Source: Deroplatys truncata
Taxonomy: Eukaryota > Arthropoda > Insecta > Mantodea > Mantidae
DNA: 64,000 bases
Assembly (NCBI GenBank): GCA_030765065.1
Contig: CM060978.1
Location: 111,581,692 to 111,645,691, forward strand
Direction: 5' to 3'
Part shown: positions 1 to 64,000 of the stretch, in pieces
How positions within the stretch are numbered: the stretch's first letter is position 1
Layout of the letters: each line of letters opens with the position of its first letter
Notes under the pieces: generated by a model
Told to the model about the DNA's origin: nothing
What the model saw: the letters and a program-made list of their open reading frames with translations, nothing else
Database searches by the model: none
Translations under genes and position numbers: made by a program

Positions 1-80
1 ACCTTCTTAATAGGCACTGGTATTGCGCCGTCGATCAAGACGTTCTCAGACTTCATGTGCTGTTTATAATGTGTTGACTA

Positions 81-320
81 GTGAATATGTATTCTATGTG
101 CAGCAGACGGAACTGCGAGTTGCGAGTTGAACATTTCAAATATCGCAAACTGCAGTTTACACTAGCCGGTCAGAAATGGCGGTGTATATGTAAAAACTGT
201 AACGCGCATTTCTTCACTGATGTGGATAACGACGTGAATTACAGACTTGTTGGGGAACATCACGATCCGAGACAAACACTTGTCAGGGAATATATTTCCA
301 ACAGCTTTCATATTTTTTGA
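81..320 (+). pseudogene. FLYWCH-type zinc finger fragment
   Basis: The 79-residue open frame contains the FLYWCH pattern. An aromatic/basic lead-in (FKYRK) is followed by a Gly-x-x-Trp-x-Cys segment (GQKWRCICKNC), and a terminal His pair comes about 20 residues later (EHHD). FLYWCH fingers are short DNA- or protein-binding modules that are common in insect proteins and in some transposon-derived genes. A pyrimidine-containing stretch ending in CAG at about 112 could be a splice acceptor, so this may be a single exon. No partner exon is recognisable within the window, and downstream sequence is repeat. It is equally likely to be a relic. The domain call is moderate; gene status is unresolved. 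Confidence 0.4.
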
Positions 321-329
321 CTACTTTCA

Positions 330-770
330 GCAAAACTTAGGAATTGTTACAAAGTTAACTTTCCCGTTTTACCTCCTTTACATGGTAGGTAAGAAAGTAT
401 TGTATTCCAACCAAAAGTTTCATTCCCCTTGCATACTATGGTATTCTTCTAGAAAGTGATGCTTCAAATCCTGCCTTAATAATGCTAAAATGTTTGGCCA
501 GAAATGATTTCAAATGAAGCTATATGATTTTGCTATATTTATTTCTCCATGCTCTTGCTTATGCAAGAAAGCCAGCTTGCTTTCCCTACGGCCTACCTAA
601 GGCGAGTTTTTACTGGAAAATACACGTTTTGAGGTGCCCTGAATCAATTAGTTCTATATCTTCCAAGGATGTGAAATTCCACCCATCACAAACTACTTTT
701 TACACGGAAGAATTTTGGTTATTTTTCATCTTGTTAAAAACAGATCTTAACGAATTTGCTTAAAATACGA
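330..770 (+). repeat. Rep-A repeat fragments
   Basis: Two degenerate pieces match the repeat family that is best preserved at 57909-60854. The first (about 375-440) has the TTTACATGG and GTATTGTATTCCAACC segments. The second (about 600-770) has the ATACACGTTTTGAGG segment followed by TGAATC and TCTTCCA. No coding capacity. Confidence 0.5.
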
Positions 771-871
771 GGTACCATGTGTTTGTAAATAATACAAAAA
801 TGCATTTAACTGAGAAACCATTAGACTTAGGCCAAAACATATTTTAGGAAAAACTTAGAGCTCATTAAAAT

Positions 872-1750
872 TGTGGCAGTATTTTAGATCACAACAATGT
901 AAATGCCAGAGTGATTGTAGTGTAAATAAGCATTATTGTATGACATTGATTTGAGATGTTTGTTAATTATAAGCATTGTTAGGAAATAAGTTTACACGGC
1001 CTCACTGAAACTGACAATAGGAGCGGCCAACAATGAGCGAGGGCGTGAGTTGTTTATTAATTAGAAGAGGCAAACAAATGACGTCAGATTATCGCGCTTT
1101 TCTGTAGAAATGGAGGGAATATTTTCCATAGAGCAAATGTGTTCGTAATTTTGATTGGATATAAAAATAGACGCTAATGTTGGCGCGTTTTATTAACCAA
1201 TAGCAGCTCGATGATAATCTTTAGGCATATTGGGGTGAGGGAGTATAAAAAGCTAAAGCCAGAGGCAAAATGTTATACGTCGCACAGTTTAAGAGAATCG
1301 TTCACTCGTTATACGTCGCGCAATTCTACAGAATCTCTCGCGTCTTAAAGTTTGTTATAAATGTGAAATACGCGAATTAATAACGTGCAGTAAATAAGTG
1401 ATTATAGTGATATTACAAAATATAACAGTTTCAGTCTGGCGTGTATCAAGAGTCAGTATGTGAAATTAACTAATTGTGACGGTAATAAAAGTGTAAAAAA
1501 CAAATTCTTTTATAAGTGTTATCTTTCAGTAACAAATCCTTTCCGTTTACACACCCTGTTCAAGAGATATGCTCGACTGAGTAGTAATAATAGCTAGCCG
1601 GAGGACAAAGAACCCAACATTCAAAGTAGTAAAACAATAACAGGCGCCCAGCAATAGATAACACGAAGTGACCGCAACAATAGATAAACATGAAGCATTT
1701 TCCAACTACCAACATATATTCTACTTCAAATTGGCTCCCAGAACGTGGGA
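872..1750 (+). mobile_element. Degenerate gypsy-type LTR with primer-binding site, internal part lost
   Basis: The sequence follows, with many substitutions, the LTR of the element at 4161-8212 read on its own strand. It starts with TG at 872, has a TATAAAA box at about 1242, and shares the CCTTTCCGTTTACACACC and ATAACACGAAGTGACCGC blocks. It ends at about 1728 in CA. The next bases (1732-1749) are TGGCTCCCAGAACGTGGG, a gypsy-type primer-binding/leader motif. Internal sequence stops soon after, so this is a 5' LTR plus leader from a truncated relative. Inside it, the segment TTATACGTCGC occurs twice about 40 bp apart. Confidence 0.7.
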
Positions 1751-1956
1751 TTAACAAATATCATACTTCAAAATACACATCTTGACCAAAATAACTTTTT
1801 TCTTAGTGTCAACCGTTTTGGAAATATTTCATTCTAAAATATATTTATACTTTGTCAAGTTAAGTACATTTGACAGAAATAGATTGAAAATTCGCGACTG
1901 TTCAGTTTTTTACCTTCACGATCTCATGACAAAAACATATATAATACACACACATA

Positions 1957-1957
<1 letters not shown>

Positions 1958-1998
<41 letters not shown>

Positions 1999-2000
1999 GT
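1958..2000. repeat. (GA)n microsatellite
   Basis: A run of GA dinucleotides with two GGG interruptions. Confidence 0.95.
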
Positions 2001-2009
2001 TGTAACAGC

Positions 2010-4150
2010 TCACTGCCTTGACTATGAGCATGTAAATTATTAATTCCGCTAAACTTGAAATCATCTCCACCCAAATATTTTATCGTAGTGAACGTAATGA
2101 AATGGAAGAATTGCATTTTGTATGAATTGTAAATATCTGTGAAATTGAAGGAGTAGGGAGCGTACTGCATATTTCTTGTTTTTTGAGGAGATTATGCGGG
2201 TAGAAAAAAGAAGAATCGCATACTTTTAAGGATACCTGCTCAGATATGTGGGAGCTGTAAATATACGATGCGAAATATTTCTATAACATTATGAAAAAAT
2301 TTATTTTGTACATTTTCTTGAGTTTACATTTTTTTATATATCTAATAGCTTTTTGCCTATTCCTTCTGGTTTTAAGTTACATAAAATTCGCATAGTAAAG
2401 ATGATTTTGTAGGCTATTCCTATAAAATTCAAGATATACTTTTATTTCCCATTATAATATGTGAAACATTTGATGAGCCGTTTTTATGAAAAGCAATAGG
2501 TAGGCCACAAAGAAAGTGAAAATGTCGCACTGATATGCTGCATCATAAGGAGCATTTTATGTATCAAAAATTATAAAATACAATTTCTGAGAACAATATT
2601 TTTTAGGTTATGTATTTCTATAAACAGTACAACAGGCAAACAGGAAACTTTGCAACTATTTTTTCAGCAAATGCGGGATAGATGAGAAGTAGAGATTTCG
2701 AGAAACGTGCAAGTTCCCTACCGCGTCTCTCAGTAACAGCATCACAGGTGTTTGAGATTGTTATTTCAAATTCATTGAGATAAAATGTTTTACACAAAAC
2801 TTTGCCTAAAGAATAAGTATTCATATTAACTAAAACAAATTTAATGTTTTATTATTTTCCCCTTGCATATACATTTATTCGTTGGTATGCATGTAAGTAT
2901 ATAACGCATGAAATTATTACTTTGCACAAATATATAGTTATATGTACTAATATTTAGTGAAGATTTGTTTAATCCTTTTCCTTCCTTCCTTGTTCCTGTG
3001 GTCTTAGTTGTCTGACCGGGTAATTTTTCCCTAAACCGCATTGATTGACAGCTCCTTCCTAATGGCCCTCATTAGCCGGGTGGCTAATGGAAAGTGGCCA
3101 ACGGCGTAATACGAATACACCTATAACTTCTGAGACGAGTATGCAGGGGGAGGGGGACCCTTTAATTTGCCGCAAGATTTTCACAGAACTATTTTATGCA
3201 AATCTTCAGTCACAATAATATTTCTTCATCATACTGTAAACTTCGTAAGTAGTGCGAGCGTTTACTAATTTTCAATCCATAAAGATTAAATTATGTGGAA
3301 TTTAGAGGTGCTGTAGGAGGGTAAAAACATGCACTTTATGCATGAAATCTCCAAGCAGCGTATACCGGGCGATCTACTAAAACTACCACACAAATAAACG
3401 AGATACTGTTTCCCTAGAACTTAAGTTTAGAGGTCATAAACGTAGCCCATAGACAGATTCCAATAATAAAGAAAGTGTATATTAACACCGCCTGTGTTTG
3501 AGCCAACCATGAGTTGCGGATTTTTCGAACCACGTGTAGGACCGGTGTCCACTTAGCATCGTAAGATGTACGAGGACCTGCCTACGATTGCTAGCAATCT
3601 GTGGGTCACGAAAACTAAACCTCCAGCTGTGGGACGCGTGGTGCTGACCACATCACCTCTTCGTACCGGTGGACAAATCGCTAACCTCGTCGTGTGAATA
3701 TGGACGTGAGGCCGGCAACGGGTTGGTGGGCCTTGCTCCTTCATGGACTGTAGTACTACAGGATCATCATGATGCTTATATCTATCACTTTTGAGTAATG
3801 CCTATTTGCTTCAAGAAAATATAACTGCATAGCTTTAAAATGTCCTTTTTTCCTTTTTGTGTAAGATTCTTATATAAATAGTTACCGAGATATTGCAATA
3901 CAAAACCTTTAAGTAACCTCTCATTTGTTCCAAGGCTGGAAATATACATTTCAATAAATACACATAGTATGTATTCATTATTCTAATTAAAATCCTTAAT
4001 TCCTTTAGCAAAGGCCTTTCACCTTCTACCCATAGTGCGAACTTACAACAATGGATAAATCTTCAGTTTCAATTTATAGTTGGTAAACTTTAAATTATAA
4101 CATTTCGCAATTTGGGAGGGGGTTGCATATGTTAGAAAAGTGTCATTGGT
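2010..4150. other. AT-rich sequence without recognisable gene
   Basis: Only short, compositionally ordinary open frames are present. A GC-richer island at about 3490-3740 could be a decayed SINE or other repeat, but I cannot assign it. Confidence 0.5.
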
Positions 4151-4160
4151 CGCTTAAAGG

Positions 4161-5067
4161 TGCGACAGTATTCTTTGTTAAGTTTGAAAGAATGCTACTG
4201 TTTATTTGCCGCATGTATAAAAGACAATTTGTCGCGGTCACTTCGTGTTATCTTTTACTGAGCGCCTATTATTGTATTTAATTTTTTTGGTTCACTGTCC
4301 TCCGGCTAGCTATGATCTCTCGGTCAAGCACTTATCTTATACAGGTGTGTAAACGGAAAGGAGTTTTTATCCAAAGATAACACTGATAAAAGAATTTGTT
4401 TTATACTTTTATTGTCGTAACACATTATGCACTTTCACATATTAATCTTGACACTCGCCAAACAAACTGTTATAATAACTTATTTAGTGCACATTATTAA
4501 TTCGCGTACTTCAACTTTTTGTGTAATAAACTTTACGACACTTGAGATTTTTCATAACTTTGCTACGCGTAACCTGCGAATCGATAAACTATGCTATGTA
4601 TTCACCATGACTGTTACAGTTGAACTCAGCGACGTGTAATGCACAAATGTTTCCGATGAACTGGAGAGATCTGACTCTGACTTAGCCCTTTTTATACTCC
4701 CACACCCCGATATGCCTAAAGATTATAACCGAGCTGCAATTGGTTAATAAAACGCGCCAACATTAGCGTCTATTTTTATATCCAATGAAAATTACGAAAA
4801 CATATGCTCTAGGGAAAATGGTCCCGAAAATTCCTAAGAAAAACGCGCCAATATTACGTCATTTGCTCGTCTCTAATAATGATAAACAGCTCACCCCCTC
4901 GCTACATTATTGCACGCTATTATTGTCAGTTTCAGTAAGGCCGTATAAACCCACTTCTCAACAATAATTACAATCAACAAACATCTCAAATTAATGTCAC
5001 ACAATGCATATTCACACTATAATTACTCTTGACATTTACATAATTTGTGATACAAATTACTGCGTCA
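4161..5067 (-). repeat. 3' LTR of the gag-only element
   Basis: Direct repeat partner of 7301-8212. On the minus strand it has a CCAAT-like motif (ttaaCCAATt), then TATAAAAA at plus positions 4689-4696, as expected for a U3 promoter. Confidence 0.88.
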
Positions 5068-5777
5068 TATGCCCCACTAGAAACATAATTATAAATATTT
5101 ACAACTTGTTTGGAAATTTTATAATTGGGTTTTTAGTCTCCTGAATCTTGGAACACACGCTATTTATCACTTTCACTTAACACTTCACACGCATTTAACA
5201 CACGACATATGTTTTGCCTTTATCTCGCCACTATTTACTGGCTCTAGTTTAATGTGTTTGGACATTAATCTGACATTACAATTTTTTATAGCAAATACTG
5301 TACCCTGAATTATTTAGTTACTGTTACAAAATTGGTTTACTTTCTTAGATTGTTGACAAAAATTTATGCATTCAAGTATTTTTGTAATTATTAAACATAT
5401 TTACCAAAATATTCACCCTCTACACAAATATATTTACATCTCTTAAATCTAGACACTGTTTCACATTATCTGTTTGCTACATAAGTATTTGTTTTAATTA
5501 TTTTTACCCCATTTTTGTTGTTTTGTACTTTATATTTAAAATAGTATTTGAATTATACCTACGTACTTTTACTTTAATATAACATTAAGTTTTAATTATT
5601 ACATGCTTCATTTCAAATGCTGTTACAGTTACTAATAAAATGTTATTTTTCCCTTTAAACATTTAGTTATGTCCAGAATTTTATTTCTCCTTTCTCATGA
5701 CGTACATACAGAGTAAACCCTCTTACATTCCAATACATTGCTCTGCAGTTCATCTTTAACTATCCTGGATTTACTTT
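5068..5777. other. AT-rich 3' internal region of the LTR element
   Basis: It lies between the Gag stop and the 3' LTR. No pol-type ORF is visible in any frame. A short purine run (AGTGGGGC on the minus strand) abuts the LTR and could serve as polypurine tract. Confidence 0.6.
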
Positions 5778-6872
5778 TCATCTCATTTCTATTCCCTCTC
5801 CTGGATCAAATTGTCTGTGGCTAAACATTACTCGTAGCCGTATCCTAACCTTCCAAAATTTGTTCATGGATAACCTCTTAAAGGATTCATATGCAATTTC
5901 ATCCCATGACAACATTTGAAACCAATCTAAGGTTTTCTGAACCACACGTCTTTTAACAACTGTCATTTTCAATTCTTCCGGTATCTCTTTAATTTGAGTG
6001 TCCTCTGACAAGTCTGTAATAAACTGTACTGGATTGGAGTTTTCATTCTGAACAGCTTGGTACTTGTTAATTTCAGAAGTTAGCTTTTGATTATTTATAG
6101 GCAAAACTTTAACTTCTTCGGACAATTTATTTCTTCGTGTTACTGACTCCTTCTGTATTTCTGATATCTCCCCTCTGAAATTAACTTGCGCCTGATTTAA
6201 ATCTACATTCGTAACCTCTTTCATCTCTCTTACCTCACTTGAAATGATACTCATTCTACTACCTGACTCTGTACATTCTACATCAACATATTCACTTTTA
6301 ATATTAACCTCACTTTCTTTGTTAGATATTTCCCTGCTCATGTCTAACATTTTCTTTGAAACTTCTCCTATCTCACTTGCTATTACTTCCTGATTTTCAT
6401 CTCTCATTTTTGGCATACTACTATCTAGCTTCATAACTTTCTTTTCAATTTCTTCCCTGCTTTGATCTACTTTTTGCTCTAATATCTCATTCCTCCTATC
6501 TTCCCTCAATTCCCTATGATCTTTTTTTATAGCTTCTCTCAATTCCATATGATTCTTTTGCATATCTTCCCTTAATTGATCTGCAATACTCTTACCAATA
6601 TCTTTCCACATTTCCCTATAATTCTTAATTATTGTTTCACCAAAATTTCTGAGCATTTCCATCATCATACTAGCATAAAAATTTACATTTCCTGCTGTTC
6701 TATTCTCACTTTCTGCACTAACATTTCCTCCCTCAAATCCTACATTGTTTGAGCTATTTTCTGTAACCTGTATTGAATTACAGCTAACTGTTACACTATC
6801 CCCTTCCAGAATTGTTTCTTCAGTATTATTAGTAGACATTGTTTTCTTAATCCTACCACTCCTCAAGTACAT
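5778..6872 (-). CDS. gag: Gag-like coiled-coil protein of an LTR retrotransposon
   Basis: The 364-residue intact frame starts MYLRSGRIKK; a Leu-Arg-Ser-Gly-Arg start is common in gypsy-group Gag proteins of insects. Residues about 75-280 are very rich in Glu, Lys, Arg, Met and Leu with heptad-like spacing, so a long coiled coil is predicted. The C-terminal 80 residues (TLDWFQMLSWDEIAYESFKR and following) look like a folded tail with a basic segment. No CCHC zinc knuckle is visible. The position between two LTRs on the same strand supports Gag. It would assemble particles in the cytoplasm around element RNA. The frame has stayed open, but no protease or polymerase follows, so activity would depend on other elements. 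The homology is inferred from layout and composition, not from a search. Confidence 0.65.
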   Translation of the reverse strand: MYLRSGRIKKTMSTNNTEETILEGDSVTVSCNSIQVTENSSNNVGFEGGNVSAESENRTAGNVNFYASMMMEMLRNFGETIIKNYREMWKDIGKSIADQLREDMQKNHMELREAIKKDHRELREDRRNEILEQKVDQSREEIEKKVMKLDSSMPKMRDENQEVIASEIGEVSKKMLDMSREISNKESEVNIKSEYVDVECTESGSRMSIISSEVREMKEVTNVDLNQAQVNFRGEISEIQKESVTRRNKLSEEVKVLPINNQKLTSEINKYQAVQNENSNPVQFITDLSEDTQIKEIPEELKMTVVKRRVVQKTLDWFQMLSWDEIAYESFKRLSMNKFWKVRIRLRVMFSHRQFDPGEGIEMR

Positions 6873-7228
6873 TTAAATTTTTACACCTTTTTTTTAGAAT
6901 AAAAAATAAATCACACTTTTCTAACCTTTCTGATGCTATCTGCTGATGTTGCTTTAATGTCCAGCTTCCTGCCCCTCTCTCCTAGATGTATATGTCGCTT
7001 CTGCGTCGTATTATGATGAATCTACGTCGTCTCGATGTTTTTGTATCCTGTAGTTGAATTCCCCTGTTGCCTTTTAATCTCGGAATTACGATGTCCACTC
7101 ATCCGCGTCGTCTGTCGTGCTGTAGTTGTTTCTGGAATCTGCGTCTTGTAGTTTTCACTGCTCCATTCGCTTCACGTCCTGGTTCCTTCGCCCATTCCTG
7201 GTTATTTCACTCCTTCCTGGTTAATTCG

Positions 7229-7300
7229 CCCCACGTTCTGGGTGCCAAATATGCGACAACATTATGGTTTGTTTATTAGCCCCACGTTGTGGAGTCATTT
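7229..7300 (-). promoter_or_regulatory. Primer-binding/leader region with partial duplication
   Basis: Read on the minus strand, 7247-7229 is TGGCACCCAGAACGTGGGG, the same motif class as at 1732-1749. Between it and the LTR there is a second LTR-edge copy (GTTGTCGCA, 7260-7252) and a second ACGTGGGG (about 7287-7280). This suggests a small tandem duplication of the LTR/leader junction. Confidence 0.55.
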
Positions 7301-8212
7301 TGCGACAGTATTCTTTGATAAGTTTGAAAGAATGCTACTGTTTATTTACCGCATGTATAAAAGACAATTTGTCGCGGTCACTTCGTGTTATCTTTTACTG
7401 AGCGCCTATTATTGTATTTAATTTTTTTGGTTCACTGTCCTCCAGCTAGCTATGATCTCTCGGTCAAGCACTTATCTTATACAGGTGTGTAAACGGAAAG
7501 GAGTTTTTATCCAAAGATAACACTGATAAAAGAATTTGTTTTATACTTTTATTGTCGTAACACATTATGCACTTTCACATATTAATCTTGACACTCGCCA
7601 AACTGAAACTGTTATAATAACTTATTTAGTGCACATTATGAATTCGCGTACTTCAACTTTTTGTGTAATTAACTTTACGACACTTGAGATTTTTCATAAC
7701 TTTGCTACGCGTAACCTGCGAATCGATAAACTATGCTATGTATTCACCATGACTGTTTCTGTTGAACTCAGCGACGTGTAATGCACAAATGTTTCCGATG
7801 AACTGGAGAGATCTGACTCTGACTTAGCCCTTTTTATACTCCCACACCCCGATATGCCCAAAGATTATAACCGAGCTGCAATTGGTTAATAAAACGCGCC
7901 AACTTTAGCGTCTATTTTTATATCCAATGAAAATTACGAAAACATATGCTCTAGGGAAAATGTTCCCGCAAATTCCTAAGAAAAACGCGCCAATATTACG
8001 TCATTTGCTCGTCTCTAATAATGATAAACAGCTCACCCCCTCGCTACATTATTGCACGCTATTATTGTCAGTTTCAGTAAGGCCGTATAAACCCACTTCT
8101 CAACAATAATTACAATCAACAAACATCTCAAATCAATGTCACACAACAATGCATATTCACACTATAATCACTCTTGACATTTACATAATTTGTGATACAA
8201 ATTACTGCGTCA
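7301..8212 (-). repeat. 5' LTR of the gag-only element
   Basis: Direct repeat of 4161-5067. It contains the same CCAAT-like and TATAAAAA (plus 7829-7836) promoter motifs upstream of the Gag on the same strand. Confidence 0.88.
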
Positions 8213-8216
8213 AAGG

Positions 8217-9240
8217 TAGGAATTGGTGGTATGTACTCCAGCAACATAGAGCATTACAAGTCGTTATTTGGAAGTTTAACGCAGTATCTGTACAACTTTT
8301 TGGACTACTTTGGAGTGAATTCTGACAACTGTTAGAATTTTGAATGAGCTGCATTTATGAACTCTTGTGTAAAGTTGAGTTCAGTTAAAATCGCGTACCA
8401 ATACCATCTTCTGCTTCAGAAATATTCACGGTAGTAGCTTTAAATGAATCATCCTATGTCAACAGCGTAATAAACGGAATGGCATTATTAGTGGTATCGC
8501 ATTTGCAGGTCTTTATTATTTATAATTTGGTATGTTCGCTATTATCACACAGCAGTAATAATTAATATCATTTGATGCTTTTAAAAGCATTTGCTCCCGC
8601 CTTGACGAAAGTGACCGTGCGATGGTGAACATATCAGCAATAGCTCTAAGTAAACATCATTTCTCTAAGTATGGAAAAAGTATTTAAGTTTTTACACGAC
8701 AAATAGTGTCCTTAAATTTAAGATTGGAGAACCCTCACAAAACGTTTGTGCTGTGTGCATCGCGCAAAAGAAAGTGTCAGGCGACTGATAAATATACATT
8801 TGAGACTATTTAATAAAGGTATACATTCATGTAGAACTAATTATATGAGCATAATAAAATCTTTAGCTTAAGAACACTTGAGGGAAAGGAAGACAAACAA
8901 ACAATATACTAAATGTAAACGCTAAAAGTGAGATCACAGTTCTTGCATGGTCGTGTTTTCGGCCTTATACAGGACGTACACATTGCATGTAGATTTTATA
9001 CCGAAATTAAGAGTAGCACCTTTAAAGATGCTGCAATATTTCATTATTTGACTCTGCTGCACTAAACCCGCAGTCTTCAGAATGAATACGCCTACTGGAA
9101 TCCATTATATTATTAATTTAAGTTACCAACTCAGCCTTTATCGTCTCTCGTCTGTTTCAGTTAAGCAAGCTAGTTTTCGCTTCTAGACAGTTTATCTTTC
9201 CAAAATGTACGATCATGAATGAAATATCGTATGACACACA
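8217..9240. other. AT-rich sequence without recognisable gene
   Basis: No ORF of note and no repeat I can name. Confidence 0.5.
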
Positions 9241-9269
9241 TTGTGAAGATTTTACAAATTTTCTTAACT

Positions 9270-9720
9270 ACAAACAGCTGCTTCGGTATTTTTGCTTTTT
9301 CTATCGCTTAACAATGGTAGGTATATAAAACAATTTTCTATTCAAAAATAGATGTTTTGAGGTCAACTGAATCCAAAAGCAGCATTTATAGGAAACGATA
9401 TGTACGTGCGGATACCGAATAGCGCAATTCAAAACAGACAATAAGATAAATATAAAATTTCATACTTGAGTCATCCATCATTTATGCATGTAGCTGAAGA
9501 GCTTCAAGAAACTCTTCGCACTCCAGATTAATCTTGCATGAAACATTTTTTGATAGGTTTAGTTTTTCCAAAAATGGCTTTAACTAGTTTTTTTAGTATG
9601 ATAAGTTTAAAAATTTGTGAATAATCTCTGAAGTTCCATTCATTCTATTTGAATTTCATAGAATGTTATGCAGCTGGGAAACCATGAGAGATATACAAAC
9701 ACTTAGTTCAGAAAAAGAAG
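9270..9720 (+). repeat. Old Rep-A copy
   Basis: A degenerate match to the family: ATAGATGTTTTGAGGTCAAC, then TGAATCCAAAAGCAGCATTT, then a CTCCAGATTA...CATGAAACATTTTT block and AAACCATGAGAGATA, in family order on the plus strand. Confidence 0.55.
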
Positions 9721-9857
9721 AAGAGTAGTACACGAGTCCGCTCAAAACAAGAAGAATATTTGTCTAAAGAGAGTAACAATTTGTTCAATGTTAGGATTTA
9801 AATTCTGTGCGCGCACATGAGTTATGAATCTTTAAATCAGAAACTCAAGGAAAATAA

Positions 9858-9948
9858 AAGAGAAGAGAAGAGAAGAGAAGAGAAGAGAAGAGAAGAGAAG
9901 AGAAGAGAAGAGAAGAGAAGAGAAGACAAGAGAAGAGAAGCGAAGGGA
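9858..9948. repeat. (AGAAG)n microsatellite
   Basis: Pentanucleotide run with a few interruptions near its right end. Confidence 0.95.
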
Positions 9949-10078
9949 AGATCGTTACTTCTACGTAAAGAAAATGTATAGGCTTATGCCGTTAAATAAC
10001 AGTATATAACTTTCCTTGTTCGTTTAGGTATAGGTACGTCTCGCAAACGGCACAAAACCTGTCCTGCAGTGGAATTAT

Positions 10079-10116
10079 TTCTTCTTCTTCTTCTTCTTCT
10101 TCTTCTTCTTCTTCCT
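10079..10116. repeat. (CTT)n microsatellite
   Basis: Trinucleotide run. Confidence 0.95.
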
Positions 10117-10239
10117 CCCCAACGTCTTTAATTTTGTATATTTTCCTCCTCGCCTGATCTTCGTCTCTCTTCTCTTTGATGGTTTTAAAACGTTACTCAT
10201 ATATGAGAATATTCGTTTATATACAGGTGGATTTGTTTA

Positions 10240-10680
10240 GTGTTACATTTGTATAACCCCTTTTGTGGCTGGTATTCTGGAGGTTCCGGGTTCAATTCCA
10301 TTGGCCCGACCACTATGACTGGTTTCCTTCGCGGTTTTCCCTGTTTGGTAGGCGAATGCTGGTGCAGATTACATAATGCCGCGAAATTTCCTGTCATATA
10401 TTTCCTTATGTTTCAGGGTCGAAGGATCAGGCGAGTGGACAGCGGGCGAGGTGAAACTGTCTGCCCTGGCGTTCGGTGTGGGACGAGCCTCAAAGAGACC
10501 TCTCTGTTGGGGAGTATCGCCTGGTCAGGATGTAATATCTGGATACTTAAGTGACCCCGCCTGAGTTCGAGTCTGTCGTCGCGAATGTGGTCGCCCTCTG
10601 GTCCTCGCTTCAAGGCTTCCTCCTGCAGGTTTTCAGAAACACAATAGCCCCCTTTAACTTCTATAGTAATATAGGTGGCT
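10240..10680 (+). mobile_element. tRNA-derived SINE-like insertion(s)
   Basis: A B-box-like GGGTTCAATTCC at about 10288 is followed by a GC-rich body with GGCGAATGCTGG, a motif seen in many arthropod SINE bodies. A second TGAGTTCGAGTC occurs at about 10562. The open frames here are GC-driven and overlap on both strands, so I do not call a gene. Boundaries are approximate. Confidence 0.4.
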
Positions 10681-10854
10681 TTGATTATAGAAGCAACTTA
10701 CTGGAGGTGTTTTCCCCTTGAACCAAATGTTTTCTGTTTTTATTTTCCTTTCTTTTTGTCATTAACACATTTCTACATTAAACACTCTCACACTCCCTTC
10801 CCCATCCACACTACCAGACTATACGGATGATAAGGAGTGCTTTTGGATAAAGAA

Positions 10855-10935
10855 AAATTGCACGCCCCAGCCCGGTATCGCGCCTAGGACCTCTGTGTTG
10901 GAAAGCCAGTACGTTAACCACTCGATCACAGATGC
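10855..10935 (-). mobile_element. tRNA-like SINE head
   Basis: Read on the minus strand it has an A-box-like TGATCGAGTGGTTAACGTAC and a B-box-like GGTCCTAGGCGCGATACC at tRNA spacing. Pairing and flanks do not support a functional tRNA. Confidence 0.5.
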
Positions 10936-10939
10936 AGTC

Positions 10940-12960
10940 CACAGTTTTAACTCTTATCAGATTAGCTGTATTTCGGTAGATTGCTCCTATGGTAAGCGCA
11001 TCATTGGAGAACGGACAGATTTTGAAAATACAAGACGAGATTTTCTACTACACTTAATGCATGTGTATTGCATACTATTATTTCGACGACAGTGAATAAT
11101 AGAAATAGCAGTTCCGCGAAAATAGACTTAATAATCTACTAACGCTGTTAAACATTGTGGCCTCAGTAGGATGGTCACCAACATTAACACTGATGGCGAA
11201 CTGACGATCAATTATCCACCCTTGCTTGTTGATCTGAAAAAAAACAATAACTTGCAGCTCACACTTAGCTGTTGCATGAATTAAATCTGAAATAAAAAGG
11301 AAGTATTTAAATGGCAAAGTTTAATTATCAATAATAAATGCCTGCAATAATAAATACATCAAAACTTTGAGAATTATGTATAGTTCATACACAAACGTGC
11401 AGAAAAATAAGCAAAACAACAGGAATGTTAGTTTACCAGCACTGAATGCGGGAAATTAAATTTTCTACCATGATAGCATAAACGTGAACTGAATCAGAAA
11501 CAACTATCGTCGAAAACTATAACAGCTTGATGGAGCAGCTCCAGCACATTCTCATTTCAATACTTTGATTGCTATTTAAAGCAATGCTAGATAACGAACG
11601 AACAGAATCGGTAACAATGCACAGCATACTGCAACGATAGAGGTTTTCCTTAGAATAACTTAACGCACTTTAAGTGGTTTTACTTTTCCTAGCACATTCA
11701 TTTTTTATTAAATATTTATTCGGACTAAATTTTATTATCCCAAAATAAACGTAGTAGCTGCTAAAAAAATTTGACCGTGGTGCCGAGCAAAACAACTCCA
11801 GAGAACAACTGCAGTAGGCATTGCACCTTGTTAACTGCTTCGCGTGTGCTGTTATGGTATTCATTAATTTTAAAGTTATATACTTGTTAGTGGAACTTAT
11901 TATTGCAATTAGTTGCTTAAAATCAAGAATTGCTTACTCATTATCCACGGGAAAAGTAACTTAGGCATTGAGCACTACAACTTTGTTTATTGAATCGCGT
12001 TTGTTGGTAATTTTCTGGCGAAAATGCGCAAAGCCACATCAGATTTGTTCAAATAACCAGAGGGAATTTATCTGTATTTTTTCTTTTTATTTTCTTTATT
12101 TTTGTCACATTTAATTTGTATCTTAAATATGCAAGTACGACCAATGACCTATGCCCTAAGAATTTTTGTAATAACTTTATCTACTATTATTGTTTTTGAG
12201 ATTTTTAACTGTAATTTTGAAAATAACTATTTATCAATGAATAATTTGAAAATAAAACGTGTTTTATTTTTTGAGTAATTTTTAGAAAAGTGTGAGAAAT
12301 ACTTACATTGTATTCACTTAACATTAAAGTATTGTCTATAAAATAATCTATTCATGTATATATTTGAAGCTTGAACAATAAATGAGCCTTCGCTGAAATT
12401 CTGTCAATAAGAAGTATCCTAAACAACCATCTAAAATAGTTTAAGCTTTGATTCTCCAACTCAAAGTTTTGTACTCAAGTCTTTCTTCCATTACATCTAA
12501 TTAATAGCTATGATATCATAACGGTACCACGATTCGTTTTAAAAACAGAATAAAGACAATATAGAAATAGCGACAACTTTGTACTGCTTTCCTCCTCAGA
12601 ATAAGAAGTCCTGTATTATTGTCTTGCACAGTTTAATGGATGCTCCAATTACTAGAGCAATCAAGCTTCTTGAAAGTCATATAGAAAAGTTCAGAATGAT
12701 GAATACTGCAACATTTATTTTGGAAGTTTGACGATAACAGAAAATCGATCAAATGTCAGAAATATTTTTATGCAATAAAGACAAAATTAGGCGGCTATAA
12801 TCGCAAAGGTTAAACCTGAGCGTGCACATACAAAACCGTGGTATCTAACTACACTAATCTAAAATATAAAAGGAAATTACGTTTGCTGCAAAGCTTAACA
12901 TCTCTCAGATCTGCAACATGATGCAGTAATAACGATTAACGAGTATTCAAATGAGCCCTG
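10940..12960. other. AT-rich sequence without recognisable gene
   Basis: Short open frames only; no domain recognised. Confidence 0.5.
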
Positions 12961-12984
12961 AATCTTCAGAATAAGCACAACCCG

Positions 12985-13075
12985 TGAAAAAATCATCCCA
13001 ACCAGGATTTGAGCTTGGGCTCTGCGAATTACTGGGTCTACACGCTATCAATTCCATCATGGAGGTGTGCAAACT
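12985..13075 (-). mobile_element. tRNA-like SINE head
   Basis: On the minus strand, TGATGGAATTGATAGCGTGT (A-box-like) is followed by GAGCCCAAGCTCAAATCCTG (B-box-like). Confidence 0.45.
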
Positions 13076-13599
13076 AACTCGCGATTCATCATCTCATTAC
13101 ATGAGCCCGGCACTATTGTAAATTATTCCGAAGGTGCACCGGCCTTGTCAAGTCACTAGGATAACATCACTAGAAGTCAGCTCAGCTGTTATTGGCCCTA
13201 GCGACAACACATTAGAGAAAGGCGAGAGAATGATCGAAATGTCCTTAAAATCTGCTTTGCTATGCCCGTGCACAGTCAACTGTTAGGTAGTGTATTTGCC
13301 ACTTCAAACTCCCCTTATATGGAAATACTGATAAAATTCCTTTCCATCCTTACTTTACATTTAAGGTAAACCGGAACTTTTTATGATTCTATTTATACTT
13401 TTATCTCTTTTATCTCTCCCTACATTCTAGGAGATCTCGACAGCTTCACTCCTGCTCCGGATTTGAGGTAACTGCTTGATATTGACATTTAGTTCAGGAA
13501 ATGCATAAATGCCTTTCCTAATTGATTATTTAGTCGTCTCCCCATATAGAACAGATCATGAACTCTAGCTCGAATGATTCGCCACTTAACATAAAGAAC

Positions 13600-13890
13600 A
13601 AGATCGTAAATTTGTGCGAGGGGTTTCGGGTTCGATTCCCGGCTGAGGGTTGGGGATTTTGCTCTCTAGCCAAGATTATTCCCTATCCTCCCCAGAGTCT
13701 GGAAGTATGAATGAGAGGGTGAATGTGTGTATGATCTAATGATTAAAAACCAAAAGTGCAAGAAACCCAACAACAACAGTGTTAACACCATTGCACCATT
13801 GCCAATAGGCAATTAGTTCAAAAGGAAAGGCCGCTGATAAGACTAATGTAGTTAAATGCGGGATATAAACGGAACTAAAAAAAAAAAAAA
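13600..13890 (+). mobile_element. tRNA-derived SINE with A-tail
   Basis: A canonical B-box GGTTCGATTCCC at 13629-13640 precedes a SINE-style body (TTGGGGATTTTG). The unit ends in a 14-A run at 13877-13890. The A-box side is degenerate. Confidence 0.6.
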
Positions 13891-13894
13891 GGAA

Positions 13895-15460
13895 CGTAAG
13901 TGTGCAAGTGTTACATTTCAGGCACGTTCACAAAACTTGTATCTTGCGCTCTGGTATTTACTACACATTTTAGGAAATAATCCTAAGAATCTACATTTTT
14001 AACAGCTCCCCATATAAACTACTCTTGAATTTCCACCGATTTCAAACAAATTACATCCATGAATATTCGCTTAGCATTTGTTAGTATTCTTTATTTAACA
14101 TTTTCGTTTCTTTTTCTAGTTGTTTAAAAAACACATCTTAACCAATATGTCGTTTCATTGCATACATTATTGTGGAGTTTGCATTTTGCAAGCTATCCTA
14201 AAAGCTTAAAATTTTACCGTTACGGTGAGAAGCTATATTTTGAAAATGTACACCATTATCCAAGATTTTATTTAACTTTAATGTCAGCTTTTATTTTGTT
14301 TTAATTTCTAAAGATATCTTAAGGGGTGCACAAATAAAGCTGACATTTCCGGGTCCATGCCGAAGGACCTGAAATGATTTAAAAGGTCAATTTCAAATGA
14401 AAGGTGTAGTTGTGTGTTTCAGTCGAGTTGTAGTTAATTAAAACTATGTTTAATCCATTTAAGACTTAATAATGATAGATTAAAATTTTGGTATTATGTG
14501 GAGATTCGAAACCTGATCTCTCGCATGACAAAACGCAAGCACAAACCATTACGTCACGCAGAAACTGCTTCGAATGGAAATCTTCTACCATTAATGAGCT
14601 TTCGGGCAATGACCTTGATTCCATTATTGTTGTATTCTGATTCTAATAGCTATAAGTCATCAAAATAAAAAAAACATCATTTATTTTCTATGAGCCGTTT
14701 GCACACACACACACACACACAGATATAATTGCAGTATTTATTTTACTTATATTCAACTGCACTCAAAATTCTGAGGCTCTTTGACTACCCTTAATTTTGT
14801 ATATGTTTAAAATTTTCGACAAATGTTCTCGGACTCTCTTATATGAAATGTCAACTCCGTGGTGTAGTGGTTTCCTGAAAATTGAAAATGTGTGGGAGAC
14901 TCCCTACATAAACTACTCTCAGTTTTATTTAGATTTCAACCAAATTTGAAATGTATTGACAAGCATCTTCAAATCCTTCAAAGCCGGGACATGTCGCAGG
15001 TAAACGGATGTCAGCTTTATAAACGTGCAGTAAATATAAAATTTAATTAGAGGACGGTTTCCAAGACGTAATTACTGCTTTGTCTGCCATAAATTTCTTT
15101 GTCCCTGTTTATGTGGGAGAATCACATTTCTAAGGAAGCGTATACAGTTAAATAACCGTGTTATGATTAACAGACACTTAATATGGGTCTCCTTGACCGT
15201 AAGAAGCAGCCAACGATGCAACGGTAACAACGGTGTTGCGCCTGACGGATTCTGTCAAGGCCGGAACACCATAAATACAGCCTGGGCAAGTATGCAGGAA
15301 GTTCCTGTAATAGTTGAGGGCGTGCAAATGTAATACCTGCTGTTGTTAATCTCTAACCAAATGAAGATCACGCTACAACAAAACGTGCTTTTCCTTTCAT
15401 AGCTGAATTTGTGATTACACCGAAATCTCCTCAGAATCTGTTATCAGTTTCAATCTCTAC
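13895..15460. other. AT-rich sequence without recognisable gene
   Basis: Contains a short (CA)n run at 14702-14721 and possible decayed tRNA-like segments near 14510 and 14860. Nothing else is supported. Confidence 0.5.
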
Positions 15461-15474
15461 CACATACTTAGAGG

Positions 15475-16295
15475 AAGTATTGCATCCCATCCAAAACTCC
15501 AGATTTTAACGAAAACGTGTTTTGAGGTGTCTTGAATCCCATAAAGATATTTTAGAACACGTTCCTTGTGTGTATGTGTGAGCAGCGTAACTCAAAAACG
15601 AAATATCGGATAAACAACAAACTTTGTAGATAAGTTAGTATCTTCCAAAGATTCGACAAGAATATTTTCAACAACACTCCCACACCCCAAACTATCGTTT
15701 GGAAAAGTTTAAATACATTCACAAAACCAGCTTTAACGGTTTTGATTAAAATGTGTACTATATATTTAAGGGATTTACATAACAAATAAAATGTGTATCT
15801 TGAATTTTTGGGAAAAGCTTGTGAACTGCGCTTCATTCGAAAACAGTTTCATATAATTTTGTATACCTCATAAACCGTAATATGTAGACAAAAGCATAGC
15901 TAGAACAAAAAATATAAATATCTTAAAACACAAATGATTTCAAGTAACTATTTTTTGCATCAACCATTTCCGAAATATCCGTTATTTCTTTAAATTGTTC
16001 AATACTTGTCATTTGTTAAGTGCTGCCACCACTGAGTTATTTCTCAAGACGTCATGGAAAGAGTATATTATTTCAAGACCATCATATAGGGATCCTCTTT
16101 TAAACATTTGATTATCGCTTTGGTTTCTTGTATTCACCCTACCTACAATGAAATGTGTAATTAATCTATTTCTATAAACTTTATCTCGATTAGCATGACA
16201 TAGATGGAAAAATAAATATGTTTAGGATTGGTTTGTATACTCTATATAAAAATAAACGGCAGTGGATATAGAAATTCATGTGAATATAACATTGG
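15475..16295 (+). repeat. Rep-A copy, diverged, near full length
   Basis: Family blocks occur in order: GTATTGCATCCCATCCAAAA, AACGTGTTTTGAGGTG, TAACTCAAAAACGAAATATC, ATCTTCCAAAGATTCGAC, ACATAACAAATAAAATG, and the 3' end CTTTATCTCGATTAGCATGA followed by TTCATGTGAATATAAC. No coding capacity. Confidence 0.65.
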
Positions 16296-16299
16296 ATAC

Positions 16300-18340
16300 G
16301 TATGTGTTTCTTTTATCACAAGGTAAAATAACTTTATCTTACGATACATATTATGTTTAAGGGTCATTTTCGCAAAGTCTTCTAATCATTGTATTAGCTA
16401 TGACTTAGGAGACATCAGAATAAGTGGATAGCTTCTCATATTTAGAATGTGTACCATAGTTTCCTACATGAAGTGATGGAGGAAACCAAAAAGAGGATAA
16501 TGATGGTAAAGGAAGTTCTTAATAATAGTAATAATAAATAATAATAGAAAAATAACATATACTGTGAACCCTTAAAAAAAGTAAGAAGAGATACTGAACA
16601 AGTACTGTGAGGTGAATGGACTTGTGTAGTGCAGAATCTTTGACGTTGCGACAAAGTGAGGGAAAGCGATTGGAAATATCCAAAACGAGGGATCGGAGGA
16701 TAATGGAGCGTGTGAAAGAGGAGTACAAAATAAGTAAGTAAGTTGTTTCACAAAGATGGGCGAGGGGCAGTGGTAATAATGAAGAGAAAAATAAATGGAC
16801 TACGAAATAAATGAGAAGAACCTGCTTGTTAAGAGGTACACTGTAAGGGATGGTGAATAGTAAAAAGCTTCAGGAAGGTTGAAGATAAATAACAGACTAA
16901 GACAAATGGATCGTTTATAGAGAAAAGTGGAAAAGATACAGGAATGAAGGAGGCTCGATTCACAACGAAGCCTTGGTCAGAAAATTAATTGACAGCTAAA
17001 AATAGTTTATGTGCAATTTATTGTTCTAAGAGTTAATCATTCAGACTTTTCTCATGTACCTTCGTAACATAAAATCATATAAAGCATTTGTATTAATGGT
17101 TAATTTACTCAGAGTGATCCAATAATCAAGCACAACTTTTTTTTTAAACAGATAGCGAAGCTTGATGTATCAAGCATTATATTTAAGTGCATGGTGTTGT
17201 AAGTTAGTGCCATTTCCTTGAGCATGCTTAACTCCATGGAAATCTGAAAGTAATCATTTTGCACATTACTTTTCATGTTTGGATTCATTTTGAATCAAAA
17301 TAAGTTTTTCCGAGTAAAATGGTGTCAGTTTATCTACCCTTGTATTTCTTTTTAATGAAACAGCACCATTTACAAGCAGGTGAGCTTTTGGCTTATTCTT
17401 ATTCAGACGTCGCCCCGCTGTCGGCCTTATAACGTCTATTGGCTTTTGCCGCATATTGCTTTTTCTTTTGAAGTTAACGTAAACGTGAAATTGTCTGCGT
17501 TTCTGGAACTACATAGATACCCCTAACACGATTGACCTATTGTTGATTATTAATGGACATTATTGTAGAGAGTATATGATGCTTTGTTAGCCACAACAAC
17601 GCAGAGTATCTGCAATATCTTCGACAACGTGATTCATTAATGAACTGGACGACGTCGATTGAATTGAAGACTATTTCCAACAAGATTGTGCAACAGGGCA
17701 TGCCTACATATACAGACTCCCAGGAACTTAATAGCCATTTAGTTTGGTGATCGCCTTCTCAATGTGTGACCCGCATAGATCGTCTCTGCAGATCTACACC
17801 TGAGCTAGCTCTTACTAACTCCAAAAGAACACCTAGAATTAAATCAACAATTTTCATGCGGATACCCTTTGGGAGCCACAGAATGTGTTTCAACTGGTAC
17901 AGTTTGACTTGCGTTTGAATTCAGGTGGAAGACATTTTCAACATTACTGGGACCAAAATAATTCTCCAAGAGTTGCTCTACCTTCATAAGTGTTTGTTGA
18001 ACTTAAAGTGTTGCTTTTAGAATTAAGGTACGTGACTAATTGGCAAAGGTTTATTTGAATTAACCACTAATTGTTTCCGCAGATATTCTAAACATTCCTA
18101 GCTCTTTAATAGTTGTTATAATAATCCTTAAATCACTATAATCAAGAGCACACACGAAGGCGGGTGAGAGAGAGAACCACTGCGCAAAGGGAGAGAGAAA
18201 GAAAGAGAGAGAGAGAGACGGAGACAATACATTACCTCTATTTTTAATTCTCACTCGCTATGCACTGGTAGGTCACATGACTCAAAGCAATGCTACTGCG
18301 CACCCCGATCTACTCCCATCGATACAGCGCAAGCTGTATC
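16300..18340. other. AT-rich sequence without recognisable gene
   Basis: Only short frames. A GA-rich low-complexity tract lies at about 18165-18222. Confidence 0.5.
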
Positions 18341-18347
18341 GTATTGA

Positions 18348-18593
18348 AAGTTACCTAAGGAGGAGAACACGACCGACAACACCGACGACAGAGCCGAGCG
18401 GCTGACGCCCATTGAGGCTTCAATCGCCGGCATGAAGGAACAACAACTACGCGCCACCACTGACATCGCCAACAGCCTCCGCCAGCTACAGGACAACCAC
18501 CACAAGCTGGAGGAAAGCTACATTCTGATCCGGAATTTCCTAGAGCAACATGTCCTGCAACAGCCTGCTCAACACAACAGACGCTGCAGATGA
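18348..18593 (+). CDS. Small GC-rich coiled-coil ORF, possible retroelement gag/ORF1 fragment
   Basis: This frame is open from just after a stop at 18345 to TGA at 18591-18593, about 81 codons. It is distinctly GC-richer than its surroundings. The peptide is Gln/Glu/Leu-rich with heptad-like spacing (for example SLRQLQDNHHKLEESYILIR), so a coiled coil is likely. The first internal Met is at about 18431, and the true start is unknown. GC-rich sequence continues without a clear frame to about 18800, and an AATAAA signal occurs at 19077-19082. Such coiled-coil segments occur in gag and LINE ORF1 proteins, but I recognise no family. Longer minus-strand frames over the same stretch look like GC-driven shadows. 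Confidence 0.35.
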   Translation, partial: KLPKEENTTDNTDDRAERLTPIEASIAGMKEQQLRATTDIANSLRQLQDNHHKLEESYILIRNFLEQHVLQQPAQHNRRCR

Positions 18594-19230
18594 ACACTCC
18601 ACAACGCCTCCACATGATCTCACCACCACCATTCACCATGAAAGTCACCACTGACTGTTAGGTCGCAGTCAGGGCCCCGGTCATGGCAGTAACCTAGCCT
18701 GCACCGCGGAGAACTCCGCAACATGCCACAGTTACCCACAATCCGCCGGTTGCGCAAGCGGTACCGGCCACCACAACTACCAACATGACCCAATAATTGG
18801 CGCCACCTCAGAACAAAACCCTTTTTATTCCTCTTCCTTTCTCCTTCCAAATACCCCTTAAAAACATAAAAAAAAAGAAGCACCCCGCACTTAGCCGCCT
18901 TCGTGTAAGCTCCCGACTATCCTAAGGCCTTAAACTGTTCTTGGTGACATAAGTTGCTCACCATATAGGTTATTGTATAAACTACAAGACTTTACCACAA
19001 CAACACACTAACTAAGATATGTTAATTGTAGCCTGTAAGCCGGGCCCCATTAGACTGGCACCAGGTCATTTTGATCAATAAACAAAACTGAACTACTCCC
19101 GATTCTAATCTTAAGCTTTGCTATTTTATTACTCACTGATTCTTTACAATATATTCGAACATCATATCCAAACATCATCTGGACTGTTTCCATTATTATC
19201 CTGTCGCATCTATTGGTTTCTTATACAAAA

Positions 19231-19681
19231 AGTATGGGTTCCATTCACCTGACTTTCTCTATTCGCTCTTCTAGGTACAAACTATTCTTATAAAAACTCA
19301 TTCTTCTATCTACTTGTTAAACCTTCATCACACATTTTGTTGTAGGTATAAGAAGGCTACAGTAACCTAATCAATAGATAGATTTTTAAAAAGCTATGCG
19401 ATGGCTTTAAAATGCAATCCTCTTTGCTTGACCACGAGAAACACGTATTGGGACTTGCCTAAGTATTTGAAAATGTTAACCAATAACAACGAATATCTTG
19501 GAAATGATAATGCTACAAAAATGTTTGACATAACTTGTGCTCTTTAACCCGATCTACATATTTGTGTAGTAAGATTTAGTCTCTCTATTATTGTTTACCA
19601 ATCATACCAAAGTTATTCAGAATGAAGAGGACTTCACAGACTATTCTCAGGAAATTCAAGATACATGTTTTATTTGTCATG
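19231..19681 (-). repeat. 3' half of the Rep-A copy split by the Polinton-like element
   Basis: In minus orientation, from the junction leftward, it reads ATGACAAATAAAACATGTAT, then AACAATAATAGAGAGAC, then TACTACACAAATATGTAGAT, and ends in the family's 3' terminus (GAATAGAGAAAGTCAGGTGA, about 19252). The missing 5' half resumes at 35077. Confidence 0.75.
19676..19681. repeat. Target site duplication, left (GTCATG)
   Basis: GTCATG directly precedes the element end AGTAGGATATAT. The identical hexamer follows the other end at 35077-35082. Intact Rep-A copies have one corresponding site (TTATGACA), so it was duplicated on insertion. Confidence 0.85.
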
Positions 19682-19699
19682 AGTAGGATATATAGGAGA

Positions 19700-20480
19700 G
19701 AGCTGGGCCACTTTTTTGGGCATATATGGCAAAGGATAGGGAAAACGAGGCTGGATGGGGTGGTTCAAGGAGGAAAATGGGTTTATATGGAAGAGATAGG
19801 GAATACGACGACCGATACTATGCTAAAGAGGGTTGAAGGAGGGAAATACGTTTATATGGAAGAAATAGTAGAGAGGTGTTAGGCTAGGAGGGTTTAAGTG
19901 TGCGTTTATAAGGAGAGACGAGAAAACGGAGAGAGATCCTATGTTAGGATACACAGGTGTTTAAAGCTAGAATGTGTTTTATATAGGCTAGATAGGAAAC
20001 CAAAGAGATACTCAGCTAGACAGGGGAAAGAAGAAGAATGCGCTTTATGAGAGGTAGAGGATACGGGGAGTGGTGTTAGGCTAGACAGAGGTTGAGAGTA
20101 GAGTATGCGTTTATATGTATGAGAAGTATAGGAACAGGAAGAGGGTGCTAGGCTAGACAGAGGTTGAGGAGTAGAGTATAGGTTATATGAGAGGTATAGG
20201 AAAACGAGGGGAGGTGTTAGGCTAGACAGAGGTTGAAAATAGAGTATGGTTTATATGAGTGGTATAGGAAAAGGAGGAGAGGAGTTAGACTAGACAGAGG
20301 TCGAGGAGCAGAGTATGGTTTATGTGAGAGTCATAGGTAAACGAGAGAGGCGTTAGGCTAGACAGAGCTAGAGGAGTAGAGTATGTAGGAGAGGTGTTAG
20401 GCTAGACAGATACTAAAGGAGTAGCAATATGGGTTTATATACAGGAGAGATAGGGAATAGGAGGTGCTAGACTTGAAAGC
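19700..20480. repeat. Subterminal array I, left arm
   Basis: Tandem repeats of roughly 65-70 bp carry the core GGCTAGACAGAGGTTGAGGA, followed by a TTTATATG...GGTATAGGAAAACGAG block. At least eight degenerate copies are seen. The mirror is at about 34340-35060. Confidence 0.8.
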
Positions 20481-20554
20481 GACTTTAGACGTGAACTTAG
20501 TGGAAAACTGTTTCATGTCAATGTTCTAGACATGCCCATCACGTAACCTATTCA

Positions 20555-20962
20555 GGGAAAAAGGTGGCCCACAAAGGGAAAAAGTTGACTAGCAAAGGGA
20601 AAAACGTGACCAGAAAACAGAAATTACTAGCAAAAACTTTAATAATCAATCTGGAAAAACCCTACAAAACCGGATTAATAAATAAACCCCAGCCGCAACT
20701 AAAGTTGATGAATGAACAAGAGCTGAAACAGGGGTTGGAGCAGCTATCGCTGCAGGCAATCAAGCCGAAAAAGGAATTTGTGCACTTTTTGTTATTCCTG
20801 CCAAAGGGAAAAATGTGACCAGCAAAGGGAAAAAGGCGACCTGCAACGGGAAAAAGGTGACCAGTAAAGGGAAAAATGTGACCAGCAAACGGAAAAAGGC
20901 GACCACCAAAGGGAAAAAGGTGAGCCATAAAGGGAAAAAGGTGACCTGCAACGGGAAAAGCT
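20555..20962 (+). repeat. Array II, left arm: 21-bp repeat (AAAGGGAAAAAGGTGACCAGC type)
   Basis: A 21-bp unit that reads KGKKVTS in one frame. It is interrupted at 20614-20801 by a non-repetitive segment absent from the right arm. In this arm the frame opened at 20564 runs into that insertion and stops at 20818, so no full repeat protein is encoded. Confidence 0.8.
20614..20801. other. Left-arm-specific 188-bp insertion in array II
   Basis: Replaces about 27 bp of the 21-bp array present in the right arm. It is open in the frame of the array (…[17 protein letters not shown]…), but I recognise no family. It could be a captured fragment or a segment lost from the right arm. Confidence 0.55.
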
Positions 20963-20974
20963 AACCCACTAACA

Positions 20975-22290
20975 CTAACAGGTAAGTAATTCAGCTAGTT
21001 TTGCAAGAGGATGACTGGATCATAGCAGTGTATGATTTCACAGGTAATTCAGCTAGTATCGTATGTATTTAGGCTAATTCGTCTAGTAACACAGGATAGA
21101 TTCCAGATGCTAACTGCATCATGGCTCTGCATGATTTCACAGGTAATTCAGCTAGTATCGTAGGTATTTAGGCTAATTCAGCTAGTATCACAAGAGGATA
21201 GATTCTAGGGTTGGGTATAGCTTAGTGTCGTATTTCACAGGTAATTCAGAGAGTATCGTAGGTATTTAGGTTAATTCAAGTATCACAGACGTTTAGAGTA
21301 ATTCAGCTAGCATTACAGGAGGGTAGGTTCCAGGGGTTGGTTATAACATAGCTTCGTATTTCACAGATAGTTCAGGTAATATCGTAAGTATTTGAGGTAA
21401 TCGACATAGCTTCACAGATATTATTGATAATTTCGATCAGAGATTTGTATCACAGCTATTTAAGGTAATTTAAGTTGCATCAATGGTATTTGAGTCATTT
21501 TAACAGGTAATTCATCTAGTATCATTGGTATTTAAGGCAAACCAGATAGTATCACAGGTGCTCGTGCTAATTTAGAGCAGGAATTCGTATCAGAGCTAGT
21601 TAAGGTAATTACACATGATTCGGGTAGTATCACAGGTATTTAAGTCATTTTCACAGGCAATTCAGCTAGTTTCGTGAGCATTTAAGCTAATTCATCTAGT
21701 ATCACAGGACGCTAGATTCCAGAGGCTAACTGCATCATAGCTATGCATGATTTCACAGCTAATTCAGCTAGTATCGTAGGTATTTAGGCTAATTCAGCTA
21801 GTATCACAGGAGGCTAGATTCCAGGGTTGGGTATAGCATAGTTTCATATTTCACAGGTAATTCAGAGGGTATCGTAGGTATTTAGGATAATTCAAGTAAC
21901 ATAGGTGTTTAGAGTAATTAAGCAAGCATTACAGGAGGGTAGGTTCCAGGGGTTGGTTATAACGTAGTTTCGTATTTTACACATAGTTCAGGTAATACCG
22001 TAAGTATTTAGGTAATCAGCATAGTTTCACAGATGCTCGTAATAATTTCGATCAGAGATTTGTATCACAGCTATTTAAGGTAAATGCAGGTGATTCAGGT
22101 TGTATCAATGGCATTTGAGTCATTTTAACAGGTAATTCTGATAGTATCACAGGTGGTCGTACTAATTTAGAGCAGGAATTCGTATCTGAGCTAGTTAAGG
22201 TAATTTCGCATGATTCGGATAGTAACACAGGTATTTAAGTCATTTTAACGGGCAATTCAACTAGTATCACAGGTACTCATGGTAATATAG
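20975..22290. repeat. Array III, left arm: AATTCAGCTAGTATC-type repeats
   Basis: Short degenerate units (TTCAGCTAGTATCACAGG, TATTTAGGCTAA) make up a higher-order unit. The ATTCCAGA...CTAACTGCATCAT landmark at 21100 recurs at 21716, a period of about 616 bp. The mirror is at about 32700-34015. Confidence 0.8.
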
Positions 22291-22454
22291 AGAGTAATTA
22301 AATTATAAAACATTTCTCATCCAACGTTACAACAATTTATATACTTTTTTCTAAATCTTACAAACTTATTATATGTTAAACAGTTATTGTACGATGCGGA
22401 GAGGGATAAACTGCATATTGGTTCACAAATTGAAAAGCTTTACGTCAACATACC

Positions 22455-22460
22455 TTTATT
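22455..22460 (-). terminator. Polyadenylation signal of left PolB copy
   Basis: AATAAA on the minus strand followed by GGTATGTTGACGT, identical to the right-arm site. It lies about 205 nt beyond the ancestral PolB stop. Confidence 0.5.
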
Positions 22461-22664
22461 TTAGTTCGTTGTAGATGTCTCTCCCCTTTTATCTAGGCTT
22501 GAGACTAGCACTAGGATTGCTCCTAATGGCAGGGTTACCACCTTCCCTTCCATCTTCTTCTTTCTTCATCAGGCGTCAGCTATCAGCATATACAGCACAC
22601 AGATAACCTTCTTTTTTAAGATTGTAGACTCACGAGAAAATCTTTATCTTTAACTTACATTCTT

Positions 22665-22978
22665 TTAAGCACTGTTTGCAATATTGTAATGTCCATACGC
22701 ATATGTCGTTATCCCGTCTGCAGCAATAATTCTTTTATCATCAAACGGAGTCAATGCAATTTTATTCACTTGCACTGTAGCAAGAGCATGCTTTCGTGAT
22801 AGGATCAGATTCATAGATGTTCTGATGATTTCACCGGTTTTAAGACAGTCTGTATAGCTGTCAAACGAAATGTACTGCTTAATAGCGCTACGTTTTAAAC
22901 CTTAATCTTTTTTATCATTGACCCTTGAATATCTAAGGCATACATCTTAGGACGTAGTCCAACAAAGCGTAGGATGAT
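22665..22978 (-). pseudogene. Decayed C-terminal segment of left PolB
   Basis: This is the counterpart of 32013-32327. After the shared TAA, the frame continues to about 22900. There, a 1-nt deletion relative to the right arm (GATTAAGG versus GATTAAAGG) shifts it into a stop. Several further substitutions separate the two arms here, so this tail is more eroded than the 3.3 kb upstream. Confidence 0.8.
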
Positions 22979-25900
22979 TTAGCTATTAGCCTCATCTTTA
23001 AATTTTCCCAATACCTTCTTGTTCTGAGTAGAGTAACATATATGGTTGACAGGGTAATCAGCTGTATTGAGATGCTCAAGAGAACGTAGCTTATCCTGGT
23101 ACACGTCTTCAGTTGTTACACGATGAATGAACGAATCAGTGTCCATATACATAAGCTTCAGGTTTTCAGCTCCATAATAAGGCAACAAAACGTCGTAATG
23201 ATAGTTATACATTAATGTCTTGGAGATGTCCAACACACTCATACCAATGTATATAGGCTTGTTGAATACAATCTGACGAGAGGCCATATGTACAGCAGCT
23301 AGATTATCAGCATATATCGTCCTGTCGATAAACGTAGGCTTGGCGATCAGCTTCTCTAGAGTTTTTTCATTGGTCACCAGTCGTATATCCATACGGTTAC
23401 GCAGGTTCTCCATAGTTTTTCCAAACATAGCGTTGTTAAAGAGCTTGTAGAGATCCTTCTCGAAATCATTTGCAGCTTGTTGTCGTAGCCTGTTGTTAAA
23501 TTCCACATAAGGTTTCAACCACTGAGACTGTCGGAATTGTAGCACACGATGGATTTTTGTTAGTCGTAGTCCATGACTAAGAGCTTGCTTCAAAGCCATG
23601 TAATGCACTACATACTTCTTTCGAGGTCCAAGATGAGGTATCAGTTTCTTTGTAGATGATTCCAATGGTTTCATACACTCTGGCAGGAAAGGTAGATCGT
23701 TGTGTAGATCGTGAAGTTCAGCAGGATACTCGATGTCGACTTCTAATATGTACCCATGAGGATCATCTTCTTGTAGTGTTTCTAAGTTGATTTCTTCAGG
23801 TGACACCCAATGAAATCCACCAAAAGGAAGGGCGTGACACATTGCCCACCCATATTGGTTATTAGCGTCCTCGTATGTGATAAATTGGGTTGGTCTCGAC
23901 GGATCAAACTTATCCATATAAGTGTTATTAGCCTCAGCATACCGATGGGAAACTTGGCATAAACCTCCTCTTATACCTGATTCCACCATGAGTAGTTGAT
24001 CATAATCTTTTAACAGCTCCAGCTTAATTCCAGTATACAGTAACATGGCGTCCCATTTAAGACCTGGAGAGGTAAAATAATGGGCAGGATCAACTTTGTG
24101 TGTTTTAAGGGTTTGCTCTCTGAACGTCTCAAAGACATCAGCTAGGAGAAGTACATCCGAAGTTAAGTAGAGATCGCTGTACTCTCCCAGGTTTCTCACA
24201 TTAAACAGCTCCCATACATTTCTAGCATGATCGTAGTCAGTATCAGTAATTTCTTCTTCATTTAATCTATTGTAGAAGTAGTCCTTAGGAGGCAAGCAGG
24301 TCTCGTTCAGGACATTCCATGACGTAACAAAATCATAGGGAAATACACCCTTACGGGTCATCAACTTCAATTTGTCTTCTCCAAAGTACTTTAGCGTTTC
24401 AGGATACGAGGTTAGATTTTTTACCAACTTATCCAAGCTTGTACTGAGGAATCGGAAGCTATCCACAAATCGAAGCTTTATATCTCCTACATACTTGGTG
24501 AATGAGATATAGCTTTCTTCAGAGTTAGGAATTACCTCCACACGTTCACTTGTACAACCCAGCTCCTTAACAATGAAATGAGAGTCATATCCGCTAAGGT
24601 TATGCATGAAGACTGGTATATATTTAGGTGTTTTACAGGCTAAATTACATTCATTATGAAGACTTCCACGATATTCACCGCTGATGTGATCATGGTCGCG
24701 TACTTTGTAGTTTTCTCCTGTAAAGTCTTTTCCACACAAGTAGCATGCCGTAGAAGACTCAAAATCCTTTTGCTGTTGTTCCGTAAGTTTCAGAGGCTTA
24801 GCAGATTTGTATATGTCATCAATCATTTTTGCAAGAGATGTCAGGTACAGCATAAACTTCTGAGCAGCATCAGCACCACGATACACATAGGGTTGCTTAG
24901 GAAGACCAGTTTCGAGATGTTCAACACTGGATGTAGGCTTCACGTAAACACAGAAGCTCATTGATGTGTGCTCTTGATAAGGGGTTGTATAGGAAGTTTC
25001 AGGATTGGGAATACACGTATGGCATGGAGTGAGAATACTCTCAAAATCAGCATAGATGACATAAGGTACTTTCAGCATCCTCTCAACATTTTTAAACTGA
25101 ACAATTGATTTCTCCTTGGTAGGCATAACTACCCTCGCAACACCATGTTGAATACAGACGGCTACATGTTCTTGCAGTTTTTCCTGTCCACTTCGTCCAT
25201 ATCGATCATCAAAATGTGTAAAGCAGCGCTTACAAGTATAAACCCGTCCATTATGGTTAGTTTTCTGGCGTCGAATGAGTTTCTCAAAATTCTTTATATA
25301 TACGTAGTGATGTTTTCCACTACTATCACTCAATAGTAGCAGGTCGCAGTGTTCAGGTAGTTCAATATCAACAACCTTTATCGGATACACTTCATACTTC
25401 TCATCTAGCCCGAAAACGTTAATAGATATCTTGTTAAACTTCTCAAATTTAGGTATTTGAGAAAGTGGAGTAGGATAGGAAACACAGCTGAAGTCGTACT
25501 TATCTTGAAGCTGCCTGTATTTGCTGACGCGTTGAGGCTTGGTGCTCACGAATTTAGCTAATACGGAGTACATGAAACATTTCTCGTCGCTAAAGTTCTG
25601 AATGTTTATACATGCTTTCCTTGCTTCAACAGCTGACGGTAGTGGTATGTAGCTACTTCCTCGCAACGGATTGTACTTGTTGATACGAAGTCGAAGTCCT
25701 TCCACTGCAAGCAAAACCCAGTTGCTACCCTTAAGCTGAGACTCCTCCATTTCAGTCACCAATTTCTTGAATTTCACTTCCATCGCTGACTCCGGATCAG
25801 TTTCCAGGAAAACAGCTTGATTCCGTGTTTTAAATGTTTTGTCACAGGTTTCACCAATACTGTTAACAAATCGACACTCAGCCAGCAGATTAATTTTAAC

Positions 25901-26317
25901 ACTCTTATGAATGCTAAGCTCTTTATGCACAGCCTGGATTATCCGTTGTTTTGCCTCTTGCAGATACATATTCAGGTCCTTAGGTGACTCGCATCGTATA
26001 AAATACGATTTCAATCGTCCTTCGAATGAAGTTTCGTATTCTTTCATATCACAGTCCTCCATTGTTGACAGCAACTGATGTTTAGTTGGCTCCAATCTTC
26101 TTTTCTTCTGAGGGCTGCTTATTTCACATATATCTTCGTGTCGCTGCCCCTTATAACCATCTTTAAAGGTTACATTACAATGTTTACATTTGAAGAGCTT
26201 CTTGCAGCTCATCTCGTGTCTTCTCTTGTGATAACCTCGGAGGAACTTCTTCCCACATTTTCCGCATGCATATCCAGTAGCGCTTGGAATAATATCCTTA
26301 TACGATGAGTTATTCAT
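22979..26317 (-). CDS. polB: Protein-primed type B DNA polymerase, left copy, C-terminally truncated
   Basis: A 1112-residue frame, matching the right copy except at five residues (531, 533, 547, 668, 754; D, T, G, N, K here). Two N-terminal C2H2-type fingers (C18/C21/H34/C38 and C44/C47/H60/C64) and a third (C362/C365/H384/C388) precede the 3'-5' exonuclease: ExoI D424/E426, ExoII N573 and Y577-D578, ExoIII Y717/D721. A Cys-His module resembling endonuclease VII-type HNH fingers lies between (C525, C528, DHDH 541-544, H554, C557). Polymerase motifs are A (D817 in YEDANNQYG), B (K958 to G966) and C (MDTDS, D1059/D1061). All catalytic residues are present. The TAA at 22979-22981 precedes the conserved tail. 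The right copy's upstream promoter region is not shared. Confidence 0.9.
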   Translation of the reverse strand: MNNSSYKDIIPSATGYACGKCGKKFLRGYHKRRHEMSCKKLFKCKHCNVTFKDGYKGQRHEDICEISSPQKKRRLEPTKHQLLSTMEDCDMKEYETSFEGRLKSYFIRCESPKDLNMYLQEAKQRIIQAVHKELSIHKSVKINLLAECRFVNSIGETCDKTFKTRNQAVFLETDPESAMEVKFKKLVTEMEESQLKGSNWVLLAVEGLRLRINKYNPLRGSSYIPLPSAVEARKACINIQNFSDEKCFMYSVLAKFVSTKPQRVSKYRQLQDKYDFSCVSYPTPLSQIPKFEKFNKISINVFGLDEKYEVYPIKVVDIELPEHCDLLLLSDSSGKHHYVYIKNFEKLIRRQKTNHNGRVYTCKRCFTHFDDRYGRSGQEKLQEHVAVCIQHGVARVVMPTKEKSIVQFKNVERMLKVPYVIYADFESILTPCHTCIPNPETSYTTPYQEHTSMSFCVYVKPTSSVEHLETGLPKQPYVYRGADAAQKFMLYLTSLAKMIDDIYKSAKPLKLTEQQQKDFESSTACYLCGKDFTGENYKVRDHDHISGEYRGSLHNECNLACKTPKYIPVFMHNLSGYDSHFIVKELGCTSERVEVIPNSEESYISFTKYVGDIKLRFVDSFRFLSTSLDKLVKNLTSYPETLKYFGEDKLKLMTRKGVFPYDFVTSWNVLNETCLPPKDYFYNRLNEEEITDTDYDHARNVWELFNVRNLGEYSDLYLTSDVLLLADVFETFREQTLKTHKVDPAHYFTSPGLKWDAMLLYTGIKLELLKDYDQLLMVESGIRGGLCQVSHRYAEANNTYMDKFDPSRPTQFITYEDANNQYGWAMCHALPFGGFHWVSPEEINLETLQEDDPHGYILEVDIEYPAELHDLHNDLPFLPECMKPLESSTKKLIPHLGPRKKYVVHYMALKQALSHGLRLTKIHRVLQFRQSQWLKPYVEFNNRLRQQAANDFEKDLYKLFNNAMFGKTMENLRNRMDIRLVTNEKTLEKLIAKPTFIDRTIYADNLAAVHMASRQIVFNKPIYIGMSVLDISKTLMYNYHYDVLLPYYGAENLKLMYMDTDSFIHRVTTEDVYQDKLRSLEHLNTADYPVNHICYSTQNKKVLGKFKDEANS

Positions 26318-26377
26318 CTTTATTCTTGATGTAATAACGTATTAATCACTGATCAATGAAATGTAGACCTCTTCACC

Positions 26378-26383
26378 TTTATA
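26378..26383 (-). promoter_or_regulatory. TATAAA-like motif upstream of left PolB
   Basis: The minus strand reads GCTATAAAGG about 60 bp before the ATG; the right arm has GGTATCAAGG at the same place. This TATA-like motif is therefore specific to the left copy. Whether it acts as a promoter is unknown. Confidence 0.25.
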
Positions 26384-26394
26384 GCACTTTAGAA

Positions 26395-26515
26395 AGCGAT
26401 TAAACAGTACAAATAAAATGGGCGGGGCATGCCGGCATAGAACAAAGAAGCTTATCAGATATCAGCATCTCTCTGTGGGCTAGAACCGGCTTTTTAATTC
26501 TACTGTTTAATCGCT
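26395..26515. repeat. 15-bp inverted repeat at the inner junction of the left arm
   Basis: AGCGATTAAACAGTA (26395-26409) is the exact inverse of TACTGTTTAATCGCT (26501-26515), with a 91-bp loop containing ATGCCGGCAT. Arm homology ends within its left half. It could be a small MITE-like insertion or a scar of the event that made the palindrome. Confidence 0.6.
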
Positions 26516-26559
26516 TATATCTCCTGAATGAAAAGAGATACAACAATGGGATAAAAGCT

Positions 26560-27770
26560 AATCAATTCTTTGGAATGCGCCGCGTCATTAGGATATTGTT
26601 CCAAGTTGACGGGGATGCCTGGGTTCGAATCCTACGAGTGATTACAAATTCATCTTCTAATACCTCAGAGACTAATTACAATAAAGACGCCAAATAAACT
26701 TTATTACATTAAAATAATAAGGTAGTTTCTTGTAAATGTATATTTGGGTACCTGTTGTCCTGGGTTCGATAGTTAATTTTAAAAGCTTGATTATCTCGGA
26801 AACTAAGAGAGGTAGAGGGGCGAACCAAAGCATGTTTGATAGCTGTTATAATGCGTAATTAATACTGTATAAAAGTTCTAATCAGGTTTCCTTAGTTCGA
26901 ATCCCGATCTTTCAATCACTTCCTTAATTTTCCTCTATACTCTAGAATATGTCGCTTAGATTGATGCTGTAACTGTATACAGCTCTTTTAAACATATCAA
27001 ACTAACATTGTAAATAATTTTGTTTCTAGTGTTCTGGGTTCGAATACTGATAAAATGTAATTTAATTATAAATTTAATAACTCCTAAAGTAATTAAGATA
27101 AAGACGCCAAATAAACTTTATTGCATTTATGTTATTAGGAAGTATCTTGTAGATGTATAATTAGATACCTGACGTCCTGGGTTCGATCCTATATTTTAAA
27201 TTCTCATTATCTCGGGAACTAAGTGAGGTAGAGGAGTGCACCAAAGAATGATTGATAGGTTCTGTACTGGGTGATTAAGGTGTATATAATTGTCGATCAG
27301 TTGTGCTTGGTTCGATTCCCCATCTTTTAATGACTTCCTTAATTTTCCTCTGTACACTAGAATATATCACTTAGATCGATGATGTAACTGTATACAGCTT
27401 TGTTTAACATGTCGGACTAATATTATAAATTATTTTGTTCCTGGTGTTCTGGGTTCGAATACCGATTCAATGAAATTTACTTGCAAAAATTTAATAACTC
27501 GTAATTTAATTTAGATAGACATGTCAAGGTAAACGTAAACAGAGTATCTAGTCCTTAAATATCGTTATCATGACAAATATTACTTTAAAGTACTCAGATG
27601 GAATCCCGAAGGGGTGATTTCATAAATCTTCAAGCCTATGGATCATATCAGGTTCGAGTAAAGATTATATGCTAGTTGCTGATATTGGGGAGCTAAAATA
27701 CATTTATTAAAAGTATTACCGGGTTCGATTTAGAAGCTTAGAATCTGTGTAACTCTGGAAAAATTGCTTT
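26560..27770. repeat. Spacer array: ~140-bp monomers with tRNA B-box-like motif
   Basis: GGTTCGA (or AGTTCGA) occurs at 26622, 26763, 26894, 27037, 27180, 27309 and 27452, and again at 27651 and 27722. Spacings 141, 131, 143, 143, 129, 143 show a three-monomer higher-order unit of about 415 bp, confirmed by long matches 415-417 bp apart (for example AAAGACGCCAAATAAACTTT at 26683 and 27100). Two copies fit the full B-box GGTTCGANTCC (26622, 27309). No A-box or tRNA fold accompanies them. Confidence 0.75.
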
Positions 27771-28285
27771 TCTCATGATTGTAGTGAAATGTAATGGTCT
27801 TTCTGTGAGAAGATGGAAAGGAAGAATTGAAAAGGGAATGAAAACATGAAATAATTAAGTAAATAAGGGGGAAAATCTTGTACGTTACCTTTTAAGCTTT
27901 TACTTTAAGAATTGTGATAATACAGCTGGAATTAATCTTGGTACAATAGGTGGTGGTGGTGGTGGTGGTGGTGGTGGTGGTGGTGGTGGTGGTGGTGGTA
28001 GGCTTTGAACTTGAAATATATGCCTGAATGAGCGTTTGCTTTTCTCGTGATTGCAGTGAAATGTAATGGTCTTTCTGTAGGAAGATGGAAAGGAAGAATT
28101 GAAAAGGGAATGAAAACATGAAATAATTAAGTAAATAAGGGGAAAAATCTTCTAGGTTTCCTTTTAAGCTATTACTTTTAAGTATTGTGATAATACAGCT
28201 TGAATTAACCTTGGTACAATAGGTGGTGATGGTGGTGGTAGTGGTGGTAGGCTTGAATTTGAAATATATGTCTGAATGAGCGTGT
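27764..28285. repeat. 272-bp tandem duplication with GGT microsatellite
   Basis: TTGCTTTTCT...GTGAAATGTAATGG begins at 27764 and again at 28036. Unit 1 holds 17 GGT triplets (27949-27999), and unit 2 a short, interrupted GGT run (about 28223-28250). Confidence 0.85.
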
Positions 28286-28507
28286 GGGAATACTTCTCTT
28301 GCTGGTGTGTCAGCATAAGCAGGTAGTTATGACACGAGTTTAAACGTGTTTGATGCTGCCAGACATCCTGTCTCTGGGTGTGACGTCATAAACATCCTGT
28401 CTCTGGACTTGAGGTTATATGGCTGGGGGGTTAATACACGTTGAGCGATCATATACAGCTGGTTATGGAGCGAGCTTATGATTGATCCAAAAGGTTCGTG
28501 CTCCCTC

Positions 28508-28540
28508 TATAAATATGGTGATCTAGGGCATTGGACTTCA
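28508..28540 (+). promoter_or_regulatory. Core promoter of right PolB copy (TATA plus initiator)
   Basis: TATAAATA at 28508-28515, with a TTCATTG initiator-like sequence whose A is at 28540, 32 bp downstream of the box start. This is normal spacing for an arthropod core promoter. The predicted leader is about 134 nt to the ATG at 28674. The region lies just outside the inverted homology, so the left copy lacks it. Confidence 0.55.
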
Positions 28541-28673
28541 TTGTGCTAATTAGTCTTGAGGTGTTAACATCGTGTTCTCTCCAAGAATAATCAGCTTTCT
28601 AAAGTGGTATCAAGGTGAAGAGGTCTACATTTCATTGATCAGTGATTAATACGTTATTACATCAAGAATAAAG

Positions 28674-31600
28674 ATGAATAACTCATCGTATAAGGATATT
28701 ATTCCAAGCGCTACTGGATATGCATGCGGAAAATGTGGGAAGAAGTTCCTCCGAGGTTATCACAAGAGAAGACACGAGATGAGCTGCAAGAAGCTCTTCA
28801 AATGTAAACATTGTAATGTAACCTTTAAAGATGGTTATAAGGGGCAGCGACACGAAGATATATGTGAAATAAGCAGCCCTCAGAAGAAAAGAAGATTGGA
28901 GCCAACTAAACATCAGTTGCTGTCAACAATGGAGGACTGTGATATGAAAGAATACGAAACTTCATTCGAAGGACGATTGAAATCGTATTTCATACGATGC
29001 GAGTCACCTAAGGACCTGAATATGTATCTGCAAGAGGCAAAACAACGGATAATCCAGGCTGTGCATAAAGAGCTTAGCATTCATAAGAGTGTTAAAATTA
29101 ATCTGCTGGCTGAGTGTCGATTTGTTAACAGTATTGGTGAAACCTGTGACAAAACATTTAAAACACGGAATCAAGCTGTTTTCCTGGAAACTGATCCGGA
29201 GTCAGCGATGGAAGTGAAATTCAAGAAATTGGTGACTGAAATGGAGGAGTCTCAGCTTAAGGGTAGCAACTGGGTTTTGCTTGCAGTGGAAGGACTTCGA
29301 CTTCGTATCAACAAGTACAATCCGTTGCGAGGAAGTAGCTACATACCACTACCGTCAGCTGTTGAAGCAAGGAAAGCATGTATAAACATTCAGAACTTTA
29401 GCGACGAGAAATGTTTCATGTACTCCGTATTAGCTAAATTCGTGAGCACCAAGCCTCAACGCGTCAGCAAATACAGGCAGCTTCAAGATAAGTACGACTT
29501 CAGCTGTGTTTCCTATCCTACTCCACTTTCTCAAATACCTAAATTTGAGAAGTTTAACAAGATATCTATTAACGTTTTCGGGCTAGATGAGAAGTATGAA
29601 GTGTATCCGATAAAGGTTGTTGATATTGAACTACCTGAACACTGCGACCTGCTACTATTGAGTGATAGTAGTGGAAAACATCACTACGTATATATAAAGA
29701 ATTTTGAGAAACTCATTCGACGCCAGAAAACTAACCATAATGGACGGGTTTATACTTGTAAGCGCTGCTTTACACATTTTGATGATCGATATGGACGAAG
29801 TGGACAGGAAAAACTGCAAGAACATGTAGCCGTCTGTATTCAACATGGTGTTGCGAGGGTAGTTATGCCTACCAAGGAGAAATCAATTGTTCAGTTTAAA
29901 AATGTTGAGAGGATGCTGAAAGTACCTTATGTCATCTATGCTGATTTTGAGAGTATTCTCACTCCATGCCATACGTGTATACCCAATCCTGAAACTTCCT
30001 ATACAACCCCTTATCAAGAGCACACATCAATGAGCTTCTGTGTTTACGTGAAGCCTACATCCAGTGTTGAACATCTCGAAACTGGTCTTCCTAAGCAACC
30101 CTATGTGTATCGTGGTGCTGATGCTGCTCAGAAGTTTATGCTGTACCTGACATCTCTTGCAAAAATGATTGATGACATATACAAATCTGCTAAGCCCCTG
30201 AAACTTACGGAACAACAGCAAAAGGATTTTGAGTCTTCTACGGCATGCTACTTGTGTGGAAAAGGCTTTATGGGAGAAAACTACAAAGTACGCGACCATG
30301 ATCACATCAGCAATGAATATCGTGGAAGTCTTCATAATGAATGTAATTTAGCCTGTAAAACACCTAAATATATACCAGTCTTCATGCATAACCTTAGCGG
30401 ATATGACTCTCATTTCATTGTTAAGGAGCTGGGTTGTACAAGTGAACGTGTGGAGGTAATTCCTAACTCTGAAGAAAGCTATATCTCATTCACCAAGTAT
30501 GTAGGAGATATAAAGCTTCGATTTGTGGATAGCTTCCGATTCCTCAGTACAAGCTTGGATAAGTTGGTAAAAAATCTAACCTCGTATCCTGAAACGCTAA
30601 AGTACTTTGGAGAAGACAAATTGAAGTTGATGACCCGTAAGGGTGTATTTCCCTATGATTTTGTTACGTCATGGGATGTCTTGAACGAGACCTGCTTGCC
30701 TCCTAAGGACTACTTCTACAATAGACTAAATGAAGAAGAAATTACTGATACTGACTACGATCATGCTAGAAATGTATGGGAGCTGTTTAATGTGAGAAAC
30801 CTGGGAGAGTACAGCGATCTCTACTTAACTTCGGATGTACTTCTCCTAGCTGATGTCTTTGAGACGTTCAGAGAGCAAACCCTTAAAACACACAAAGTTG
30901 ATCCTGCCCATTATTTTACCTCTCCAGGTCTTACATGGGACGCCATGTTACTGTATACTGGAATTAAGCTGGAGCTGTTAAAAGATTATGATCAACTACT
31001 CATGGTGGAATCAGGTATAAGAGGAGGTTTATGCCAAGTTTCCCATCGGTATGCTGAGGCTAATAACACTTATATGGATAAATTTGATCCGTCGAGACCA
31101 ACCCAATTTATCACATACGAGGACGCTAATAACCAATATGGGTGGGCAATGTGTCACGCCCTTCCTTTTGGTGGATTTCATTGGGTGTCACCTGAAGAAA
31201 TCAACTTAGAAACACTACAAGAAGATGATCCTCATGGGTACATATTAGAAGTCGACATCGAGTATCCTGCTGAACTTCACGATCTACACAACGATCTACC
31301 TTTCCTGCCAGAGTGTATGAAACCATTGGAATCATCTACAAAGAAACTGATACCTCATCTTGGACCTCGAAAGAAGTATGTAGTGCATTACATGGCTTTG
31401 AAGCAAGCTCTTAGTCATGGACTACGACTAACAAAAATCCATCGTGTGCTACAATTCCGACAGTCTCAGTGGTTGAAACCTTATGTGGAATTTAACAACA
31501 GGCTACGACAACAAGCTGCAAATGATTTCGAGAAGGATCTCTACAAGCTCTTTAACAACGCTATGTTTGGAAAAACTATGGAGAACCTGCGTAACCGTAT

Positions 31601-32012
31601 GGATATACGACTGGTGACCAATGAAAAAACTCTAGAGAAGCTGATCGCCAAGCCTACGTTTATCGACAGGACGATATATGCTGATAATCTAGCTGCTGTA
31701 CATATGGCCTCTCGTCAGATTGTATTCAACAAGCCTATATACATTGGTATGAGTGTGTTGGACATCTCCAAGACATTAATGTATAACTATCATTACGACG
31801 TTTTGTTGCCTTATTATGGAGCTGAAAACCTGAAGCTTATGTATATGGACACTGATTCGTTCATTCATCGTGTAACAACTGAAGACGTGTACCAGGATAA
31901 GCTACGTTCTCTTGAGCATCTCAATACAGCTGATTACCCTGTCAACCATATATGTTACTCTACTCAGAACAAGAAGGTATTGGGAAAATTTAAAGATGAG
32001 GCTAATAGCTAA
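28674..32012 (+). CDS. polB: Protein-primed type B DNA polymerase, right copy (up to in-frame TAA)
   Basis: The polymerase would copy the element's linear DNA from a terminal protein primer. It has the same domain layout as its partner at 22979-26317: N-terminal Cys-His fingers, exonuclease motifs I-III, an EndoVII-like finger, and polymerase motifs A, B and C with intact acidic residues. Differences are D531G, T533M, G547N, N668D and K754T, three of them inside the EndoVII-like finger. The start ATG follows AATAAAG and is the first in the predicted leader. TAA at 32010-32012 interrupts the protein just before the conserved GLRPKMY segment. The frame then continues open, so this is either a recent nonsense allele shared by both arms or, less likely, a read-through site. 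It is the better preserved copy, with promoter and poly(A) signal. Confidence 0.92.
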   Translation: MNNSSYKDIIPSATGYACGKCGKKFLRGYHKRRHEMSCKKLFKCKHCNVTFKDGYKGQRHEDICEISSPQKKRRLEPTKHQLLSTMEDCDMKEYETSFEGRLKSYFIRCESPKDLNMYLQEAKQRIIQAVHKELSIHKSVKINLLAECRFVNSIGETCDKTFKTRNQAVFLETDPESAMEVKFKKLVTEMEESQLKGSNWVLLAVEGLRLRINKYNPLRGSSYIPLPSAVEARKACINIQNFSDEKCFMYSVLAKFVSTKPQRVSKYRQLQDKYDFSCVSYPTPLSQIPKFEKFNKISINVFGLDEKYEVYPIKVVDIELPEHCDLLLLSDSSGKHHYVYIKNFEKLIRRQKTNHNGRVYTCKRCFTHFDDRYGRSGQEKLQEHVAVCIQHGVARVVMPTKEKSIVQFKNVERMLKVPYVIYADFESILTPCHTCIPNPETSYTTPYQEHTSMSFCVYVKPTSSVEHLETGLPKQPYVYRGADAAQKFMLYLTSLAKMIDDIYKSAKPLKLTEQQQKDFESSTACYLCGKGFMGENYKVRDHDHISNEYRGSLHNECNLACKTPKYIPVFMHNLSGYDSHFIVKELGCTSERVEVIPNSEESYISFTKYVGDIKLRFVDSFRFLSTSLDKLVKNLTSYPETLKYFGEDKLKLMTRKGVFPYDFVTSWDVLNETCLPPKDYFYNRLNEEEITDTDYDHARNVWELFNVRNLGEYSDLYLTSDVLLLADVFETFREQTLKTHKVDPAHYFTSPGLTWDAMLLYTGIKLELLKDYDQLLMVESGIRGGLCQVSHRYAEANNTYMDKFDPSRPTQFITYEDANNQYGWAMCHALPFGGFHWVSPEEINLETLQEDDPHGYILEVDIEYPAELHDLHNDLPFLPECMKPLESSTKKLIPHLGPRKKYVVHYMALKQALSHGLRLTKIHRVLQFRQSQWLKPYVEFNNRLRQQAANDFEKDLYKLFNNAMFGKTMENLRNRMDIRLVTNEKTLEKLIAKPTFIDRTIYADNLAAVHMASRQIVFNKPIYIGMSVLDISKTLMYNYHYDVLLPYYGAENLKLMYMDTDSFIHRVTTEDVYQDKLRSLEHLNTADYPVNHICYSTQNKKVLGKFKDEANS

Positions 32013-32327
32013 ATCATCCTACGCTTTGTTGGACTACGTCCTAAGATGTATGCCTTAGATATTCAAGGGTCAATGATAAAAAAGATTAAAGGTATAAAAC
32101 GTAGCGCTATTAAGCAGTACATTTCGTTTGACAGCTATACAGACTGTCTTAAAACCAGTGAAATCATGAGAACACCTATGAATCTGATCCTATCACGAAA
32201 GCATGCTCTTGCTACAGTGCAAGTGAATAAAATTGCATTGACTCCGTTTGATGATAACAGAATTATTGCTGAGGACGGGATAACGACATATGCGTATGGA
32301 CATTACAATATTACAAACAGTGCTTAA
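32013..32327 (+). pseudogene. polB: In-frame C-terminal continuation of right PolB
   Basis: Directly after the TAA the same frame stays open for 104 codons to TAA at 32325-32327. It includes FVGLRPKMYAL, a Lys-rich GIKR segment, and a tail with an NKIALTPFDDNR block and a terminal TYAYGHYN. These resemble the conserved C-terminus of this polymerase class (GLRPK, then a His/Asn-Lys region, then a DDKR-like motif, then YGH). An internal ATG at 32046 could start a separate peptide, but the homology extends upstream of it, so it is the polymerase tail. Confidence 0.85.
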
Positions 32328-32531
32328 AAGAATGTAAGTTAAAGATAAAGATTTTCTCGTGAGTCTACAATCTTAAAAAAGAAGGTTATCTGTGTGCTGT
32401 ATATGCTGATAGCTGACGCCTGATGAAGAAAGAAGAAGATGGAAGGGAAGGTGGTAACCCTGCCATTAGGAGCAATCCTAGTGCTAGTCTCAAGCCTAGA
32501 TAAAAGGGGAGAGACATCTACAACGAACTAA

Positions 32532-32537
32532 AATAAA
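32532..32537 (+). terminator. Polyadenylation signal of right PolB
   Basis: AATAAA about 205 nt after the distal stop, followed by the GT-containing GGTATGTTGACGT. The mirror is at 22455-22460. Confidence 0.5.
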
Positions 32538-32699
32538 GGTATGTTGACGTAAAGCTTTTCAATTTGTGAACCAATATGCAGTTTATCCCTCTCCGCATCG
32601 TACAATAACTGTTTAACATATAATAAGTTTGTAAGATTTAGAAAAAAGTATATAAATTGTTGTAACGTTGGATGAGAAATGTTTTATAATTTAATTACT

Positions 32700-34015
32700 C
32701 TCTATATTACCATGAGTACCTGTGATACTAGTTGAATTGCCCGTTAAAATGACTTAAATACCTGTGTTACTATCCGAATCATGCGAAATTACCTTAACTA
32801 GCTCAGATACGAATTCCTGCTCTAAATTAGTACGACCACCTGTGATACTATCAGAATTACCTGTTAAAATGACTCAAATGCCATTGATACAACCTGAATC
32901 ACCTGCATTTACCTTAAATAGCTGTGATACAAATCTCTGATCGAAATTATTACGAGCATCTGTGAAACTATGCTGATTACCTAAATACCTACGATATTAC
33001 CTGAACTATGTGTAAAATACGAAACTACGTTATAACCAACCCCTGGAACCTACCCTCCTGTAATGCTTGCTTAATTACTCTAAACACCTATGTTACTTGA
33101 ATTATCCTAAATACCTACGATACCCTCTGAATTACCTGTGAAATATGAAACTATGCTATACCCAACCCTGGAATCTAGCCTCCTGTGATACTAGCTGAAT
33201 TAGCCTAAATACCTACGATACTAGCTGAATTAGCTGTGAAATCATGCATAGCTATGATGCAGTTAGCCTCTGGAATCTAGCCTCCTGTGATACTAGATGA
33301 ATTAGCTTAAATGCTCACGATACTAGCTGAATTGCCTGTGAAAATGACTTAAATACCTGTGATACTACCCGAATCATGTGTAATTACCTTAACTAGCTCT
33401 GATACGAATTCCTGCTCTAAATTAGCACGAGCACCTGTGATACTATCTGGTTTGCCTTAAATACCAATGATACTAGATGAATTACCTGTTAAAATGACTC
33501 AAATACCATTGATGCAACTTAAATTACCTTAAATAGCTGTGATACAAATCTCTGATCGAAATTATCAATAATATCTGTGAAGCTATGTCGATTACCTCAA
33601 ATACTTACGATATTACCTGAACTATCTGTGAAATACGAAGCTATGTTATAACCAACCCCTGGAACCTACCCTCCTGTAATGCTAGCTGAATTACTCTAAA
33701 CGTCTGTGATACTTGAATTAACCTAAATACCTACGATACTCTCTGAATTACCTGTGAAATACGACACTAAGCTATACCCAACCCTAGAATCTATCCTCTT
33801 GTGATACTAGCTGAATTAGCCTAAATACCTACGATACTAGCTGAATTACCTGTGAAATCATGCAGAGCCATGATGCAGTTAGCATCTGGAATCTATCCTG
33901 TGTTACTAGACGAATTAGCCTAAATACATACGATACTAGCTGAATTACCTGTGAAATCATACACTGCTATGATCCAGTCATCCTCTTGCAAAACTAGCTG
34001 AATTACTTACCTGTT
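32700..34015. repeat. Array III, right arm
   Basis: Inverse of 20975-22290: units GATACTAGCTGAATTACCTG and TTAGCCTAAATACC, with the same approximately 616-bp higher-order duplication. Confidence 0.8.
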
Positions 34016-34027
34016 AGTGTTAGTGGG

Positions 34028-34261
34028 TTAGCTTTTCCCGTTGCAGGTCACCTTTTTCCCTTTATGGCTCACCTTTTTCCCTTTGGTGGTCGCCTTTTTC
34101 CGTTTGCTGGTCACATTTTTCCCTTTACTGGTCACCTTTTTCCCGTTGCAGGTCGCCTTTTTCCCTTTGCTGGTCACATTTTTCCCTTTACTGGTCACCT
34201 TTTCCCTTTGCTGGTCACGTTTTTTCCCTTTGCTAGTCAACTTTTTCCCTTTGTGGGCCAC
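34028..34261 (-). CDS. Lysine-rich heptad-repeat ORF (KGKKVTS) in array II, right arm
   Basis: A 77-residue frame reading inward from the terminus, built almost wholly of K-G-K-K/N-V/A-T-S/C heptads from a 21-bp DNA unit. Two compensating A-run length changes near residues 13-20 shift and then restore the frame, so it remains open from MAHKGKK to the final stop. The very basic composition would suit a DNA- or RNA-binding peptide. However, a tandem array whose unit is a multiple of three will show such a frame by chance, and the left arm counterpart is disrupted. Treat it as a hypothetical protein or simply a satellite array. Confidence 0.25.
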   Translation of the reverse strand: MAHKGKKLTSKGKKRDQQREKVTSKGKNVTSKGKKATCNGKKVTSKGKNVTSKRKKATTKGKKVSHKGKKVTCNGKS

Positions 34262-34339
34262 CTTTTTCCCTGAATAGGTTACGTGATGGGCATGTCTAGA
34301 ACATTAACATGAAACAGTTTTCCACTAAGTTCACGTCTA

Positions 34340-35060
34340 AAGTCGCTTTCAAGTCTAGCACCTCCTATTCCCTATCTCTCCTGTATATAAACCCATATTG
34401 CTACTCCTTTAGTATCTGTCTAGCCTAACACCTCTCCTACATAATCTACTCCTCTAGCTCTGTCTAGCCTAACGCCTCTCTCGTTTACCTATGACTCTCA
34501 CATAAACCATACTCTGCTCCTCGACCTCTGTCTAGTCTAACTCCTCTCCTCGTTTTCCTATACCACTCATATAAACCATACTCTACTCCTCAACCTCTGT
34601 CTAGCCTAGCACCCTCTTCCTGTTCCTATACTTCTCATACATATAAACGCATACTCTACTCTCAACCTCTGTCTAGCCTAACACCGCTCCCCGTATCCTC
34701 TACTTCTCATAAAGCGCATTCCTCTCCTGTCCCCTGTCTAGCTGAGTATCTCTTTGGTTTCCTATCTAGCCTATATAAAACACATTCTAGCTTTAAACAC
34801 CTGTGTATCCTAACATAGGATCTCTCTCCATTTTCTCGTCTCTCCTTATAAACGCATACTTAAACCCTCCTAGCCTAACACCTCTCTACTATTTCTTCCA
34901 TATAAACGTATTTCCCTCCTTCAACCCTCTTTAGCATAGTATCGGTCGTCGTATTCCCTATCTCTTCCATATAAACCCATTTTCCTCCTTGAACCACCCC
35001 ATCCAGCCTCGTTTTCCCTATCCTTTCCCATATATGCCCAAAAAAGTGGCCCAGCTCTCT
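34340..35060. repeat. Subterminal array I, right arm
   Basis: Inverse of the left array: CCTCAACCTCTGTCTAGCC and CTCATATAAACCATACTC units of about 65-70 bp. Confidence 0.8.
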
Positions 35061-35076
35061 CCGATATATCCTACTG

Positions 35077-35082
35077 TCATGC
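35077..35082. repeat. Target site duplication, right (GTCATG)
   Basis: Matches 19676-19681 and is followed directly by Rep-A sequence. Confidence 0.85.
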
Positions 35083-35329
35083 ACATATCTCAAACATGTA
35101 TTTTAATAAAAAAAATAAATCCATTTTTAAATACCAAGTGTGGTATTTAACCGACTTTTAGTTTTTAAGTTATCCTCTTCTCTGTACACAGACTGAGCTT
35201 TTTGAAAAAAAGGTCCTTTTAGATTCATGAAGCATGAAAACGTGTATTTCTGGGGAAGTCTTTGTATCGAACTTTTGGGTTTAATGCAACACTTCCACTA
35301 CCTACTAAAAACTAAGTAGCAGAGAATGT
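35077..35329 (-). repeat. 5' half of the Rep-A copy split by the element
   Basis: Minus-strand blocks: GTTCGATACAAAGACTTCCC, CAGAAATACACGTTTTCATG, TACCACACTTGGTATTT, then ATGTTTGAGATATGTGCATG at the junction. The copy's 5' end (ACATTCTCTGC) is at about 35329. Confidence 0.75.
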
Positions 35330-35334
35330 AAAAA

Positions 35335-36330
35335 TTAGCGGAATTAAACGATTTAAATAACGTTTAAATTCGGATTCCTTGCGATAGAGTAATTTAAAAG
35401 TCTAGAGCCCGTGGGTGAAACTGACCGGAACTGTATTGTAATGAGTGGCTAAAAGCGGAAACTTTCGCTTTCAAGAGAAAATATATCAGTTATTCCTATG
35501 TATACGTAACTATACAACCTTCGTATTGAAAGCATTAACTCTTACCAAAGTATACGTTGCTCTGCCGCTCTGATTCTTGTAATATATTTATGTTGTAAAG
35601 ATGCACAGAGGCTGCAGGATCCTTAAAAAGCAAGATGGTGTCATATATGTGAAAATACGGATATAGAAAAATATTTCATTTAGAAAACCTCAATGTGGGT
35701 TTCACAGCTGATCTTAAAAAATATGGCTTTTATTCGTTTAATTGTAATGGTTTTGTTGCATGGTGCTGTAGGAACATTTTATTTAATGTTAAATAAAAGT
35801 GGAAAAAGCATAAATATTAGTTTTAGCACTCGTTAATAATCTTTGTTGATGCATCTCATTTGAAAGCTTCATTCAATGATATGCAGAAGTCGTGAGAAAA
35901 GAGTATGTGCAGTTAAGCTAATGTTTAACATTCGGAGCTCTGCTGTTATAATAAACAAATGTTCATGAGCCACTCAACTACTTTGAACCTTGAAGCTCAG
36001 CGGATTTTAAATTCTAAGTTATGTTCATCCTAGACAAACTCTCAACACCTCAAAAGCTTGCTCGGATATTACAACCTTTTAGCACAGTATAAGCCTATTA
36101 GAGTTTAAACATTATTAAATAATATTAATTTAACATCATTTGAGTGACAACACAGCCGTTCACCAAGGCAAGAAGCGCTCAATCTATGTGATTTTAATGA
36201 AAATGTAATCTCATTGGGGTCATATCCCGATGCTTTCTCTCTAGGTTCTTTGATACACATGAGTTAGTGTACCTGACAGATGGCTGGAGTCTCCAGTCGC
36301 CTATCTATATGCCTACCTGATTAGCTTCCT
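35335..36330. other. AT-rich sequence without recognisable gene
   Basis: No ORF or repeat I can name. Confidence 0.5.
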
Positions 36331-36334
36331 GGTA

Positions 36335-36570
36335 AAAATAAATACTTTGCTTGTTAATGACACTGTGATTGCCAGGATCATATCAGCGCCGTCAATATGC
36401 TGGAATTTAGTGCCGCAGTTCTTTTACATGCTAATAGATCTATTGATATAGGACTGTCGTTTTAAGCGCCTTAAAAACCATCGGACTGGGCCAGTTCTGA
36501 ACCCGCGACCTTGTGATCAGAAGGCCAGCACCTAACCAGTTAAGCTACCCAGACCGACTAACTGCCTGGT
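36335..36570 (-). mobile_element. tRNA-derived SINE
   Basis: On the minus strand the head carries an A-box-like TAGCTTAACTGGTTAGGTGC and a B-box-like GGTCGCGGGTTCAGAAC at tRNA spacing. A non-tRNA body continues to about 36335. Confidence 0.6.
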
Positions 36571-36689
36571 AAATGGCATTGATTGCGCAGTCGCCCTACT
36601 ATGTCAACTATTTAACTTCAGTGGCATGGCATAACTAGAGTGTTCTGAGGTGTAGACACTGTTGCCGGACACTTGATCATAGTCGCATA

Positions 36690-36900
36690 GTCACCAATCA
36701 ATCTGGGTTCTATTGCTTTTATTCTCCGGGTAGATTTTTGGGTCGTGGTATTGAAATATCCAACCCGGTGTATTCTTGGGGACTGAGTGAAATCAAGAAA
36801 GACCTCAGCCAAAGTATTTGCAATATTGGAATTTGAAGCCGAGAACTCCCAAATGCGAGCCATAGACGCTACTATTGAGCCATTTCACTTGGTAAAATCT
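36690..36900 (-). mobile_element. tRNA-like SINE, degenerate
   Basis: Minus-strand TGGCTCAATAGTAGCGTCTA (A-box-like) and CTCGGCTTCAAATTCC (B-box-like), with a body ending near 36700. Confidence 0.45.
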
Positions 36901-36974
36901 CACTATCGCAATGTAGCGACGCGAGATCGCTTAGTTTTCAACCATCGTCTAGAAGAAGCTAGCATTTGGTAGTA

Positions 36975-37520
36975 GATTAAATTGGCACATTCGTGTATGA
37001 ATCAGCTAAAGTTACTGGCCATTCAAGCTGAACGTCTTAATTCTTTTAATGAATGGCTTTCGTGCCAGCAAGTATCATTTTCCTGTCACAAGCAGAGTTG
37101 TCGGCTTTGGACCAGCTTGGAATGTGACGTTAATTAGGTGAGGAAGAAGGTAATGACATGTGAACATATTCTGTAACAAGGTGTAACAAAAAGCAAACAC
37201 ATTACGTTAGCGAGGGTGATGAGAAAGAGGTGCGAGAAAAGGGACCGCTAAAAATACATATCTTAAAATTAATCCTGCGCCTCCGTGAACAAGCGGAGGA
37301 ACAGAAATAGTGCTGGCAATTTTTCGTCCCTTGTTTATAACTCGTGGCTGGTTTCCCGCGAGCAGTAGAACATGTCAGCAAATTCAAGCCGCAATATATT
37401 ACACTAACAGAGGAAATTCCAGACACTGGAAACAAGGATACACTTCGTACTTCTGATATTTTTTGGCAAAGCTGCAGCAATGCGCACTGACAGAAATTAG
37501 TCCCATAAGAGTTCTTTTGC
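36975..37520. other. No recognisable gene
   Basis: Short frames only, none with a recognisable domain. Confidence 0.45.
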
Positions 37521-37524
37521 TTTC

Positions 37525-38620
37525 TTTACTGTTTACCCTACAGAGGAAGCAATGCATTCCAACCAAAAATTCGATACTAAGATTTCACCGGAAATACATG
37601 TTTTGAGGATTTCAGAATAATAAAAAAGGAATTTCAGAAAATATGGTGTGTGCGCGCGTGAACAGTACAGCTTAAAAACAAAAAGTCGTTTAAATACCAA
37701 TAAGTCCAGCATCTTACAAGGATTGGACCCAAAGATTTTCAAAAAGTTCCTCCACCCCAAACTGTCCTTTACATGGAACAATTTTGGTTAAGTATTTCTT
37801 ATTTTCTAAGAAAATGGCTCAAAAGGTTTTAAGTAAAATACCATATATTCAGGACAGTTTTATGACAAATCAAATGTACGTATATCTTCTATTTTCTGAG
37901 AATAAACTCGGAAGTCTTCATTCTAAGTGACTTTTATGTAATTGTTAAACCGAAAGAGATAGACAAAATCTTAATACTCAAAAAATGTAAATTTGTTAAG
38001 CACACAATTTATATAAAATAACATTGGGCTGTGTTCCCCATTCTAAACGGCACGCGCGGATAATCGATATATGAGTCAAGGCCGGAGACGTTAATGAAGG
38101 CCCTAAGCTGCAAGCGTAGCCCAACATTGAGGGCCTAAGTCGCAAAGCGTAGCCGAGGTATGTCGTTGAGGAGTGGAGCAGTTGCGGCCTGCGAAGCAAC
38201 AACAGGGCGTAGCTGTAGTATATGCGCGTCTAAAACTCGAATGGTTTGCCGATTAAATATTGAACCGTTACCATATCATCTTTTGTATTAACCATTTCCA
38301 ATATATAGTTACCTTGCAATTGGTTTTATTTTCAAATACACCTTTTCCAAGCGGTAAATCGCTGGTTGTTTTTTCTGGTGATCATGCAGAACGAACGTAA
38401 TTTCAAAGCCTTTACATAGCGATGGATTTTACTATTGTTTAAACCTACTAAATTTCCTTCGTACCTGCAACGAAATGTGTATTAAGCCATTTCTGCAAAT
38501 GTCTATCTCAATTAACATGAAGCAGATAAAAGAATAAGCTTTTAAGATTAATTTGTAGAAGAGTGGGTAGAGAAAGTTGTGTGAATTAAACGCATAGAAT
38601 TTTTTCCCTTCAGTCTCCGT
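37525..38620 (+). repeat. Rep-A copy with an internal GC-rich insertion
   Basis: Family blocks in order: GCATTCCAACCAAAAATTCG, ACCGGAAATACATGTTTTGA, CTGTCCTTTACATGGAAC, and the 3' end TCTATCTCAATTAACATGA with GGGTAGAGAAAGTTGTGTGA. A GC-rich segment at about 38030-38230, with two GGCCTAAG...GCGTAGCC units, is foreign to the family. Confidence 0.65.
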
Positions 38621-38921
38621 ATTAAATTGTAAGAAATTGTTCATTAAGTTAGTGATAATACGCAGCCAACAGTTTGAAAACCCAGTTGATGTTTGTGATA
38701 ACCACGATATTACTTGCACTTAACAGGGCCTATGAGAAACTCAACAACACTACGACCCTTAACATTTCAAAGCACACTGCTTAAAGTATGCGAAAATTTA
38801 AGCGGACAATACCAATGTTTTCGGTGTGCAAATTTATATCAAAAACGTGTGTGCACAATCTAACGATATTTATATTTTCCCTGAACTAAGTATATGTCTA
38901 TCGCTTATAACCCATGTGTTG

Positions 38922-39115
38922 CGGATATGAAGGAAGTGCTGGTAGTGAAAATTGTATAAACGAATAAGCTAACACGGAATTCCTCTTTCACCATGTTTAC
39001 TGTAGCCACATAACAGTACAAACATATTACATCGAAAAATATTCAACTTCCGCTCTTACCGGTTATCTCAGAGATATTTCACTTCTGCACATCCTCCCCA
39101 CCCTGATTATCCTCC
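38922..39115. repeat. Direct repeat copy 1 at the BEL/Pao 3' end (LTR-like)
   Basis: Closely matches 45590-45765 in the same orientation (GGATATGAAGGAAGTGCTGG through CTCAGAGATATTTCACTTCT). Minus-strand reading starts TGAAATATCTCTGAGA at about the Pol stop, so it may be the start of the 3' LTR. Confidence 0.55.
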
Positions 39116-40280
39116 AGTGGTATGACTAGTTGAATGAGGCCAGTAAGTCTGTGACCGTCGCTAGTCCTGAGCAGCACTGTTCTCACCTGTCCATCCCGAC
39201 AACGTACCGTGTCTTCGATGAGAGCTCTTTTCCACAAATGTCGATTACGTAAATCTTCTTATAGAAGAACCAGGTCTCCTACTCTCGGTTTACTCCATTG
39301 ACACTCGACTTGATGGTAGGAAATTACTTCTAGTACATGTTTTATCGCCAGTCGTTTCTGGAGGTGCTCGGTAGCTTGCTGCTGGAGGCGAAGCTTTTTC
39401 AAGTTGATACTTAAAGATGGTTCAGGTCCGGAAGGGATGCTATCCAGGCGGCATACGTTGAGGAACTGAGCTGGAGTCAGTGCAATGTAACCCTCATCCT
39501 GAAGCAGGGGGCGTGAATTAATATAGGCTTCTGTACTCGTTATTATAGTGTTCAGAGTGTAGGTGTCCACTTGTCTAGGTCCTAAGACTTTCCGCAGACA
39601 CCGTTTTACTATGCCCACCATTTGCTCCCACCAAGCAGACCGTGAGATAATGAATTCTCAATTAATGCCATTTTGCGCAAAGAATTGCACGGTTTTATCC
39701 GTGGTGGTAGAGTATACGACGTTCACTAAGCTCCTTGTTGGCTGAATGGAATGTTGCTGCGTTGTCCAAATACATAATGTGGAGGCCTCTGTGACTGACA
39801 CATCTTTGTAGTCCTATGACAACCTTATCCAGGCTCATTTCAGATGTCAGTTCAAGGTGTACCGCCCGTGTGATGGCTCATGTGAAGACCAAAACGTAAA
39901 CCTTCTGGATGATGTTACCTTGTTTTTGCATACAATGGTCCAACGGAGTCCAATCCGGTGACGGAGAAGGGTAGTGAGTCTGGAGGACGATCGGTGGGTA
40001 AAGGTCCCTCGAACACCCTTGCTGTGGGATTGTGAGCGATTTTACATAGCAGGCATGAGCGAATAACTTTCTTGATAGCCAGTCGTGCTCTAAAAATCCA
40101 AAATTGTAGACGTAGTTCAGTCAGTTCGATCCGCACTCCCAGATGGTGTAGTTTTGCACGAGTTTTCTTGATGAGACGTCTAGTGAAGCGTTGGGAACCA
40201 TCAAGCAGCTATGGATGGATTTCATTGAAGGAAGCGCTGAGAACTGTAATCGATCACCTAGGTGGATAAGATTATCCTCC
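39083..40280 (-). pseudogene. pol: BEL/Pao integrase, broken
   Basis: A fragment at 39915-40136 has the zinc-binding CLLC pair and the first catalytic aspartate region (VTGLDSVGPLY). The segment at 39259-39650 starts in a WWEQMVGIVKR context, carries the EAYINSRPL glutamate region, and extends through PAQFLN to a C-terminal domain ending PRVGDLVLL. After a stop, the tail continues to about 39083 with a CRDGQVRTV block. Stops and frameshifts separate the pieces, and the middle aspartate region is poorly preserved. Confidence 0.8.
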
Positions 40281-40639
40281 AAGAAAGGTTGAAAGCGTGC
40301 AAGTTTTAGACTCTTTTTGTAGAGGTAAATTTTGTTTCAAGGCCGCGTATTCAATGGGAAAACTCTGTGGCTGGGCAATGGAGATCAAATATGTTCCACG
40401 GAAGTCTAGTTCAGCAGCCATTAATTCTCCCTGGCGTTTGTCACTATTTTGACAATTATAAGAAAAAGAAAATCCAGCCTACATCCCGAAGTAGTTTAAG
40501 GTAGGAACTGAATCTAGTGACCGAAATTAAAAAATGAGGTATGCCAATTGCCAGTATTCGCTTCGTAAATTTTCCAGCTTCTGTAAGTTCAGCTTGTTCT
40601 ATCAGAATGGGGCCACTGGTCTGAAGAACACATAGCCAC

Positions 40640-41290
40640 TTAAGGCAATGCCAGCAAGTTTTGGCAGAAATCAGTTCTGATCTTGAAGTCCTCTAGATAA
40701 AACCATCCGCAAAGTTCTCTATTCCTGGGCAATGCCTCCACTGAGAATTTGAAGTGTAACTGACAATCTCGGTTACTCAATTGCAAATACATTTTTTTCC
40801 AGCGATTAGATTCACTGCGAATCCAATCAACACTAACAGTGGAGTCAGTCCACAAGGTTGCTTTCGCAATGTCAATACTAGTAGCTTCACAGACGTACGG
40901 CAACAGTCGTGCAAGCAACTAGCTAGCGTAGCAAGCAACTCCAAACGTAGAGCGCACCACAGCGGCAGTGGTAGTCTGTGAACGATAATATATAGCAGCA
41001 CCAAATGCCCTTTCTGAAGCGTCACGGAAGACATGGAGTGTAGAGTCTTAGCGTTTTCATTCATTGCTCCTACCCGACGTGGAATTTTAATTCCAGATAA
41101 GCGACGCAAATTAGTGAACCATAGTAACAGTTTTGCGCTGATATTAGCTGGCAGTGTTTCATTCCAACCAATGCCTCGACACCAGGTGTCTTGGAAATAT
41201 TGTGGTGGTGTGTACAAGCCGAGTAGGAAGTAATCTGGAAGTACTCTGGAGTAGAAGTCGGTTAGTTTGGTCTTCTTCCGAGGTAATTTA
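40640..41290 (-). pseudogene. pol: BEL/Pao peptidase/RNase H-like region, broken
   Basis: The stretch with IKIPRRVG and WFTNLRRLSG corresponds to the Pao-specific segment after the reverse transcriptase. In another frame, TLWTDSTVSVDWIRSESNRW is an RNase H-like aspartate motif (DST). A frameshift between the two frames disrupts continuity. Confidence 0.75.
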
Positions 41291-41377
41291 GAATACCATC
41301 AGGAGATGCAGAAAATTGATCTAACTCAGTATCCCAGTCAATTCCCAAGACTTATGGCTTCATATGTTAACTCAATC

Positions 41378-41710
41378 CTAAGTTTTTTCAGGTGTCTCAC
41401 AGAGCAACAGAATTTGTGGCCATTTTGACATAGGTAACTTAATGATGTTTATTACAGCAATGATCTCTGTAAAAATTGTTGGAATTCCTTTCTCGTTGTC
41501 AACTGATACTGCGAAGACGTCCATGTAAGTGCATTTGTCTAGGAGTGGAGAAGCATTGGGGAAATTCTGAGTATACGTTGTTTGTAGTTCCCGAATTGTT
41601 GCAGACAAAAGAAATGGGCCACGCGAAAGACCAAATGGCAATCTTGTAAATCGATATGTGATAATTTCACCAGCAAAGTGAGGTTTGCCTTCGTCATCTG
41701 CTGCCACTAG
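41378..41710 (-). pseudogene. pol: BEL/Pao reverse transcriptase fragment
   Basis: A 109-residue frame with the palm segment YRFTRLPFGLSRGPFLLSAT and the following catalytic box. The box reads YMDV where active enzymes have Y-x-D-D, so the second catalytic aspartate is lost. Upstream sequence (41710-41880) is decayed. Confidence 0.82.
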
Positions 41711-42315
41711 ATATCACAGAAATTTAGCTAAGTTTCTATTCGCAGGATCCAGCATCAATTACAGAAATACTTGACTTATGTCGCCTAGAAGTGCGTATTT
41801 ATTTAGTCTGAATCTTAACAACGGCCCATAACTCTGGCAGGAGGTTGGGTCCCATTTACAAAACATCATTCAATGAGGGAGACCTGCAACTGTGGGACGA
41901 TGCATTGAACACTATTCTCCATTTTTCTTATGCTTGTTTTTTTTCCTTTCTTCACGGCGTGATGTGACAGATTTAATGAACGCTCACTACCTTGTCTGTG
42001 TTAGCAACTTCTACGTGACCCTGAAGAATGTAGTTATTCATACAACATTCGTAAATGCTCCGATACGCCGCATTCTTCTGAAAAGTTCTACTTAAAGCTT
42101 TGAGTTGATATTCCGCATTTGGAAGATTCTGGTCGGTGAGTGAAATGCCTCTCTTTGGAAGCAACGCTACTCTTCTGCCGTACTCTATACATAATTAGTT
42201 ATGGAAATGCTGAGTGAGTTTGTATTGCTCATAGTTTGTAAATGTGTCGTAGTTCCTTTGATATCCATGAGTATGTAGGAAAGGATAAACACAGCATACT
42301 TCTTTGCGTCTACAT

Positions 42316-42402
42316 GGGAGAGACAGGGAAAACGAGGTGAGATGCTAGGCTGGGCCGGTGTTGAAGGGCATCTCACCTATTTCTTCCATATAAACAGGTG
42401 AG
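42316..42402. repeat. Small palindromic fragment resembling Polinton array I
   Basis: AGGTGAGATGC (42335-42345) is the exact inverse of GCATCTCACCT (42368-42378). The left side (GGGAAAACGAGGTGAGATGC, then GCTAGGC and GTTGAAGG) and the inverted right side (TATTTCTTCCATATAAAC) both resemble units of the terminal array at 19700-20480. Confidence 0.5.
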
Positions 42403-42507
42403 GGTCTTCGATCAATTTCAATAATGGCACCCTCAATCTGTACCTCAATGGGTAAGTCTGACGAATCTCTTCTTCAATCTACTAGTGGCACCTTGTGAGT
42501 GCAGCAT

Positions 42508-42720
42508 GTCGTCCTCCTTGGTCTAGGGGTACCATGTTAGCCTCTAGTTCCCAAGGTCGCGGGTTCAAACCCGGCGGAGGGTGATGGATTTTTACGGCAC
42601 GTAAAATAACCTCAGGCCGGATAATGAGGCCCTGAGATAAAATTTCCTGTCTTTAGCGCCTTGTATAGAACGGGACGCTAAGAACTATAGCAATTAAAGA
42701 GCGTCCATAAATAAAAGCAA
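42508..42720 (+). mobile_element. tRNA-derived SINE inserted in the BEL/Pao element
   Basis: tRNA-like head TCCTCCTTGGTCTAGGGGTA (A-box) with GGTCGCGGGTTCAAACCC (B-box), then a body with GATTTTTACGGCACGTAAAA and an A-rich end (ATAAATAAAAGC). Confidence 0.75.
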
Positions 42721-42961
42721 ATCTTTTGTGCGTACACCCAAGAGTAACAACATCATGAAAGATAGTCGGATGTGTCGAATAGGTGTTTCTACCTTCCAGA
42801 ACGGTGATGGAGACAAGGGGTTTATTCCACAGGCTTTGAAGTCGGAAACTTACTAAGTGACGTTTCTCTTGTGTTTCGAATGGTGTGAGTATTACGTATT
42901 TCCTTCAACTGTGCCTAATGTTAGCTCTTCAATAAGAAATGTGCAAATGAAACTAGATTGG

Positions 42962-43440
42962 CTACCTCCATACAGCACACAGCAGGTTAACTCGCCCAAT
43001 ACAGTTGGTTCCTACGAGTCGCACGCGTGCTGTTTGCAGGTGAATAAAGTCTGGCGCATGTGAAATAATCTGGCTAATAGTTGTCTGCGCACATTCTGCA
43101 GAAGAACATATCGAGTAGTGGTGTGGTTTCTTGCAATGTGAGCACAACACCTTTCTTCGTTTTCTGGGTGTATTTGACGAGTGACCGCGGTTTTGTGACA
43201 GAGTAAGCATTTTGAAGACCGTTTCAATTTTTCAACTCTCTCTCTGTGACGTCGACCACGCTTTGCGTGTACGTGAAATGCAGCAGTCATTGGCAGAAAT
43301 GCATTATGGGATGCGTTTTCGTCCCGTATTTTATGCGTTACGAGGGCTGCTTCTACCCCATCGTTTATGAATTTCAGGACTTCAGTGATTTTCCTTCTGA
43401 AATACTTTTCCTCTGCGAGAAAGGTACTCAACTTCTGCAA
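42962..43440 (-). pseudogene. gag: BEL/Pao Gag C-terminal region with Cys-rich knuckles, frameshifted
   Basis: Two overlapping frames carry pieces. KCLLCHKTA is at about residue 60 of the 43440-43012 frame. CSHCKKPHHYSICSSAECAQ in the next frame is a CxxC...H...C knuckle. A frameshift between them splits the zinc-binding region. Confidence 0.7.
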
Positions 43441-43542
43441 ATGTCTTCGGAAAATACCTGAAGGATCTTATATGCCAGGATATGTCCATAGCTGGGACAT
43501 CCTCACCTAGGGCTGGAAGAGCCTGTATTTTCCGGTCGCATT

Positions 43543-44100
43543 CTACGTTGAATGATTCAGCTGTTGAAGTCCGATTGGTTTCAGGTTTTCAAGGAAGTCC
43601 AGGTGTGACTGAATGATACGATTTCTATCACTGTATTTAAAATGAATAGTTTTTTTAGTCTCAGAGTAGGTTTCGGCTGTGACAGCAATTCCGTCCACCA
43701 AGCGACTAGCCTCGCCTTTTAGGTAACCTCTCAAAAACACGTGTTTGTTAATCGGTGGTACCGCGGGATTTAGGTCAACGGATGATTGAAGCTGCTCCCA
43801 GAAGCATGGCCAGGTTTCAATGTCTCCAGAAAAATTTAGTAATTTAAGTGAAGGCAGCTTGACAGAATTGGGTAACATCAGTAGCAATCGCTGGTGTTAT
43901 GCGTTGGCTGATACTAATATCAAAGTCGAAGCTGCCAATCTCTGCTCAGTAGCCCTTACTGTATATTGTATGGCTCGTTTGGCACTCTCTACATGCTCCT
44001 CGTATTTAGCTACATTGGCGTTGAAGTCTTCATCACTCAGAATATCCTGAATGGTGTCGTCTAATACAATATGTTTATTTAACGTCTCTTGTGACATCAT
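43543..44100 (-). pseudogene. gag: BEL/Pao Gag N-terminal and DUF1759-like region
   Basis: The first frame (from ATG at 44100) carries a helical N-terminus (DEDFNANVAKYEEHVESAKR). The next frame has LPSLKLLNFSGDIETWPCFW, then PINKHVFLRGYLKGEASRLV, the signature order of DUF1759 Gag proteins. A stop and frameshift lie between the frames at about 43890. Confidence 0.85.
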
Positions 44101-44269
44101 TGTAAGTGTTGATACTCTTCCAGTGGAGTTGTATCGTCAAAAGTGTATTAATGAAACGGGTCGCTTTTTCCCTTCCCTTAGTGCGTTTTCGCTTCAATTA
44201 TGTAAACTCTGTACACCAGGAGAATAAAGTAGACATAAACAAATCACCGGTTGTATCACTCCGCTGCCA

Positions 44270-44850
44270 TGTGCGTTCCAAATGAGGTTACCCCCACCCT
44301 GCATCCCTCATTTATCCACGTTTCATCCAAATAGTACACTTTTCGCGTTCTTTTATTCTACGGAGAAAATCTCTACGCCATAAAATAATGTCATCTCTGT
44401 CCACAATAATACTTTTCTTTCCTGCTGACAAACTCGAAACCTATCTCCAGGAGCAACTTGTGGGAGGTTCGTTTTAAGTTTGGGAGGTCCGGATCAGAGT
44501 TAACTGCAAACAGCACTTTGTTTAAGGTGGGGGTGTTATCAAAGAACTGGTGAACTTTTCTGCGGATTGCTGACCTCACAAATTCATCACAAACAACATC
44601 CAGCACTCGTCTAGCACGTGGTCTCTTCTGGCCAGGAGTTCTAACCTCACCAACTGTGGATTTTTCTTTGTGTGCGCTGTAAACACTTGAAATTGACACA
44701 CCGGTAAACTCGGATGTTAATTTCACATCATCGATAGCAAGTTCTGGATATTTCGCAGTACTTGTTATACACGTTCAAAACTATTGTCTTCTCACGACTT
44801 CGTAAAGGTTTTCCGCGCTTATGTTTAACAACATCGGTTATTTCCGTCAT
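44270..44850 (-). pseudogene. DDE transposase (Tc1/mariner-like superfamily) fragment
   Basis: It starts at an ATG at about 44850, with an HTH-like N-terminus (GKPLRSREKTIVLNVYNKY), then a stop and frameshift. The main frame (44726-44391) has a second DNA-binding part (VSISSVYSAHKE) and FVRSAIRRKVHQFF. After another stop and shift comes the first catalytic aspartate box YYLDETWINEG, then GVTSFGTHMAA. The rest of the catalytic domain is missing. Transposases with this LDETWxNEG box are common in arthropods. At least three frame breaks make it a pseudogene. Confidence 0.75.
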
Positions 44851-44929
44851 ACATACTGAGTGTTTTGCTTTTTCCTCCTTCCCCTTCTACCAGTTCCAGC
44901 AACCAATTAGAGCCATTACAAATTGAGTA

Positions 44930-45585
44930 ACGCTAGTTACAAATTAATTTATTTATCATTTAATATATTGAGTTGAACAATGCTTAGTACTCAATAGTTT
45001 GTGCTTTATGAAATTAAGTGAGCTTCAAACCTTAGTATTTAGTAACACTTTTCAAGGAACTATTTAGACGGCGGAAGCATCAAGCAAACGTGAAGAAGGC
45101 GCGCTGCGCTCAAAACGCACGAGGTTTTGTTTATTCTTACTTTGACCTCTTGATGAACATAGTTTAGAATAACTGGCATTTCGCTAGTCATGGTTAGATC
45201 GGTAATTTTGATAGAAGGTATTACCGACCGAGCTGTCAAAGCATGTCAGTCTTGAAATGGAGAAGAGCCGTAGGTTAGGAGAATTCAACATGTGATGGCG
45301 CTAAATCAACAATATGAAACCACTATTTCCAAGCAAAATACTAATGATATTGCTTAGTGCTTAATGCAAATGTGCAATCTATAAATAGAAGCATGTTCTG
45401 TAAATCATGGCGTGCATCAGAAGTTAAAATAAGAGTGATAATATAAGCAGTTACTTGTAAACGAATTCACACTTATCTGATGTATGGCTATCTCGTGCAG
45501 TCAGATGTAGTGTTTTCAAGCCGTAGTAGTAGAATTCCAAGCTGTAGTTTACACTTCAGGAGTATGCAGTCAGGTATTATTTCGG
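44930..45585. other. No recognisable gene
   Basis: AT-rich sequence without assignable features. Confidence 0.45.
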
Positions 45586-45589
45586 CACC

Positions 45590-45765
45590 AATGTTGTGGA
45601 TATGAAGGAAGTGCTGGTAGTGAAAACTGTACAAACAAATAAGCTAACACAGAATTTCTCTTTCGCCATGTTTAATGTAGCCACATATATTACATCGAAA
45701 GACATTCAACTTCCCCTCTTCCCGGTTGTCTCAGAGATATTTCACTTCTCCACACCCTGGTTATA
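45590..45765. repeat. Direct repeat copy 2 (LTR-like)
   Basis: Same orientation and high identity with 38922-39115, with a small deletion before its CACCCTGGTTAT end. Homology continues a little beyond the putative LTR start into Pol-end sequence, so this may come from a second BEL/Pao copy rather than the partner LTR. Confidence 0.55.
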
Positions 45766-45769
45766 TAAA

Positions 45770-47910
45770 AATCAGTAAGAATTAAGAGAACTGAACCGGA
45801 CCATCGGCTGTGCACGATGCTGAGCAATAGGAAGAACTGATTTCTGTATAACCGGTTGCCTAACAAGAGAGGATCAGCAAAGAATAGTTCGAGCCGTTCT
45901 CATGTGTATAAATAATAATTACCTCTTAGTACAGGTAGGTAAAAGCAACGCAGCATTAGCCGTTTTCGGAAATATTGCATCTACAGAAGATGCGTCAAAG
46001 TTCCCCATTCTTCTATTTCCTTTTCCTTCGCAACAGGTGGTTACCATGACTTCTGAATTTACACCTCCGTGCTTCAGATAAAACATGTGTGCCTTACTAG
46101 ACGTGTGAAGCCACAAGTTGAAAAGTCTAATCAGATTTGAAAATTTTACTCCCACGCCATGACTTGAACTACGTACCTACGGCTCTTCATGCCGATGTTC
46201 TTACCCTTGAGTTCCATGGCGAGGTACGTACCTACTCGTAGTGCATTAAACCTTCTCATCTGATTCTACAATGTTATCTCAAATATTAGAGATAATATCA
46301 AACTTTAAAGGCGGCTTGCAATGTTGCATCTCCGGACTTTATTTAAATTAACCACTATCAGGATTAACTGCAACTTTGCAAGTCGCCTTTGAGGTTTGAT
46401 ATTTGAAATATCTGAGATGGCACTTTAGGTTTACCGGAATACTTTTAATCAGGTGATTCAGCGGTTCAGCCTTAACGACCACATGTAGGAATAGTTGCTG
46501 GACACGTGCAAATATGTTGCGAAAGTGATCAATTAGAGAAAGGGTGTACAAATCAGCTGTAGAAGTAAAAATGGTTTATGGACCAGATATTTGGGAGATT
46601 GAGGAAGGATGACGAAATCTGGGTAGGTGTAGTATATAGAATATTTATGGTATATTTTATAAATACATATTGGGTTTAACTAAACTTCGCCTAAAACAGC
46701 AACAATGATGGAAACAGTAAGAGAGGGCTGCAAGTTCAGTAGAAAGGCTATTGGAATTTTGAAGCAGTGCTTAATAACGCAGAAGAGAACTAGTGATGGG
46801 ATGAATTGGTTTCAGAGTTTACGAAACATTGTACAAGAAAGCGAAATGGGTAATGTATGAATAGAGAGAGACCTTACAGGTTTTTGGAAACCAATGAAGA
46901 TCAGGGTAGCGGACACAGAGCTACTCGAAATATTTCAAAGTCTCAGAGACAAAGAAGTTTAAGATTATATAGGCAAAGAATGATGGGGCAGAAAAAAGTA
47001 TGCAGATACATGTAGTACGTTAGAGAGACAGTGTGGGCTTAGAATAGACTAAGGGTATATAGGTTAAGAATAAACATAGATATATGCATTTATGTGGAGA
47101 AGTAGCAAATGATTTGTGTTACATATTAGAATGTAAAGAGACTAGGATTTGGAGAAAACAGTTTGTACCGGAGAAATAGGGAAAATCGCAGCACAGAAGT
47201 TTTAAAAATCAAGATAAGTTAAAAGACAAATATGAGATAAAGTTGTTACTAAAATTTAGGAAAAGAACAAAGGAAAACTGGTTAAGGAAAATAAACAGCC
47301 AGAAAATAAATTAAGCTAACCCTTACAAATCACTGACAACCACGCTGTTGGCTAAGGTATGGTCGAACAACTCATTAGAAAATTGATAAGAAAACTGTAA
47401 GAATGTATTTTAATATTTTAATGAGATAAGTACCTATATACATACGAAGGTACACGGTAGATCAGAGTGTCCATATACTAGGTTTCAATTCAGAGAGAAT
47501 TGACATGCTATACACAATCTCATTATTTCTGACTCCAGGCTTTTCAGTTGGTTCAGTGATGGCGCCAGTGGGAACAAAGCCTATGGACTCTCAAATAAAC
47601 AGTGCTTGTATACCTGAGGCACCCTGAGTCAGTCGCTATCTTGGCCTAATTCCGACTGCCTTGTCCCGTGAAATAAGCAGCTTAGAGGCCCACAGAGCAT
47701 GGCTATTACGAAGTCAAAACCACAGGAACAAAAAGAAGATGGAGCAGTAAGGTAAAGATAAGAGGGGGAGAGAAGGTTCCCCTTTCTTCCTCACAAAGAG
47801 AAGGGGGGAAAATACCAAAGCGAAAAAAGAAGGTTAAGATCAAGATACAAGGCAGCATTTCAAGCCTGCTTTAATATAGCACTGGGACCTTTAAATTTTC
47901 CTCCCAGTTT
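45770..47910. other. No recognisable gene
   Basis: A decayed tRNA-like segment may lie at about 46140-46225. Otherwise only short frames. Confidence 0.4.
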
Positions 47911-47916
47911 CCGACT

Positions 47917-47961
47917 ATTCTTACCTTCTCCACTTCCTACCCGTAGAAGCAGAGGAAGTGT

Positions 47962-48011
<50 letters not shown>

Positions 48012-48018
48012 TGTGTGT

Positions 48019-48071
<53 letters not shown>

Positions 48072-48420
48072 TGTGTGTGTATGTGCGCGCATGCGTGTGC
48101 GTGTGTGTATCACATTTTAAGTATGCCAGGTTTTAACTACTTTCACGGAAATTCCGCAACCATAAACTATCCTATACGTGGGTAAATTTTCGCATTTCGT
48201 TTCCTCAAAAATGCCTCTAGCGATTTGAATTCAAAATATTTCGGATATTAATGTTTCAAATTAAATATCAATATCCCTTGAAGACCTCTTCAGATCGATT
48301 GCATTTTGTATAATTTTGTACAACTGGGAAATAACATAATACAGAGAAAACATTACTACAGGGGGCATGTAGGTTTCATTAAAATGCACAGTTAAACTTT
48401 TTCGAAATATTCCTTGTCGC
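47917..48420 (+). repeat. Rep-A copy containing an expanded (GT)n/(GA)n microsatellite
   Basis: ACCTTCTCCACTTCC at about 47922 and AGCAGAGGAAGT resemble the Rep-A 5' end. GT and GA runs (47960-48105) occupy the place of the family's GTGTGTGTCTGT segment. AAACTATCCTATACGTGGGT and CAAAAATGCCTCTAGCGATT follow. Confidence 0.6.
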
Positions 48421-48552
48421 ATATTTACGTTTTACCAAGTATGTCATTTGAAAGTTTGCGATTGTTCCTTTTTGTATTTTCGCAAGAATTGGTACTATAG
48501 CTAAACATTTTAATGTTATTTTCATAATTCTCATGTTTTTAGGTGTATACTG

Positions 48553-48554
<2 letters not shown>

Positions 48555-48585
<31 letters not shown>

Positions 48586-48586
48586 C
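48555..48586. repeat. (AT)n microsatellite
   Basis: Alternating TA run. Confidence 0.9.
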
Positions 48587-48599
48587 TAAAAAGTGTTTG

Positions 48600-51500
48600 G
48601 GGGTGATACAGGGAGCTCAAAAAATGTATAGTGATACCGAATTTTCTTTTGAGGGGGGGGAATAAAATACTTGCTCTATCTATCTCTACGTCTAACATAG
48701 GTACATGCCCGAGAAAATAAAAAGTAAAACACCAAAAATAATAGTCACCGTCTCACGCTTTTATGTTCGTTAGGTGTTCTGCTTGGCTTCTCCCGTCTTC
48801 CCAGCTTTTCTCTCACTTTTTATTATAATGCTTTCTTCTCTTACTCCTTTTATTCCCACAATTTGCTTCGTCCTTGGTAGTACATCAGCTATTCATTTTT
48901 GTGTTTAGGATTTGCAGATTCGATCCTGATTGAGGACAACAATATTTAAGTATGCTTAAACACGCTGATATTGCCTTAGCAGTTCTAATGCAGATGAATA
49001 AAAGTTGTTTCTCTAAATAACTGGAAATTATCTCTTTAAATGTCTATAATCTTTAATGCAATCTCAATCTACTTGTTGTTTGCTACTATCTTTGCCGTTC
49101 TGCTGTAGAAATACATTTTAATGTACTAGTATTATAAAATAGTTTATTACAGAAATTCACCCTTTTCTATTACGCAGTCTAGCATCAGGAGGTGGCGAGA
49201 ATTTTAGTGCTTATTCTGTTAAGTAACATTATTTAAGCTTATGCGAATTAAAATTTTTGCGGATTTGATCGTATTAATATTAAATACGAAACGTTTTCAA
49301 AATATAAAAGAACTCTCAGAAACAGGCGCAATATGCTCATTTCAGAAGTTATAGAACATTGGTTGTCTCTATAGTTTACATCATCATACATACATTGCCT
49401 TAATTGTTCCCTCTGTTTGGGAAACTAAGGAAAGGTTTTCAGTTTTGTTGTTGCAAGTAATTATTTCGTTAGGTATGTTGTTCAAAAATAGCCAATACCA
49501 TTTAATAAGGAAGCCTATATAAAAACAAAACACAAGTGTTGGTATGTACAGTTGTCTCGCATTGGGAAATACTACTTTCCATTTTTATCTTCAATAATAT
49601 CATGAGAGCTCCAGATTTCGTCGATAAATTCATGAGGAACGAAGTTGATACTGAATTTATCCTCAGAAAATAGATATCAAATTGTATTTTGACTATTTCA
49701 CGAATAACATAAAAATAAAAAAAATTATTAATAATCAATACGTCTTTATACCACAAAAGTACTTTAAATTGATTAACACTTTTTTTTTCCTTCAATTTTA
49801 TTAATTTTATTTGCTACAAAAAAGTGGATCCAAAAACTGAATCTGCAATAGTAAATGGTGCTTCATAATATATTTATAAAATGCGCTAAATATTAATACC
49901 AAATGGCCCAGAATAAAACCTACCGAGGTTTGTGCTGCACTAGCAGGTCAATGAGCAAACATACTGGAGCCACTGCTAAGTGTTAACTGCAGTTGTTGCT
50001 AAAATAGGCTGTGAAAGAAGCATAATTAAAAATGGTACTCCGTATACAGCAAAATTTATTTCTCTCAGAGCGTTATGTAAACTCAATGAAGAGGAGTTTC
50101 ATAAAAAAATCCAGCATCAAATTAGAAAGTATTACTTCTGCTGAATAAATTCCGATGAACTATCTCAACTTTGTGTCAACGCAAAGAAAGAAGTGACAGG
50201 AGCAAAATAGCTATTGAAATGCGCATGTGGTACAATGTCTGAGGAAACTGGGAATTCAACAAAGAAAAAGCCAACAACGAATTAAAATCTAAAGAGAACG
50301 TCAGTTCAACGAGTGATTCGAGAATTGGATGCATTTATGTACGACATAAGGTCAGTCGTTGACTGCTCGTGATTTGTTCCCGGACTGTAGCAAACGTGTA
50401 TCAAAATGAAGATATTCTTTCCAGCATCCGATTTTCGGATAAATATCATGCTACTTCGAGGTTACATTAACAACCAAACGACACACTTTCTTGGAACCGA
50501 AAGGCCAATCGATGTGTTACATGTTTTATTCTAGCAACAAATACAGTTTAGTGTGAAATTTAAGGGCATGGTTTCATTGGGCCTTGCTTAATTGAAGAAA
50601 AACATGGAAATAATTTAACAGGAAAAAAATTACTACTGTGCTATGAAGTATCTATAATACTTGTGACCTAGCAACAAGAGGGACAAATTCTCATTTATTC
50701 CTCTTTCTTTTTTGTATGCGCTTCAGTAATTAAAAACCCTCACAACTTAAACATCTGATTACAAAATTCAAAAGGCTGTTATTTCAAATTGTTCGTTTTA
50801 ATTGTTATTCGACGTAAAGCCATCGCCAGGAAAGGTATCACCAAATGATTTGAAACCTTTCTTTAAGATTTAATGCATTTTGTAGCATTAACATCTTCCT
50901 TTCTACTTGTAGCAGATGCAACATGTCACTGTAAGAGTGACACTAGAATTCCACGACGGATGACTTCAAGAAACACATATAGCTGTTTGCTGAAGGTTCC
51001 CCTGACTTTACTCCCCCGTGATCTATGGATTATCCTGAAAGAGCATATGTACAGAGATCCAATAGTCATAAACATAGTTGAACTGAAACAAAACACCAAA
51101 CATGTGTTTTAGTTTTACAAGAGCGACAGTCAAAACTATCCTCAGTAATCTTTAGGAGTGTTGCGAATAAAGGAGACGTTTACCAAAGTTAAAATTTTAT
51201 GTTCCTGGGCTTCAGTATATTTTCCTCTGGAGGTTGGGCCATATCATCCAGATTTCCCTGAACTCTAAAGTTGCAAATATCTGAAAATAGTATTACATTC
51301 ATAAATATCTTATCTGAAATTGTATTTTAACTAATAATCGAATAGAAAGGTAACTGAGAAATGTATGAATTTAAAAATAAAAACTATTTACGGGACAACA
51401 TCTGGAGACAAAGGTATTGCACATCGAGGATTTAAAATCAAAATAATAAAATTAAAACGATGAAACTAGCAGTATAGATTGTCACGATTGGTACAGATTC

Positions 51501-53892
51501 AAACCATTTCTGTTCCGCATTGGTCACTTGAAACATAAGTGCAAGGAACAAGAACTTTGTATAATCTGCTAATGTAACAATGCTGCTAATCACTACATTC
51601 AAACAGTAACCGTTTTAAAATATTATTTTTTTACATATTTTATTGTATTTGTGCTGAAACGATATTTGTTACTGCTAATGTGAGCTACCCATGCTTATGC
51701 ATCATTCCAATACGGTTCACACACACACTCATCAATCAATAAAAATAACTGTTGTTCATTTTGCTCTCTCTAATATCCGAACTATTCTTCTATAAATTTA
51801 TATTGTCTCGTTGTTGGTAGTAGTAATTTAAGCACGCGGTTTTTAAAGACCACCGCCACTGATATTAGGCATATTTTGTCATTTAGAGTTTCCTACTTTC
51901 CTACCTAGTGCACAGTGACTCTACAAAGTATTCCTCTACACTCCAGAAAATTATTGCAGATAAAATATGCAGAAACAACAATTTCTATAAACTAATATAC
52001 AATTACAACTATATTATAGTTTACGTTTCTCAAGATCTTAGTTTATTAGCTATCATTTTTGAAAATTACACCGATATACAAAATTTTTTATTTGTGTTGT
52101 TCAGAAAAGATTTTCCATGCTTTTAGTAGAGTAATTTTTTATTTAATACTGAAATTCAGTGAAAATGGATTTTTGTCTGAGGAAAAATGTCAAAACCCTG
52201 AAATTACTGAAATTCCCCATTAACATCTCTGTTTCTCAGACTTCACAAATTTATTTCTTCCCCCTTTTATAGCATACGTGATATTGTCAGGTATTACAGT
52301 GTTAAATTTTCTTGGCAACAAATGGGTTCTGAAGTGACAATTTAGTACAAAGATTAAATTTTATGGGAAAGGAGGCTAGAAACTGGAACGTGAATGTGGG
52401 AGGGGGATCCAGTCCGGAGCCGTAAATAAAGGGTTTCTCGAAGGTCAAACTGGCACCGCGGTTGCAAGATTAGATTGGGGAACACCTCGACACCTCATTT
52501 TGAAAACGGCGAGTTTATCCCTGCTGTAACGGGCGAGAGAACTCCACACCTGGTTAAGCGGCCAGAATTAGATAACACGGTACATTAGTTCGTACACTGT
52601 GGAGCGCAGTCAAAGGCTTCATAGACGATTATCATTCTTGTATCAAAATAAAATGTTTTAGTTGTGGTTATATAGCTCTCTTTGTTGTTCTTAGCTGCAC
52701 ATGCCAGATAGTTGCAACGGGAACAGCCCAGGGTTTTATTACCAGTATTAGTTATTGACTCAACAATATACTCCCTGTAATTTGCGGATGATCAATTAAT
52801 TCTGGCCCAAGAGACGTAGAATATCTTACAAGGAAATTTATTCAACAAACAACAAATGCAGCCTAAAACTAAATATGGATAATTCCACTGTATGGGCATT
52901 GGAGATGTTCACCAAGATCTGGTACTGGAAGAGAAACGGGAATAATTAAGCACACAGGAAAATATAAATGCCGGGAGTAAAGATTACACAAGATGGGAAA
53001 TAAGAAAAGAAAGTAAGATCAAAGATAAACTCAGGAAACTGTGCTATATCTACTTTGAATGGTATATTATGGGATAAAGAGACCTCAAAACAAACTACAA
53101 TTTTTAAAACAATAGAAGTATTATAACATATGGCTCCGACCTGTGGAATCTGAAATAGGTAAAGAAAATTATTGGTAACAGAAATGGGTTAATGGAGGAG
53201 ATCTTCTAGGATATCTAAGAGAGAAAAGATTATAAATGAGATTACAAAAGAAAACATGAATGTTTAAATTCAATTTTAGATTTTATTCAACAAAAAGTAT
53301 TATTTTTCTCGATGTTAAAATGGGCAGTTTTGGTGAGGGATATGACTATTTTCATTTTCAGCTGTTACAAATTATGCAGACTCTCGTTAAGCTCAAATAC
53401 CCAGAGTTTACCCAAGCAGTTCTGCATTGATGCTGAAATATTTTTCAATAATCACAATTGTAATGGCAGGAGAAGACGAATGGCACAAAGAAATGTTGAG
53501 GTATGTTCCATGATTTCATTCAACATTGCTACTGGTTCATGAACTCGCATGACGTCAGTTAATTTTGTGTATTTTCTTTTAATTACTCTGGTTTTGCATC
53601 AGTAAAAAATCTCTCTTTTTTCTGTAATATGCTTTAGCCTTATCAATTTGTCCTATTTTTTCTCTGTGTTGCTTTAGCCTATTTTAGTCCAAAACAAACT
53701 CAAAGTTTAGTGTGTGCATTTTTATCTATCAATCCTTTTCAATGTGATTTGAATTTCATATTAATGCCACACATTTCAATTAGTATTATGATACTATTTA
53801 TTATAAGAACGGCATTATTTATACCGATTTTGTTGTAAAATAGTCCTACATCACTTACGGTTTGCTTTAGTTTCATCTTCTCTGCTTCGATT

Positions 53893-53930
<38 letters not shown>

Positions 53931-56900
53931 ATAACAACAACATTGGTTCCTTGCTTTTATAACCACAAATATTCAGTTGTTAGTGTTGAAATCGTAACCT
54001 GCTTCAGCATGGAATGAAAACTAATAAAATGATGTTTATTTTCTTAAGCAAGGCGAAACAGATAATTCACTACCGTGACATTCACGATTATTTAATAGAA
54101 ATACGAAGCAAAAATGCGACTTTATCCCTTTGTATTATCTCCTAAAGATACATTTGCTAATGACATTTCCTTTAATTTCAGGTTTATTTGAATAAGATGG
54201 ATTACTTCTCAATCTTTGGACTGGAAATAATTACTATGAGATCAAAATTCGTAAAGCTTAATTAAAATAATGGAAAAGTATCATCAGCCGGTGAAAGAGA
54301 AGATTTTGTTGCGTTGCTGTTGTAGCTAGTGATTTGTCAAGTAATATGAACTGGAACATAATCAAGTATTTTGTCTACGTGGCATTGTCCATAAAAAGGT
54401 GTTTATAAACAATTTAAATATCTAAATTAAGCTAGTGGTTCAGTGCTTTAGAAACACCTAAAAACTATTTCACCCCGTTAAATAGAACGCCATAAAAATT
54501 ATATTCAGAATCCCGCCTAAAATATAGAGAGCCAGTTTTTGCATGTTAAATGTGTAATGGTCACTGATATGCTCAACGCATGACTGTCGCGTGGTGAGCC
54601 CTATTTGTCTCACTCTGTTCCATAGGACCTCAAAAGGAGACACGACAACATTCTCAGAGATAGCATACTAATCGGCCATTTAAATGAAGAAAGTAATTCT
54701 GCATACAGTCGAATATAAGCCGTAAATACGGGAATTTTGTTTAAAGAGCGAGCTCCAAAATCGTACCCGCATTCAAAATAGAAGCCAAAAAGTGGGGCCA
54801 AAATCATTAAATGCATATCGCCCAGAAGGCAGTTGGTATGTCGAGGAGTAGGCATAGATGTCTTCAGGAAGGAAGAGAAACTAAACTGAATCAACAAGAA
54901 CAAGAAATAAAACTGCACTCCGACGGATATACCAGGTGAGAACAGTGAAAATCCTCGACATCGTCGCTCTTGATAATAAATACAACCTTCTGCAGTTAAG
55001 CTCTAGTAGAGCGTATTCTTCGCTGTTCCTAACCTGCAGTAATTACTAATTTTGCATAAATGCAAATAGCTGCAGTAAGCTTAAGAAGCAATAGGATAAC
55101 CTAAGATCTGAAAGCAGGATTGGGAGATTGCAACTATAACCCCAAGGCAGCTAATGCATTCGTATAGTTGGCGACTTTAAAAGTGCGTCTGGAAATACCC
55201 ATACACGAGGTCTTTTCGCCGTCCTCGCCCATCTCCTCCTCCTGCTTGCGCGCTGAATATGGGAGAAGAAGTTGTAAAGGCATTAATGGCGTGATTTTTA
55301 TTAAATAAATGGACAGCATCCATAGCAGCACTTTGTTTAGTAGCCATATCTATACATTCGCCAAAAGCTATTTCCATCACACATCACCCACTGCCGCATA
55401 ATTGGATGCGGCAGGGTGGCCATATGATTATGGAGACTGAAAATGCTGTAAATATGAGGATGGATATCATAGGGTGTTGCTCAAAAGGTATTCAAGGGTT
55501 CGGAAAACGCGGCCAAAGCCACGCCATCCAAAGAAGACGTCTGCAGAGGAGCTGAATAAATCTTAGCATACAATAAAAACCATTTCACAAGCTACAATAA
55601 TTTTAAGACAATTACATTTAAATTGTCTTGACGGCAACATTTTCAGAGAAAAGGATTTCTGTTCTTACAGGGATGGTGGATTGTTCATATGGCATTTCAA
55701 TCACATGCGTCATAATGCAGAAGATATCATCACCAAGAAAGCGCTAGCTTTTTGGAGACGGATATCTTCTTTAGGGCCTGGTGTTTCAAGCAACGTGGAT
55801 TCAACCGACTATCAAGTCTTGGGAACTATGATCCCCACTGTAAAAGAATTACTCCTGCAGATGAAATGCTTGTGAAACATTTTGTAGTTGTCTGCTTAAT
55901 TCGAAGGAAACGGAACTCGGCTTCAGCAACACTGTAGTAAGTGAATTGAATTGGTTAACTAATATGGTGATCCAGAAATAAATACAGTTTATTATAATTA
56001 GTTTTACAATTATTTATAGCTATTCATTCGGCTGTATGAAAAGTATTTCACTTAAGGAAATATTCTTACTGAGCTTTAGCTTTATTGGATACCAGATTAG
56101 AAGAGCGCAGTCGCTTACACTTCCTTTCCCTCTCTCCCTTCTACTCTTTTCTCTCTCTCTCTCATACAAGAAAATCTTTACCTACAAACAATAAAAGTGT
56201 AAAATAAAGCATTCTGAAGATTTTGAATTTTGGATGAATAAAAACGTTTAACCTAAAACTTCATTTTAAACAATGTGTATGTATACTCATAACATTTTCA
56301 TGTAAAATGATTGAACTGGTAGTTATGAAAGTGGTTTAAGTATAGGTATTTGACATCTTCATTATTTTCTTCATAGGGGAACGTTTATAAGGAGGCACGA
56401 AGTAAAAATAATCTAGATATCTCACTTATTGAGTTTTGCAACAAAAGAAGTTACATGCATGATTATACAGTATCAGCTCAACATATCCGAGACGCTTTGT
56501 TATGTATATATCTTCAATATGAGAGCATTTCAGTGCTTCGTTATTCTCGTGTACTATATAAGTTATTTAATTTGAAACATTCCACCGCCATAGTTATAAT
56601 CGGAAACTGTATTGCTTCGAATATCTAAAACGTATAGGGTTCTTGGGCCTTCAGCTACAGGCGAAGGTTCGAATTCGTATTAAATTAAGCTTTCTGTCAG
56701 AGGTATTTGATGTTTCTTCTTGGTCATTAAACTACTATTACGCTGTTTCAGGGCTTTAAATGTATTTAATACTTTCAATTATCGTGTTGTGCGAACCTCT
56801 GGTAAAAGGACACTTACATTTCAAAAGAGAAGGAAAAACAGAAACTGTGTAAGTAACAAATATTAATTTATGTTAAATAGATAGTAATTTAATATATTAA

Positions 56901-57900
56901 AGGGATTTTCTAAGCAGAATTACACACTCATCTGCTGCATAGTAAGTGTGAAACTGTTTCTATAATCTACAATATTTTCCGCTTAACCTTAAGGAGAAGT
57001 AAAAATTAAAACAGTATTTAATAAAGTAATTTTGATTCTATTGTACCCCGAGAAGGTAATATTATTTGTCTTTAAACTGTGTTCCTTTGTTCATTGTATG
57101 TTTTTAATGAGAACTCGTGCGATTTTATCATTTCAAATAACGCCTGAAATTTGTCAGTATTTATTATAAAACGAGAAAAAAGTTAATTCAACAAATGAAA
57201 GACTGTGCCACTTTATTATTTTGCGTGCTATGTCCTTAAATTGAATTTGACAGTCATATTATCGAGGGGATAAAGGGGTGGACATGTAATGTAACTTGCG
57301 GCAAATGAAGTTCTCAGTTTCCAACTCCCTAACTTCCTGGTCCGAGCATAAGCCACCTCTCTCACCGGGTGATACAAAACTATATTAATCTTTTCTCTGC
57401 CCTACATACCGAAGTTTTAATTCCAAGATAGTTCGCGCACGCAGTGGACTTCATCAATACAACCCCTATGCAATCCAACCTGTTCTAAGGGAGCGTAAAG
57501 CGGGACTGAAGAGTGAAGGGACGGATTGTCCAATCATATTTATTTATTCGTCTCGCGTTGTATGTTGTACTAGATTGAAACGAATAAAAATCGTCCTAAG
57601 GTCCGAGATCTCGTAAACGTTGATATTTTCAGGTAAACCACAGCGCCAGACGTATTTTAGGGCCGCTTGCAAAAACCATACGCTGTTAAAGGACTTAAAA
57701 CACTTAAGCTAAAAGTTGTCTAACTTTGCATTACTAAATCAATATCTAGACGGTGTTTACCTAAGCATACAGTGACTATATTAGAGACAGTGGCGACAAG
57801 AAACCCTAAGCACCACCCATTCGCCTAACTCAAGTAAAGGCGCTATAAATATAATGAATATATCCATAAAATGCGTATAAAAATGCATGAAACACAGGCC
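48600..57900. other. Long AT-rich region without recognisable gene
   Basis: No domain-bearing ORF was identified. Contains (GA)n at about 53896-53927 and GC-richer islands at about 52400-52600 and 57300-57660 that I cannot classify. Overlapping frames at 55681-55937 (CKRITPADEMLVKHF in one of them) look slightly gene-like, but no family is recognised. Confidence 0.45.
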
Positions 57901-57908
57901 TGTTTTTT

Positions 57909-58453
57909 ACTTTCTCTACTACGTACAGTAAGTAGGGGAAGTATTGTATTCCACCCAAAAATTCGATACCGAGATTTCACCGGGAATACATGTTTTGAGA
58001 CCCCCGGAACCCAAAAAAAAGCATTTTTGGAAGCATGTCCGTGTGTGTGTGTCTGTCTGTGCGTCTGTCTGTGAACAGCATAACTCAGAAACGAACAGTC
58101 GGATAAACACCAAACTTGGTATTTAGGTTTAGTTTAATTTTCTCAAAAATGCCTCTAACGATTTTGATTCAAATGTCATATGTTTAAGATATTTTCATGA
58201 CAAATGAAAAGTATATCTCGAATTTTCTGGGAATGTCTCCAAAAGTATTCTTCACTGTGAACGACGTTTGCATAGTTGGTAAACCATAAGAGATAGACAA
58301 ACTTTTACTACACAAAAATGTAGAGCGCGTTAAAATACACAATTTATGTCATATACATCTTTTTTGTTGAGTGAACCATTTCCGAGATATTCCTTGTTAT
58401 TCCCTTAAATTTTCCAATACTTATACTTTTGCTCAAATTCGTTATTCATTTTT
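57909..58453 (+). repeat. Rep-A cluster, copy 1 (545 bp, 3'-truncated)
   Basis: Starts ACTTTCTCTACTACGTA and ends at GCTCAAATTCGTTATTC. It lacks part of the middle, jumping from the GGTATTTAGGTT block to TCTCAAAAATGCC. Confidence 0.85.
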
Positions 58454-59074
58454 ACTTTCTCTACTACGTATAGTAAGCAGCGGAAGTATTGTATTCCACC
58501 CAAAAATTCGATACCGAGATTTCACCGGAAATACATGTTTTGAGACCCCCTGAATCCAAAAGAAGCATTTTTGGAAACATGTCCGTGTGTGTGTCTGTAT
58601 GTCTGTCTGTGAACAGCATAACTCAGAAACGAACAGTCGGATAAACACCAAACTTGGTATTTAGGTTCAGTATCTTCCAGAGATGCGACACGAAGGTTTT
58701 CAACAAAATCTTCCCACCCCAGATTACCCTTTACATGGAACATTTTTCGAAAATTGTAATTTTATCAAAAATGACTAAAGATTTTGATTAAAATATCATA
58801 TGTTTAAGATATTGTTATGACAAATGAAATGTATATCTCGAATTTTCTGGGAATGTCTCCAAAAGTATTCTTCATTGTGAACAACTTTTGCATAACTGGT
58901 AAACCATAAGAGATAGACAAAATTTTACTACACAAAAAATGTAGAGCGCGTTAAAATACACAATTTATGTTATATGCATTTTTTTTGTTGAATGTACCAT
59001 TTTCGAGATATTCCTTGTTATTCCCTTAAATTTTCCAATACTTATACTTTTGCTCAAATTCGTTATTCATTTTT
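58454..59074 (+). repeat. Rep-A cluster, copy 2 (621 bp)
   Basis: Nearly identical to the first 621 bp of copy 3; a recent tandem duplication. Confidence 0.92.
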
Positions 59075-59951
59075 ACTTTCTCTACTACGTATAGTAAGCA
59101 GCGGAAGTATTGTATTCCACCCAAAAATTCGATACCGAGATTTCACCGGAAATACATGTTTTGAGACCCCCTGAATCCAAAAGAAGCATTTTTGGAAACA
59201 TGTCCGTGTGTGTGTCTGTATGTCTGTCTGTGAACAGCATAACTCAGAAACGAACAGTCGGATAAACACCAAACTTGGTATTTAGGTTCAGTATCTTCCA
59301 GAGATGCGACACGAAGGTTTTCAACAAAATCTTCCCACCCCAGATTACCCTTTACATGGAACATTTTTCGAAAATTGTAATTTTATCAAAAATGACTAAA
59401 GATTTTGATTAAAATATCATATGTTTAAGATATTGTTATGACAAATGAAATGTATATCTCGAATTTTCTGGGAATGTCTCCAAAAGTATTCTTCATTGTG
59501 AACAACTTTTGCATAACTGGTAAACCATAAGAGATAGACAAAATTTTACTACACAAAAAATGTAGAGCGCGTTAAAATACACAATTTATGTTATATGCAT
59601 TTTTTTTGTTGAATGTACCATTTTCGAGATATTGCTTGTTATTCCCTTAAATTTTTCAATACTATTTCTCAAATGGGAATTCGTTATTCATTTTTTTGTT
59701 GTCTTGGATATGCAAAGAGTATTAATCTGTGGCAAAGGAAATGGTGCTGCACCTAGCAACCAGCTATTAAGAGATATATATGTGCTTAAAGGCTATTGTA
59801 TTTCTATATTGCCCTTGTAAATATATATTCCCCTTACATCTACAAGAAAATTATCAATAAGATAGAGTCTGCAAATGTTTATCTCGATTAACATGAAGTA
59901 GATGGAGAATAAGCGTTTGTAAAAATAGTTTGTACAAGAGTAGAGAAAGTC
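59075..59951 (+). repeat. Rep-A cluster, copy 3 (877 bp, full length)
   Basis: Starts ACTTTCTCTACT and ends AGTAGAGAAAGT, an 11-12 bp terminal inverted repeat, followed by CATGTGAGTGTAACACATCA. It looks like a non-autonomous DNA transposon or MITE-like repeat. Confidence 0.8.
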
Positions 59952-59977
59952 ATGTGAGTGTAACACATCAGATTTTT

Positions 59978-60854
59978 ACTTTCTCTACTACGTATAGTAA
60001 GTAGGGGAAGTATTGTATTCCACCCAAAAATTCGACACCGAGATTTCACCGGAAATACATGTTTTGAGATCCCCTGAATCCAAAAAAAGCATTTTTGGAA
60101 ACATGTCCGTGTGTGCGTCTGTGTGTGTTTGTGAACAGCATAACACAGAAACGAACAGTCGGATAAACACCAAACTTGGTATGTAGGTTCAGTATCTTCC
60201 AGAGATGCGACACGAAGGTTTTCAAGAAAATCCCCCCAACCCCATATTACCCTTTACATGGCACATTTTTCGAAAATTTCAATTTTATCAAAAATGGCTC
60301 GAACGATTTTGATTAAAATATCATATGTTTAAGACATTTTCATGACAAATAAAATGTATATCTTGAATTTTCTGGGAATGTCTCCAAAAGTATTCTTCAT
60401 TGTGAACGACTTTTGGTAAACTGGTAAACCATAAGAGATAGACAAACTTTTACTACACAAACCATGTAGATCGCGTTAAAATACACAATTTATGCCATAT
60501 GCATTTTTGTTGTTGAGTGAACCATTTTCGAGATATTGCTTGTTATTCCCTTAAATTTTTCAATACTTATTTTCTCAAATGGGAATTCGTTATTCATTTT
60601 TTTATCTTGGATATGCAAAGAGTATTAATCTGTGGCAAAGGGAATAGTGCTGCACCTAGCAACCAGCTATTAAGAGATATGTATGTGCTTAAAAGGCTAC
60701 TGTATTTCTATATTGCCCTTGTAAATATATATTCCCCTTACATCTACAAGGAAATTAGCAATAAGATAGAGTCTGCAAATGTTTATCTCGATTAACATGA
60801 AGTAGATGGAGAATAAACGTTTGTAAAAATAGTTTGTACAAGAGTAGAGAAAGT
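59978..60854 (+). repeat. Rep-A cluster, copy 4 (877 bp, full length)
   Basis: Same ends and length as copy 3, with moderate divergence. Confidence 0.8.
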
Positions 60855-60894
60855 CATGTGAGTGTAACACATCAGATTTTTTTTATATCCTGGA

Positions 60895-61115
60895 CATGCA
60901 AAGATAATGGAATTCGCCACATAGCAACCAACGCTTAAAAGATTTGACTATCGCTTAAAACCTACCATATTCCCCTTGCATCTACAAGAAAATTAGCAAT
61001 AAGATTGACATCTCGATATCTCGATTTACATGAAGCATATGGAGAATAAGCGTTTGTAAAAATAGTTTGTAAAAGAGTAGAGAAAGTCATGTGAGTGTAA
61101 CACATCAGATTTTTG
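60895..61115 (+). repeat. Rep-A cluster, 3'-end fragment
   Basis: Repeats TGGACATGCAAAGA, ACATGAAGCATATGGAGAATAA, and the 3' terminus GAGTAGAGAAAGTCATGTGA. Confidence 0.75.
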
Positions 61116-61119
61116 AAAT

Positions 61120-62075
61120 TCAGAGTGATTCGAATATAATCTAGAAATAAGATCAAACTTCAAAGCCTTCTGGAACTGCAACATACCCTCTCTACACTAC
61201 GAGTTCTGTTTATCAGTAGCTTTCTATCGTTCTTTTTTTACGTACACGCCATCATCACCATAAATGATGTGTGGACACGAGAAAAGAGAATTACGGCGAT
61301 GATAGTGATATCGTGATATCAAATGACGTACGATCACCACACGTTCTCATTTTTGACACAAAACCGAGAATCGCTTACAGGTTGAAAACGAATTAAGTCG
61401 TGCACCAAACATAACACGCGCACATATAAATGCTTGTGCTTTCATTGTTTATAAATACCCATGAGTGACTCGTCAAACTAGTGTATAGATCTTGTTTGTA
61501 AGCTGTGTTTCTTCGTTCTCCGGTTTTGGCATAGAACCCACTTGCGAATTTGTTGTAATTTATTTACAACTCTATACAAATAATAAACCTGAAGCAGATA
61601 ATTTTTGCCGTAATTTTTAATTTTGATAGAATACCTAATTTATGTTAACGGATATAATGATCCCCCAATGCCAAAAATAGCATTTTAAAAATATATTTAC
61701 GTGCTACGTTTCCACGCAAGAATGGCGGAACCGATTGTTGTGAAACCATGAAATTAACATGCCTTAGGCCCCACTTAGAATAGGCTGTATGGCATATTAA
61801 TTACTTTTCCCCAAAGAGGGGGGAATTCCAGAGGGTTTCAAAGTAAAGACAACTAAATATATAGCTTATTGTTGATTTTTTGAAGTTACTAATAAATGAA
61901 TTACAACTATCCGGGCTTGTAGGCCGTGGTCTAGAAGGCATCGTGGATACAGACGCTTCGCCAAGTACAGCGCTTGGCATCTTCAGGGTGAAGTGATTCA
62001 GTGTCTGCGGTGGTCGGAGTCTGAATATGGAGACCGGAGGATGGCTTAAGAGATAGCCAAAATCTTACTGCGTAA
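61120..62075. other. No recognisable gene
   Basis: Contains the short palindrome GATATCGTGATATC at about 61308. A GC-richer stretch at about 61910-62050 is unclassified. Confidence 0.45.
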
Positions 62076-62342
62076 ACGAAGTGGATCTAGTTAAAGCACA
62101 TAATTTATACCAAAATGTTTGTGGCGTTAACCATTTCCGAGAGATTCTTTGTTATCGGTTTGAATTTAAAAAAGAAAACATTTCCCTCAAGAGCCAAACT
62201 GCTATTTGCTTTTTTCTCTTGGCCAAGCGAAGAAAACGAATTTCAAAGCTATCAGATAGCGACCAGCTCTTAAAAGATTTGACTTTCGTTAGATTCTATT
62301 ACATTCCCTAATCCAGTTGTACCTACAAGGAAACACGCAATG

Positions 62343-62395
62343 GCCTACCTCTGTAGTGTGAGGGTAGCATGTCTGCCTCGCAGTCAAGTTTCGAT
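62343..62395 (+). mobile_element. tRNA-like SINE head fragment
   Basis: GTAGTGTGAGGGTAGCATGTCTGCCTCG (about 62353-62380) fits an A-box plus anticodon-arm pattern; the B-box side is cut. Confidence 0.4.
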
Positions 62396-62398
62396 TAA

Positions 62399-62580
62399 CA
62401 AGTTTCACAGTTATGAGCATTCAAATTTGTTGACTTTATTGTATTTATTGAATGGTATTTTGTTGCTGTGCTACCCTTAGTACCATTTTTAAGTGAAAAA
62501 AAATATTGACAACTTTTTGCTCCTCGTCTCCATATTAACGAGGCATGTACTCTTAGTATATTTTTTATAAAAGAGATGTA
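62399..62580 (+). repeat. Inverted repeat pair, left member
   Basis: Inverse match to 63389-63553: ACAGTTATGAGCATTCAAAT, CCCTTAGTACCATTTTTAA, CTCCATATTAA and TTTTATAAAAGAG are in corresponding order. Confidence 0.65.
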
Positions 62581-63388
62581 ATATGTGTTCGAATATCGGT
62601 TAGGGTGAGTTAACCAGATAACGTTTTTGTTCGGGCAGTTGCCCTTATTCTGAGAAGACGAATGTCAAACTGAGCTCTAGGGACCCCGGGACCATTTGAG
62701 CATCATTAATTCAACCACTTCATTCGTCGTCTGATATGGCTCGCCTTCCCGGTTAAGGTTAAGTAATCATCAAAGCAAGAAATTGACATCTTGGTGGATA
62801 ATATGTCCTTTACGACCAAAGCCAAAAAGAGAAAAAGAAAGAAAAAGAAATATGCAATAAAGTAATTTCTGCACGTGTTTTTCTAGATTAACTTGAAGTA
62901 GATAGGACTAGCGTTTGAGAATAGTTTGCAGAAGAGTGACTGGAGAAAGTAATGTGAGTGCAATGCCTCAGATATTCATTTAGCTATTTATTAACAGTTA
63001 CAATGTGGTACACTATCCACGAGTATAAAATAGTTACAGAAAATAAAAAACGAGACTGCATTGCTTCGATATTACGTTTTGGGTATCTGGGAGGGTGGCT
63101 CGGCGTACGCCCCTGCCCAGTCAAAGAGTAAAGATCTAGAAAGGATAGAGGTAACAACAAGGTAGGAAAGAAAGAAGGCCGGAGCAGGTTTCATGCGTCA
63201 TGCGGGTCGCTTTTTATCCGGACTACAGCGGTTTCCCGCAAATGATGGGGCTTCATTCATGTCGAGAGAAAATCGAATACAATGTCACGACGGGGGAGAG
63301 CACTTGTGGTTATCGTAAACACGGTGCTCTGCAACAAGTGACTTAGCTATACTGCCTTCGCTATTAACACGCACTACAAATCCCCCAG

Positions 63389-63553
63389 CTCTTTTATGAA
63401 AATGCATCCTTAATATGGAGAGGAGGTGCAAAAAGATTTCATTGTTTTTTGTTGTTTTTTTTATTTAAAAATGGTACTAAGGGTGGCACATAACAAAATT
63501 CCATACGATAAATACGTAAAGCACACAAATTTGAATGCTCATAACTGTAAAAC
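63389..63553 (-). repeat. Inverted repeat pair, right member
   Basis: Partner of 62399-62580 with scattered mismatches. It ends at GCTCATAACTGTAAAAC. Confidence 0.65.
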
Positions 63554-63554
63554 G

Positions 63555-64000
63555 TTCAGAATATTGATCCGAAATCCATTTTCAGATTGAAAATTCGCAA
63601 TTCATATTTAAACACTAAATTGAATTGTCGATATGCAAAGAAACTCATATTATAGTTATATTTTAGTCATCTGTAGCATCCCAGAGAAATCAAGCTACTG
63701 AGAACACTCTGACATTTTTGGATCGTCGAAACTAGATAGTGGATTGATAAGCACATTGAAATATGTACGCAAACACGCATAAAGAATGCAAAATTAATGT
63801 ATATACATCAGACGTAAAAACAAACTAAAATTAAACTATTTATATTGTAAGTTTTAGACAGTACGTTATTTTTATACACTTTAACGTCCTTTTTCAATTT
63901 AGATCTGCTGTAAACTATTCATGGCTGTTAACTGTATAAGTAGAGTTGTCCTGAGTTTTCATGCAAGAAGCTCTAATGTCTTATTGGTAAAGGATATCCT
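63555..64000. other. AT-rich sequence without recognisable gene
   Basis: Nothing supported. Confidence 0.45.

Follow-up and report, generated by a model that had tools for sequence, protein, structure and literature searches.

Polintons (Mavericks) are defined by AG..CT ends, a 6-bp target duplication and a linear architecture delimited by inverted repeats, and are regarded as a hub linking transposons, adenovirus-like viruses and linear plasmids. The stretch of DNA analysed here, a 64-kb region referred to as the window, harbours an element with ends of this type, in which each of two extensive inverted arms carries a PolB frame. The question raised by this locus is whether such a palindrome is an accident of a single insertion, or the form in which a mobile element multiplies.

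The palindromic insertion in the window

One insertion spans positions 19682-35075, starting with AGTAGGATATAT at 19682 and finishing with ATATATCCTACT at 35075. It has AG..CT ends and is flanked by copies of the 6-bp duplication GTCATG (19676-19681 and 35076-35081), identified by reading the flanks and through a match to an empty site; the exact inverse termini and the duplication described in the original prediction are both confirmed. When joined with a single copy of the duplication, the flanks form an unbroken alignment to a host repeat at 58423-57904 (526 columns, 68% identity, 57 gap columns). As this paralogous repeat, on the reverse strand at 57904-58423, represents the unoccupied insertion site, the element is a single clean insertion.

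The left arm (19682-26397, ~6.7 kb) consists of the terminus, a tandem-repeat zone, PolB in reverse orientation and the PolB 5' leader, and the right arm (28594-35075, ~6.5 kb) has the mirrored order. Inverted arms of ~6.5 kb had been predicted, and large blocks of the two are indeed 97-99% complementary; they are distinguished by 47 substitutions, together with two indels of a single base and differences in length of 68, 130 and 38 bases. In the left arm the tandem-repeat zone, lying between PolB and the terminus, occupies 20046-22299 and has units of 68, 21 and 99-126 bp, with its right-arm equivalent at 32718-34711.

The two oppositely oriented PolB frames, at 22979-26317 on the reverse strand and 28674-32012 on the forward strand, face apart, one per arm, and each has the 1112 codons originally reported. 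The accompanying claim that both are whole did not stand: each is broken by the same early stop at codon 1113, which was ruled out as the natural end of PolB because other copies read through it. Uninterrupted PolB frames, found in six copies elsewhere in the genome, have 1217 codons. Past the stop, the C-terminal remainder is open for 104 codons in the right arm (32013-32324, forward strand) and is additionally broken by a 1-base indel in the left. The sequence TATAAATA (28508-28515, forward strand) precedes the PolB ATG by 166 nt, a distance shared by 7/7 other copies inspected.

Between the PolB leaders lies an asymmetric palindrome centre, or loop (26410-26500), similar to that in other copies, followed by a right inner arm (26501-28593) that includes a 415-bp tandem pair and no long frame. 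The same inner arm is common to five halves compared; in the window its left counterpart has been removed by a deletion adjoining the true centre, the junction of which is absent from the other 40 rows scored. The resulting 2.2-kb 'spacer' was considered as a separate insert and rejected: it is composed of the centre and, for the most part, the right inner arm, left unpaired by that deletion. The window copy belongs to a palindromic PolB-only family and carries a deletion.

Besides PolB, no frame exceeds 144 codons in the window element or 154 codons in the two full arms scanned, and none encoding a capsid, protease, ATPase or integrase was found in these sequences. A tblastn search of the window element and 24 halves with one distant integrase, a weak query, also gave no match. 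PolB is related in sequence to insect and adintovirus PolB, and its catalytic motifs are conserved in a 15-protein alignment. Searching Pfam with both frames returned an endonuclease VII match alone, below the cut-off. The predicted structure is of low confidence (pLDDT 65.8, pTM 0.42) and found weak matches in the PDB; a predicted-structure search matched it to bidna/densovirus-type and adintovirus polymerases, with viral TM-scores near 0.2. Based on its kinship, this is a putative polymerase of the protein-primed kind.

Recurrence across the genome

The original prediction proposed searching for other loci with the same ends and different duplications. Across the 4.29-Gb genome, 14 (+/-) end-pairs with AGTAGGATATAT at both ends were fetched, 12 of which proved to be palindromic, each arm carrying PolB. 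Ten of these 12 are flanked by exact 6-bp duplications, no two of which are alike, and those of the remaining two differ at one base. The sampled family copies are 12.4-18.9 kb long, ten of the 12 being between 16.3 and 18.9 kb, and nine elements have arms at least 99.5% identical over at least 7.9 kb. The sampled copies usually take the form of almost perfect inverted dimers, mostly 16-19 kb in length, with arms of ~8-9 kb that meet at an asymmetric loop of ~91 nt. Demanding AGTAGGATATAT at both ends means that undimerised copies with another end would escape this sample. Of 41 PolB-leader rows, 24 form inverted pairs and 17 are unpaired. One end-pair (L021/L022) was discarded as a chance pair without PolB, arms or duplication, and the control gap between two outward ends (L040/L041) contained neither PolB nor inverted arms. 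A 2.8-kb end-pair at C1:16965016 was also seen, outside the fetched sample.

These 12 of 14 end-pairs and ten distinct duplications bear out the suggestion that palindromic PolB-only elements may constitute a separate mobile lineage, and the same build in the other sampled copies points to a virus-derived mobile element that replicates in hairpin form. A tree of 13 elements places the two arms of an element as sisters in all 13 cases, with five pairs identical and one pair having support of only 0.42. Arms within these elements differ at 0-26 positions per 1419 nt (median 1), and median divergence between elements is 2.2%, although the two ranges overlap, as the closest pair of different elements has 7 differences per 1419 nt. 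Five of the 13 elements have a disabling lesion that is common to their two arms.

Among viral contigs, a scan with a single PolB found nothing, and an alignment-based scan detected two distant contigs of Polinton type, the available stretches of which lack long inverted arms. Bacterial and archaeal contigs yielded 17 with PolB, which are presumably mis-binned; none shows long inverted arms, and 16 of them, being < 7.2 kb, are too short to judge.

Proposed origin and copying of the dimer

The centre sequence has 784 matches in the genome (371+413, with at most two mismatches; control 0). It also matches a terminus of another Polinton/adintovirus-like element present there, which encodes a capsid and is here called the partner. 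Thirteen new centres were read: in eight the inverted arms are 99.5-100% identical over ~195 bp, in three the palindrome has lost sequence on one side of the loop, and two are non-palindromic, of which L059 consists of one arm and a foreign repeat and L067 is the partner terminus itself. At L067 the loop sequence stops exactly at CTACT and is followed by host repeat; a 22-mer of this end occurs 294 times, palindrome centres included (control 0). Searching for the loop by motif missed it in three of nine family pairs checked (L019, L025, L029). The one partner element read is canonical-looking, with terminal repeats of 579 bp, a separate 6-bp duplication, a double-jelly-roll capsid gene and a different PolB (37% identical); no integrase match was found within the 11.9 of 16.7 kb read, and three frames of its end had nothing above the Pfam cut-off. 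The palindrome centre looks like an old terminus, which makes it unnecessary to invoke terminal repeats that expanded inward over polB, as originally proposed.

The explanation we favour, and hold to be reasonably probable, is that the family is a PolB-only Polinton derivative that originated through snap-back of a terminus, is rebuilt as a hairpin from one arm and is integrated in trans, with fold-back during protein-primed replication the most likely origin of the dimer. The ancestor would have been a two-ended element of ~8.9 kb, bounded by a AGTAGGATATAT end and, opposite it, a partner-type end (..TTTCTACT). While it replicated by protein priming with strand displacement, the 3' strand would have folded back at the partner-type end, where its last ~16 bases have an inverted copy close by, and primed its own synthesis. 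The product would have been a dimer joined head to head, with AGTAGGATATAT at both ends and the former terminus forming the loop. In later rounds, every displaced strand would snap back into a hairpin, and PolB, starting at the remaining protein-linked end, would run round the loop, such that one arm gives rise to both. An integrase acting in trans would insert the dimer and generate the 6-bp duplication, after which the chromosomal palindrome would decay, often through a one-sided deletion beside the loop, as in the window copy. A more far-reaching version, for which the case seems evenly balanced, is that a lineage breeds as a one-gene, ~8.8-kb protein-primed hairpin, linked to protein at one end and closed at the other by a loop, which is the partner's fossil terminus, and that it is integrated in trans, and perhaps packaged, by that partner, making a virus-satellite pair fixed within one genome.

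The arms might instead have been kept alike after insertion by chromosomal gene conversion, with halves that were initially unlike or a palindrome that was made only once. Conversion would likewise spread lesions into both arms, and the arm differences of the window copy are clustered, tight groups being set apart by long stretches without change, to a degree that none of 5000 random placements reached, some clusters adjoining alignment gaps in tandem arrays. However, this is unlikely, given that older copies show diverged rather than homogenised arms (1.8% in one element and 0.5-0.6% in two others), that many elements have arms alike right up to the loop, and that conversion at scattered sites would not yield 12/12 dimers with one loop at the centres read.

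Less credible again is a dead by-product, whereby canonical Polintons occasionally yield palindromic deletion dimers that insert without breeding. Similar dimers are known from other protein-primed replicons, a canonical-looking relative is present in the genome and PolB is broken in several copies, but the PolB of that relative has the low identity noted above, and the examined copies share one PolB lineage, one loop and the same inner arm (five halves), and so look like descendants of one founder dimer. Moreover, comparison between copies indicates purifying selection on PolB (dN/dS ~0.24; 11 copies, codons 640-1112). That only one arm is real, the other being an assembly fold-back, is very improbable: palindromes of this kind do assemble poorly, and in several copies the identity of the arms is at or close to 100%, but outer duplications match in 10/12 family copies, the substitutions and array-length changes separate the window arms, the window flanks rejoin as an intact host repeat, and one asymmetric loop lies at the centres of many copies.

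A successful PolB-only inverted-dimer lineage would show a route from a linear protein-primed replicon to a hairpin replicon. Its many copies within a single genome would allow concerted arm copying, integration in trans and the decay of large chromosomal palindromes to be dated and tested, and gene annotation may record each such element as two unrelated PolB genes.

Comparison with known systems

No description of palindromic PolB-only Polintons was found in the literature searched, in which subscription journals were thinly covered. The family resembles Polintons/Mavericks and adintoviruses in its PolB kinship, AG..CT ends, 6-bp duplication and inverted-repeat architecture, but PolB is the sole long frame in the arms scanned and is present twice, and the repeats are whole arms, compared with 579 bp in the canonical-looking element read and 232-858 bp in three Oxyrrhis elements (PMC12721341). 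Adintoviruses combine PolB, hexon and integrase, whereas the arms scanned here encode PolB only. Bidnaviruses also have a Polinton-derived PolB according to PMC4061559, which states that their repeats form no parvovirus-like hairpins and that capsid and helicase genes are present. Several of the nearest predicted-structure matches are of bidna/densovirus type (TM near 0.2), yet the parvovirus-type helicase and capsid were not seen here, there being no second long frame in the arms scanned. Teratorn, a herpesvirus/piggyBac fusion, differs in involving an unrelated virus and transposase, and in having no whole-element palindrome.

Foldback elements, such as FB, Galileo and Tetris, are characterised by very long inverted repeats in which tandem repeats abound. 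As in the present family, the inverted repeats account for the bulk of the element and a duplication is generated on insertion, a structural label rather than one of descent; by contrast, the arms described here encode PolB, and the ends and duplications are of Polinton type. In the yeast pGKL1 derivatives F1 and F2, and in those of adenovirus, an inverted dimer and a hairpin monomer are two forms of one replicon. Such palindromic derivatives of protein-primed plasmids and adenovirus are laboratory or defective forms, whereas the elements described here constitute a chromosomal family.

The insertion in the window

The palindromic element occupies positions 19682-35075 as a single insertion, and bears exact inverse termini, AGTAGGATATAT and its inverse, with GTCATG immediately outside each end as a 6 bp duplication. 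When 900 bases of each flank were joined through one GTCATG and aligned to the window, they gave an unbroken alignment with a repeat at 58423-57904 (526 columns, 68% identity, 57 gap columns) and piecewise alignments with more paralogues of this host repeat; this match to an unoccupied site means that both outer ends derive from one insertion event. The host repeat is arranged in tandem at 57900-60900, the paralogue adjoining 19.68 and 35.08 kb being the target of this insertion and another the insertion site of the element at locus L067. Between the inverted arms (left, 19682-26397; right, 28594-35075) there are 47 substitutions, two indels of one base each and, in the tandem-repeat zone, three changes of length; they are therefore not the same sequence given twice.

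The original prediction of a whole PolB in each arm holds for the two 1112-codon frames but not for their completeness, as both stop at the identical codon position; the C-terminal part remains open for 104 codons past this stop in the right arm and is additionally shifted by one base in the left. Six uninterrupted copies elsewhere, in which the right half was read, have a PolB of 1217 codons. The supposed 2.2 kb spacer between the arms proved to be something else: the true centre of symmetry lies at approximately 26410-26500, and the right inner arm occupies 26501-28593; its left counterpart, around 1.8 kb, is absent. A 300-base search across the left junction found read-through only in the window itself (40 of 2894 candidates scored), the remaining 40 rows, including the window's own right arm, ending at or before the deletion point; judged by these alignments, the junction looks private to this copy.

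Elsewhere in the window are a 364-codon open frame on the minus strand (5781-6872) with no Pfam match, a direct repeat (4161-5067 and 7301-8212) whose copies match at 98% across 912 bp, and broken minus-strand frames (39262-44774) that resemble by eye a BEL/Pao-type retroelement.

Recurrence of the palindrome and its centre

Across the genome (4.29 Gb, 818 contigs), the 12-mer AGTAGGATATAT has 5757 matches, as compared with 1129 for its reversed control. It had been suggested that the same genome be searched for more sites with these ends, and such sites were found: among the first 100 matches listed were 15 neighbouring plus/minus pairs < 40 kb apart, and 12 of the 14 fetched were palindromes with PolB in both arms. 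Their 6 bp duplications are exact and all distinct in ten cases and have a one-base mismatch in two. A single alignment of 7.9-8.8 kb links the arms of nine, at 99.58-100% identity; the other three are deleted or diverged, their longest pieces being 98.65%, 98.4% and 95.6% identical. As this sample requires the same end at both sides, it would not have picked up copies whose two ends differ. A search with the leader, the region 5' of PolB, scored 41 rows, among which all 12 neighbouring pairs < 12 kb apart (the window pair included) are in facing orientation, with no tandem pair among them; the remaining 17 rows had no scored neighbour.

One other fetched pair (L031-L033, G000 C1:13060516-13085414) delimits a 24.9 kb element with AGTAGGATATAT ends, a few stretches in common with the palindromes, long inverted and tandem blocks and no PolB match; TACATA was read as its duplication from the end contexts, and it is apparently a non-coding relative of the palindromes. 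A further pair, having no PolB, arms or duplication, was rejected as a chance pairing.

The asymmetric segment of approximately 91 nt between the arms is alike in seven copies, including that in the window, although its motif was missed in three of nine family pairs examined. As single-stranded DNA, the window loop and stem fold well (z -4.7), and the loop-flanking bases, variable across elements, are mostly complementary within an element. A 31-base part of the loop has 784 genomic matches with up to two mismatches, a count that includes some places other than centres, and none for the control. Thirteen previously unseen centres were hand-picked from the first 100 matches listed, and 500 bases read around each: in eight, the inverted arms match at 99.5-100% across approximately 195 bp; three have lost 0.4-1.1 kb of one arm next to the loop, the type of lesion seen in the window copy; one is one-armed and one (L067) has no palindrome. 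The one-armed locus (L059, G000 C1:73767830-73768330), where the centre lies between a normal arm and an unrelated short tandem repeat, is perhaps a recombinant. Six matches of the 31-mer within 4.4 kb (G000 C1:291345625-291349979) represent a local cluster or amplification.

The polymerase and a partner element

PolB matters to the palindrome lineage, being the sole frame > 154 codons in two full arms, having a TATA box at a fixed distance of 166 nt in the window and all seven other copies looked at, and showing a dN/dS of approximately 0.24 (codons 640-1112; 11 copies, 55 non-independent comparisons). It groups with insect and adintovirus PolB (named matches Chrysoperla, Hylaeus, Rhodnius, Halyomorpha and Ladona), the nearest named relatives being those of insects. 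A structural model of modest quality (pLDDT 65.8, pTM 0.42) has bidna/densovirus-type and adintovirus polymerases as its top viral matches by E-value, with low TM-scores. The Pfam PolB model had no match in the scans; only the endonuclease VII insert was matched, below the curated cut-off in both PolB frames of the window.

At L067, the loop sequence reaches CGCCATTATATTTCTACT and ends, giving way within a base or two to a host repeat whose copies in the window are 91-93% identical to it; elsewhere, therefore, the loop sequence is the terminus of a different element. Probing with 22 bases of this end gave 294 genomic matches with up to one mismatch, some of them palindrome centres, and none for the control; 17 of 19 minus/plus pairs picked by eye from the first 100 matches listed are spaced 14.6-19.5 kb apart. 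One such element (L072-L075, G000 C7:238446207-238462861), read over 11.9 of its 16.7 kb in four separate stretches, has a terminus resembling the palindrome centre, identical terminal repeats of 579 bp and the duplication ACCGGG. It encodes a PolB 37% identical to that of the palindromes, a double-jelly-roll capsid protein (PF21738, 1.3e-96), a protein with an adenovirus-PX match over the cut-off and a phospholipase-like match just under it, and two further frames resembling by eye, with no Pfam support, a protease and minor capsid protein. We take the element for a canonical Polinton/adintovirus; the 11.9 kb read gave no integrase match.

Origin and affinities of the palindrome

In a tree of 13 elements (the window copy and 12 others), the two arms are sisters in every case; five pairs are identical, and one has a support of only 0.42. 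Per 1419 bases, the arms within an element show 0-26 differences (median 1), as against a between-element median of 2.2% and seven per 1419 bases for the closest two different elements, and thus the arms of each element derive from a single template. A disabling lesion is common to both arms in five of the 13 (window, E19, E27, E29 and E34); in six, neither arm is interrupted within residues 1-1112, and in the other two all lesions and truncations are private. Sister arms and lesions common to both are what copying round a hairpin predicts, and the loop, which such copying cannot homogenise, is the asymmetric part. Clustered differences between the arms in the window leave room for some later gene conversion there. 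The centre, which reads arm, AGTAG.., loop, ..CTACT and inverse arm, has the structure that would remain if a 3' terminus with CTACT as its last bases had primed its own extension. From this and the arm evidence we infer an 8.9 kb ancestor with unlike ends, a terminus of which would have snapped back to generate a dimer, later propagated as a hairpin/dimer replicon. Provided that the lesion came before insertion, clean duplications around copies with PolB broken in both arms are suggestive of supply in trans.

No publication on palindromic PolB-only Polintons was found in the literature searched, and the portions consulted of PMC6431247, PMC4061559, PMC11071296, PMC12721341 and PMC12910113 describe no such element. 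The palindromic element is real, recurrent and unusual. Relative to the Polinton definition it is Polinton-derived, without integrase, capsid genes or repeats of the defined length; one distant integrase, a weak probe, had no tblastn match in the window element and 24 halves. Parallels to it are the palindromic or hairpin derivatives of yeast plasmids and adenovirus.
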